Of a stretch of 64,000 nucleotides of DNA, positions 1 to 64,000 are shown in pieces. The DNA is from Owenia fusiformis. Taxonomy: Eukaryota > Annelida > Polychaeta > Sabellida > Oweniidae. Within the stretch, counting starts at the first letter, position 1. Each line of letters begins with the position of its first letter. Both the position numbers and the translations under genes were made by a program. The notes beneath the pieces are model-generated. The model did no database searches, was not told the DNA's origin, and was given only the letters and a program-made list of their open reading frames with translations. Location of the stretch: positions 14,367,754 through 14,431,753 of the forward strand of contig CAIIXF020000011.1 in NCBI GenBank assembly GCA_903813345.2, given 5' to 3'.

Positions 1-1019
1 ATCAAAATGTCAAATGGCTCCATATCGTCTGAGCCTGATCCACTTGCAATATCACCTGAACTGGAATCACCAGACTGTCCATCTTGAATCTCTACAACTA
101 TAACTTGCATGTCTATCCTGTACATATCAACTCCATATGGAGCTCGTAGAGGCACAATATACACAACCTTGTTGATATGGAACAATTTTCTTGGATTAAT
201 AATGAATGGATCAGTTGTGACATCAGCAATCATATCTGGTTCCCAATTTGGTCCTGGGGGTGTACTTGAAATTGCAACAACATGCAATGTATTCTGGTGA
301 TATAAGACTATTTTGGTTGGCCTAAAGGATCGAAGATACTCTTCATGGAATGTTGCACCGATTCTTAAGAAAGGCAATGGATCTGAACTATCTCTAGGTA
401 CTTGAGGAGTCCAACTATCCTTGTTATCCTGTGTCCATACAACTGCTCCAGGATTACTTTCTATCTGGTTGGAAAAGAAAATGGATGAGTCTGCCTTTAT
501 CAAAATGTCAAATTCAGGTTTTGATAGGTCCCCAGATCCATCACCTGATAACTCTCCAGATTCAGAGTCATTGATTTGCTTTACAAGTATCTGCATGTTA
601 ATCTTGTACATTTTAATATTACTTGCTGGCTGAACTGGTACAATGTATACCACCTTATCTATATTGTAAAAAGTCTTTGGGTCTATGCTAATTGGGTCAC
701 TCGTTACGTTTATGATAAAATGAGATTCCCAATTTAAACCTGGAGGGAATCGGGATATAGCAACTTGCTGTAGAGTGTCCTGATGATATATAACTACTTT
801 GGTTGGTTCTAAGAATCGTATTAAATCAACATGTTCAGAAACATCAATTCTGAGATATGGTAGCGGCTCGGTAGAGTTTATTGGAACCTTTGGGGTCCAA
901 CTCTCTTCATTTCCAGGAGTCCATACAACTGCACTTGGGTTACTGTCTTTTTGATTAGAGGTGAAAATAGTAACATTTGCAAGAATCAAACTGTCAAATT
1001 CATTTTCAAATCCAGAACC
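1..1019 (-). CDS. Unrecognised 162-166 residue domain, two copies and the start of a third
   Basis: The same exon continues in frame to the window edge. Two copies of a domain are complete, and a third begins at PFDILI (position 9). The unit starts at FDSLI (993), FDILI (507) and FDILI (9), so the spacings are 162 and 166 residues. Shared elements are SNPxAVVWT, SWTPxVP, LPxLRI, PTKxVxYHQ, VAIS, PPGxNWE, DPxxIxP, KVVYIVP and MYxIxMQ. No Cys is conserved. Copies are separated by acidic Ser-Gly linkers (GELSGDGSGDLS, GDIASGSGSDD), which look like possible glycosaminoglycan attachment sites. I do not recognise the family. Confidence 0.8.
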
Positions 1020-4000
1020 TTCTGGCAATTCCGTTGGTTGAATAGTTGATTTAGTTGTTTGGACAGTTGATTGGTTAGTTGTAGTTTTCGGTACATGAGT
1101 TGGCACACTACTTGAAACAGTTGGCGAGTGGGTTGTATCTGTTTGTCTACGTGTTCGAACAGTTGCTGAATTGGTTGTAGTTCTAGGTACATAAGTTGAC
1201 ACACTTATTGGTACAGTTGGTGAGTGGGTCGTATCTGTTGTTCTACCTGTTGGAACAGTCGATGAATTGGGTGTAGTTTTCGGTCCGACAGTTTGCCCAC
1301 TAGTTTGATCAGTTTGCGAATGGGTTATATCTGTTGGTATACTTGTTCGGACATTTGGTGAATTGGTTGTAGTTTTCGGCTCGAGAGTTTGCACACTAGT
1401 TTGAACATTTGGCGAATGGGTTATATCTGTTGGCCTAGTTGTTTCAACAGTTGGTGAATTGGTTGTAGTTCTCGGGACATAAGTTGGTTCACTAGTTGGT
1501 ACAGTTGATGAGTGGGTCGTATATGTTGGTCTACTTGTTGGAACAGGTGGGGACTTGGTTGTAGTTTTAGGTCCGAAAGATGGCGAATGGGTTGTATCTG
1601 TTGGTATATTTGTTGGAATAGTTGGTGAATTGGTTGTAGTTTTCGGCTCTAGAGTTTGCACACTTGTTGGAACACTTGGCGAATGGGTTATATCTGTTGG
1701 TCTAGTTGTTTCAACAGTTGGTGAATCGGTTGTAGTTCTCGGAACAAAAGTTTGCACAGTAGTTAAAACAGTTGTTGGTATTGTTGTTTTTGGACCACAG
1801 TTGAAATCATCCCATTGTTCAATCTGCCCATCAATTGTGCAACGTGCACCATAACACCAATTGTCCTGTTGCCCAGAGGCTTCTGGTATATCTTCACCAG
1901 GACTATAAAATTTGTCACCATACTTGCACCCTAACGGGATTGTGGTCTGGGACGGAATTGTAGTAATAAAAACAGTTGTTTCTCTATCTGGAGTTGTTGT
2001 AAGAACAGTTTGCGAATTGGTTGTTAAATTTGGTACACTTGAGGGAATAGATGGTGTATTAGTTGTGGTTGTTGGGAGACTACTTGGAACAGTAGGCACC
2101 ATTGTTGTAGGGCTACGATGACATCTGTCACCAGTGAAACCAAATGGACACGAACAAGAATAATCATCTACTCCATCCAAACAAGTAGCTCCGTTCTGAC
2201 ATTGATGATTTACGCAATCATTAATGTTGGTCTCACATCTATCTCCAGTAAACCCTGTTAGACAAGAACAAGTATAATCATTTACTCCATCCACACAAGT
2301 AGCTCCATTCTGGCATTGATTATTTCTGCAGTCATCAATATTGGTCTCACATCTGTCTCCAGTAAACCCTGTTAGACACGAACAAGTATAATCATTTACT
2401 CTATCCACACAAGTAGCTCCATTCTGGCATTGATTATTTATGCAATCATCAATGTTGGTCTCACATCTGTCTCCAGTAAACCCTGTTAGACATGAACAAG
2501 TATAATCATTTACTCTATCCACACAAGTAGCTCCATTCTGGCATTGATTATTTATGCAATCATCAATGTTGGTCTCACATCTGTCTCCAGTAAACCCTGT
2601 TAGACATGAACAAGTATGATCATTTACTCTATCCACACAAGTAGCTCCATTCTGGCATTGATTATTTACGCAATCATCAATGTTGGTCTCACATCTGTCT
2701 CCAGTAAACCCTGTTAGACACGAACAAGTATAATCATTTACTCCATCTACACAAGTAGCTCCATTCTGGCATTGATTATTTACGCAATCTTCAATGTTGG
2801 TCTCACATCTGTCTCCAGTAAACCCTGTTAGACATGAACAAGTATAATCATTTACTCCATCCACACAAGTAGCTCCATTCTGGCATTGATTATTTACGCA
2901 ATCTTCAATATTGGTCTCACATCTGTCTCCAGTAAACCCTGTTAGACATGAACAAGTATAATCATCTACTCCATCTACACAAGTAGCTCCGTTCTGACAT
3001 TGATGATTTACGCAATCATCAATATTGGTCTCACATCTATCTCCAGTAAACCCTGTTAGACACGAACAAGTATAATCATCTACTCCATCCACACAAGTAG
3101 CTCCATTCTGGCATTGATTATTTACGCAATCTTCAATATTGGTCTCACATCTGTCTCCAGTAAACCCTGTTAGACATGAACAAGTATAATCATTTACTCC
3201 ATCTACACAAGTAGCTCCATTCTGGCATTGATTATTTACGCAATCATCAATGTTGGTCTCACATCTGTCTCCAGTAAACCCTGTTAGACACGAACAAGTA
3301 TAATCATCTACTGCATCCACACAGGTAGCTCCGTTCTGGCATTGATTATTTACGCAATCTTCAATATTGGTCTCACATCTGTCTCCAGTAAACCCTGTTA
3401 GACATGAACAAGTATAATCATCTACTCCATCTACACAAGTAGCTCCATTCTGGCATTGATTATTTACGCAATCATCAATGTTGGTCTCACATCTGTCTCC
3501 AGTAAACCCTGTTAGACATGAACAAGTATAATCATCTACTCCATCTACACAAGTAGCTCCGTTCTGACATTGATGATTTACGCAATCATCAATATTGGTC
3601 TCACATCTATCTCCAGTAAACCCTGTTAGACACGAACAAGTATAATCATCTACTCCATCCACACAAGTAGCTCCATTCTGGCATTGATTATTTACGCAAT
3701 CTTCAATATTGGTCTCACATCTGTCTCCAGTAAACCCTGTCAGACATGAACAAGTATAATCATTTACTCCATCCACACAAGTAGCTCCATTCTGGCATTG
3801 ATTATTTACGCAATCATCAATGTTGGTCTCACATCTGTCTCCAGTAAACCCTGTTAGACACGAACAAGTATAATCATTTTCTCCATCTACACAAGTAGCT
3901 CCATTCTGGCATTGATTATTTCTGCAGTCATCAATATTGGTCTCACATCTGTCTCCAGTAAACCCTGTTAGACACGAACAAGTATAATCATTTACTCCAT

Positions 4001-7000
4001 CTACACAAGTAGCTCCATTCTGGCATTGATTATTTACGCAATCATCAATGTTGGTCCCACACCTGTCTCCAGTAAACCCTGTTAGACATGAACAAGTATA
4101 ATCATTTACTCCATTTACACAAGTAGCTCCGTTCTGACATTGATGATTTACGCAATCATCAATGTTGGTCTCACATCTATCTCCAGTAAACCCTGTTAGA
4201 CACGAACAAGTATAATCATTTACTCCATCCACACAAGAAGCTCCATTCTGGCATTGATTATTTACGCAATCTTCAATGTTGGTCTCACATCTGTCTCCAG
4301 TAAACCCTGTTAGACATGAACAAGTATAATCATTTACTGCATCCACACAAGTAGCTCCATTCTGGCATTGCTTATCTCTGCAGTCATCAATGTTGGTCTC
4401 ACATCTGTCTCCAGTAAACCCTGTTAGACATGAACAAGTATAATCATCTACTCCATCTACACAAGTAGCTCCATTCTGGCATTGATTATTTCTGCAGTCA
4501 TCAATGTTGGTCTCACATCTGTCTCCAGTAAACCCTGTTAGACATGAACAAGTATAATCATTTACTGCATCCACACAAGTAGCTCCATTCTGGCATTGCT
4601 TATCTCTGCAGTCATCAATGTTGGTCTCACATCTGTCTCCAGTAAACCCTGTTAGACACGAACAAGTATAATCATCTACTCCATCTACACAAGAAGCTCC
4701 ATTCTGGCATTGATTATTTCTGCAGTCATCAATGTTGGTCTCACATCTGTCTCCAGTAAACCCTGTTAGACATGAACAAGTATAATCATTTACTGCATCC
4801 ACACAAGTAGCTCCATTCTGGCATTGCTTATCTCTGCAGTCATCAATGTTGGTCTCACATCTGTCTCCAGTAAACCCTGTTAGACACGAACAAGTATAAT
4901 CATCTACTCCATCTACACAAGTAGCTCCATTCTGGCATTGATTATTTCTGCAGTCATCAATGTTGGTCTCACATCTGTCTCCAGTAAACCCTGTTAGACA
5001 TGAACAAGTATAATCATTTACTCCATCCACACAAGTAGCTCCATTCTGGCATTGATTATTTCTGCAGTCATCAATGTTGGTCTCACATCTGTCTCCAGTA
5101 AACCCTGTTAGACACGAACAAGTATAATCATTTTCTCCATCTACACAAGTAGCTCCATTCTGGCATTGATTATTTCTGCAGTCATCAATATTGGTCTCAC
5201 ATCTGTCTCCAGTAAACCCTGTTAGACAAGAACAAGTATAATCATTTACTCCATCCACACAAGTAGCTCCATTCTGGCATTGATTATTTCTGCAGTCATC
5301 AATATTGGTCTCACATCTGTCTCCAGTAAACCCTGTTAGACACGAACAAGTATAATCATTTACTCCATCCACACAGGTAGCTCCGTTCTGGCATTGATTA
5401 TTTACGCAATCATCAATGTTGGTCTCACATCTGTCTCCAGTAAACCCTGTTAGACACGAACAAGTATAATCATTTACTCCATCCACACAAGTAGCTCCAT
5501 TCTGGCATTGATTATTTACGCAATCATCAATATTGGTCTCACATCTGGCTCCAGTAAACCCTGTTAGACATGAACAAGTATAATCATTTACTCCATCTAC
5601 ACAAGTAGCTCCATTCTGGCATTGATTATTTCTGCAGTCATCAATGTTGGTCTCACATTTGTCTCCAGTAAACCCTGTTAGACATGAACAAGTATACTTA
5701 TCTATTCCATCTACACACGTCGCTTGATTCAAACAGGAATGATCTTCACAATCATTTATATTGGTTTGACACTCCTCACCTGTGAACCCAGTTGTGCAGG
5801 TACACTGGAAGGAACCACCCCCTGTGTTGGAACACCCTGTGGAATGTTCTCCACAAGGATTAGATTCACACGGTAACGCTGGAAAACATATGGAAGATAT
5901 CATGCATATTTTACATCAGAAAAGTTGATAGAAATAACGTGACGATGTTTGGTCATTTGGGCATGTTAAACTGATTGTAAAGTAATCACACTATTCATTT
6001 TTTAATTCTAAGCGTAAATTCTTACATGAATCGTATATACATATATATCTGAAAGGATATTCTATTTTGTAAGTCGCAGTGTTCTATCAGTTGAACAGCT
6101 TATTCGAAAATAACAGATGGGACATACCAGGGTGTGTATATGTCATAATTCTATATTTTGCACGAAGAATATGTACAAATTATATATTAAGAAACTTAAA
6201 GTACGTACCATCATTACATTCAATAGTTAGACTTGGCTGGGGTACCCATCCATTGTTGTAGACAGTCCAATCTAACGTAATAGATTCAGGTGCAACAGCT
6301 GAATCAAAAACGTATGCGAAGTACGAAGTTTGTCCAACAGTGTTACTTATAACCCAATTGCCACTAGCGTCTAAGTAATATAAGTAGTAGTTTCCTGTAG
6401 TGTATGTTGCTCGGTTAGACAGTGGGTCGTTCCGGTTGGTGAATATTCCGTTTAGATCTACTAAGTTAGGTGACTCTATCCCCGAGATTGTAAGCTCCTG
6501 GCAGTCACTTGATCCTAGTGGGAAAGCACAAACGACAATTACAAAAACAAAGTAACCTATGAGCGTTCACTCAGACTAGTAAGGTTATACATCATGAAAA
6601 TATATATGAGACTTATGATTAAAACTGCAAAAATATTTCCGTTATTTATTTTCATCAAATATTTTATGAGAGGATTGGAGCATACTTTGATGAAATCAAA
6701 AATGGCACCACGAGTAATCACTGGACAGAGAAACTGTATGAATCTACTAACTATTTTAAAACACAATCTAAGGCCTATAATAGAATGGAAAGTTGAAGTT
6801 ACCTTGATAACAAGATATCGATATATCAGACATAACTATCCAGATTCCATTGTAACCTTCCAATGGGGCTGTAATATCCTGAGGTAGGGCGACGTCTTCA
6901 TTGATAAGTATCCCATATGAGTTCTTCCCAGCTTGATCACTTAAAACCCAACGTGAGTTGATGAAATAAAGATAATTATCGCCTCCTTCTTGCATGTATA

Positions 7001-10000
7001 CGGGCCTGTCATTGTATGTTGTACTTTGAAGGAAATACAGCCCAAGTCTGGATGCCTGTGGTGTGCTAGATGTTAGTGTCCCTCCTATGTAAAGAGTTCC
7101 ACAGGCTGTTCCCGGGGGTGTGGTTGTTGTTGACACAGCTTGTGTAGTTGTAGCGACAATTGGGGCGGTAGATGTGGTTTCTTCAACTCTAGGCGTGGTT
7201 GTATCTGCAGCTTGGATATTACAAAAGGATCCAAAGAATCCAGCAGGGCATATACATGTATAGCCATTTATACCATCTACGCACGTTCCTTGGTTGGTGC
7301 ACTGATGTCCAACACATTCATCAATATTAACCTGACACATGTCTCCCTCAAAGCCATCCCTACACGAGCAACTGTAGCTAGTGCTATCCTGAATGACACA
7401 GGTGGCTTGATTGAGACACTGATTTCCAGCACACGCATCGATGGTTTGGCATTGATCTCCGGTGTAGCCATTTTGGCACGAACATGTGTACGTATCTCCT
7501 CCGGTATTGGTACATCCAGTGGAGTGTTCTCCACACGGATTTGAATCACATGGTTTAACTGAAAGTATAAATATGTGTGCTTTACAATTATATGATCAAA
7601 ACGTATCCTACCAGAGTCACTTTTTAAATAAAACCATGCACAATTAAGATAAAATGAGAAGAGTGGGTAAGCTGGTGTATTAGATACTTGGACCACTATT
7701 AGATCTTGAAATGTAGAGCTGCATGAATTGAAAGATTAAGCTACACGTTTCTTAGACAGCCTGCTCGTGAACATGTAATATTACGAAGCAATGGGATGAC
7801 TGTTCCACTCTCGATTGTTTTTCCAGGTATCTTATTACAACTAATTCCCTTTTACCTTCATACCCAATGAGTCGAGAATTACGAAGAAAGGGAGAACTTA
7901 TCCTTCAATATGCGTAATTCTACACGTGCGCGTTCCAATAAAAACGTGAAGCTTAATCTCCATAACATCTTACCATCATTGCATATGATGCTCATCCCTG
8001 TTTGGGGAATCCATCCATTGTTATAGAAGTTGAACGTCGATGTAATTAGATCAGGTGCAACAGCCGAGTCAAATGTATAGCCGTAATAAGAACTTTGACC
8101 CACTGAAACTCCGAAAACCCATTGCGAATTGCCTTGTAGATAGTATATGAAATAGTCGTCATTTCCATTGGCATAAGTTGGTCTGTTGGAGATATCTTCA
8201 TCTCTGTTTACGTATATACCATTAAGAAAAGACGCTGTCACTATACCGGTCACGGTGAGCTCTTGGCAACTTGCAGAGGCTGAAATAAAAAATATTTTCC
8301 ATATGTATATTGATGTTTGGATAAATCCCCTTTGCATATCACCTTGATAGATGTGACTACTGATGTACGATTTAAATGCAATTCTACAGAGATTAGTCAG
8401 ATGAAAAATGCAATGTTCGTGATTGTGAATAAATTGTTCAAAAACAGTTACCTTCAAAGCATGAGATTGATATTCCATCCATAACAACCCAACTTCCATC
8501 ATATCCTTGTAGAGGATACGTTATTTCCTGTGGTAGGAGTACTGCTTGGTCAATGAGGATACCATACGCTGTATTCCCCACTTGTCCACTAATGACCCAT
8601 TTAGACGATGATGTGAGGAAATAAAGATAATTTGAACCACCTTCTTTAACGTAGACCGGTCTATTAGAGTATGTGGTGCTATCCAGGAAGTACAGGCCTA
8701 ATCTACCCGACTGAGGCGTGTCACTAGTTATTGTACCACCGATGTTTAAAGTTGGGCATGCCCCTGCTATACCTAAACTGGTGTAACACTCAGCTCTGAA
8801 ACCTGATACATCCGTCCAAACCCATGAACCTTGGTCGTCTGGGGCATAGGTTTGCCAGATGGCGCTGCTGTCAATTTCCTCTGGGGTAATTGCTGAACTT
8901 GGCACTCTGAGACCAGGGTAGCCACCTATCGAGTCCCCGGCGTACCAGAAACGTGTTGTCTCGTCCACTAATGAATGGTAAAGATAATGTTCCCCCGTTT
9001 CATGAATATAGACAGGGCGTCCATAATGAAGACCACCTTGGAGATAATACACTCCTTGATTTGCGCGGTTATCAGAGCTTCCATCTAGGATAAAAGTACT
9101 ACATGGTTCGCCGCCACGGTAACAAGTGAACTGTATCGAACCAGTTGTAACTGTCCAATCGTTTGGAATCTGAGTAGGGTCGGTTTCGGTGGTTGTAAAT
9201 GGTGATGTGAAGGATTCTGAAGGTGTTGTAATTATCCATCTTTGGTTTGCCATTTGTAAAGTAATTGTTCCAGCATCTGTATTCCGTGTGTAGATTGGTG
9301 GATCAGTATCTCCCGATTTCAGGTAAGGCCCCAGAAGGTATGAATTGCCCCCTGTCCTGTCGACTCCACTCAGCCAAATGCTTTCACAAAATATAGCACA
9401 TGACACACCAACATTTGCTTCTTGTTGCCACGATGAACCATCAAAACTCATCCAGGATTCGGACACAGCATTGGGGACATCAGCAGAACTCGTGACTATC
9501 AAACCACCGCTTGATTCACCAACTGTTGGTCCAAGAATCCACATTCCCGACTGGTAGTAGAGGTATTCCAACTCTACCATGTGTCTGTAGACTGGTTTAT
9601 CGTTCCACATCATGGCCTGTATCGCATACATTCCCTCTCGCCATTGTTGATTCGTTGATGTCACACCTGATATCTGAAGCTTTTCACATGCAGCACTTGT
9701 TGTTTCTGGAAAATATTTCATTCGATTATTTCGATTTCTGGAAACGATTGGGTTTGTACTTTGTACATATTCTTTCAAGTAAATCTGTAGGATAGTGCTT
9801 TTAGTAACACCTTTTTGTATTTTTAATTGGACGGTTGCCTTTAACAAAAATACAAACTACAAACAAATTTCAACAATTTCATATTTAAATATGCATGTCT
9901 TGGCCATTTACTTTTTGTTTATTCACGATTGGATCATGATTTGTCTTCATGGTACGGGTCTTAATTTTTTAGATCGTATCATTTTCTTAATTTCAGTAAA

Positions 10001-13000
10001 ACAATTATTGATATCATAAGGGCTTAGATACCATGGCTATTGGTAACATTACCATTGATAATATCATAGTAAAATGCATTTTGTGCCCCCTGTATTCTCA
10101 AGGTCAATTGTTGTGAACGTATGTGATTGATAATGTTTATTCACTTTTATTACAACATGTCATTTCCATGAAGTGCACACAAGCTTTTGGATTTGTGTAC
10201 ACACTCAAAACTAGGAGTCAACATACGACGTCATTTGGGATACTATGTCAACATACTTTTGGTGTATTTTACATAGAAAGCTATTCCTAAGAGTAATTCT
10301 TAAATTGTTCGTATTCACTCCTATTGGTTAAGCCTTGCCCTTAGACTAGGTGCTAATTTCTTCTTTAAATCAAGTCAAATTAAAATTTTATAGTAAACGC
10401 CTGGACGCCAGCCTCCGCTTCCCTACGAAAAAATCCACCTAGTCAACAATTCAATGTGCCACGTCTCGATTTCTTTTAAATCATGACTTTACATGTCAAA
10501 ACCCAATCTGCTGAGTGGTGACTTGGACTTACTTTGCTGTATGTGGTACTTCATGTTGAATCCCTGGTTGGGAAATGCTGTCTCTCCAGCAAATATGGTG
10601 TTAGATCGAAACAGGATCATCATCTGAGAATCCCTGGACACAAATCTTGTTGTAGGAGTTGTGCCACAGCAAAACCTGAAAGGAAACATGGATGATGAGT
10701 CATTATTGGTACGGTTCGTAACGGCCGTGTCATATTATCTGGAATAGATTTTTAACTTGCCTTCTCGTGACTTTTTCTATTGACTAAAACCTTTGTGTTT
10801 TACCGAATTTTGTTATTTTTTGACTAGATTCAGGGGATGTTTAAAAAATTCATCTAATTTCAAATATTTTATTGGAAGTACAATTTAGTGTAAAATGTTC
10901 CACAATAAGATAGGTAAGATGGAACCTGGAAGGAAACGTGGATGATGAGTCAACATAGGGTGTCCTGACGGTTCGTACGTCTGTGTCATATTATCTGGAA
11001 TAGATTTTTTGACTTGCCTTCTCGTGACTTTTTCTATTGACTAAAACCTATGACTTGAGTTTTACCGAAATTTGTTGTTATTTGGCGAGATTGAGGAATG
11101 TTTATCATTATTATGGAGCTTAATATTCTTATTTTATGATCATATAACAGTGAGCATTTGTTATTGGGTCATCGTCAAAAATGTTACTCCCTAATGTGTA
11201 TTTGTATTGTTTTATACAATTCATTCAACTTCAAATATTTTATTGATAGTACAATTTAATGTAGAATTTTCTACAATTATATCCATGAAACAAATGACAA
11301 ACTATCAGCTCAAACTTTGAAATTAATAATAGTTAATACAGTAAAGTTGTATTTATATATATTCAACAAAGAACCATTCAAAACCTGGTTCACTTACGAA
11401 ATAATATTTTGTTTGATTTGAAATCCCAATGTACACTTCTTACTAAATATTAAAATCAATATCATTTGTACTCTATCTGGCATTAAATGACCACCGCCAT
11501 AGAAATGTGTTTCTCATAAAACTGGCATCGTTGTTTCATTTAATGGCGCTCGAACTTTTAAATACGTTTTTAATGTTTAGCATTGTCACCACAATAATGA
11601 TACTAATGCATTGTCGATTTAAGCGCAGCACATTTTACATTTTTCAGCAACTTCTGTATTTAGAAACATTTACCGTGGTCCAACGTAGCTGAGGTCTTCA
11701 TATCGAACCTCTACCCAGTCCCTGTCGCATGTTCCTGTTGATTCACTAACACAATCCACGCCAAACTCTCCACTGAAATAGCTCACTACTTGATAACCCT
11801 CAGGAGCCTGCAAATATATTGAAAAACATTACCAAGCTATTACTGAATTCGCTCTAACAAAAACAAACCACACATTTAAATCATTATTGCATCATTTTGT
11901 TTATTGGAATGGTCTCCTTTTTGTGAAAAATGGCAGGTGGTGAGATTTTGCATGTTAACCTTTTTTATTTAGACTAAGACATAAGGCTACCACCCAGATA
12001 GTGATGGAATTGTGGAGAGATTGAATTGTATGTGTTGGTAAACAATGCTTACCGTGATTGTCCATGAACAAGCCATATCTTTGCTGTAGCCAGTAGGGTA
12101 TGAAGGACTGTTGAATTCTTGCTCAGTGGAGCCGGCAGTTAAAGTACCACCACAAATCGCTAAAATACAAAAGGAAACATACAGACTGACTCACATTAAC
12201 TCTTCCGGAAATATTCTTATTGTGCAATTTAATTGATTGTGTATCAGTAGAGTGAAAACAGGGGGGATATCTCAAAGTTTCGGATTGGTGGTATCCATCT
12301 GATAGATCCTTAGACGGCTTATATAACCATGTAGGAGAAGCTAATGGGAAGCCTCTGATACAGAGTAATACAATTATGGGAGTCACTCACTTTTGAGTAG
12401 AAATGAAAGAGACTTACCATTTACCCCAGATGCAACATCAGAGCAAGTATCCCCAGTCCAACCGTCCGGACAACGGCATTTACTACAGTCGTTTGGATCT
12501 CTATAACCGTCATGCTCGCATTCACTCCATGTCAGACGATTGAAACCAGCACATCGATCTACATGTAGAACACATTTCTTATGAAAAATGCAAAAAATAG
12601 AAACCCATACGTGACATACTGAAATATATTGTAATAATTAATATAACGGTTCTAACCATGAACAGTCACACTTAGTCTTTGTCATTTCATCTTTTGACAC
12701 TTTATTTACTGTGTTTTACAATGTTGTCACTTTTTTTATTTGGCTTAGTCGCTATCAATTCAAGTAAATACTTAAGCTGCGGCACTTACCAGCACAGTAA
12801 TGGAAGTTGAAAAGTTTTGCATCATAAAACGTCAGCCCAGTTTCAGCTCCCATGACGTTCTCGTATAATGGGTTCTTGCTTGTCATAACAGTGTCGCCAT
12901 TGCTGCTAAATGACTATAAAAGTGAAAATAAGAAGAATAAATTGTGCCAAAATGACATAATTGAATATTATAACAGGGGTGCACTGGCGGATCCAGAAGC

Positions 13001-16000
13001 TAACAAGGGGGCCCAAATTTCTGCGGTTGCTCACTCTGCGCCCACCCAAGGTGGGGTGATTTACACCAATACTTAATCACAGCAATACTTATACAATCAC
13101 TTGGCCGATGGCGTGGCCTATGTCGTCTGTTTGAGTCGCATGAACTTCTTTACAATTTATGAATTTATATAAAAGAGCGTTTTACATTACTCTTGTATGC
13201 AACAAAAATAGTATAACCTCATTTTCGAAGCGCTTCAACTCACCCTTTTATCATATTGCATCACTGAACTGAAATCATATTGGACGTTGTACTGCACTAC
13301 CCTTGAGTAAGACTCTTTGTTATAGTTAGAGACTTTGTCACTTTGCACGTTGTCGATGAGGATATTGATGAAGGAATCTCGATCAGGACGGCTTTGTTCG
13401 TGGAAGAAGCCCATCGAGTGTCCAATCTCGTGTTCAACCGTCGCCAGCTAAAGTTTACAATTGTATTTTTGTATTTCTATCTCAATGTTATAATTTAGAT
13501 TTTGTTGATACCAGGATACGGAATTATGTTATTAATTGTTGACGTAAAAAAATGTAAACAAAATCCTTGCATTATAAAGTTTGATCAAACGGGAGTTATG
13601 AAAATGCTTTTGAGAATAAAAATCGACTCTATTGGAAATAAGTTAGGAGATATAGCGTGGTACATGTACATACCGTAACACAGCCAGATCCTAATGACAC
13701 AACATTCGCTTCGTCCGTTGTCACGCCAACAGGGGATAGGCACCTAGAAAGAAAGTTATGACAGAATCTGATTTGTATAAAACATAATTATTTGAGATCA
13801 GAGCCTGTCATCTCAGTAGATTCAGGCCCCCTGACCTCAATAGATTTTTAGTCAGTAAACTTGATATTCAAAACAACACATTTGCAATTTTTTCATTGTA
13901 TAATATAATGTTTGTTTATTTCGATTTTAGATATACAAAATAATTCAAAGGACTTGAGCCTTACCCGGTATTTGGTTGAAACTTGAGGGCTGGTGGTGAT
14001 GTATCTGCAGATTCAATGTAACTGGCACAAGTTAATTGTGACCATTCCTCCAACGCTTGTCTAATCACAGCTTTTTGTTCTTCCGCTGAAGAGCAAGGGA
14101 TTCATTAGTCAGTTTTACAGAAATGGAAAGGGGACAGCATCTTTTCCATTCAATCGAGGTTGGGCTATGCAGTCGAAGGTAAGTCATACAACCGAAGGTA
14201 AGCCATACAACCGAATTTTGCCGATTCAATCTGGCGGAGAATGGTCAACGTTTTGTTTATTCCAATGGAGCAACGAAGACTGTCAACAGGTCAATGGAAA
14301 ATAATGTTCGGTTCAAGGAATAAACATTAAAGATTTTTTGTTAGCCCATGAAAGAAATATTACCAACGTTGTCTTGACTAAGAGTCAAATGGTAAGCAGG
14401 TATAAATCAGATAAAATTGTTGGGTAAACTTGAATGATTCTTTATAAACTAGTTTCATTGAACTTTTGAACTTGACGGTTTCCTTTCCAAAAACTCTTAT
14501 ACTCGGTAAGAGACCACCTTCTAAATCAAAATGGAATGTAGGTTGTGACGGGCACTGAACATGTCAACTAAAACAATGCATAAATATAACCAAGAGAGAG
14601 AAATCAAAAGTGCATAAACTGGCAGATCTGAGGTCGGACCGTCAGATATGCCTCCGTTTTGGAGAACTGGGAATTTATGGATGGGCCAAACAATTCATAA
14701 TCGTGGTTTCGAAAATGATTTAAAGATACAGATAATCGTGATCATCTTTTAACTGAATCAAAAATCCTAAATAACAGAGCCAAAGCTTTTGTTGGGCTTT
14801 CGTTTTTGAAACATTAATGACCAGTCTGCCAAATGTTCAATGTCAATGTGTTGAAAATTACATTTTTTGTCAATAGTGCACATTTTTTCTACCGACAGAC
14901 CTAAGAAGGTGTAGAAATACATCTGCCATAGTACAATGTCAATGTTACTGGAGTAATCCATCAGATTTGAATTTCCCAATTATGACTGAGTTGTCCTTTT
15001 AGGAAGGGGGGAGATAAGGTAATGCCCAGAGTTGTACAATGACTGGGTGGGGGGGGGTGAGATTTCAATACGTTGGCCAAGAAAGTTGTCATATGGTGGA
15101 AGAGATTTTTACTTAAGGGAGTGGGAGGGGTAATATGTTGGAGTTAAGGACCACCCGATAAGTTTCTTAGGTTTATTATTTTCTAGTTAGAAAACATAAA
15201 CGTACTTGAGTTTCATCCAGAAAAGAGGGTTGACTGCAAAAAGATTTCAATGCCAACATTTCTTTTTACACACTTAGTAGAAAATTCTTTGGTATTTCAG
15301 TTCACGTTTGATATGAGTTTCTTTAAAGTACATGACTACAATTGCAACAAAGGGTTTATTTTGAGAGTTTATACGAGTTCATGGACACCTTATTATTTCA
15401 TTTCGGTCCTTTCTATGACGTTAATTATATGCCACCTCTGTACAATTCTAAACTATTTGGTTCTTGTTTTTGAAATCATAAAGCATAGCATTGCATGCAG
15501 CAATTCATAATGAAATAAAATGGTCTTTGCATTCATAAGTATTCGCTAATAAGTCACCTTTATAACCACTAAAGTTGTACTTTGAGAAATGCCCATAGCC
15601 ACTTGTAAAAGATGTTAATGTAATACAACCTTTTCAAAAGATGCATGTCTAAATATTAAAGTTTGGGAACTGAATGTCTCAGAAGTTGACAAATAATTTG
15701 AATCAACTTTATATCATTCCTGAACACACCCGATCGAAACATCTTGAGCCCTTACTTTGCCTAACAAATAAGGAAAAGATCCGCCACGGGATGTACTGGC
15801 TTCTCTTTAAACATCACAATAGGAAACAGCATTTACAATACCCGAGTGTACTCTACCTGTCACATACCACCCTTGGTCCAAGGGTATTTCAATTTATATC
15901 AATGAGCTTGGACAGTGATGCCCGATCCTGAAAGATGGTCATGACGATAGTTTCGAACAAAGATTACATGACATGATATGTGTACATAACGGATAATGTC

Positions 16001-16936
16001 TTAAGGCATTCTCCAAGTCATCCTTGGCGCCAAGAGTAATTCATTGCATTACACTGCTATGAAAGCAGTGAAGGACCGATCTTGAAGGATGTCTCTAAGT
16101 CATCAGCACCACAATCATATACAGGGTGTCAAATAAATATGTTCTTCCCCATTAATTTCAAAAGTATGAACTTTTGTGAAGGTGCTCCACAAAGCCTTTC
16201 TTTATTGTGCCAAAGAACAATTCAGATATCATACAGACAAATAAGTTATGCAACATTATGCAGATGTTAAAGCTGAGCTAATATTTATTTGACACCCTGT
16301 ATATGAACTTTGTTGTTGACTCAGAATGTGACCGAAATATATTGTTGGTCCGATTCAGATGGGATAAGACATTTGGACACGGGGATTAAATAACATAACA
16401 TCGATGTACTTACTATATACATTATCTATACTGTATCTAATGGGGAAACTCCACTTTTCCCCATTGATCAATTTCCTTTTGACTCTATGATGCAAGCTAG
16501 TATCACGCTTAGTCCTCAATTTATGATATTTCCGAATAAGTTCATTTACATTAGGACCATAACCTTGAGAGGTTAGTATATTGCCATTTATATCAGCAGT
16601 ATCTTTTAAATGCGGAGCATTTTGTAGTATATCCAGTGAATCTAGAAGCTCGATTATTTGCTTATGATTTAGTTTAATATCTCCTTGGAATGAATCGCTC
16701 GATATGTTGAGTTGTTTCAGAATGTCTTCTAATTCTGAATCTGTTATTGAATCATATAATAAACTAGGGGACATTGGCCCCCCTGGACGGATTCCTAATT
16801 TGTCTGATTTTTCTGGTAAAAGAGTTGCCATCCATTGCGCCCTGGTAAATTCCAAATGGAGGCACACTACTACAATGATGATTACACAAGCGTATTGCAC
16901 ACTATTTCTCGACATTCTGGTATTTAAGAACGTCAT
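1..16936 (-). CDS. Giant secreted astacin metalloprotease with CUB, EGF array and mucin-like region (3' end outside window)
   Basis: Fourteen exons join without a frame break: 16414-16936, 13965-14085, 13674-13743, 13244-13447, 12790-12913, 12418-12558, 12053-12159, 11674-11807, 10533-10675, 8452-9705, 7974-8279, 6803-7558, 6209-6514 and 1-5878. Every junction is GT-AG and every phase agrees, giving at least 3355 residues and no stop before the window edge. The protein starts with a signal peptide (residues 8-33 if the second Met is used) and a prodomain with the astacin FxGD aspartate-switch motif (FQGD, 83-86). Basic cleavage sites follow (RTKR 141-144, RVKR 151-154), then a zinc protease domain with HEIGHSMGFFHE (244-255), an EGF and a CUB domain. 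This start resembles blastula protease 10/SpAN and other BMP1-like astacins. What follows is unusual: seven unknown modules, 36 further EGFs, a Thr-rich region and repeated C-terminal domains. It is probably an extracellular-matrix or mucus-associated protease. The substrate is unknown. Confidence 0.9.
1020..2120 (-). CDS. Mucin-like Thr/Ser/Pro-rich region with an embedded VWC-like domain
   Basis: This continues the same exon and frame as the EGF array. Residues at 1932-2120 and 1020-1796 are dominated by Thr, Ser and Pro in imperfect repeats (TTTNSPTVETTRPTDITHSP, then SVPTSVQTLEPK), typical of densely O-glycosylated stalks. Between them (1797-1931) lies a compact Cys domain: GCKYGDKFYSPGEDIPE, then DNWCYGARC and a closing DDFNC. 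Its C-x-YG and WCYG-x-x-C pattern resembles single VWC domains of invertebrate secreted proteins. Plus-strand open frames here are shadows of this coding sequence. Confidence 0.88.
2121..5878 (-). CDS. Array of 33 EGF domains in one exon
   Basis: The exon opens at TTTTCCAG|CG with two divergent EGFs (NPCGEHSTGC, DCEDHSCLNQATC). Thirty nearly identical EGFs of exactly 38 residues (114 nt) follow, then one last copy ending CPFGFTGDRC. The marker for the RCETN junction recurs from 2229 to 5649, which is 30 periods of 114. Each repeat reads approximately NIDDCVNNQCQNGATC, VDGVNDYTC, SCLTGFTGDRCET. This carries the Notch-type consensus sites for O-fucose (C-x4-T-C), EOGT O-GlcNAc (C-xxGxTG-xx-C) and Asp/Asn beta-hydroxylation (C-x-D-x4-Y-x-C). 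No O-glucose site is seen. The copies are far more alike than the flanking EGFs, so the array is being homogenised. Confidence 0.95.
6209..6514 (-). CDS. Single-module exon (seventh copy)
   Basis: This 306-nt phase 1-1 exon encodes GSSDCQELTISGIE, NGIFTNRNDPLSNRATY, YYLYYLDASGNWVISN, FDSAVAPESIT, YNNGW and ends LTIEC. The acceptor is TTTCCCACTAG at 6515-6516 and the donor is GATG|GTACGT. It directly precedes the giant EGF exon. The intron between them (5879-6208) contains nothing I recognise. Confidence 0.82.
6803..7558 (-). CDS. Exon with three EGFs, a Thr-rich linker and the sixth module
   Basis: Phase 1-1 exon of 756 nt. Three EGF-like domains start with CDSNPCGEHSTGC, CAGNQCLNQATC and CVGHQCTNQGTC. 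They are followed by a linker of about 40 residues rich in Thr (ADTTTPRVEETTSTAP and similar), which is a likely O-glycosylated spacer. The sixth copy of the unknown module comes next (CGTLYIGGTLTSSTP, RPVYMQEGGDNYLYF, RWVLSDQ, ISISC). The opening NPCGEHSTGC is nearly the same as the start of the giant EGF exon at 5878. Confidence 0.83.
7974..8279 (-). CDS. Single-module exon (fifth copy of the unrecognised module)
   Basis: This is a 306-nt phase 1-1 exon coding for 102 residues. It starts ASASCQELTVTG, includes GIYVNRDED, YFIYYLQGNSQWVFG and FDSAVAPDLIT, and closes NNGWIPQTGMSIIC. It is exactly as long as the exon at 6209-6514 and shares CQELT, FDSAVAP and YNNGW with it, so the two are recent duplicates. 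The donor (GATG|GTAAGA) and acceptor (TTATTTCAG) are both strong. Confidence 0.82.
8452..9705 (-). CDS. Large exon encoding four copies of an unrecognised ~100-residue module
   Basis: The exon starts at ATTTTCCAG|AA (9705), ends at GAAG|GTAACT (8452), is 1254 nt and is phase 1 at both ends. It encodes four tandem modules, each opening with a Cys (CEKLQISG, CESIWLSG, CSTFILDG, CPTLNIGG). Each then shows a recurring pattern: G-x-Y-x-L, a PVY or PIY strand, YLYY/YLYF, W-[VI]-[IL], a Gly-rich turn, Pro-x-x-I and a closing W followed by xxxC. I do not recognise the family. The regular Trp/Tyr/Gly spacing suggests a beta-rich, possibly ligand-binding fold. Copy 4 is closest to the module in the 6803-7558 exon. 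Confidence 0.8.
9706..10532 (-). other. Intron of the astacin gene, no feature seen
   Basis: AT-rich intronic sequence between the CUB exon and the four-module exon. I see no exon, repeat or RNA gene in it. Confidence 0.6.
10533..12159 (-). CDS. CUB-domain exons
   Basis: Exons 12053-12159, 11674-11807 and 10533-10675 encode one CUB domain of about 115 residues. It begins CGGTLTAGSTEQEFNSPSYP, carries ACSWTIT and APEGYQVVSYF, then CDRDWVEVRYE, FCCGTTPTTRFVS, MMILFRSNT and finally GFNMKYHI. The order of Cys residues, the SP-x-YP motif and the closing GF-x-x-x-Y match CUB. In astacins this domain helps bind substrate or calcium. The upstream intron (10676-11673) holds a partial duplication that starts at the edge of the 10675 exon. 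Confidence 0.85.
10671..11280. repeat. Tandem duplication beginning at a CUB exon edge
   Basis: A segment starting with the exon/acceptor edge at 10671 (ACCTGAAAGGAAACATGG) recurs about 250 bp further on at 10923 (ACCTGGAAGGAAACGTGG). Both copies continue with the same text: gatgatgagtca, gtgtcatattatctggaat and cttctcgtgactttttcta. Both later pass through a third shared stretch (ttcaaatattttattg). The second copy repeats the AG of the 3' splice site inside the intron. Confidence 0.75.
12418..12558 (-). CDS. EGF-like exon after the protease domain
   Basis: This single phase 1-1 exon encodes CAGFNRLTWSEC, then HDGYRDPNDCSKCRCPDGWTG and a final DTC. It is the Cys-rich EGF-like module that follows the catalytic domain in nas-type and BP10-type astacins (NGGY-x-DP-x-C-x-x-C-x-CP pattern). 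The acceptor is TACATGTAG at 12559-12560 and the donor is GTAAGT at 12417. Confidence 0.85.
12790..14085 (-). CDS. Astacin (M12A) catalytic-domain exons
   Basis: Four exons (13965-14085, 13674-13743, 13244-13447, 12790-12913) encode the rest of the protease domain. Visible family signatures are IRQALEEWSQLTC, GCLSPVG and VVSLGSGC. The zinc motif HEIGHSMGFFHE is encoded at 13397-13432, with three zinc-binding His, the general-base Glu, and the conserved HEQSRPDRD that follows it. The Met-turn reads SSVMQYD: the Met and the ligand Tyr are present, but the usual His before Tyr (M-H-Y) is Gln. The domain ends with FNFHYC. All residues needed for catalysis appear intact, so the enzyme is probably active. 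Introns hold a transposon fragment at 12978-13070. Confidence 0.93.
12978..13070. mobile_element. Truncated MITE-like fragment (CTGGCGGATC family)
   Basis: GCACTGGCGGATCCAGAAG, followed by a run of G and GCCCAAATTT, resembles the left part of the longer copy at 29503-29722. It lies in an intron of the protease domain. Confidence 0.5.
14086..16116 (-). other. Long intron 1 of the astacin gene
   Basis: Non-coding sequence between the prodomain exon and the first catalytic exon. Besides the short element at 16117-16304 I see only AT-rich sequence and a G run near 15050. No open frame has recognisable content. Confidence 0.6.
16117..16304. mobile_element. 188-bp MITE with 24-bp perfect inverted repeats
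   Basis: The left end (ATATACAGGGTGTCAAATAA, continuing AATAT past 16136) is an exact inverted match over 24 bp to the right end at 16281-16304. The CAGGGTGTC ends next to TA fit Tc1/mariner-type miniature elements, with TA as the possible target site. It has no coding capacity and lies in intron 1 of the astacin gene. Confidence 0.85.
16414..16936 (-). CDS. First coding exon: signal peptide, prodomain, start of astacin domain
   Basis: An in-frame TAG lies four codons upstream of the ATG at 16936. The next ATG (16915) gives the better signal peptide: MSRN, then a hydrophobic core of I/V/L/C residues, ending near TRA. The prodomain contains SFQGDIKLN, the family FxGD motif whose Asp is known to cap the zinc in astacin zymogens. 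Two basic sites (RTKR, then RVKR) precede KLINGEKWSFPIRYSID, which matches the W-x-FPI-x-Y start of mature astacins. The exon ends at GTATATA|GTAAGT in phase 1 and joins the exon at 14085 as NVY-T-EEQKAVIRQALEEW. A possible 5'UTR acceptor (TTGTTTCAG) lies at 17022. Confidence 0.88.
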
Positions 16937-18860
16937 CCTTCTTCCGTTCTAAATGAATACTCCACTCCTTGGACAGTTGGGAAAGTTATATCCATTTCCC
17001 CAAATCTGCTTCCATTTTGTTCTGAAACAATTTAAAATCGTGATTACTTTTTGTAATGATGATCAATGAGTTTTTCCTGACATATGTAGCTGTCAATATA
17101 TTCCTACACATGATGTACAGTCATATCAAAGTCATATTTATATAATGTTGATAAATAAAAATATTTCAACATATTTCATTTTTCACTGCTTGATACTATG
17201 TGGATAAGCTTGAAAATTTGCCAATGACTGGCCGATGACCGAAGTAACGCTCTGTCCAGGAATAAACTGCTTAATATAAATTCAATTGAATCAATAATTA
17301 ATCTAATATCATGTTTTAGAAAAATTACACAAATCCCATTATAATTCTTTAAATGTATGGAAATGATAAGGTGAAACATACCGTTGGAGTTGAGTTTCCA
17401 ATCTATCCGCTCGTTAGATCAGCAACGCTCAAGGAGTAAGGTAAATCACGATCAAGAAATCACGACATGAGCACTGATTGTTGGTTTTAAGTTTTATAAT
17501 AAGAATGCTCGGTGGGTTACACCCATTTGTATAGCTATTGAAAGGGCTTCCGTACACACAGAACATAATGTATTCCATGAATAGCAAAGAAAATTGTTTG
17601 AATTTTGATTTAATAAACGCACCGAGTCAAACGGTAAATAGTTATCTAAAGAAATCAGAAGGTCATATATCGCTAATTGAATGCGGAAATCTTGGAATAA
17701 GAAACACAGGTACACACATACAAGTATATCTGGAATATTGGACATTTCACAAAAATCAGAACCCCTTCTGAACTTTGATAATCGGGATAGTTCGATTGTA
17801 TAAAAGTGTGCAAAACTGTCTTCTCTAAAATGTCCAGTTAAAAAGTAATTCAAGGAGACTTATATCAGTCTCATGCATACATGTATGGTACCGGTGTAAA
17901 AGGGTAGGAGGTCCTATCAATTTATGGTCCTACTCTCCATTGATTTATATGGTGACCTAAATACAACTCTTCCCCTCATTATCTTATACGCAATCAGGGC
18001 CAGTAAGAGCCGTTAAGAAAGGGGACCATAATCCCTGGGGGACCATCATTTCTTTCACACCTGTACTTTAACAATCCCAACAGTTTTAGAAGATTCTCTC
18101 GAGTTCTTCCTGGAAAATGAAGAAAGTTGTTTTATCACAAAATCGTACGATTCGTTTTTCAGAATGTAAAAACATGTGAAAAATTTCGTTTCATTAAAAT
18201 TTGAGACGACATTGATATCAAGAAAATCTATGAAAAATTGGAAAACATTCCACATATTTGAGCAATGGTGCGTATCATCAATTCACCTGTGACTAAATTT
18301 CAATTAATTTAATTATAATTAAATATAGTTAAAAATATTCGTGACGGATAAAAGTAACCACATCTTGGAAAGTAGTTTTGAAAATACTTAAATATTTCAA
18401 AAATAAATCATGAAATAAAATGTGATTTTAGGTCAGACGTTCAGAAATTCCTTAATGAATGAAAATAAATAAATCGTGTTTTATAACACAACAGACCCAA
18501 TACAATTGCCGAAGGTGTTATATAACTATTGATAACATGGCTTTATGAGTTACATATGTATTGATACATTATAGGCGTGGTGTAGCTAAGTGTGGTGTAG
18601 CTAATACATGAAATAAATAAAAGCTCAAATCTTAATGGATCAATAGATTTTGACCTCAACACCATTTGAATTGCAAGTTCAGACTGAGACTGCAATATTC
18701 CATAGTCAGCGTTTGTTAGAAATATGTCAACTTGAGTGATCGGAGTGACATCTTTAAAACAAGTCAGAAATATAAATTTTCTTATCTGGCTGTTTTTGTG
18801 AAAAAGTTTTTCATCTGGTAATCACCGGTAGTCTCCAAAGCCCCGCTATGGTTTCAAAGT
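16937..18860. other. Intergenic region upstream of the astacin gene
   Basis: AT-rich sequence that should hold the astacin promoter. I cannot point to a convincing TATA box or initiator. A weak inverted pair (about 12 bp, imperfect) around 17893 and 18050 may be a decayed element. Confidence 0.4.
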
Positions 18861-18869
18861 CGCGAACAG

Positions 18870-20123
18870 GTACCCGCTGAAATCGCGAGGAATAAAAAAG
18901 GTTATGGGTTGTCTTTTGTTTACTTGAATTGTATGATGTACAAAACGTTTTCTTTTAATTTTCCCCTATGATTACATGGTTTTGAGACTAAAAAGCAACT
19001 GCTGAAAAAAAGTATCTCGAGCGGTCGTTCTGTGGTTCTTTTGACAATTGTAGAGAGAAAGAATCATCTTGAATCTTTATTTATATTTTTATATACGTTA
19101 TAGGTGAAGAACGACGTTGTCCTGTGGTTGAAATAATGATAGTCATTTGAAATAAAAATGTCCTGACTTTCACGTCCTAAAGCTTAACAGAACACATGAG
19201 GACCCGCTGAAAACAGGAGCAAGTGTCTCTCAAAATTGGAGTGAATCCTGATTATACCGTGAAAATCTCTCACTATCGTACCCAGCTTGATCCACTATTG
19301 TAACCAGTTTCATGAACACATCATTTGTTGATACAATTCTCAAAACAGCAAATACAACTGTATTTATATTGTTTATATTGATTATGATACGTTGAAATGG
19401 AAAAACTGCAGTATGATATTCGTTTCCATTTTCCAGAATAAGATAGGTCATCTAAGAAATGTGATGAGTATTAGATCGGATGAAATGAAATGCACGCACG
19501 AACGAACGGTCGAACGAAGCAAGCACGCACGAACGAACGGCCGGTAGGACGAACGCACGCACGCACGAACGGATGAACGTACGGACTAAAGAGCGGACGG
19601 TCGAACGCCCGAACGGACGGTGAGACGAGCAAACGTACGAATGGACCGCCGGGCGGACGCTGCCACGAACGGACGATTTGATGATCGCACGCACGATTGT
19701 ACGAACGAAAGATCTCACAAATGCACGCACGAACGGTCAGAGGAACGCACGCATGAGCGAACGCACGCACGAACGGACAGTCGGACGAACGCACGCACGC
19801 ACGAACAAACGGTCGGACGATCGCACACACGAATGTACGGTCGGAAGAACAAACAAGCCAATAAAATATATATCCTCAGAAGTATACTCCTTGGGAGATT
19901 GAATTATGTAGAATTTACATTTAATTGTGTCCTATGACGACGCTGACAGATGAATCAAACTGCCTGAAGTTGCAGAAGATATACAGATATATTAGCAATG
20001 TTGCCATAGAATGATGTTATGTGATGTTGTGTTATTGGCAAGTTCTTGAACGTTCATGTAAAGAAACTCAATATCTTCATGGAATAATAATGAGGCTTTC
20101 CTCGCGATCAAAGCGGGACCTCC
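18870..20123. repeat. Inverted repeat pair enclosing 1.2 kb
   Basis: GGTACCCGCTGAAATCGCGA near 18870 and, inverted, the segment near 20100-20123 (CCTCGCGATCAAAGCGGGAC) match over about 24 bp with a few mismatches. Related CCGCTGAAAACAGGAG pieces occur at about 19205 and, inverted, near 20125. This could be a decayed DNA transposon. No transposase frame is visible. Confidence 0.5.
19490..19850. repeat. ACGN tetranucleotide array
   Basis: About 360 bp of degenerate 4-bp periodic sequence (acgaacgcacgcacgaacgg). Because it lacks stops it leaves Arg-rich open frames on both strands. These are low-complexity artefacts, not genes. Confidence 0.9.
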
Positions 20124-20384
20124 TGTTTTCAGTGGGGCCTCCTATTTTTTCAGCGGGGCCAGTGAAATACCTCAAATGAAGTATTTCGACCCTATGACAG
20201 ACGTAATTTTACAGTTACTTATCAATACAGACCATATTGATCCAATATGTATTACAATGTATTATGGAGTATGTAAATCGTATTTATATATTCAGTTAAA
20301 ATAAACTCATGTTTAAAATGAATAAAATATTTATTAAACTTGTTACATCAACTTAAACACAAAGTGTTAAAATTAACAATTGAT

Positions 20385-20575
20385 GACAGGATATTCTCAT
20401 CTACAATATAATGTACTTTACTCCTTTACATTATCATGTACTGCACTTAAATGAATATTCTCATTTACACTATCATGAACTGTACTTAAAGGAATATTCT
20501 CCTTTGCACGATCATGTACTGTACTTAAAAGAATATTCTCCCTTACAGTATCATGTACTATACCTAAAGGAAAAG
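20385..20575. repeat. Short tandem repeat, ~40-bp unit
   Basis: About five degenerate copies of a unit like gaatattctcatttacac followed by tatcatgtactgtacttaaa. Confidence 0.75.
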
Positions 20576-20988
20576 TCTTCATAAATATTATGATCTAACA
20601 ATAAACAGTTCATGGTTTTATACATTGTAACTCATTGTCTGATGATCTCATCCAAAGGGTATGACCCATAAAAGATACATAGCAAGTTCAAAATCATTAA
20701 ATTGAAATTGATAATATAGCCATTTACATGTTCTATTCAAAAAGGCCCCACTGGATACCTTTATAAATACTAAACATGGTAGGGCTACCATAATTCTTAT
20801 CTGACTTTCAACCATATTATCTAATATATACAAAGTATTAGGACAGAACTTTAGACAATGGCTTACAATACATGTACATGTTTGGGAAGAATGTTCCTTT
20901 AATATGCAGTGCACAAGTATTCTGTAGTCTGCAAGTGCGGCCCGTTGCCCGGGCACCCGCGGGTACTAGCCCCACGGGGCAAGCCATA

Positions 20989-21398
20989 TTCGGGCCTCGG
21001 GCCACTAAAGTCCCTGTGGATTAGTGTTAGCGTTTTCCGTTCAGTGTATACAAGTTAAAACATATTCCTCCATATAGGTATTGTAATTGAAAGATGATAA
21101 CTTTGTCTAGTTCAACCCCAGGGGAGTTACATATTCACTTAAAGCAATAAAGTTGTGCTTTTGAAACATTATATTCTATTTGGGTTATGTTTGCAAGCTT
21201 CCATCTGTTAATAGATTGATTGATTTGCTAATTTGTTAATCATTAGCCCTTCAAGCATAAATCATCAGAAAATGGTTAAGCAATATTAACAAGAGACACT
21301 TTATTCAGTATTATCATAATGTTCATTTATTCAATTGTATTCATGGTATCATTCAAACTAAAATTGAAATTACAGCCCGGCCCGACCCGAGGCCCGAA
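20989..21398. repeat. GC-rich inverted repeat pair
   Basis: TTCGGGCCTCGGGCC at 20989-21003 is inverted, with 14 of 15 bases matching, at 21384-21398. Each sits in a very GC-rich patch (20940-21003 and 21374-21440) that stands out from the AT-rich surroundings. It looks like the two ends of a foldback element of about 0.4-0.5 kb. Confidence 0.55.
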
Positions 21399-21749
21399 GC
21401 AGTTTGGCCCGGCCCGATGGCGCCGACCCGAGGGCCGCCCTAACCACACCTAATACTGAACGCCTCCTTATTTCATACACCTTTTGCTGGTCTTTGGGGC
21501 GTTCAGATAAGTAAAGTTTTACTGTGTGAAAGAAGATTATTCTGTCGAATCGAAGTAAACAATTAGGCCTATACCGATAAATGATCTTTGGTCTCAAAAC
21601 AGAAAACTGAGTGATTTTTGCCTCTCTAAATTTGGAACAAGTTTTCTACTCTCTGAGACTGAAGATTAAATCATCCGCTAATATAGTTGGCTAATATAGT
21701 TGAGTTGATAACAATAGTAATTCAGAGCATAAAAAGAAAAGTTTAATTG

Positions 21750-21959
21750 CAGTGATCTCCCCAGCATTAAAGCAAGTGGGCATATAGCACCCACCTGAGA
21801 TTTTAAAAATAGGCTTGCACCCAACTGAAAATGCATTTACACCTACTTGACAATGAGAAAAATTATGAAAAATTGGCATGTTTTGACTGAATTTGGTCTG
21901 AATTGTGAAAATGAGAAAATTTTGCACCCACTTGAGAAAAAATCCTGTGGAGAACACTG
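21750..21959. mobile_element. MITE copy, CAGTGATCTCCCCAG family
   Basis: This 210-bp copy aligns along its length with the better-preserved element at 27940-28145. It starts CAGTGATCTCCCCAGCATT and ends with the degraded inverse (AATCCTGTGGAGAACACTG). The interior has the same GCACCCAC and TGAAAATGAGAAAA blocks. Confidence 0.8.
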
Positions 21960-22760
21960 AATTGAATTTTTTTGTTTTAGTTTTTGAGAAGAGCGATAGA
22001 GGGAAAAAATGTACGCAACCAAGACAGATATTTAAATATTGAACATAAAATTGATTGTAGGAATTAAAAATGAGAAGTTTAGAATAAAGATGATTCAATA
22101 AAGAAATTGTGAAGTTTTGTTAATATTATAGAACTACAAGTATGAACTTAAAAAGTCTTACAAAAAAGATTAACAATTAAAAGTTTTTTCTGTATTTTAA
22201 ATGATGATCTACTACAACTGTTTTACTACAGGGGTTATATAAAATGGCATCTTCAAATGCAAAAGTGCTAAATGTCGGCACAAGCGCCTGCTTTTGACTG
22301 ATTAGAAGGTCTTTGACTACTTTTCTTCATCTAATTTGTACTGTAAATATTACGATCACTTTTTCTGTATTGCTATTATTTATATTGCTTATACTGATTA
22401 GAGATTTTAAATAATGATTTGAGTTTATACAACTATAAGCAATAAATATATACACTTCACACTATGTACAGAGCACACTTTTAATATGTTGAGGATCTAA
22501 CTGAATCTAGGGATTGATCTACATTTTCCTTATTCAGTCCCTCAAGAAATACCCCTTGCATTGCACAATATTTCAATCAAATGCAATATAGTTATCAGCT
22601 ATCTCAGTGCTGCAGTGTTAACAAATAAGATGAATATTGCAATCGATCTTTGAATACAATCATATACAACTGACATACCTTTAAAAACAATGACGCCATC
22701 TTGGCTTTACATATAATATCAAACGTAAACTCCTCTTAAGCATATTCAACTCTCCCTGTA
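21960..22760. other. Intergenic AT-rich stretch
   Basis: I see no gene, repeat array or RNA gene between the MITE and the end of the IRAG-like transcription unit. Confidence 0.5.
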
Positions 22761-22763
22761 ACA

Positions 22764-22769
22764 TTTATT
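22764..22769 (-). terminator. Candidate polyadenylation signal of the IRAG-like gene
   Basis: AATAAA on the minus strand lies just past the end of the repeat array that follows the stop codon at 24213. If used, the 3'UTR would be about 1.45 kb and made mainly of repeats. Confidence 0.5.
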
Positions 22770-22859
22770 TTTGGCTGTTTTTGATTAACCTGGAGCAGTA
22801 AAGAAACTAAGAAAACGATTATAGTTGACTATTCCACATAGTCTGGCTGTAGTTTAAGG

Positions 22860-24300
22860 CAGGCCATAGCACTTCCTCTACTAATGTTCCTGTATTACTG
22901 GCAGCTCCACCAAGTGTCAAAGTAAACAAGTCAGACTGCCATTCAACACAGTGAGATAATACCATGGTAACTTAAGTAAACATTCCATATAGTGGAGTGA
23001 TACCAAGGTTAGTAGGTGGTTCACCATCACATTCGACTGCAATATGAGGCTTGAGAATTTCCTCCAGTGATGAATCTGTATTGTATTACTGGCAGCTCCA
23101 CCAAGTATCAAAGAAAACAGCAATATAATTAGCTATTCCGCACAATGGAGTGATTCTATGGTAAAGTAGGTGGGGCACAATCACATTTGACTGGAATATA
23201 AGGCCAGAGCATTTCCCCTACTGATGTATATGTATTGTATTATTGGCAGCTCCACCAAGTATCAACGTAAACAATAATATAGATAGCAATTCAACACAGT
23301 GGAGTGATTCCATGGTTAAGTAGGTGGGGCACCATCACATTTGACTGGAATACAAGGCCAGAGCATTTCCTCTATTGTATATGTATTATATTACTGGCAT
23401 CTCCACCAAGTATTAAAGTAAAGAACAATATAGATAGCTATTCAACACAGTGGAGTTATTCCATGGTTAGGCGGTGCACCATCATCTTTGACTGGAATAC
23501 AAGGCCAGGGCATTTCCTCTTCTGAAGTATATGTATTGTATTATTGGCAGCTCCACCAAGTATCAAAGTAAACAACAATATAGATAGCTATTCAACACAG
23601 TGGAGTGATTCCATGGTTAGGCGGTGCACCATCACATTTGACTGGAATACAAGGCTAGAGCATTTCCTCTATTGTATATGTATTGTATTACTGGCAGCTC
23701 CACCAAGTATTAAAGTAAAGAACAATATAGATAGCTATTCAACACAGTGGAGTGATTCCATGGTTAGGCGATGCACCATCATCTTTGACTGGAATACAAG
23801 GCCAGAGCATTTCCTTTATTGTATATGTATTGTATTACTGGCAGCTCCACCAAGTATCAAAGTAAACAACAATATAGATAGCTATTCAACACAGTGGAGT
23901 GATTCCATGGTTAAGTAGGTGGGGCACCATCACATTTGACTTGAATATAAGGCCAGAGCATTTCCCCTACTGATGTATATGTATTGTATTACTGACAGCT
24001 CCACCAAGTATCAAAGCAAACAGCAATATAATAAGCTTTTCCACAGTGGAGTGATTTCATAGTTAGGCAGTGTACCATCATGTTTGACTGGAATACAAGG
24101 CCAGAGCATTTCCTCTACTGATGTTTATGTATTGTATTATTGGCAGCTCCACCAAGTATCAAATTAAACAGCAATATAATAAGCTTTTCAACACAATGGA
24201 GCGATAGCATGGTTAACTAGGTGGTGCACGATAATTTCTGACTGAAATATGAGGCTGTGGCATTTCCTCGACTGATGTATCTGTATTACTGGCAGTGGCA
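22860..24300 (-). repeat. Minisatellite of the IRAG-like terminal exon, ~150-bp unit, nine extra copies
   Basis: The marker gcagctccaccaagtat recurs at about 22901, 23092, 23246, 23397, 23547, 23694, 23841, 23995 and 24143. The parental sequence lies inside the last coding exon at 24298. Units therefore measure 147-191 bp and contain degraded copies of the sequence coding the residues after the membrane anchor, the stop codon and the first bases of the 3'UTR. The array lies directly downstream of the stop, so it probably is the 3'UTR. Confidence 0.85.
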
Positions 24301-24474
24301 GCTACACCAGGTATCAAAGTAAACAATACAGTTAGTACAGCTAATCCAAACAATATACATGCCAGAAAATAGCGCATTTGCTTCCCTGATTTGTCCCAAC
24401 TGAACTTTGAGTAAATAAGTTCAACTCTTGGTTTTATCTTTAAGACCTTCTCAATAAATGTCTCTCTGCTCTCA
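24213..24474 (-). CDS. IRAG: IRAG-like terminal exon with C-terminal membrane anchor
   Basis: Acceptor TATTTTCAG at 24475-24476, phase 2, 86 codons and a TAA at 24213-24215. After ESRETFIEKVLKIKPRVEL and a basic stretch (KSGKQMR) comes a hydrophobic run, FLACILFGLAVLTVLFTLI. About 37 polar residues follow, ending YRAPPS. One membrane span near the C-terminus preceded by basic residues is the layout of IRAG2/LRMP and IRAG1. The intron before it is 8.5 kb and holds the Pif-like gene. Confidence 0.87.
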
Positions 24475-27400
24475 CTGAAAATACAAGGAAAATAAAGTTA
24501 ATTTTTATCATATCATGGCAGGAACTACCTACATGCTATATACAACATCAAACAAAGAGCATTTTTTCAGTATTTATTGAAAGTGCTGTTTTTTGCATAT
24601 AAGCAAATCAATATAGTACAAAGGAAAAGTGTGGTGAAAATAATGAGCTAAAATAGGGAGTATTTTTTTAAAAGAAGTCAGGGTTGTTTGAAAAATGGGG
24701 GGCAAAAATCAGGTTTGTTTTCTGGAAAATTGGGGGGAAATCAAGACTTCAAGAAAAAATTGGCATTTCAAAAACTCATTCATGAATTGGAAAAAACGGG
24801 AAAAATAAGAGTAAGCAAAACAATCAAGAGGAAAATTGGAATTTCAACTGTTTGAAATAATCTGGAGAAGACAATTAAACATTAACGTGCAAAATGTCAT
24901 CACCTGCCTTTTGTTACAGATGCCGAACACTGTCCACAAAAAAGTTTAAGACTTGTGTTGACATAATAAATTCGCAAGATTATTGGAGAATGGACATCAA
25001 CAACTTAAAAAGTAAACAAATGCTTTCCAGTCCCAATTTATCGATAGTTCACTGACGCACATGTTATAGAATCTCTTAGTTCCTATATAAATTTTGACGC
25101 AAACACCTTTAACCAATTACAGTAAACTTCATCATCTTCGTCATCATGGGATATCATATTATTGACCGCGTATGTTACTGTACTACACTTGTGAATTATG
25201 AGGAATATGACGTCATAATGTTTACAGAAAAAACATGGTAGACGAACATTTTGTAAACTTTGATGAAAGTGATATTTTGTCTTTACTAGACGACAAGTAT
25301 AGCAAAAATACAAATAGAAACGTAAAATAAACATTAATTTTCTAGTGAGTACGCAGTGATGTGCCGAAAACAGAGAGTTTAACTACCACTGTCTTCAGAT
25401 TTTCTTAAAAAATTATTGCTGTCGTGGTTCGAAGAAAAGATTGTGAAATGAAGCCATGATTGATGATTATAGTCTATATGTGTATTATTAGTTTCTTCTG
25501 ACTAACAAAACAATTGTAGACCTCTCCATTCGGTCAACCGTCAAAATCATATACCTTCGGTCTCTGTCAACAGTAGTTTCTCAGTTTACAGTCTCGGTAT
25601 ACAATTTTGTCGGTTGACCTCTAGAGAGGTCAACAATTGTATATTGTACTGTGCTATACATCAAAGGAAACCTTGTAAAAGTTTAACAGCCATCCAACAT
25701 GGTTTAAGACTGGGGTTGTTACAATTGTGAATCACCATGTTTAGACAGGAACATGTCAGGTGTGTGTTGCTAACTGTCAGCTTCTGTCCCTGTAGGGGGA
25801 GCCATATTAGCAATCTGAGGGATCGGCTCACAACATGAACTTCCCTCAAAAGAAGTAATTGTATACATTTTTGGTTAGGGGTAAAGCCTATTTAATTTGA
25901 TTTCAGGATGGCATATTTTCTTGCATTCCTATGGATCTTATATAGCAATGTGAATGTTTTGTTTCAAAGGGATGCGGTTGGGAGTTTCTTAAAGGGTTCC
26001 GATTAGCATCCCGTATAAAAAACAATATGGCGGCTCCAGGCGAATCAACTGGATCAGTCCATTTTTAAGAAATAAGGGGAGTTCTGTAAAATCCAGTTTA
26101 TTGAAATTGTCTTTGAGATAAAGTAATCTGTTTATAATGATTTTGAAAACGTTATCCAAAGAGTGATTGCGTTCAAATAATACATGTACAACAGCCAATA
26201 TAAATTCTTGTATTAGAAACCGGTTTGTCTTGCTTTGTTTCATTTGTAGGATATTTCATATGCCAAGCTGTGTGCTATTACGTTATGGGGAAATTTAGAT
26301 GCCAATTTTTCCTTATTATACACAAATAGAAGATCCTGAAACTTCACCCATAAATGTGGAATTGATTTGTCAAAATAAAAATTACCCTTTTATAAATGTG
26401 TGACGATCTATAATATACTTATGCTATATAACAGTTAGAGGTGTTGACACAACGACCTCGAACCTGTGAACTACTGTGAACCCTTGAGTATTATTCCGGG
26501 ATCGGGCCTTTTATACTAAACGGTGAGCAACACCAGAAACGAGCGTTCGATTTGCTAAATGATATGCGTCACCCTTTAAAAACAAATATCAATTAAGATT
26601 TTTCATGGATGTTGATTTTTTGACCTGACCCCTAAGAATGGAACAATAAGACCGACATACACATACATTTTTATTCTATTCACATCATTGACTGGCTGGA
26701 CTTCTAATAATGGTAAGGATTTAAGAAGCTATTTTACCTAACTTTAAATAAATGTTAGAACACATATTCCAGTAAGAAGTTGCATTTAACATTGAGGCAT
26801 ATTGATATTGACATTTTTACATCTTGTAGATTTAAATGTATTCATAATTGAATTTAATTTTCATAAAGGATAGGTAAAAGATTTCTCATCGGATTCTCCT
26901 TTTATAAGAATCAAACAGATCTCTGGTTTGGATTGAAAAAATATTGTTACACAATGAATTTCAGATGTTACGCTTAGCTGTGTTTGGAATTCTGTGGGTG
27001 ATGACAAATGCCTTCACTAATATTTCACCCAAACCGAGTAAGCTCAATTATTTTAAAAGCATTAAGTTATTTACTGTTTTAATTCAAAATGATGTACTTA
27101 TTATTGAGATTCAAGCTAAATTGTGATTGAATAAAGTTCATCTATCTTTTACATTGAACAAACAATGTTATGACACTCTAAAGAGATTGTTTATCATATT
27201 TCAGCATATCTTGTTCCCGACGTTGGTGAGTTAAAAATAAATCTAAAATATGTTTATGTACAGTCAGTATAATAAATATTAGGAGTATTGAGGAGTAGTT
27301 TGAAGAAAAGAAAAGATCAGTTTTAGCTATTTTTCTTTTCTGTTGGAATCAAATAAGGTAATAAAAATTAATGGTTTATGTAATGGTTCATAAAATTGAA

Positions 27401-30400
27401 AAGAGAATCTGGACTTGATTTGAAGATAAATCAATGCTTATAAATAATACACAAATAAATTAATTAATATCTGATTCCTTCTGCATTTGCCAGCCATAGT
27501 AATGACATGTAATAATTAATTTCTAGCATTGTGTAAAACTGGGTACTACCAACTGCCAGATCAGCCATGTTGCCGCTATTTCCAATGTCTTCCAGAAACT
27601 TTAGGTGAACTGTGAGTAGTTCATTACGGGGTATAATTTAAGTACATGTATATTCCCTATTGATAGGCATAGACTTCTGATTAACATGTGTTCAAAAAAC
27701 TATACTCACAAAGAGAAGTGTTCAAATACATAAGTTTTACTGTATTTCTTTCATATTCTAGACGTGCATATAACAGATCATGTCCAAGACCCCTGAAGTG
27801 GAATAGTGCCACTTGTACATGTGACTATAGCTCTCGTTTTATACCAGAAGGTTGTGTAGATTCTGAGGACTGTTGGGGTAGGTAGTTAAGTTCAATTAAA
27901 TATGGAACCATTTGGTGGGCTCACATGGTGACATTGTTACAGTGATCTCCCCAGGATTAAAGCACGTGGGTGTAGCACCCACCTGAGATTTTGAAAATAG
28001 GCATGCACCCATCTGAAAATCTATTTGCACCCACTTGAAAATGAGAAAAAATCATGAAAAATTGGCATATATTGACCAATTTTGGTCTAAGTTGTGAAAA
28101 TGAGAATTTGCACCTACCTGAGAAAAAATCCTGGGGAGATCACTGTGAAATTGACATGAGGATTGGTTCAAATGAGTGGTACTTTACATTTGTCTAAAAA
28201 TAGTTGACAGGTGGACAGATTAAAAGATGGATGGACAGCCAGATGGACAAAGTTGTGTTCCTATATGCTTACTGTGTCACCATGTGAGCCAAAATGCCCA
28301 AGATAATAAAAATATTTTTCATTCAACTTATACTAAGAAAATAATTCATAAAGATTATCATAACATATATTTTAATAATTGAAATGTACAAATCTCATCA
28401 TTATGTTTTAAAAATTCAACAAAACATCAGCCAGGTTAAAACCCTAAAACCATATTCATGTTATTCAGATGATCCTGTTGCACCAACTGATTGCCCAGAT
28501 CCCAGTGAACCATGGAACACTGCAAGTATGCATGACAACATTCTCGTATATGTTCAATACTGTCTTTCCTAAAATAATTTTATCAAATAGATATAAAGGA
28601 GAATTTGTATGCAGATAAGCCCTTTCATGTAGTGTACACGTATATGTCAAAAGTATGTGTTTTGAAAAATCATTAAAATCTGATTTTTTATTGAATTTCA
28701 GTGTATGCCACAGTGTATACTCCATTAAGTCTTTTACAGAGTCATTCTATGATAATAAACTTGATTTCACAGAACAATGTTGCGAGAAAGGTGTAACTTA
28801 CAATGACCACAGCTCAGGTTTTGGACGGAATTACTCCAGTGTTGAAGGGGACCCCACCATGTATGAGTTTTGTGGGGAACTAAATGAATGTCCCTATGGA
28901 CTGACATTCAGTGTGCAATACTGTGCATGTGACCACAAAAAGGGTTGGTATTTCGGTATTCATTCATGGAGATTTCATTAACAAGGCAGTAACATGTAAC
29001 AAAATATCACAACCTGCCATTTGTTACAGATATCAACCTCACTGCCGAACACCCATTGCTGGACACTGAACACAAAAAATTTTGGAGACTTAAACAATAT
29101 GTCATCATATAACACCACTTCAGAACATAGTAGCATCTACATCTTATAAACTCCATGTTATGTAATACTAACTTTCTCAAAAGCTCAATTTATATTACTC
29201 AATTTTGCTACCCTAAAACAGTTCTTTGATATTCTACAATGACATTTTATCAATAGGTGGCATTGGATGTCTCCTTTGGAACTTTGACAACCCTAGCCCC
29301 CTAGTGGATGTCCACCAAAATGTACTTATGACTCCAGTCAACTGTTCAGCATCTAATGGGCAACTCAACTGCCCAGGAACAAGCAGTTCTAGCCAACCAG
29401 GGGCAGAGATATATGTCTTACAAAAAGGTGAAGTTAATTATGAGAACTTTATGAATAATGTTTTATCTGAACAAACAATTTCAGAGTAGATTTTAAAAGC
29501 ACTGGCGGATCTGGGGGAGGGGGGGGGGGGCTGGGAGCCCCTACCCCCTTGGGTGAACCCAAAAAAAATTTGGGGCCTAAAAAAGTGGGACTTTTTGGTC
29601 ATTATTGGGCCTTTTAAGGCTAGGCCTTGTGTTTTAATTTCAGGCCAAATTTTGAAGAAAATGGGCCTCAAAATTTCAAAATTTGGGTCCACTTTTGGGT
29701 TTTAGGGGCCCAAATGTTTTCTTATCATTTCTGTGTCAAACATTATATATAGTCTTTAATGTTTATTCTATAGCATTTTTATTCAAAGAATGAATCTCAT
29801 TTTCCATTTCAATTTAGCGTACTTGGGTGTGGCAGCTACATTCTTTGGGAGATTTAACTCAAGTGGAAATGTGATGGTAATGTCCAATGAAAGTCCTGGA
29901 AATGCAGCAACTGTTTCAATTGAACTGGTTGGCCAAACACTCATAGCATCTTTCAGACTGCCTGATGATTCTGTTGACACATGTCAGGTGACATATGTAA
30001 GTTCATATTCCTTACAATGGTTTGATTTTGCTTCAATAGTGGGCTTTGTCTAGATACTATTTAAGAGGCACTAGTGCTACTCAGTGCTCATCCTTCATCA
30101 TTTAATTAGAAACATAACTTTTTGGGTTATCCACTCCTTCAAACTTGGACTATCGCAAAACTGTACTGTGAATGTTTAGTGGAAATATATTTTAGGTCTA
30201 CATGGTCAGCTTTCATTGAAGGAACTCTTAATTTTAATAGGGGTAGGAGGCGGTATAACTCTTGAAAATCTCAATTTTGCCTTCATATCACAAATTGTTG
30301 AAAACTTTGATGAAAAATGTGCCATAAAGAGTACATTCAAGCACACATCCTAGTTTTCTGCATGAGAAAAATGCAAATTCTGCGCAGAAATTCTGCATGA

Positions 30401-33400
30401 AAAAGCCAAATTCTGCACCAAATTCTGCATGAAATCTAAAATTCTGCGCCAAATTCTGCACGGGGAAAAGTGAAATTTTGTGGCTCAAGTATGTGCAAAA
30501 AATGAAATTCTTGCTAAAATCAATAATTTTTTCCAAAAAATAATAATTCAAAATTCTTGAACTCCACTCATGCTGCTTTATTCAGCGATAATGGACAACT
30601 GCGGTAATAACATCAGATGCAATTTTAATCAATTGGCGACAAAACTTACCAAATGCTCACTTGTGAACTATCACGAAATTCAAAGTATCACGAAATTCCA
30701 GATCAATATGCAGGGAATTCAGATGTCGTTTATTGATATATGACGAAGTAAAACGCAAGAAGAAGCATGATTTATTGCGTTAGAATACAAAAGAATACAA
30801 TATTAGACATATTATTGCAAAACAATTACGAGGGACAGTCATCGGTTTCAAATTTCGTGATTATGTTAGATGCAGTCTTACCTCTAAGTGCAAAGGTGGA
30901 AGTTCGAGAATTTAAAACAGATTTCAGATTTCCTCTTGAAAATCTGACAAAACACAAGTATCTGACAACAAACGAGCGGAGTCTTTGGGTGTTTAGGTGA
31001 GTGACAAATATGAGATGAGATGGTTGACTGGAAAAATCATGTTTTCCACGAAATTCTGTGCCAAAACAAAAATTCTGCAAAAAAATGAAAATGCAAATTT
31101 CTGCGGTTTTTCTGTGGCGACGCGGAATCACGGAATACTAGGATGAGTGTTCAAGCTTTATGGAGATGTTTCATGTTTTTTGTTTCTATGTTTGTATATT
31201 AACTTTATTCTAGAATTTCAACATACTTTATGACAGATGGTTCGTCTTAGCAGTTGATGGTGGGAATGTAAGACTGGCATTTGGTGACAATGATGGCTTT
31301 GCTGACACACTATGTGTAAAATCGTCATCATGTAAGTTTACTTCATGATATACAGTATACCAGGACTTTCAATAAGTTCACGGGAAAAATGTTCTCATTT
31401 CAAAGATTTTTTATATTTCCTCATGAAATTTCCACATAATGTGTAAAAAACATTTCGTTATTGATTCATTAAATATCAGTATCTCTAATTTCATTGGTAA
31501 AAAATAATGGTTACTATGGTAACTTGACTTTTGGGTAGGCGGGGCACTTTTTAAGTCATATTATATGTACATATACGTATATACATGTGTACATCTCATA
31601 TAACTATTGCTATTTATTTACAATTTTAGTCAACCTTGTTTCGAATAAATGTCCTCTTGGGCTTGGGTTCCAAGACACAGTATATAAACAGGTGAGTGCT
31701 TATCATTACCAATAGGCCAGGTCGAGAAGAAGTGTTCATTTTGAAAGGTTTTCAGATTAGAATATACAGGCTTTGTTTACTGATGGACAAATTACACTGA
31801 AGTCAATGAGAGAAAATAGTATATCCCCTCCTGGCCTAATATTTTGAACATTTAAAATAATTATTTTATCTACTGTACATGTATATTTTAACAGATTGCG
31901 TATTACTGAATAGAACATTCAGTTTGTTAATTATGTTTTTAGTTTGGATTCTGCCGGTTTGCTTGGACTCAAGGAGACATAGCGACTTACATGGCTGACC
32001 CAAGTGTAATTGGGGAGAACCCATATACTTCAAGTGGCTCATGGAATGTATTTGATCCATGGCCACAATAAAAGGCATTTACGAGAATGTGGTCCCCAAC
32101 TTGATCTGATTTTTAATACCAGGCTTTTTCCCTGTTCTTCTTATAAAATTGTAAAACATAAGCCAAATGAAATATCCTGTAATATTATTAAGAAATAAGA
32201 AAACAAGATTTTGGGATGATCACACCCCTAAACAGATAATTCTTAACTTGTAAGGGCAAAAGGTCCAGATGATAAACAATGCAGAGATACCAGCATTATA
32301 TTCTTGTAATAGAATGGTTATGATGTTAAAATAAAGATACATGAAAGGCCCATTATTGCCCGATATTGTTAATTTAATGAATTTACATAGAATTCCAATA
32401 CCATAAAAGGTTAAGCTTGACATTAATTTTGTGTTGGATATAAGCATTAATGTCTATCAAAATACTAGAAACATGTGATAAAAATATATTGTCAAGTTAA
32501 ATGGGTGGGTTTTGTTGTATTTTTTAAACTATTGAATGAATAAGTATCAAATAATCTGATGTATTTCTTTGTAATTACATTCGATTGGAAGATATCCTAA
32601 AAGGGTTTCATATACATACTCATATGTGTCCCTGTAGGAGAGTAAGAACATATTGCCATACTATAACAATATGAAAGCACAAACAGCAACATTTCAAAAT
32701 CAAAAAGGCAAACCTTTATATTTCAAACACACCATACTTATCCAACATGAAATGTCAACTGTTTCATACTATGTTTGAACTGAAAAATATTTTTTGAAAT
32801 CTGATAAATTCCCTGAGTTAGAAATTAAAAAGCTCAAAAATATAACCTTGAACCCTTTTGTAAAATCCTGCATTCATCAGATAATGAATTTATGAAAGAA
32901 TAAATGTTCAGATAACTTATCATAATTATTTGTTTCTGTGGGGGGGGGAAATCTTACCAAGCTTCCATCTGCTCTGCTATCTCACTCTGATCCATGAGGT
33001 CTTCTAGGGTATCACAGAATACTTTTTGTTGTTCCCTCAAGTCTTCTAGATCTTGAGACACCTTGGCTTTAATCCCCTCTTCATAGCTACAACAGTCCAA
33101 CAATAATAGCATATTTATACATGTATATATATTTCATTGACTCTTGGATAACTTGGCTTTAATAGCTCTTTGTAGCTACAATAGTCCAACAATAACAGGT
33201 AAACAGTGACAGTGAAGAGGTCCTTCATTTTTATGAGGCAGAGCTAAATCATACAGCTAAACATTCTTATTGAAAACACAGACTTGCTTTGAAAAATTTA
33301 TGATACATAAAATTTGACTGGATTGCAATTCAAGTAAATCTCAAACATGAATTTACACTAACATTTTTTCAAACAGCCAAATGGCTAATGAATTTTTTGA

Positions 33401-36400
33401 AGCATTTGTGAGATTTGAATATCTTTATGAATCCTTACCCTTTTTGAAATATTTCTTCTTCATTGGGTTTATGATCAGTAGATTTATCAGAACCATCTTT
33501 GGAGTATGTGATCGACCGTCTCACTAAAGTTGTACCTTGGGTACTTGGGGTAGCTAGAGTTGAGCTTGTTATGGTGGCAATGGAGGCACTCGTAGGCCCA
33601 TTTGAACTGAAATAAGGAAGAATTGTAGCATAAACTATTTTAGACAATGGCAATTTAGGAAAAAGATGCAGAAATCAGAATCAGAAATTCATGTATGGCA
33701 TACTGTTTTCTTAACAAACCTTTTTGAGGAGGAGGCAATATGGAATTGTTTCATTTCAGCCTACAGAATAAAGTATGGCTGACAAGTATATTCAAACTGT
33801 TCCACAAATTAAACAAGCCATTAACATGCAAAATGCCATCACCTGTCATTTGTTACAGATACTGAATGCAGAACACAAACCACCAAACACCAACCACTGA
33901 TGACTAACCACCAAAAACCAACCATTGAACACTGTCCACAAAAATGTTGGGAGACTTTAACAATTTCAAATGGTGCTTGATTTTCAGGGCAATGATTTAT
34001 TATGGTAAAGTGATACACAGTTTTGGAAATATGTTTGTATTTCAGAAACAGTTGACTTACACAACTACTGGCTGAAGGGATTCCTTGATATCATTGTGGT
34101 TGAGCTCCTGTGTTTTCTCTAGAGTAGGACTAGATAATATGGGGGACAGTTCAGACTGTCCTGTAGGACTATTGTCTCCTTTATCTGCCATAGAAGCCCG
34201 TCTCACAACACTAAAGATGGAGTTCTTGTTACCTGCTGAGGTAGATGCTACTATGTTCTGAAATCGACTTTTTGGATCCTAAAAAGTCAAAAACTTTGAA
34301 ATTTTAATCAACTCACATTGACTACAGATTCAGAGATGGTTCCAGGTTTTTGCTCAACATGGTTCTTAATTTTAATATTTCCTTTTTAGGCAAAATGTTA
34401 AAATAATTCATCTTTTTGATAGGACTGCAAACAGCTCTTGAACAAGGTCACATGTCATTTTTGAATTTTGAATGATGTGGTGCAAAACCTGGTTGAGCCA
34501 ACGCTGGACAGATCACTGTCATTCATATATATTATAGTCACAATAAGAAGTTCAGTGAAGATTTTAAAGTTATTTTTTGTTTCAATCATTATGTATATTT
34601 ATAAATAAGATAAGTTTTGTTGCATTGGCTATACATGTATAATGAACGTTTTAGATTTAATAGGTTAACCCAACAATACTATCAGAATCACTTAACTAAA
34701 AAAAATTATAAAAATGTTATTGAAAAACTAAATTATTGATAAACATATTATAAATAAATAAATAAAACATATGCATATGTAAAATATAAAACATTAGAAA
34801 ACATATTTATGTTGCAAGCGGGTGGAACATGAGCTCTTACATTTGAGACACTGGCCTGTCTTCCTAAAGCACCCACCGCTACGCTAGCACGCCTTCTAGT
34901 CCCCTAAACAATGAACAACACAAAATGTACAACATATATACAGGCAGTATTACACATTACAACATAAAAAATAAAAAATAAATAAATACAATAACATGTA
35001 TTACACATTACAACATGATATGAATAAATAAATAAATACAGTAAATAAACAAAATGTTTTAAGTATGCTGAAGACGTTATCAGGTAAAATGTAACACAAA
35101 CTATAGGATAGTACGACATTGAGAAGTTCTGAGGCTTTGCATGTTCTTCCCCTTTATGAGCATTAATGAACACATCTACATTTACATAAGTTGGGCTTTC
35201 TTGTATGGCACAATAATAATCAGAAAGTGCAACTGAGGCCACATTTCAAGTAGACAATCACAAATAAACCATCATACTTTACATCTAAAGCAGATCAAAA
35301 TGTGTTAATATAAAATTGATCAGTAAGCTCAGGGTCACATTTTACAATCAAAATCCAACTCCCTCAAGTTATTTTGGGAAGCAATAAGCGCACCTGATGA
35401 TATGTGATTATCATCATATATTCCTCAGGTAAATAAGAAATTAATTAATTAAATACAAATAAAAAATAATAAATACCGCACAATTATGGCATATTCAGTA
35501 AAACCTGTCTAATTTGAACGCTACTGAGATCAGTAATATAGTAAATAAGCAGGACTTGTTCATATTTCAAGGTTTCTCAATATGTAAATGAATGAGATAA
35601 TAGGGAGTTTAAGCTTGCAATATTTTTCACAACCTAAACGTGAAAAGAAAATATTTAAGCGATGCATTTGAATGGGCCATTGGTCATACGTATAGGTTGG
35701 CGTTTCGATTTTATATGCCAGTTTAAAATCCCTATTAACAAAAATGGGACCTTGTAAAAAAAATCACATTGAGAAATGTTCAGATTAGAGAGGTGTTTGA
35801 ATGTACAGGTTTACTGTAGTTGTACAACAAATTCAAAATAACAACAGTGGAATGAATACAATATTACAACATTGACAACACTGATTTACAGTACTGTACT
35901 GTAAAAATGTAATACCTCCTCTTCAACAGATTCTTCGGTAGATTTACTACGTGAGCTGACACTAGGTGGAGGCATATATGCCTCACGATGACGCAATCTG
36001 GCAGACGACACCTGATCAACAGGGGGATTCGATACAATTTCAGTGCATTCAGTTATTTATACCAAACAATAATCTTGTGAAACAATTTTTTCCACAATTT
36101 ATCATTTCACAGAAAAACAGAGAAGTAAGATTCCATTTAAAGCGATTGGATGAATTTTTGTATTGTTTGACTAAGATTTATAGAAGAAATACTGCCATCT
36201 TTTTATTTACTAGTGAATCAAAAAAGGGTTTAATCAAGAAACTTTCCTTTACATCACTCAACAAAAATTATGAACACAAATGTACAATAATTAAATGTGT
36301 AGAAAATTGAAACCTGATCTCAATAATCTGTCCACTCAAATAAGCTGTCCCTATGACAATTTTTGACTGAAATCTGTCACAATCCTAAAACACCAACGTA

Positions 36401-39400
36401 CCTTAAGACTAGTGGCTCCCCCTGTCACAGACATAGACCTCTTTCCAATGGTGTATTCCCCTGCTGTAAAACAAGCATACATAATATTATGTAATCTGAT
36501 TATACTCAAATTAACTAATAATATCCCAGCTTAAATATCCAAATATAAAATAGGCTTCCTACTACTGATTAGTCTAGTCTTCTTACTCATGCATCATGAA
36601 ACCATCCCCATACCACAAAAAAAACAAAGCATTAACATGACAAAATGTCACCACCTAGTTGCTCACAATATTATTAGTTCAATCTTGATTTGAATTTCTG
36701 AGAATTCTGTAGATGATTTTTTAAAAAAAATTGGTCAATTTGAAGCAAGTTTTTTGAAGAAGTTTTTTGAGAAGGTCATTGAAGGTGAGATCTAAAATCT
36801 AAGTCAGATTTGAATTTCTGAGAACTTGTGAGTTTGAAAAAAATTGTTCAATTTGAAGCAAGTTGAAAAAGTAACTTGAGATTGTCATTGAAGGTCAAAT
36901 CTAGTCAGATTTGAACTTTTGAGAACTTGTAAATGATTTTGAAAAATAAATTGGTCAATCTGAAGCAAGTTGAAAAAATACCTTTTTGACCTTTCTTTGA
37001 CCTTGAGAAGGTCCTTGAAGGTCACATCTTATATCTAAAGTCAGATTTGAATTTCTGTCAACTTGTAGATGATTTTGAAGAAAATTGGACCATTTGAAGC
37101 AAGTTGAAAAGGTCATTGAAGGTAAAATCTTGAATGATTGTAAAGTCAGTTTTTGAAAACGTATACATGATTTGGAATAAAATTGTGAATCAGTCAAATG
37201 GTATATTAGATAAAATTTTATATGAAATATGGTGGTCATTTTGATTTGAACAGCCATAATGGAAATTCACTCTCAAGTAGAGGTCCTATCTCCATAAGGC
37301 ATCAGCCTCTAAAACTTTAACCCATATATTCACCTATATCTGGGCTTGTTGAAGGAGTATAGAGGTTGTTCTCCTGTAGGATCCTCCTTGTCTCCTCCAG
37401 TTCATGGTGTTCTCTCTCGTACAATCTCTTCAGGTTCTCAGTATGTTGAACCATAACCTGAACAAATGAAAACATATGTCTACATTATAATTAATTCACT
37501 ACATATTAATTGTAAACATACTTTTGTATCATGTATATTATCACAATGTTAAGGGCTGTTCCTGGAATACATTTTGAATTTGTTTTTAAATTTCAAACAG
37601 AGTAATTTCTGAATTTTAAGACCTGTCTAAGTGGAACACCTTCATCACTTACAGGTGTTCCACTAACACAGGTTTTTAGTACCAGTTAAATTAGTCTTGT
37701 GCGCGCCGCTATCACTGTGTGAACTTAAATCTTTCTCGCAACAAAAATAATACAATTTTTTCTGTTATGGATTGTATACTTCCCATTCTCTCGATCAAAA
37801 ATCCAAACAATTGTTTTGAAGATCACATAGAATTGATGAAAAACTGTAAAACTATGCAATCAAATATACCTCAATAGCAGTGCTGAGACGTCTCTCTTGG
37901 TGTACTGCCCCAAGGACCTCTGCCCTACTAGACATCCTATTAGTAGTCTGAGCAAGTACTTCTATGTGATGTTGGAGTCTCTGGTAGATCTGAACACTCT
38001 CATTGTCCATACACATTGTATGTAATGACTGCAAGTATAGCAATACACATTGTACGTAAATACTGCAAGTATAGCAATACACATTGTATGTAAGGACTGC
38101 AAGCAGCAATACACATTGTATGTAAAGACTGCAAGTATATATATACAGATTGTATGTGATGACTGCAAATATAACAATACATATTGTATGTAATGATTGC
38201 AAATATAACCATACATATTGTATGTAATGACTGCAAATATAGCAATACACATTGTATGTGATGACTGCAAATATAGCAATACACATTGTATGTAAAGACT
38301 GCAAATATAACAATACACATTGTATGTGATGACTGCAAATATAACAATACATATTGTATGTAATGACTGCAAGTATAACCATACAATATTGTATTTGCAA
38401 TAATTGCAAATATAACCATACATATTGTATGCAATGACTGCAAATATAACAATACACATTATGACTGCAAATATATCAATACACATTGTATGTAATGACT
38501 GCAAATATGACAATACACGTTGTATGCATTATGTAATGACGACAAATATAACAATACACATTGCATGTAATGACTGCAAATTATACCAAATATGAAAAAA
38601 CATAAACATTGTTTGTAATGACTTCAAATATAAAAAAAATATAACCACACAATTGCAGATCTTTGTTTCAGATGCATTTTCTAATATTTCATTTTTAGTC
38701 ATTTTGACTTATATATAGACAATATTTATATTAATGTATCTACATTTCATGTTTCTGTCAAATTTTGATGGATGTTTTGAAAGTCAAAGCCAAATACTAA
38801 TATTCATAAAAATCTCAATAAGGCTCTACATAGGTAACCAGTTTTATTCAAATGTAATAAATGCCTTACTAAACCCTTTCTCTAAAGCCGTGAATATTCA
38901 TACCATTTCTGAAAAAATCCATTCAAGCGGCAGGGGATAATTTGATTTATCTCTTAGCTTTAGACAGACTTATTCTAGGAAGGTATTTATCCCACTGATA
39001 CACTGATCTTCAATTACAAGCCATACAGTTGGAATAAATCAGATGAAAACACTGCTTTTAGAGTCCCAGAACAACTATTATCATTTGCTTCCTTCAATTT
39101 CTTCATAAATCTGAAGTAGAGTTAATAAATATGTCTCAGAGAGTTTCTTCTCCAATTTTCAAAAATCAATACTACTATAAGATCACACTTGCCATCATAT
39201 TCAAGCGAGAATCTTCTTTGAAATAAAAGGGTGTTTCCCTCTTGAAATTAAGGTGTTTTTTAAAAATTAAGGGTGAAGATTTTTTGTCTACTGTATTCAA
39301 GGTTGTTTCTCTTTTGAATTTAAGGATTCTTCTCTCTGGAAATTAAGATTATTTCTCTTAAATTAAGACTATTTATCTTAGTTCTCTTTTGAAATCAAGG

Positions 39401-42400
39401 TATTTTCTCTTAAAATTAAGGTTCAATTAAGGGTGTTTCTCTCTTGAAGTTAAGATTTTTGTCTTGAATTCAAGGTTGTTTCTCTTTTGAATTCAAAAAT
39501 CTTTGGAAATTAAGGTTATTTCTTTTAAATTAAGCTATTTATCTTGTTTGTCTTTTGAAGTCAAGGTTGCTTCTCTTGAAATTGAGGTTGCTTCTCTTGA
39601 AATTAAGTTTGTCTTTTAAAATTAAGGTTGTTTTTTGATAAAAAGTTTTTTCCCTTTTAAAACAAAACAAAACAACATCAACTTGATAGAGAGGTAGGTA
39701 AAATAATAAAATAAAATAACGGAAGACATTTCAAAAATGCCACTCAAACAGATGCTCCCACCTTAAGTGCTTCCTTAAGTCCATCAAGCTCTTGATCTAT
39801 ATTTTCCTCTGCAATATTACGCTGTCGTTCCTGTAACTCTAGCCTCTTTTCCAAAGTGAGTCGATCTGTTTTGAACGCAAGGGAAATTCCCACAAACTTC
39901 TCTTCCAGTTCTTGATCATTCAGGTGTTCAGCACTGGAAATATAAATGTTTTTCATGAATTATATTTTTAATACTAAGTGCAAACTGAATATTTTCATAC
40001 TGTGTGGTTTTAGACCTTGAATAGATATAAAACTTTTCTTGGTTAGACTTGCCACCCCTTGTTTATCTTATTTAAATAAAACTAAATAAGAAAGAAGAAA
40101 GTGTGGGTAACACTTTTTGAGTAAATGGTCTCAAATTACCACCCAACCAGAGGATATGAATGTCTCCGGTTACATATTGTTTATACATAGAGAATCTCAT
40201 TTTAAGAGGTTTAAAAATGTGCATATGAAAAATTTCTAGACACCAATTTTTTTTATCTCCTTCATATTTCTGCCACGTTGAATGTAATAAATCCAATTTT
40301 GATAATTATGAATGTTTTGACCTGGCCCCTGATTCAATCAATCAGTATGGAGTGCTGCATTTGAGTCTAAAAACAAATGTTTATATGGAACTTAACAAAC
40401 CACTAAGAGATGTAATCACCTCTTACAGTTCCACTACAATAGTCTGTAATAACTTAGAGATAGTGATGTCTACTTAAATGACTTTCCGTAACAATGCTGA
40501 CTTTGAAATAAAGGGATAGTCTGATGCCCAGACCTTATACCATTCTCTCTCAATTCTCTGCATTAAGCTTAATCAGAGAAAATATTATAAAATCTACAGA
40601 GGACATTTCGTAAAACAATGCTCTTGAATGAAATAGCTTTGCTGTTAGGATCAAATATGTCCATGGTCCAAATCAAATCAGACGCTTTTCATTTTGACAA
40701 GTCAGACCATTTGATCATTTTTATTTTGAAAAAATACCTGATTTGACCATTTTCATGATGAGAGGATGAATGTCATTTCTTTTTAGCTTGTACAAAAAAT
40801 GATGAGAATAGGCAAATATTATATACAAAAGCCCGTGAAATTTTACCTAACTTGGATTTACAAAGTGAAAAGGACGATTCTCGGTTTGGAGAACAGTCTC
40901 CTGGGCTAATAATTCTTTTCATGAAAAATATAGAAATATTACCCAAATTAAACTATGAACATTCAAAAAAGGACATTTAAATCTACAAGATGTAAAGATA
41001 ACAAATTGGTCTGAAGCAGGGATAATGCTCAAATAGACCGATTCAATATAAATACAAGTCTCGATTTGGGGAAAGAAGTTCATCAGTGTACTGCGCTAAC
41101 ATTTTTTTGCGAAAAATCTAGAAATATTACCCAAATTAAATTATGACTATTTAAAAGAAGACATTCAAATCTTTATTATGTAAAAAAATCAAATTTGTCC
41201 GAAGCAGGGATAATGCTCATTTAGATTGATGAACTTCGTTCTCCAAACCGAGAATCGTCCTTTATTTGTCAATCTTATTTCTAGTAAAAATGTAACCTTG
41301 CAAAGACATATTGGCAAATTCATTTACCATTCATTTAAGAATTTAGCATGGTCATAATGCATTGTGTGTGCACCACACTATTATTGTTACCTTATATATT
41401 TTTATATATTTTTGGTATTTTTTTTAGTTTAGTTGTTTTGTAGTTTAGATATGTAGTCTACCATAGTTCTGACTAATGTAATCATGTTATGATACTATAT
41501 GTCAATAAAAGTTATATATATATATATATATACCTCAGTCCCGTAGCACCCCCCCCCCCCCCAGCCAAAAAATCTTTCAAAATCATGCAGTTTTCACCAT
41601 TCTGAGAACTTTTTAAGTGAGTGATTTTCACAGTTATCATCACACGCCCCCCCCCCTCCCTAACACAAAATCCTGGATCCGCCCCTGCCCCCTTGGCAAA
41701 TCCTGGCTACGGGCCTTAACCTATTAAGATGACATATCCATAAATATAAGCAAAGCTCGCCAAAAGATTTCCATCAGGAACATTCCACAAAATATGTGTA
41801 AATGCAACATAAATCATAATTTATCATATAAACCAAATAAAACCGATACACATAATGTTAGTGTTGCCTGATGAAGGATTTTTAGGGTCAAACAAGTCAA
41901 CAAATGCACTCTAATCTCTAAAAGATTGATCCCTCCTTTTTTATCTATTCTATTATACTGTAGTAGTCTGTGTGCATGCACATGTATAATCAGGGGCATT
42001 ATATCTATTGACGGAGGGCAATTCACATGCTGGTTTGACAAGGAGTGACTCTGAATCGCAAAAACTTCCATATAGAATGTTTGCAAAGAAACCATGTAAG
42101 ATTCATTCTACATACTCCTTGTATATAATCACAGATCTGAGCCTTTTTAGGCTCGTTTGTAGGATTATTGAATCCCCCGAATATAATGTCACTCCTTCTT
42201 ATTAAATAATTATTTGGAGGGCTGATAGCAAAATACCAGTTTGATTTTCAAAAATTCATACCTTGGTAATCTAAGATGCCCTGATAGAGCATTCACTGAT
42301 AATAGATTGTTTAAATTGAGTCACCCATTAAATCCTGCTAAATAAAATGAATCTTGCACCTAGTCTCTTGACACCCTCACATTCTACTTTACCTTCAAAT

Positions 42401-45400
42401 GGCCTAAAGAGTGTATGGGGGGAGGGTCACAATCACTGGAAGCAAGCATTAAAATGCAACCACCTATCTAAAGTGTAACAATTGTTACATATGCCAGGCC
42501 CGTAGCCAGGGGGGGTTCGAGCAAAACCCCCCCCTGGCCAAAAATTCTTTCAAGATCATACAGTTTTTCACCATTCTGAGCACTTTTTAAGTGATTTTGG
42601 CCATTTTTGGACCAAAATTGTTAAAAGTGAACCCCCCTGGAATTTTCCAAAAAGTGAACAAGTCCTGGCCATGGGCCTGTATGCTAAATGCCAACACAGA
42701 CACCAAATGCCAGTCACTAAACAAGATATTAAATATTAACACGCAAAATGATATTTGTCAAATGTTAACTTGCCATTTGTTGCAGATACCAACCGCTGAA
42801 CACTAACCACCAAACACCATCCACAAAAAGAGGAAGACGAGAACAATATATCACCACCTGTTGTGGTGACTTAAAAATAAGTCACTTTAAAAATGTCACC
42901 ATAATGCTTTATCAAAACCACATTTATCTAATACGTGTACTCCAAGAGGCTGTGGATCCCACAATAATGATATGTCACCTCTGTAAAATTGTAGTGACAT
43001 AATAAAAATGTGTCTCTTTAAAATGGTGGTGACATAAAAAACAATGAGTCTCTTTAAATTGGTGGTGACATAAAAAACAATGAGTCTCTTTAAATTGGTG
43101 GTGACATAAAAAACAATGAGTCTCTTTAAATTGGTGGTGACATAAAAAACAATGAGTCTCTTTAAATTGGTGGTGACATAAAAAACAATGAGTCTCTTTA
43201 AATTGGTGGTGACATAAAAAACAATGAGTCTCTTTAAAATGGTGGTGACATAAAAAAACAATGTGACCTTACTTGTTTGCTTTAATTGCTTGTTTCACCA
43301 CTTTATGAAATGCATCAGCCATCATGAACAATATCCACACCTTTCTGACTTATTAATCCATATATATGAAATGTTACAATTTACTGATCCATACACAGGG
43401 CCATCATCTCACTTATGAAGTTTTACTTTTCATTAATCCATACATCTGTACATAGAGTCGTCATTTCACTTATAATCCATACACAGGGTCATCATTTCAC
43501 TTATGAAGTTTTACTGATCCTCTTAGCTATCCCTTTGTATGTACTGCTACTATATCAATGTTTCCTGTCAAAACACTACTCTTTATATGGCCCCATATTG
43601 CAATACATTTTAATAAAATATATCCCCTGATTTTATTACTGAATTTAATATCCAAACCATTCTTTCGTATAATTGGTTTAGATCCAAACTGATCCTGTCG
43701 GCAGTTGATTACATAGTGTCAGATGATCTGTTTTATGGTGAGCTCAGTCATAAAATTGCTTTTCATCAAGAGTGTAACTTTTAGTTTTTATGCGTTCATT
43801 TCACCTTTTTCATTTAGGTGTGTCATAGTTTAGACTGACATGTATACATTTAGTATATGCTTACATTTTACTTCAACTACAGACATTCCTTACGTTCTTA
43901 TATCTGAGGTTATTGTTTATCTTTCTATTATACCTTGCATCTCAAACACTCACTGTATGTTAAGACAACTCCTTTTAATTTATAGGTCTTCAAACTATAC
44001 AGCAATTCCTATTAGGGATATATCCTGGTATATTGTAAATTGAATAATAACATTTTCTTTCCTCTGACTGGATGAATATCTTTGTTATTCTTTAAGTTTG
44101 AGAATTCTGAAGCCTTCTATGTCTGAGACACAATCTTATACAAATCGCCTACTCTATTGGAATGATGTCAGGTACCATTGGATAGGATAGCAGGCGAGAC
44201 CCCTAGCCGAATGAAGATTTTTTTAAATGAAATCATGATGTTCACCATTTCAAGCTCTTTTCAAGTGATTTTGGGCCAAAATTATCAAATATGAAACCCC
44301 CTTGGAATTTAAAAAATTGACCCCCCCCCCTTGGCAAAAGCTGGCTATGGGCCTGGATAGTCAGTATTGTGTTGTGTGTTTCATTATTTTTGTAACACTG
44401 AAATATGTTATTGGAAATAATTATGAGAAAAAATTCAAATAATGTATGTGTACTCAACTAGATTATTAAGAATAACACATGTGCATGTATCTACAAATAA
44501 AGTTCATCCTATTAAAGATATAAACCATGTTACAGATTGGTTAAATACTTCTGCATGTACTATTATACATATGTATGTACTATTAATTCTAAAATAGGTT
44601 TAAAGGGGCTATTAACTTGGTAGATGAAATAACCCCCCCCCCCCTCCTCCTAAGCCTTTTTCATATATCAAAGTTTCTAACATTCCTAATTAGTAAGCAA
44701 AATCCCCTGTAAAAGACCCATTCTGTTGATCTCATAGTCTTGCTTCAAGACCCTTGACCCCACCCCCACCCCCTTATCAACAAATAATGGTCTACTTAAC
44801 TGAATACAATATACAGGATATGGTACACTCCCACATAACATGAACTTGCATAGCATATATTTGAGTAAATAGAATACATTTGCTAGCGTGATACCTTTAA
44901 TACTGTAGATGTTATTTTGATAACTTTGTTAATATCAGTTTCTCAGGTTGTTAACTTTCAAAATAGAAGTCTTTTTATCTTTTGGGCATATTTGTATTGA
45001 TATCAAATATTACTATATCAAAGTAAAATGACTTTATTACTTTCTGTTTTTTTCTGCAAGTTTCTTTTTCTACCTCATTTCAAAACCGATCAAAATCTCC
45101 CAACTTTATGATTTTCATTTTTTATTTTCAACTGTGAGCAAATTTTCTAACTGGGTCTAAATGGGTATTTTTGAATTTCAAATGGGGTGCAGTGACTGAT
45201 TTTTTCAAAAATTGAAGAGGATTTATAGCAATAAGTATAACTTTACCCATCATGTTTTCTTCCATTCATATGTTTGTTCATCTAGCCAACATCCAACAAT
45301 CAAAATGCTTTTCACAGATCAGAAAGGGCAAAAACTCAGGTGGGTGCAAGCCTGTTTTTAAAATTTCAGGTGGGTGCTGTGGCACTGCACCCACTTGCTT

Positions 45401-48400
45401 TAATGGTAAGGAGATCAGTGTATAGTAATTAGTTCAATTTCATTTATTGCAGCAATTTAAATAGGATCTGCAGAGGGTATGAGAACAATTCCTGAACAAT
45501 TCACAACCACTTGTACACTATTGGCTTTTGAGTAGAATATCCGTATATTGTATATAAAAATCAACCTAATGAAAGCCCAGTGAGCAGAAAGTTATTTTCA
45601 AGATGTCAAAGAACGTTGAAATGAATCAGCTTTATGGTATTATATGATGATATGTTACTCCAGGTTTTAACTAATAATGATTGCATGCCTACTTGACAGT
45701 ATTTTTGATTTATCTGAAAAAATTGGACCTAAATCAAAGTTTAATATTATTCTACTTGGATGCACACTAATCAACAGTATTGCTGGCCTCTTGCTTAAAA
45801 AATACTTTGATGAAAAATGAAGGTAATAAATTTGCTCATTTTTAATGATAAAGGTAAATGTAGAAGAAGAATTTCATCCACAGAAAACAGAAAATATTAA
45901 ACTATAATATAACATGGCATTCTTCTTCATTCAGGTTGATTTAGATCATGAAACTACAAATGACAAGGACTATCAAGGGGGTGGTCAACCATTGTATAAG
46001 TTGGTAGCAGCAAAGCCCAGTGTGAAAGATGTTAGTCAATAAACTCATTCATAATTCAAACACGTCAGAGAATACATGGAGTTAATTAAAGCATTGGACC
46101 ACAAAGATCATTGACTTACTTAAAAGTGAATGTACCATCATTTATCAAGGCTCAGGAGAATGAGAGAATGTGAAAAATTGGTATCAGTAAATTCAGACTC
46201 GAAGCTAAAATCTGTTGGGTGGATAGAACTAGATTTCAACCTCAAAATGATGGTTATCTTGCCAGCATATTATAAGCAAGCGGGCATTGTACAAAAAGAC
46301 CATTCACACCCAGTAAAATCTCAAAAAAATGTCATATTTTCCAAACTTTGGTCACAATTATGAAAGAATTCTTTAGATAACACTGTATTAACTCAGAATA
46401 TTGAAACGGGATTAGCACTTTAAATTACTCTCATAGTCAGGGGCTTAAAGCCAGCTTTCAGTCACCAAAAAAATTTCAGTTTTCTGTCAGTCATAAACAA
46501 GCCAAAAAATAAGATTTATTTTGAATTTTACAAAAAATTGATGTAACTTCCTTCAAAATTGAACTAGAAGCTTCAAATATAAAGCATTTTAAAGCTCTTT
46601 TCTTCTCCTTTCTCATGGTTTTATTTTTATTGGTAATGGGGGGTGCATCACACCCCCTGGCTACACCCATGACTCTCTCATAGTGCAATATAATATAACA
46701 GTATATTGTCTTTTGATTATTTCTAGTTTCCACCTTCAGACCAATATTTCCAAGAAACTGATTATCATGTATACTTTCAAATTAATACCATATAAGTACA
46801 GTAATCACATAGCTGTCAGTAAAGAATATACAAAAGAGACTGTTTCCCTTTTTCTTATATTTATGAGGTGATCCCCTTTAATCTCAATTGCTTCCTCTGA
46901 TATTACAGATAGTTCCTGATAAAATAAGTTGTTTCCTATGTATACCCTTTGTCTGGGGAGCCCTTGAGCATATTCATTAATAGTCATATCCTTTGGAGGT
47001 TACTCTCAAGACAACTGAACCAGATGTGTATTATAAAATATTCATCACGAAAAAAGGCTGAAAGATTTAACCCAAATCAGGTTATACGTAAGATTTTATG
47101 TGATTAAACAGCATTTGGATTTAATGATTGTGAAATAATTTGAAAGGTCTTCATTCTATATACTTAAGGCTTATCAATGATAATATAATGACTTTATTAA
47201 GCAACTTATTCTACATTCAATTTCTACTGAGTCTTCAGAGTCTTCGTAAGCAACTAAGCTCTGCATATGTGATTTGAAGTTCAATTCATCATTATTATCT
47301 ATTTCGACATGCGTTCGAAATGTCAATGTGGATTAAAGAACATATTACTGACAGATTAATTATAAATGTTCTTAAAGGTTCAGTTGTAATTCATCAAACC
47401 TGACTTGAAAATATCTGCCTATTCAATCATACTGACTGATGAAACTTAATTATTTCTTCTCTGGAATGAGTAAAAGCATGAGTAAAAGCTTAATACTTGT
47501 ATTGGACTTTAGTCCAATTGTGCTGACTGATTATTTTTAGAATTGACTATGAGCTGTGTGCAGTACTTTGGTACCTCTAAAGGGTGTTCCACTTGGGAGG
47601 TGTTCCACTTATAGAGGTTCATTTAACAATAAGTCATGTGGTCTTGGGGCTCCACTCCTAAGTGTTCCACTTCTAGAGGTATTTCTCTTTACAGGTTGCA
47701 CTGTACTTACTGTGCACTGTTTTGTATGGGCTGTTTCTGTATTGCCATGGTTTCATTAAACGGAGATCTAATAAACCCAAAACTAATATTTAAGTTCCCT
47801 TTATTTTTTTCATAAACCAACATTTACATTCCTGATTACTTTAGGCAATGTTCATTTTGCTCGTCATGACCCCATAAAACATGACAACTCTATTGTTTGC
47901 TACCTTATGTAAATGTCTGCGTGTAGCTTGGTAAGGAACTGCTCTCGCAACAGAGTACCATTTTGCAACAATTAAATGGTCTGTACCACAGTGTAAAGAA
48001 ACAATGACTGGAAAGAAAATGTCTCATTCACCATAGATGTAAACCATGTTAAAAGGTCATGCATTGGCCAAAACACATTTTAGGGCCTTTTTAGGCCTTA
48101 TTTCTGAATTATAGGCCAAATTGTCAAAAAACAGGCCTTAAATTTTCAAAAATTGGGCCCAAATTTTGGTTATAGGGGCCCAAAAGTGCAATGTCTTTAA
48201 CCTTAGAACGCAAAATTTTATGGAGTCAGGACTGGACTGGCAAAATGATGCACCCTCGATTCTGTTTTGTAAGGCTCTCATACAAACTCAGTAGAGGAAT
48301 CATGATTTTGCGGTATGCCATGATTTCTTTAACTTGCACTTCACCATGGTACATGCATAAAATAAAAAAATTCTCCTTTCATTTATGCTCAGATTCTGAT

Positions 48401-51400
48401 CCAATCATCCAACGTTTCCGATGGGCACCTCTTAGTGATATGAATATGAGTCCTTTTTATTACAATTTTGAATTTAATTGATTCTGACTTTCCTGTAGCT
48501 CCATTCTGGTATGTATCCATTTTGGATCAAGATCTTAGTTTTTAGCAATTTGAACAAACTTTTCAAATACTATTCAAATTCTCGTACATGTAATATGAAA
48601 AAGTCAGTTAAAATTGACAATCTAATTGTGAGTTAGCATCCTATCACATCCTCTCAGCTTGTGTTATGTTTATTCTGCACACATTTCAATTCCACAAAAA
48701 TATTCATTTCAGCTCACAGACAGTCCTCTCATCTATTATAATAACAATGTATTAAAGGCTCATCTTTCACATATTGGTCCATCTAACAGTCCTCTCACCT
48801 ATTATAATAACAATGTGTTTAAAGGCTCATCTTTCACATATTGGTCCATCTAACAGTCTTCTCACATATTACAAAAACAATGTATTAAAGGCTCATCTTT
48901 CACATATTGGTCCATCTAACAGTCCTCTCATCTATTATAATAACAATGTGTTTAAAGGCTCATCTTTCACATATTGATCCATCTAACAGTCCTCTCACCT
49001 GTTATAATAGCAATGTGTTTAAAGGCTCATCTTTCACATATTGGTCCATCTAACAGTCCTCTCATCTATTATAATAACAATGTATTAAAGGCTCATCTTT
49101 CACATCTTGGTTCATGTATTATAATAACAATGTGTTTAAAGGCTCATCTTTCACATATTGGTCCATCTAACAGTCATCTCACCTATTATACTAACAATGT
49201 GTTTAAAGGCTCATCTTTCACATATTGATCCATCTAACAGTCCTCTCACCTATTATAATAACAATGTATTAAAGGCTCATCTTTCACATCTTGGTTCATG
49301 TATTATAATAACAATGTGTTTAAAGGCTCATCTTTCACATATTGGTCCATCTAACAGTCATCTCACCTATTATACTAACAATGTGTTTAAAGGCTCATCT
49401 TTCACATATTGATCCATCTAACAGTCCTCTCACCTATTATAATAACAATGTGTTTAAAGGCTCATCTTTCACATATTGGTCCATCTAACAGTAATCTCAC
49501 CTATTATAATAACAATGTGTTTAAAGGCTCATCTTTCACATATTGGTCCATCTAACAGTCCTCTCACCTATTATAATAACAATGTATTAAAGGCTCATCT
49601 TTCACATATTGGTTCATCTAACAGTCATCTCACCTATTATACTAACAATGTGTTTAAAGGCTCATCTTTCACATATTGATCCATCTAACAGTCCTCTCAC
49701 CTATTATAATAACAATGTGTTTAAAGGCTCATCTTTCACATATTGATCCATCTAACAGTCATCTCACCTATTATAATAACAATGTGTTTAAAGGCTCATC
49801 TTTCACATATTGATCCATCTAACAGTCCTCTCACCTATTATAATAACAATGTGTTTAAAGGCTCATCTTTCACATATTGGTCCATCTAACAGTCCTCTCA
49901 CCTATTATAATAACAATGTGTTTAAAGGCTCATCTTTCACATATTGATCCATCTAACAGTCCTCTCACCTATTATAATAACAATGTGTTTAAAGGCTCAT
50001 CTTTCACATATTGGTCCATCTAACAGTCCTCTCACCTATTATAATAACAATGTATTAAAGGCTCATCTTTCACATATTGATCCATCTAACAGTCCTCTCA
50101 CCTATTATAATAACAATGTGTTTAAAGGCTCATCTTTCACATATTGGTTCATCTAACAGTCCTCTCACCTATTATAATAACAATGTATTAAAGGCTCATC
50201 TTTCACATATTGATCCATCTAACAGTCCTCTCACCTATTATAATAACAATGTGTTTAAAGGCTCATCTTTCACATATTGATCCATCTAACAGTCCTCTCA
50301 CCTATTATAATAACAATGTGTTTAAAGGCTAATCTTTCACATATTGGTTCATCTAACAGTCATCTCACCTATTATAATAACAATGTATTAAAGGCTCATC
50401 TTTCACATATTGATCCATCTAACAGTCCTCTCACCTATTATAATAACAATGTGTTTAAAGGCTCATCTTTCACATATTGATCCATCTAACAGTCATCTCA
50501 CCTATTATAATAACAATGTATTAAAGGCTCATCTTTCACATATTGGTCCATCTAACAGTCCTCTCGCCTATTATAATAACAATGTATTAAAGGCTCATCT
50601 TTCACATATTGATCCATCTAACAGTCCTCTCACCTATTATAATAACAATGTGTTTAAAGGCTCATCTTTCACATATTGATCCATCTAACAGTCCTCTCAC
50701 CTATTATAATAACAATGTGTTTAAAGGCTAATCTTTCACATATTGGTTCATCTAACAGTCATCTCACCTATTATAATAACAATGTATTAAAGGCTCATCT
50801 TTCACATATTGATCCATCTAACAGTCCTCTCACCTATTATAATAACAATGTGTTTAAAGGCTCATCTTTCACATATTGATCCATCTAACAGTCCTCTCAC
50901 CTATTATAATAACAATGTGTTTAAAGGCTCATCTTTCACATATTGGTCCATCTAACAGTCCTCTCACCTATTATAATAACAATGTGTTTAAAGGCTCATC
51001 TTTCACATATTGGTCCATCTAACAGTCCTCTCGCCTATTATAATAACAATGTATTAAAGGCTCATCTTTCACATATTGGTCCCTCTAACAGTCCTCTCAC
51101 CTATTATAATAACAATGTATTAAAGGCTCATCTTTCACATATTGGTCCCTCTAACAGTCCTCTCACCTATCATAATAACAATATATTAAAGGCTCATCTT
51201 TCACATATTGGTTCATCTAACAGTCATCTCACCTATTATAATAACAATGTATTAAAGGCTCATCTTTCACATTTTGGTCCATTTAACAGTCCTCTCACCT
51301 ATTATAATAACAATATGTTTAAAGGGTAATCTTTCACATCTTGGTTCATCTAAATAATAACAATATGTTTAAAGGCTCATCTTTCACATATTGGTCCATC

Positions 51401-54400
51401 TAACAGTCCTCTCGCCTATTATAATAACAATGTATTAAAGGCTCATCTTTCACATATTGGTCCCTCTAACAGTCCTCTCACCTATTATACTAACAATGTG
51501 TTTAAAGGCTCATCTTTCACATATTGATCCATCTAACAGTCCTCTCACCTATTATAATAACAATGTATTAAAGGCTCATCTTTCACATTTTGGTCCATTT
51601 AACAGTCCTCTCACCTATTATAATAACAATATGTTTAAAGGGTAATCTTTCACATCTTGGTTCATCTAAATAATAACAATATGTTTAAAGGCTCATCTTT
51701 CACATATTGATCCATCTCACAGTCCTCTCACCTATTATAATAACAATATGTTTAAAGGGTAATCTTTCACATATTGGTCCATCTAACAGTCCTCTCACCT
51801 ATTTTAATAACAATGTGTTTAAAGGGTAATCTTTCACATATTGGTCCATCTAACAGTCCTCTCACCTATTACAATAACAATGTGTTTAAAGGGTAATCTT
51901 TCACATTTTGGTCCATCTAACAGTCCTCTCACCTATTATAATAACAATGTGTTTAAAGGGTAATCTTTCACATATTGGTCCATCTCACAGTCCTCTCGCT
52001 TATTATAATAACAATGTATTAAAGGCTCTCCCTTCTCATATTGGTACAACAAGACTGACCAGTATGAGCGTACACATGAAGATCAGCATTTTATTTTACG
52101 ACTACTCCATGTAACAGTGAATTTAAAGGTTCTTGTTTCACTTACTAGTTCAAATAGACTGACAAGGATGTGCATACATTTGTAGATCAGCATTCTTTTT
52201 GACTATATATGTGCCTTTAAGCTTAAACATACCCACTCCATGTACCATTTTATGTCTCTAGTATCTGGACATAAAGGAAATAAAATGCTTGGTTGTGTAG
52301 ATATAAGGTATATAACATCAATAGTAAACACAAGAGGAGGGAAAACCCCATGATTCAATTGATGACATACCGTTTCCTCCTTCGCGCACCTCCTTTCCGG
52401 GAAGTCCTTCCCTCCATCTTGGTTTTCAAAGTTTTCAAATTGACCTAGTTTTAAACCAATCAACGATCGACTCGCTAAACCAATCAGCGACGATGTCATC
52501 TCAATACAGATTTACATTATAAGCGTATGTCATCTTTGAACCCTGGGGTTTTTCCCCCTCTTAATGTAAAATAGTAAAACTTTAATGGGAATGGTATCTA
52601 CTGAGTCTGGTTAATATGTGTCTGGTGTCTGGTACAAAGACAATGATTTTGGAAAATACAGTGAAACCTATAAAATGGAACAACCCTGTAAGTAGAACAC
52701 CTTTTAAAGGCCAATGACCAATTGAAATCGAAGCCAATTGAATGCCAAATGAACCTCTTTTTAATTGCAATACCTCCAAATTGGAACACTTTTTAGAGTA
52801 CCAAAGGTGTTTTACAGTATTTTCCCCATAAACCCTTTCAAAATAGTTTGAGATATTCCTTTGATCTTCCTTTAAACTGTCAGAGGGTCAATAAAATTGT
52901 ACTATAGGCTTGGACACTCAGGGTATTCCATGCATCAACAGTTAAAGCAATACTCAGACAATTCTCAATAAGGCAATACTCTTGCAATTCTCAATAAGGC
53001 AATACTCTTGCAATTCTCAATAAGGCAATACTTTTGTAATTCTCAATAAAGCAATACTCTTGCAATTCTCAATAAGGCAATACTTTTGTAATTCTCAATG
53101 AGGCAATACTCTTGCAATTCTCAATAAGGCAATACTTTTGTAATTCTCAATGAGGCAATACTCCAATAGCTAATTCTCCCTTTAGAGCCACTTCATCCTT
53201 TAAGAAGCTATTAGTCAAATGAAGCCAAATGGTCTAATTATAAAACTAAACTAAAAATAAAAGAAAATAATAATATTTGCACTCAGTTTACATTTATCTC
53301 AACCTCCTTTCTGCAAGTTATCATAACTTTACATTGGTTCCTGAATATACCACATCAGCAGGTCACTCAAATTTTTGTTTTTGGAGAAACTAAGTCAGGT
53401 ATAATGAACCATTTTACACACAAGATCTCAAGTATTGGTAAGAAAATGCATTAGCATGAAAAATATCATCACCTGCCATTTGTTACAGATGTCTACTGAA
53501 CACTATCCACAAAAAAAGGTTGGAGACTTATTTAACAAAATAACATTAAACAAATCTTTTCTATGAGGTTCAATGGAATATAACACTTTTAAAAGGGGAA
53601 TAAATGTGATATTGGTTGTGCCATATGGAATAATACCTGTGCATTAAACTTTCATGAACATTAAACATTTTGAGTATCTTAACTTGAGTAACCTACTCAA
53701 AAATGTATGTGTTAAACTTGAATACCCACTCACCTGTAATGGTGTAACTTGAGTAAGCCACTGAGGCGTCTTGATCTTTTATGCACCCTGGTAGTAGACA
53801 TATTACTATTACTATTATTTATATTCATCACATGTAAATCTTATACGATCAAAGTCCTGTGAAAAGTCTTTTGTGAAACGCAAATCCCTTTACATGCACA
53901 CGCCTCCCATAAAAGTGTTTCCCATATTGTAGGTGTCTCCAAAGTAAGTGTCTCCAATGTAAGTGTCACATCCTTTTAAGAGCTGATCATGAGAACCCCC
54001 AGGTGTCATTTACTTTATGACACAATCACCTCTAAATTTAAAGATTTTTAGACTTATTTATTTGATATATACAATGTTTAAGTAAAGGAAATTCAAAGTT
54101 GAGAATGAGACTGAAATCATATCATCTTATATTTGTGATCATCTTGAGTATGTGCTGGTATTTATTACATGTAAAATGATTAGGGGTAATTATTTGACAG
54201 TCAACAGTTCAAGTAGACCCTTGGAAGCTCTCCTATTGTCAAGTAGTCCTTACTATTATAGCAATACCCCCCATTTCCAGTTTCTACTTTCATTTCCATA
54301 CATTAAGTTGTACTCATAGATGGAAGGGGATTTTTCTCATTGACATATTGAGGAACTGACTTCTTTTAACACTATTTTTAAGTATGCTCTTATAGATATC

Positions 54401-57400
54401 CCTACATCTTAAACTCAAACAGCAATACTATCAAGCACAGGCTCGTCACCAGGGTGAATTCAGGGTTAGAGCGAACCCCCTCCCCCTCTCCTGGCCAAAA
54501 ATTCTTTCAAAATCATGCAGTTTTTCACCATTCAGAGCACTTTTCTAGAGACTTCTGGCCAAAATTGTCAAATGTGCACCCTAAAAATTTTTGAAGTTTT
54601 TTTAAAGTTTTTTTGCCAAGGGAGATTCACTTTTTAAAAGAATCCAGGGGGGTCACTTTGGACAACTCTGGTCAAGAATGGCCAAACTCACTTGAAAAGC
54701 TGGAACCCCCTGGCTTATTTAAGCTGGTCTTTGAAATATTAATATATTGGCATTTCAGTAAGAGTTAAAAACTGTCGCTCGAAAGTTTACTTACACAACG
54801 ATACCCTTATAAAAAATTCAACCTTGAAAGTCCGAATTTAAACCGTTTCCATCAATCATTGAATACTGATTGTTTCAACTACTAAGATCAAAGGAAAAAC
54901 CATTGTACGGTGATAAGCAATTATTGTGCAACCATTGCGTTCAACCAAACAAAGTCAACTCTTTTTCAATGACTGCGCAACCATTTCTATACAATCATTG
55001 TAATCTGCAACCATTGTAAACTGCAACCATTTCACATTAAAATGTAAATGGTTGCAATACGTTTTGTTCAATGATTACATAGTTCAAGCCCTGCAACCAC
55101 CCTGAATTGGTATCGTTCCAAAAAAGTAATCATTTTACTTGAATTAAAATTATCTTTAAGTAAGGATTTGAATCTACCTCTATTCAACAACAGTATATTA
55201 GGATATTTTTTCTGCAAGCATACATGCATGTTTATTATAGTAAATTACTAAATTCATGTTCATATGTTTCTTTCTCCAGTACGGATTTAGGAATGCGATA
55301 CCAGACTAGTTTTCCACTCAATGGCATATGATAATTTTTGTTCTCTGTCATTTACATTATTTACACAATTAAAAGTACCATATCTAGCGTTTATTTCCCG
55401 TTATCTGATATTGCCAAAATAATATATTTTTAATGTTAATTATGAAAAGAATTGAGCAAAATTCCAATTTGGTTAAGAAATTGACCAAGGAAAATCTTAA
55501 GATTTCCTTTAAACTCAAGTTCATGATTAGACTGATATACATGTATGATCAAAAGAAGCAGGGTATGATGTACAAAATAATACAAACATGTAATCACAAG
55601 TTGATTGCTTTATTTAGTGAAAATGTTTTTATAGTAATAATGCATTCAGGCACCAAAGACTTAATTTTCACAGTTTCAATGGAAAACATCTGAATTAATA
55701 ATTTCAGTAAAATTTTGTCAAGGTAGATGGATTATTGCTATACCCATGATATACAAATAGATTGGTTTGGGAACATATTGATATCGGAGGGTTTAGCTCA
55801 GGACCCCCGCAAAAGTTTATATACAATGAACAGGCCAGTAGTCAGCCCCCCCCCCCAGCAAAATGGGTCTTCAAATGTATCCATGTGTAGTTAACACCAA
55901 AGTATGACTCACTAAAATTTAAAAAATACAAACAAGAGGACTATTTTGATATTGACTGTATATTATGTGTGAAACACATTATTCACAACAGATTTAATTA
56001 CCATGTTCTTTCTTGGCAAATATTTTTTATAACAATGCTCAACACAACAATACCTACTACATATTGATATTCTCATGGGTTTAAGAAAATCAAAATGCTT
56101 GAACAGCCAATTAAAACGGTTGAACAGCTAATTAAAACGGTTGAACAGCTAATTAAAACGGTTGAACTGCTAATTAAAATGCTTGACCAGAAAAAGGGTT
56201 CATAGTCCTAGTTTCTGTTATATCTATTTTCATCTTGTGTTATACTATATATTTATTTTAATTATGTATTTCATGCAGAGGGGGGGGAGTTAAAATTTAA
56301 AAAGTGTTTTCAGATTTTTGAGGGTTTATTTCTTTATTCAATTACTCCAATAAGTGCTGAGAAATCTCAAATAGCAAGTATATGAAACTGCAAATAATAT
56401 TTTCAGAATTTTTTATTTCATTTTTATTTAGTTTGTTTTACCATAGGCATTCAATAGATTGAAAGTCCATGGTTTTACTTTATTCACTAGTGCAGAGCAT
56501 TTGTACTGAAAAGTGTTTTCAGTCTAAATGATATGTGTTGATGATTAAAAAATAAAAACCAAAAACAGGGCTTATTTTTCAAAACTCTAAACTTGGAAAA
56601 ATCTGGAGGAAAATATGGGAGATTTTCTTTGGCAAATTATTTATCAAGTTCTGTGTATGGAATAATTTAAATTACATAGGATGCTTCCTTTATAGCAGAC
56701 TCTAATCAAACTGATATAATAAGGTTTGTTTTGCCTTGCCGAATTATTTTTGTTTTGTTTATGGATTAATGGATTAATAAAGTTTCTTTAGACACATCCT
56801 TCAAAGCAGACTCTAATCAAACTAGATAGACTGAGTCTAACTGTAATCAGAGTTTTTTAAGTTATGCTTATCGACTTAATTATTTAAAACACATCCTGTA
56901 ATGTCTGATTGCATTTTCTCTATCAAATCAAAAATATCAAATCAAAACAGATTATTTTCCCATTGAAGGATTTCTTCCTTCCAGACACATCTTCCTTCCT
57001 TTATAATTGCGATGATTGCAAGGTGAAGTGTAAAATCCAAGACTTGACCCAATCAAAATTTTTTTCAAATGATTTTGCAATAACTTAAAAAGTAGTGAAG
57101 TGATTTTGTAAAAATGATAGTCATGACAGCGAGGGGGATTTGCTATGCCTAAGCATTGCTGTTATCTAGATAATATACATGTGAGTTAGACAATCACCAT
57201 CCTTCAAAGTTAGATGAAAATTGGTTCAATATATTTTCATTCACAAGACAAGTTTACTTAACTATTTCAATACTTTAAATATCTTTTTGATCAAACCATT
57301 AAAATTCTGACATGTACAGTATGCATGAAATACACACATTTGAAATATTTTTTTTAAAGAGCAAGATAATTATTTTATGTTGTATTGAGATAAAATTGCC

Positions 57401-58972
57401 ACAGTTTAAAGGGTTGCATTTGATTGAAACGGTTGCAAGAAATGCAACCAAAATTGTCAAGCGTTTACAATGGTTACATATGATTGAAACATTTCAATGA
57501 GTTTACAACCAAAATTGTAATGGTTGCATCGTAACGGTTGGCATGGTTGCATAAATGATCGGATCAATGATTGTACAATGATTGTGCAACGGTTTAAATT
57601 CGGACTTTCAAGGTTGAATTTTTTATAAGGGAATATCTCAATATATGGTGGAAGACATTTTGAAATGCTCAACAAGACCTGGGAGGAACACAATAAATAG
57701 ACAAGTTGGAACCAAAACAAGCACACACAATTCCATTCTAAAACTCATACTTCCTCACATGTTCAAAATCTGATTTGATGACCAGAATGCAAGTGCATTC
57801 TGGGATGATACTTTCTGTGTGGATTTATGATTAAATGAATGATCTTATATAAACTTTGTAGTATAATGTTGTAAAGATGTCAGATGTTATACATTTGCTA
57901 AGAGTCATTTAAGATTGGAACAAGAGGGAGAATAATCCCAAGGTTCAAAGAAGACATATGTCTGTAATGAAAATTTGTATTGAGAAGACATCGTCTCTGA
58001 TTGGTCAAATGGACAGAAAAACACTGGTGGTTTCAAAATTTTCTAAACATGCTTCGAACAATATTATGTTAATTTCTGGGGTGTTAACTGATATCATATA
58101 GGCTAATAGCTTGTTATTTTACATGAAGATAAAGAAAGATACAAGGAATATGCTAACATTGATTAAAACATCACAACGACATGTAATATTCGTAAACAAG
58201 CCGGTGAAAATTCTGACAAACAAAGGTGGTAAGCAAGAGATGTAACTATGTCTGCCATCACTAAAGCTCTGGGACTTTCCATCCTCTTGATTGGAATTTG
58301 AATTCAGATTTGACTGCCATCTTTACAAAGTTAAGTTGATAAAATATCTCAACCCATTTTTCAATACATTCTAGTGCCTTAGATATGTTTGTTCATGCCT
58401 TCTCTTTTGATACCAGTTAGGATATACCTAGATGCCATGATATGCCTGATACAATGTAAATTGAACTCTTGTGGAATTTTGATGCATTATTTTCCTAAGT
58501 ATTTCCTTAACACTTAAACCTTACAGTTTTAAAATAGAATCTAACAAAAAAATTCAGAAGTTCACGAGTGCTATATGCTAATGCAGATCAAGTAGAATGA
58601 GCGATTTAGCAATTAGACAGTTTGCATTTTTACTTGACAAATGCACAAATATATGACCAAAAGATTTTATACGAGACTGTAATACCTTAATGGTTCAACT
58701 CATGGTTAATGATTAATGGTTTCTTACCTCTTTTCCTTGTCTGCCCCATTCAAACCAAGTTTCTTCAGAAAAGCATTTGGCAAGTTTGGGAACGAAGATC
58801 CATTTTCCTGACCTTCCCTGGATTCCCCATTCACATGCACCGCATCATCACTTTTTCCATTAATATCATCTTCAGGCTCAGCATGAACTGCTTTAGGGTC
58901 TCCATCGTTTTCATTTTCAGCAAGCTCTGGCATCTTAGGGGAACTCTCTCTACGTTTCTTTGCTAGGTTTTC
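24213..58972 (-). CDS. IRAG: IRAG1/MRVI1- and IRAG2/LRMP-like protein, tail-anchored, IP3-receptor associated
   Basis: Exons 58728-58972 (or alternative first exon 52371-52417), 39762-39933, 37870-38028, 37334-37457, 36402-36463, 35916-36011, 34841-34903, 34061-34278, 33439-33606, 32958-33086 and 24213-24474 join with matching phases. The short form has 499 residues. The long form has at least one more 5' exon that I could not find. Family signatures are ELEEKFVGISLAFKTDRLTL with the following EKRLELQERQR coiled coil, SSRAEVLGAVHQERRLSTAI, VMVQHTENLKRLYEREHHEL and a C-terminal membrane anchor. In vertebrates these proteins sit on the ER, bind IP3 receptors and, for IRAG1, are substrates of cGMP kinase I. 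The linker exons carry RRAS, RRRAS and RRSI motifs fitting PKG/PKA phosphorylation. A Pif-like gene lies inside its last intron. Confidence 0.87.
24880..24955 (+). repeat. Dispersed repeat, CATTTGTTACAG family, copy 1
   Basis: GCAAAATGTCATCACCTGCC is followed by TTTTGTTACAGATGCCGAAC and ACTGTCCACAAAAA. Related copies are at about 28990, 33822, 42737 and 53445, plus a fragment at 36631, all in the same orientation. Confidence 0.75.
25510..25640. mobile_element. 131-bp foldback element
   Basis: ACAATTGTAGACCTCTC at the left end is inverted, with 16 of 17 bases matching, at the right end (GAGAGGTCAACAATTGT). Inner GGTCAACCG motifs are also inverted. It lies in the last intron of the IRAG-like gene. 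Confidence 0.7.
26903..26908 (+). promoter_or_regulatory. Candidate TATA box of the Pif-like gene
   Basis: TATAAG lies about 60 bp before the ATG at 26965, which would place transcription start near 26933. A short overlapping upstream frame (ATG 26954 to TAG 26977) lies out of frame across the main start and may reduce translation. Confidence 0.5.
26965..32071 (+). CDS. Pif/BMSP-like secreted protein: two chitin-binding domains and a laminin-G-like domain
   Basis: Eleven exons: 26965-27037, 27205-27225, 27527-27611, 27762-27877, 28469-28525, 28740-28943, 29257-29427, 29818-29996, 31214-31331, 31630-31691 and 31943-32071. Phases match throughout and give 404 residues. A signal peptide (MLRLAVFGILWVMTNAF) is followed by a peritrophin-type CBM14 domain at about 34-80 (CCRYFQC, CPRPLKWNSATCTC). 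A second, divergent CBM14-like domain lies at about 131-183 (CCEKGVTY, CPYGLTFSVQYCAC). A LamG/concanavalin-like domain follows (LLWNFDNPSP, AATFFGRFNSSG, YDRWFVLAVDGG, VRLAFGDNDGF). In molluscs Pif and BMSP use chitin-binding plus LamG domains in shell or periostracum matrix. This protein lacks their VWA domain. It is probably extracellular and chitin-associated. The exon 6 acceptor could also be at 28772, which keeps the frame. Confidence 0.82.
27940..28145. mobile_element. 206-bp MITE with ~19-bp perfect inverted repeats
   Basis: The left end CAGTGATCTCCCCAGGATT is exactly inverted at the right end (AATCCTGGGGAGATCACTG). It sits in an intron of the Pif-like gene. Relatives are at 21750-21959 and, reversed and truncated, at 45331-45420. 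No clear target-site duplication is visible. Confidence 0.88.
28990..29090 (+). repeat. Dispersed repeat, CATTTGTTACAG family, copy 2
   Basis: TATCACAACCTGCCATTTGT is followed by TACAGATATCAACC, GCCGAACACCCATTGC and GGACACTGAACACAAAAA. It lies in a Pif-like intron. Confidence 0.75.
29503..29722. mobile_element. MITE-like element, CTGGCGGATC family
   Basis: It opens ACTGGCGGATCTGGGGGAGG followed by a long G run. The interior is CCAAAAAAAATTTGGGGCC, CCTTTTAAGGCTAGGCCTTG and TTAGGGGCCCAAATG. A partial copy of the interior is at 48070-48186 and of the left end at 12978. It lies in an intron of the Pif-like gene. Confidence 0.65.
30336..31154. mobile_element. ~0.8-kb element with imperfect terminal inverted repeats
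   Basis: The left end TTCAAGCACACATCCTAG and the inverted right end (CTTGAACACTCATCCTAG) match with few changes. Both ends carry many AATTCTGC motifs. Internal open frames (77 and 101 codons on opposite strands) show no recognisable protein. It lies in a Pif-like intron between the two halves of the LamG domain. Confidence 0.65.
32330..32335 (+). terminator. Candidate polyadenylation signal of the Pif-like gene
   Basis: AATAAA lies about 260 bp after the TAA at 32071. The next IRAG-like exon starts 620 bp further right on the other strand. Confidence 0.55.
32958..33086 (-). CDS. IRAG: IRAG-like exon with a partial duplicate next to its acceptor
   Basis: Encodes YEEGIKAKVSQDLEDLREQQ and a further helix ending EIAEQMEA. 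Acceptor CTGTTGTAG at 33087-33088, donor GCTTG|GTAAGA. Reading through the donor gives TGG then TAA, so intron retention would end the protein without its membrane anchor. A degraded copy of the exon start and acceptor lies at about 33150-33200. Confidence 0.85.
33150..33200 (-). repeat. IRAG: Degraded duplicate of an IRAG-like exon start and acceptor
   Basis: TTGGCTTTAATAGCTCTTTG, then TAGCTACAATAGTCCAACAA, repeats the exon/intron edge at 33063-33110 (TTGGCTTTAATCCCCTCTTC, then ATAGCTACAACAGTCCAACA). On the minus strand the copy keeps a TAG acceptor. Confidence 0.75.
33439..37457 (-). CDS. IRAG: IRAG-like middle exons: second coiled coil and phosphorylatable linker
   Basis: Exons 37334-37457, 36402-36463, 35916-36011, 34841-34903, 34061-34278 and 33439-33606. 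The first continues the coiled coil (VMVQHTENLKRLYEREHHEL). The others form a Ser/Thr-rich, probably disordered linker with basic-directed sites: GKRSMSVT, TRRRASVAVG, GRQASVS, VVRRASMAD and LVRRSITYS. Several exons are 3n (96 and 63 nt, phase 0-0) and could be skipped without a frameshift. The family's cGMP-kinase link makes the RRxS sites plausible targets; this is inference. Confidence 0.85.
33822..33965 (+). repeat. Dispersed repeat, CATTTGTTACAG family, copy 3 (expanded)
   Basis: ATGCCATCACCTGTCATTTG and TTACAGATACTGAATG are followed by repeated ACCAAACACCAACCACTGA-type segments and CACTGTCCACAAAAATG. The inner ACCAACCA pieces vary in number between copies. Confidence 0.75.
35498..35820. 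mobile_element. Decayed MITE, CAGTAAAACCTGTCTAA family
   Basis: CAGTAAAACCTGTCTAATTT on the left and TACAGGTTTACTGTAG on the right form an inverted pair. Similar ends or interiors (CCTGTCTAAGTGGAACACC type) occur at 37617-37690, 47540-47710, 52655-52820 and 61912-62105. Confidence 0.6.
36680..37170. repeat. Intronic tandem repeat, ~110-128-bp unit
   Basis: About four or five degraded copies of a unit containing GTCAGATTTGAATTTCTGAG, TTGGTCAATTTGAAGCAAG and AGGTCATTGAAGGT lie between two IRAG-like exons. The minus-strand open frame here is not supported as coding. Confidence 0.75.
37870..38028 (-). CDS. IRAG: IRAG-like exon whose 5' edge lies inside a 34-bp tandem array
   Basis: The 53 codons open SLHTMCMDNESVQIYQRL and contain SSRAEVLGAVHQERRLSTAI, a block conserved with vertebrate IRAG proteins. 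Acceptor ACTTGCAG at 38029-38030, donor GAG|GTATAT. The acceptor and first seven codons are one copy of the minisatellite at 38004-38600. The reading frame stays open for about 140 further codons into that array. Confidence 0.88.
38004..38600 (-). repeat. 34-bp minisatellite containing a 3' splice site
   Basis: About 17 copies of a unit that on the minus strand reads TTTGCAGTCATTACATACAA, then TGTGTATTGCTATA. The last copy is the functional acceptor and first 20 or so bases of the exon at 38028. Most copies keep TTGCAG or TTTGCAG. The array has no stop in any of the three minus-strand frames over most of its length, so it leaves overlapping open frames of 150-201 codons. Confidence 0.9.
39225..39660. 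repeat. Degenerate short tandem repeat in IRAG-like intron
   Basis: Loose repeats of TCTCTTTTGAAATTAAGGTT, about 20-24 bp per unit, lie just past the donor of the exon at 39762. Confidence 0.7.
39762..39933 (-). CDS. IRAG: IRAG-like exon, first conserved coiled coil
   Basis: Acceptor TATTTCCAG at 39934-39935, donor CTTAAG|GTGGGA. The exon encodes AEHLNDQELEEKFVGISLAF, then KTDRLTLEKRLELQERQRNI and AEENIDQELDGLKEALK. The FxxxSLAFKTDRLTLEKRL stretch is the most recognisable family block. It starts in phase 2 and accepts either upstream exon. Confidence 0.9.
40869..41263. mobile_element. 395-bp MITE with 26-bp perfect inverted repeats and duplicated core
   Basis: The left end begins AAAGGACGATTCTCGGTTTG and its 26 bp are exactly inverted at 41238-41263. 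The interior holds two copies of a segment of about 190 bp (AGAAATATTACCCAAATTAA, then CTGAAGCAGGGATAATGCTC), so the element is itself an internal duplication. Confidence 0.88.
41536..41717 (+). mobile_element. MITE, GGCCCGTAGCCAGG family, copy a
   Basis: The left end CAGTCCCGTAGC and right end CCTGGCTACGGGCC are inverted. The interior has CTTTCAAAATCATGCAGTTT and poly-C runs. A (TA)n run at about 41512-41532 abuts it. Confidence 0.75.
42495..42679 (+). mobile_element. MITE, GGCCCGTAGCCAGG family, copy b
   Basis: The left end CAGGCCCGTAGCCAGG and right end CCTGGCCATGGGCCTG are inverted. The interior is TTTCAAGATCATACAGTTTT and GATTTTGGCCATTTTTGG. Confidence 0.8.
42737..42850 (+). repeat. Dispersed repeat, CATTTGTTACAG family, copy 4
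   Basis: It contains CTTGCCATTTGTTGCAGATA, ACCAACCGCTGAACACTAAC and CACCATCCACAAAAAG. Confidence 0.75.
43008..43262. repeat. 36-bp tandem repeat, seven copies
   Basis: The unit is GTCTCTTTAAATTGGTGGTG plus ACATAAAAAACAATGA. Because 36 is a multiple of three the minus strand shows a 12-residue repeat in an open frame; I treat it as non-coding. Confidence 0.92.
44191..44355 (+). mobile_element. MITE, GGCCCGTAGCCAGG family, copy c (degraded)
   Basis: The left end is AGGCGAGACCCCTAGCC and the right end GCTGGCTATGGGCCTG. The interior has ATCATGATGTTCACCATTTC and GTGATTTTGGGCCAAAATT. Confidence 0.65.
44360..45330 (-). other. IRAG-like intron sequence without a recognised feature
   Basis: AT-rich, with a C run near 44631. 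I see no exon or structured repeat. Confidence 0.5.
45331..45420. mobile_element. Truncated, reversed copy of the CAGTGATCTCC MITE
   Basis: Read on the minus strand it starts CACTGATCTCCTTACCATTA, then AAAGCAAGTGGGTGCA and CACCCACCTGAAATTTTAAA, matching the left half of the 27940 element. Confidence 0.7.
45421..48060 (-). other. IRAG-like intron sequence
   Basis: No exon recognised. A decayed inverted-repeat element with GTGTTCCACTT motifs lies at about 47540-47710. A GGGGGGTGCATCACACCCCC hairpin-like piece lies near 46638. Confidence 0.45.
48719..52045. repeat. 66/67-bp satellite array, about 50 copies
   Basis: The unit is GGCTCATCTTTCACATATTG, then GTCCATCTAACAGTCCTCTC and ACCTATTATAATAACAATGT plus a short AT tail. 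Two unit lengths alternate: 66 bp (GTATTAAA) and 67 bp (GTGTTTAAA). Larger blocks are repeated: 49074-49228 resembles 49258-49412, 50277-50480 equals 50676-50879, and 51300-51390 resembles 51620-51700. It starts about 330 bp downstream of the alternative IRAG-like first exon. Short open frames in it are artefacts. Confidence 0.95.
52371..52417 (-). CDS. IRAG: Alternative first coding exon of the IRAG-like gene
   Basis: ATG at 52417 opens MEGRTSRKGGARRRK, then the donor CG|GTATGT. The exon ends in phase 2, the same as the 58728 exon, so both splice in frame to the exon at 39933. Two CCAATCA boxes lie 39 and 63 bp upstream. The basic peptide would replace the acidic N-terminus of the long form. 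The exon is inferred from frame, splice site and promoter boxes; no family similarity supports it. Confidence 0.6.
52450..52490 (-). promoter_or_regulatory. Internal promoter with two CCAAT boxes
   Basis: CCAATCA occurs on the plus strand at 52456-52462 and 52480-52486 (the second as CCAATCAGCGA). They are 39-70 bp upstream of the ATG of the short exon. The same CCAATCAGCGA string occurs at 62751 in the promoter-like region at the right. No TATA box is seen here. Confidence 0.55.
52955..53165. repeat. 26-bp minisatellite
   Basis: About eight copies of AATTCTCAATAAGGCAATAC plus TCTTGC, with variants in the last bases. It lies about 540 bp upstream of the alternative IRAG-like ATG. Confidence 0.9.
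53445..53535 (+). repeat. Dispersed repeat, CATTTGTTACAG family, copy 5
   Basis: AAATATCATCACCTGCCATT and TGTTACAGATGTCTACTG are followed by AACACTATCCACAAAAAAAG. Confidence 0.75.
54438..54720 (+). mobile_element. MITE, GGCCCGTAGCCAGG family, copy d (rearranged)
   Basis: The left end CAGGCTCGTCACCAGGG is followed by the family interior (TTCTTTCAAAATCATGCAGT). The right side is lengthened with inverted GGCCAAA pieces and lacks a clean end. Confidence 0.6.
54804..57631. mobile_element. 2.83-kb DNA element with 44-bp perfect terminal inverted repeats
   Basis: The 44 bases from 54804 (starting CCCTTATAAAAAATTCAACC) are exactly inverted at 57588-57631. Inside both ends are many GCAACCATT/AATGGTTGC motifs (54900-55100 and 57410-57580). 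The interior is AT-rich, holds a 20-bp repeat at 56101-56180 (GGTTGAACAGCTAATTAAAA) and an open frame of 86 codons at 55433-55693 that I do not recognise. It looks like a non-autonomous element with subterminal binding sites. It lies in an IRAG-like intron. Confidence 0.88.
57632..58700 (-). other. IRAG-like intron sequence without a recognised feature
   Basis: I see no exon, repeat array or RNA gene. Confidence 0.5.
58728..58972 (-). CDS. IRAG: IRAG-like exon, charged N-terminal segment (long form)
   Basis: The acceptor ATGTTGCAG opens at 58972 and the donor is AGAG|GTAAGA at 58727. The 81 codons are highly charged (KKRRESSPKMPELAENENDG, then AEPEDDINGKSDD) and end NAFLKKLGLNGADKEKR. The segment is probably disordered. 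The exon starts in phase 0, so a coding or non-coding exon must exist further right; I could not identify it up to 64000. Four 48-bp repeats abut the acceptor. Confidence 0.8.
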
Positions 58973-58973
58973 C

Positions 58974-59160
58974 TGCAACATATAAGTATAAATTCTTGGA
59001 ATAATTTTACGTCATATTTCTTGCAAAAAATAAGTATAAATTCTTGGAATAATTTTACGTCATATTTCTTGCAAAAAATAAGTATAAATTCTTGGAATAA
59101 TTTTACGTCATTCTTCTTGCAGCATATAAGTATAATTTTTTCGAATAATTTTACGTCTTA
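58974..59160. repeat. 48-bp tandem repeat next to an IRAG-like acceptor, four copies
   Basis: TAAGTATAAATTCTTGGAAT, then AATTTTACGTCAT and TTCTTGCA, recurs from 58983, 59031, 59079 and 59127. On the minus strand each copy ends in TTGCAA or CTGCAAG, a variant of the real acceptor TTGCAG at 58973. Confidence 0.88.
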
Positions 59161-59265
59161 CATACTAACAATCCAAATAAACATCCTCATCATTTTGGCA
59201 AAATAACAACGTGCCTCATAATATCAGAGAAACAAAGAATAAACTTCTATGAATGTTCCCTCTCG

Positions 59266-60285
59266 TCAGAAATAAGAATCAAGAAAAAATAAACTTGCTC
59301 CGCTCAATTCAAACAGATATATGAAACCCTCCTTTTGAAACGTCAAAAGAAAAATAAATATCTCTGATAAAGAAAAAACTGTTAGGAAGTGACATTAGCT
59401 TGCTTGCGTAATATTGTTGGATAGTAAGTGTCGGTGTATAATGTTAATAACATACAAGGACCCATGCATGCATTCGGCTTTTTGGCACTGAACTGGTCCA
59501 GAGACAAGATACAAGTCTCAGGTTATAAACAATGATCTGGTATACTGCAGTTTTTGACATTGTAATATGGGATTTATAGTCTCTTCTATCTCTGAGAGAG
59601 ATCAGAGAAAGTCTTCATCAAAAAGGATGGAAAATGGTTCCCCCATTATGTTTATGGTGATTTGGATATAAATTGCATTTTAACTTTAACTTGAACTTTT
59701 ATAGTACTCATTGACTTTCTGCCATACATTTTTCTTATGTCACATAAAGTTGTACAGATTTGGTAAATAGTGTTATGTAAAATTATAAAGGCAGGTACGC
59801 AACATGGCCAACTAAGAACACTTGAATATCAAGCTAACTGTTAGATACATATATGTATATTAATTTACAAATTCTTAAATTCCTATTATTTGGCAACATA
59901 CTAGTCATTTCCAATGAATTCATATACATCATATTAATTCCCTATTTCATGATTTTTACAATGACCTCAATTAGATAATTGCTTTTACAAGATGATCTGG
60001 CTGAATAACTGTAGATATTAGCAAAAATTATATTTTTACAGTAAATTATTAAAATATGATTGCTCTTTAGAGAAATGTACAGTTAGAAATATAAAGTTCC
60101 GCAGTGAATGCGAAGAATCTTTCAAACAGTTCAACGCCTTCTAAATTCCCTCTGCTTGGTGTGGAGTGACGTTCAGATATAATTCAATATCTTATACTGT
60201 ATATCCAGAAATCTGAATCAAGAAAAAATAAACTTGCTATGCAAAATTCAAACAAATGCCAGGTATATGAAACCCTCCTAATTTT
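59266..60285. repeat. Direct repeat pair about 940 bp apart
   Basis: AATCAAGAAAAAATAAACTT, then GCT, AATTCAAACA and ATATGAAACCCTCC, occurs at 59277-59334 and again at 60217-60277. The sequence between shows no gene. Confidence 0.7.
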
Positions 60286-60652
60286 ACTGGAGAGTACATA
60301 CAACACTGAAATAAGTGGCATCAATTCAACCTACGGGGAGGGGGATCTGAAACAGTAATTGATGTGGAAAAACAGTTACATATAATTTTATTATGTTTGC
60401 CCCCCTTTCCTTCATAATACAAAATAGAACAAAATCTTAAAATGTTGACATTTCTTTCACTTGAATATTCAAAATTCCTACCAATATGATATTTACCCTG
60501 TATGATATTTACCCAGTTTACCCTCTCTATCTCCATTCTTCCAAAACTGTTGATGATTTTGAACCCATGCCTAAGTACGCAATGAAAAGGTAAAAGCACT
60601 CTAACAGCTAGTAGTATTAGGGAAAGAAGCATGACAAAATGGGGTAGATCCA

Positions 60653-60870
60653 CAGGCCCATAGCCGGGGGGGGGGGTCGCAGGGTTTGGGCGAACCCCCT
60701 CCCCTTGGCCAAAGTTCTTTCAAAATCATGCAGTTTTTCACCATTTTGAGCACTTCTCAAGTGATTTTAGCCATATTTGGGCCAAAATTGTCAAATGTGA
60801 ACCCCCTCCTGGAAATTTTTGTAAACTAACCCCCCCCCCCCCCCCCTGGCAAATCCTGGCTACAAGCCAT
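60653..60870 (+). mobile_element. MITE, GGCCCGTAGCCAGG family, copy e
   Basis: The left end CAGGCCCATAGCCGGGG and right end CCTGGCTACAAGCC are inverted. The interior is TTCTTTCAAAATCATGCAGT and poly-C runs. Confidence 0.75.
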
Positions 60871-61627
60871 GATTTTCTTTTGGTCAGTCTCAAACTAGAA
60901 TTAACAAAAACACCAGATATGTTACTTAATATTGCATGAAAAATGTTCTTCATAACTCTACCTCCCCCTAAGAACCTCTTTTGATTTCATAAGGATGCAT
61001 CAGCTAACTGGGTTGATACATTTGATTCTCTTATAACTTCCACAGATTGGAGATGATGATCATGATACAGTTGATTACAAACAGATTTCTTTTTTCCAAC
61101 TTCAACCTTTACAAGTGATCTGATCTGCCAGGAGAGCTCCCCACCTTGAATAATTTGCTAAAGATGCAGATACCACATGGTAATTACAACACCAAGGATC
61201 TAACAAACAAACTTAACAAACCAACTGCTGGGTGAACCTGCATGTTACAGAAATGATCTCTACTACAGGTGGGTTCTTGGTCGGGTAAGATAAATCAAGC
61301 ATTTTGAAACTTGTGGATCTAATGAAATCCATCTTGATCCATCAAGGTATTACGTAGGTGGACTGATTCAGAATAAATCTTCAGAATGGGGGTCCAAGGG
61401 AAAGGATTTATAACCCCCCCACTTTACCAACTGTCTGTGCCCCCCCCCCCCACTTGTGCTATAAAATTATGACCTGTATATAAAATATATTGTGTCATCA
61501 GCAATTTCAGTGCTCATATCTTTCTCATAATCTGGTTGATAAGTGAAAGAGTACAAAGAGGTAAAATGGACAATGCTTACCTGCAAAAATATATTAGAAA
61601 TTTTCCTGATAAATATTTTCTAGACAG

Positions 61628-61740
61628 ATAATGGAGCATCCCACTTTGTATTCAGTACATTTCAGATAATGGAGCATCCCACTTTGTATTCAGTACATTT
61701 CAGATAATGGAGCATCCCACTTTGTATTCAGTACATTTAG
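61628..61740. repeat. Three tandem copies of a ~38-bp unit
   Basis: AGATAATGGAGCATCCCACT plus TTGTATTCAGTACATTTC is repeated three times. Confidence 0.9.
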
Positions 61741-61911
61741 ACAAAATAATATGAAGTTCAAGGCTTTATATTCAAAACTATGACAACAGCTTTGGCATCA
61801 TATCCAAAATACCATAAACATCCTCTCTTTAACATACTCATCTGTCTATACACAGTTTAGAATTTTGGAAGGGAAATGGAATGATTTTGGCCTGAATATG
61901 CACTCTAACTA

Positions 61912-62640
61912 CAGTCAAACCTGTCTCGGTAAAAGTTGGACTTATTTAAGTAAAACACGTCCCTGTTAAAACCAATTAACTAAGGAGCCAAGTAGTTAAA
62001 TGTAGTTAAGAAAATCTATTTATTCAGTGAAAGTCAACATTTTGAAAACAGAAATTTATATCATACAGTTGACTAAGGGGTGGTGTTAAGTATAAACTGT
62101 ACAGAAAAGCAAAATCAGTTTCCTTAAGGTTTATCCCCTCCCCTCTTAGTTTTAAATGTTTCACTTGAATATTCAAAAAATCACCGCTCTTTGCTAACAA
62201 AATTATAATTCATCCCCTCCCCAAATTAGAACAACTTAGTTACCACAACTGATGATACTTGGCCAACACCACTGACTCTTTGCCTGTTTCCTATTTAACA
62301 AGAGAATGAAAAATTGTCAGTTGGTAGGGCGTAAAACTCCAGAATGAAATATCATATAATAATTGATGGCTTAAGGTCATTGCCCTTGTTCTAGCTGTTG
62401 AGTATTTGAGGAAGTTCAACAGTTACAGGTGTATGTGTGTGTGTGTGTGTGTTTGTTCAAACAAACAAATTTATCTTATTTTATGGTAACCTACTGTACC
62501 ATAGCCGAAACAGTAACAGTACCATATGGTACTGTTGGCTCTGAATGTGGTTTAAAAACAACCAATTATATTCCCATCAGTATGTCCCTATTATAGCACC
62601 AGATAAGATAATGCATACCCTGCGTGCAGAGTCTAGTTAA
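61912..62640. other. Spacer left of the promoter-like region
   Basis: Contains a decayed CAGTCAAACCTGTCT inverted element (61912-62105) and a (TG)n microsatellite at about 62431-62452. No exon is recognised. Confidence 0.5.
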
Positions 62641-62681
62641 ACTACACTCTGCCTAGTAGAGACCATATTACAGTTTAGTAG

Positions 62682-62902
62682 CCCCGCCCCCACGACGGGT
62701 ACCGGTGACAGTTTGGGTAAATCACTTCTGACCTACGCGCTGACCTTCCACCAATCAGCGAGCTTGAAGAAACTTACGCCAAATGCGTTCTAATTAAATA
62801 TGCGCATGTCATTGGTCAATTCCGGGCTCAACGATGACGTCAGAAGGAATGACTATATAAAGAACGTCGGTCAAATTTGGCCGACGAACACCGATTGGCG
62901 CG
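62682..62902 (+). promoter_or_regulatory. Compact plus-strand promoter: GC box, CCAAT, CRE, TATA
   Basis: CCCCGCCCC (62682-62690), CCAATCA (62751-62757), ATTGG (62811-62815), a full palindromic CRE TGACGTCA (62835-62842) and TATATAAAG (62854-62862) occur in order and at promoter-like spacing. Transcription would start near 62884, and GTGAGT follows at 62903 as a possible donor. The local base composition is richer in G+C than its surroundings. The gene driven would lie mainly right of the window. The region may also act leftwards as the distal IRAG-like promoter. Confidence 0.65.
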
Positions 62903-62909
62903 GTGAGTT

Positions 62910-64000
62910 CACAGGTTTATTTTAGTTTGAAAGAGTGAAGACGAAGCTCTCTTTTAAGAAGTGAAGTCAAACGAATGCAAAGGGTAGATAATGCAGAATT
63001 ACATTGATTAAATCTAGGAACAACTCTCTCAACATCTTTCCATTAGTTTCTTAGCACTTTTCAATCAACAGAATCCCTTACCAAGTTGATATTTTCCTTT
63101 GAATCCAAGATAACAAAGATTATTCACTTTAAAAGTCATGTTGCTTTGGAATTTCCCCCCTAAATGGAATACTTACATGTAGATTATCATGTGCCTTGGC
63201 AGAAATACAATCCAAAGTGTCCCCCATCAGTAAAAATGAATAAAACGAAGGCTTGGTTAGCTTAATTGAAGATTATCAAAAAAGTTTCAAACTTATGGTT
63301 TTTCACTTTTTTATCAATATAGTATAATCCTATTTCAAATAATCATTCATGACACATTATTGGTAGAACCAAGCAATTAAAATTCCATATTATATTTACT
63401 CTAAAGTATCTTATACTTGTTCTCTGGGTTCGTTGAGAAAACACTACGAGATCAGGATTACACCAAAAGTAGATATGACTGATACTTTTGCAAACTATTA
63501 AACAAAACAAACTTGAACTTACCATTTTGAGTAGATTTCTGGATAAGTAAACAGCAAATATTGATATATCCTTCAAATGGTAATTTAGAATTGACAACAC
63601 TTAATTGTATCCATGTATCTGAATCTATAATATGACAGTGATATGGTGAAATCACACCATAGCAATTATTCAACTGTAAATGGCCTACACAATGTAACGG
63701 CCTACATTATGTGATACATTCTTGTAAATACAAGTTATGTGTTAGTTCCTGAAATTGTTGGCTCAACCTTTCAAAAATACTCATCAATCTTATACTTCAC
63801 TCAAGACAAAATAAGATACAATTTTGAGATTGATGTACACCATAAAAGGCCTATATAATTATAACATGCTCATCATTTTATTTGTGGCTTTAATTGAATC
63901 TTCATTTTCTTCTCTATGGGATTGAGTTAATTAAGATCACCATGCCTTATAGGAAGATAGTGATCATGTTCTCAAACTGTCAGTACATGGTATTCTATAT
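62910..64000. other. Sequence right of the promoter, no coding exon recognised
   Basis: It would be 5'UTR or first-intron sequence of a rightward gene. Minus-strand frames at 63343-63673 have no recognisable content. Confidence 0.45.

Follow-up and report, generated by a model that had tools for sequence, protein, structure and literature searches.

A 34-bp minisatellite across a predicted 3' splice site of an IRAG/MRVI1-like gene in Owenia fusiformis

How does a gene come to carry a tandem array made of its own exon edge, and what would such an array of look-alike acceptors do to splicing? These questions are raised by a 34-bp minisatellite on the minus strand of the window, the 64,000-nt stretch of Owenia fusiformis DNA analysed here (GC 31–39%, lower than in amphioxus), which overlaps an exon of a gene related to IRAG/MRVI1. 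Taken whole, the observations are best explained by a minisatellite of the type called "mirages" in amphioxus, a reading that we consider likely.

The array and the exon that it overlaps

Tandem Repeats Finder (TRF) called the array at 38009–38589 with a period of 34, 17.0 copies and 82% matches, and segmentation by hand gave 18 copies, whose exon-like starts run from 38621 to 38028 (Table 1). Read on the minus strand, each unit consists of about 14 nt of intron 3' end and 20 nt of exon 5' start. The 34-bp consensus is TGTTATATTTGCAG followed by TCATTACATACAATGTGTAT, bases 1–14 corresponding to the intron end and the last 20 to the exon start. The lower end of the array, 38009, lies inside the exon that begins at 38028 (exon E), and the terminal copy is identical to the consensus at 20 of 20 exon bases and differs from it at 2 of 14 intron bases. 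Searching the window with a 33-base unit query and allowing up to 3 mismatches returned 10 matches, all within the array at 38009–38635, and none in 100 shuffles. Over the array, the stop-to-stop stretches in the three minus-strand frames measure 207, 188 and 152 aa. The first-pass annotation of this DNA, which had described about 17 tandem copies of a 34-bp unit holding an acceptor and some 20 coding bases, with largely open minus-strand frames, is confirmed in these respects.

The same annotation had placed an IRAG-like exon at 38028, and this assignment is upheld by Pfam homology and by the ordered neighbouring exons. The translation of exon E matches the Pfam family MRVI1 (PF05781) with E=5.9e-14 at profile positions 237–290. 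An upstream exon (U) and a downstream exon (D) lie in the expected order with consistent junction phases, and the joined U-E-D protein scores 172.0 bits against MRVI1, exceeding the gathering cut-off of 27; a joined four-exon protein that includes a probable further exon (S) scores 188.5 bits against the same cut-off. Assuming a gap-free junction, the boundary between exons U and E appears to fall at profile positions 236/237. From the exon coordinates, the introns flanking exon E measure 1733 nt upstream and 412 nt downstream. Three-frame minus-strand Pfam scans covered 20101–30002, 30001–37502, 38601–48503 and 52101–62002. Viral and prokaryote contig collections, which say little here, contained no relatives of the IRAG protein and no match to the 34-bp unit pattern. 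A search of solved structures gave one chance-level match and no relative, and Rfam (at gathering scores) and ARAGORN returned nothing. A promoter scan was set aside, its model being bacterial.

Table 1. Coordinates of the array, exons and splice-site features in the window
Feature	Position	Strand	Remarks
34-bp minisatellite	38009..38635	(-)	Segmented by hand into 18 copies, of which the most distal is decayed
Exon E, IRAG/MRVI1	37870..38028	(-)	159 nt, phase 0 to phase 0; Pfam MRVI1; exon half of the terminal copy forms its first 20 nt
Intron half of terminal copy (TGCTATACTTGCAG)	38029..38042	(-)	Predicted working 3' splice site; homology, motif
AG of the sole in-frame upstream decoy	38299..38300	(-)	First base 38298, +270 nt, 90 aa, no stop
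Exon U, upstream IRAG/MRVI1	39762..39933	(-)	Phase 2 to phase 0; Pfam scan
Exon D, downstream IRAG/MRVI1	37335..37457	(-)	Pfam scan; donor end by eye from GT
48-bp minisatellite	58969..59157	(-)	4 copies, about 44 nt intron and 4 nt exon; TRF; same IRAG gene
Exon S, probable IRAG/MRVI1	58728..58972	(-)	Phase 0 to phase 2; acceptor in terminal 48-bp copy

The terminal acceptor and the origin of the array

Protein homology supports an array that spans the favoured acceptor of exon E, sited in the terminal copy as the first-pass annotation had proposed. With 38028 as acceptor the joined protein reaches the 172.0 bits given above, and the three in-frame AGs inside exon E were ruled out as alternatives by their lower scores (152.2, 142 and 138.8). 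The pyrimidine-leaning lead that had been described for these sites did not hold for the terminal copy, which is only barely pyrimidine-rich (13 of 24 bases by hand count). A TTTAC motif resembling a branch site lies 29 nt upstream of the 38028 acceptor, within the exon-derived half of the next copy. On a 3' splice matrix the site scores 0.83, at the 92nd percentile of 6738 background AGs; the matrix is approximate, and it is weak because the acceptor of exon U reaches only the 71st percentile on it.

We then considered whether the exon edge gave rise to the array or was itself supplied by the repeat. Masking with X the seven residues of exon E that are encoded by the repeat (SLHTMCM) costs 9.4 bits. 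Masked one at a time, Ser costs 3.4, Leu 1.2, His -0.4, Thr 0.3 and Cys 4.3 bits, the two Met residues not being masked singly. When other registers of the unit were placed in the position of the heptapeptide, 19 of 19 scored below 172.0 (160.3–168.1), and the heptapeptide of the array consensus, SLHTMCI, gave 171.8. The registers tested are 19 of the 33 others on this strand and overlap one another, so the comparison bounds a chance match only roughly. It is moderate evidence that the coding sequence of the repeat fits the MRVI1 family in a single register, a fit that a foreign satellite would reach by chance alone. With 9.4 bits gained from the heptapeptide and none of the other tested registers scoring as high, the exon edge is probably old, and the array was probably seeded by it.

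The same results bear on the alternative that an unrelated satellite arose in or was inserted into the intron, and that its last copy overwrote the exon edge or was captured as such. The locus is indeed rich in other minisatellites, 12 merged arrays covering 20% of 37335–64000. Against this, none of the other registers tested fits the MRVI1 profile as well as the heptapeptide encoded by the repeat, and BLAST of the array-masked window found only 10–16-base fragments of the unit elsewhere, with E at least 0.49, among the best 30 matches listed. We hold a foreign origin to be very improbable; seeding by the exon edge, as the first-pass annotation had claimed, is more likely. On this view, 34 bp at the edge of an old IRAG exon, 14 nt of them intronic and 20 nt exonic around the 3' splice site, would have been duplicated in tandem into the intron, and ordinary turnover of minisatellites would then have expanded the array to some 17–18 copies. 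Splicing and coding would have kept the copy next to the exon as the authentic acceptor. The array, the composition of its unit, the homology of the exon, the frames and the stops are observed; from them we infer this direction of growth, the choice of the terminal site and the near-neutrality of the array.

Decoy acceptors and their predicted consequences

Of the 17 non-terminal copies, 14 have an AG at the corresponding position (in one of them as AAG); it is lost at 38539, 38403 and 38196, in agreement with the earlier statement that most copies keep it. The decoy nearest to exon E, 38062, has a 24-nt lead identical to that of 38028. On the approximate matrix two of the 14 AG-bearing decoys score at or above 38028, 38062 tying with it at 0.83 and 38096 reaching 1.56, and the other 12 lie between -3.60 and 0.53. 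An exact yUnAy motif 14–45 nt upstream is present for 38028 (at 29 nt) and for five of the decoys: 38062, 38096 and 38264 at 27–29 nt, 38573 at 30 and 20 nt, and 38437 at 39 nt. With an AG in most non-terminal copies, and a consensus branch-site motif in the exon-derived half of a few of them, several copies would be credible decoys.

Indels and lost AGs leave a single AG-bearing upstream copy, 38298, in frame with exon E, and the earlier expectation that every third copy would keep the frame is therefore wrong. From each of the other 13 decoys the reading frame is shifted and runs into a stop, which lies 94 to 661 nt short of the end of exon E. Length-variable isoforms, in which in-frame decoys would add blocks of repeat-coded residues, had been expected to lengthen by about 34 residues per step. 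As such isoforms would need, the three minus-strand frames are largely open and 38298 itself can be read without a stop. However, only that one decoy of 14 is in frame, two otherwise in-frame copies (38196 and 38403) have lost their AG, and the 90-residue insert from 38298 is net hydrophobic (mean Kyte-Doolittle 1.29) in a region that we take to be the coiled coil of the IRAG/MRVI1 family. On frames and stops we reject such isoforms as extremely improbable.

The two copies just named are two of the three that would otherwise be in frame upstream, and both read CAA in place of the AG; they share flanks, and the losses may be one event. We do not claim selective disabling of in-frame decoys: the AG is lost in 2 of 3 in-frame and 1 of 14 out-of-frame copies (Fisher test by hand, about 0.06), and the possible common origin of the losses applies here too.

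The decoys are probably passed over most of the time. The spliceosome would mostly bypass them if exon definition favours the acceptor nearest the donor, or if the sequence of exon E aids its own acceptor; either may be the reason why the exon-proximal site wins. Large flanking introns are reported to bring a preference for the sites closest across the exon (PMC9225289), and whether the 412-nt downstream intron is large in that sense depends on the length cut-offs of that study. Section 9 of the same source states that for acceptors overall the upstream 3' site is preferred and that exon definition merely reduces this preference; it lends weaker support to the choice of the terminal acceptor than the abstract does. 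With a duplicated beta-globin acceptor, whose proximal copy stood beside 14, 55 or 205 nt of exon, only the distal site was used and splicing was very inefficient (PMC5389562). As to enhancers, GAR triplets (GAA/GAG) are absent from 352 nt of intact array and occur at 5.0–11.4 per 100 nt in the four exons (5.03 in exon E), at 5.35 in the rest of the array's intron and at 3.16 in the next intron. An argument from these figures is weak, because the array repeats a single unit and GAR triplets are as frequent in the remainder of its intron as in exon E. Given that match, enhancer content is not claimed as the sole basis of site choice.

Occasional use of a decoy would nearly always yield a frameshift and an early stop, and some noisy splicing is possible. 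Were decoys used appreciably, nonsense-mediated decay could lower the functional output of IRAG, and more so in longer alleles. Several observations point that way: there are 14 AG-bearing decoys, two of them scoring at or above 38028 and five with an exact branch motif, and for 13 of the 14 the resulting stop lies 94 nt or more ahead of the exon end, beyond the 50–55 nt rule for nonsense-mediated decay. The overall preference for upstream acceptors (PMC9225289, section 9) would work in the same direction. On the other hand, nine of the decoys have no exact yUnAy and 12 fall below 38028 on the approximate matrix, and mirages are reported not to disturb regular splicing (PMC3087553, PMC3902484). 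Moreover, the array has not been cleared of its AGs, which survive in 14 of 17 copies; this suggests a low cost of decoy use, although recent homogenisation would look alike. We consider such a splicing rheostat unlikely; a mirage-type array that is near-neutral is the most likely state. The locus would offer a natural system in which to study how the spliceosome selects one acceptor among some 15 similar ones, since 38028 and its nearest neighbour 38062 share the same lead.

A second exon-edge array and known systems

A second minisatellite lies at a probable exon edge of the same IRAG gene (Table 1). At its end the terminal 48-bp copy has the exon S acceptor, TTGCAG, and the first 4 exon bases, and the three copies upstream of it have GCAA|G in place of GCAG|G. 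Adding exon S raises the MRVI1 score from 172.0 to 188.5 bits (+16.5) and shifts the start of the match from position 184 of the profile to 150. By itself exon S has no Pfam match, and none was found in the three-frame scan of 52101–62002. On these grounds 58972 is a probable IRAG acceptor; an in-frame ATG 9 nt upstream of it leaves open a reading of exon S as first exon.

Of the four IRAG exon starts identified, two are therefore located inside a terminal repeat copy. Between 37335 and 64000 arrays cover 20% of the sequence, and 1.1% of positions have the low end of an array within 25 nt below. The count, made after the fact, would look unremarkable by the first figure and unusual by the second, and any array reaching an exon edge would be halted there by selection. 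No exon edges were evident by eye at the arrays 42979–43263, 52943–53163 and 61625–61738. A process that recurrently seeds minisatellites at 3' splice sites, together with a tuning of IRAG output by the length of the 38028 array through frameshifting decoys and message decay, seems to us very improbable.

Mirage-type arrays as such have already been described from lancelets. In amphioxus, mirages are minisatellites across exon-intron boundaries for which regular splicing is reported; splice signals are kept in many but not all units, which measure 10–72 bp in Adh3 and about 150–160 bp in globins, two BflGb6 haplotypes having 6 and 3 units, and a route to intron gain has been proposed for them (PMC3087553). 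Like these, the IRAG array straddles an exon-intron boundary, here placed by homology, and has retained the AG in most of its non-terminal units (14 of 17) but not in all, and its 34-bp units and the 48-bp units of the second array agree in length with those described. Unlike BflGb6, it has 17–18 copies of a 34-bp unit and is known here from one sequence. Lancelet PGBD5 carries 60-bp and 108-bp tandem repeats over splice sites, with Adh and troponin C cited as further cases, and such repeats are reported not to disturb regular splicing (PMC3902484); the PGBD5 units are longer than that of the IRAG array, the 108-bp one is a triplication, and the gene is different. Intron gain by tandem genomic duplication (PMC4974935, PMC3443670) has in common with the IRAG array that tandem duplication is a source of new splice-site arrangements, but the IRAG array shows multiplied acceptors only and no new intron (unit donors inspected by eye). 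The literature searched held no clear case of a boundary-spanning array outside lancelets, which is no proof of absence, and we found no boundary-spanning array among the intron minisatellites of earthworm metallothionein in the available text of PMC12783039. An IRAG gene with two such arrays would extend a phenomenon that the papers found describe only from lancelets.

The window holds further repeats and motifs. A satellite of 3.3 kb with a unit of about 67 bp (48720–52045) lies in the predicted 18.8-kb intron between exons S and U. At 61576–61588 on the minus strand, TTTTGCAGGTAAG places an acceptor directly against a donor in the manner of a recursive splice site, possibly by chance: a motif of this type has one match in the window with 0.17 expected, and at least one in 16 of 100 shuffles. 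At 2121–5724, a 114-bp tandem array of 31.6 copies with 94% matches lies within an open frame of 1971 aa, which by eye is EGF-like, and the frame beside it, 6771–7595, has a Pfam EGF match.
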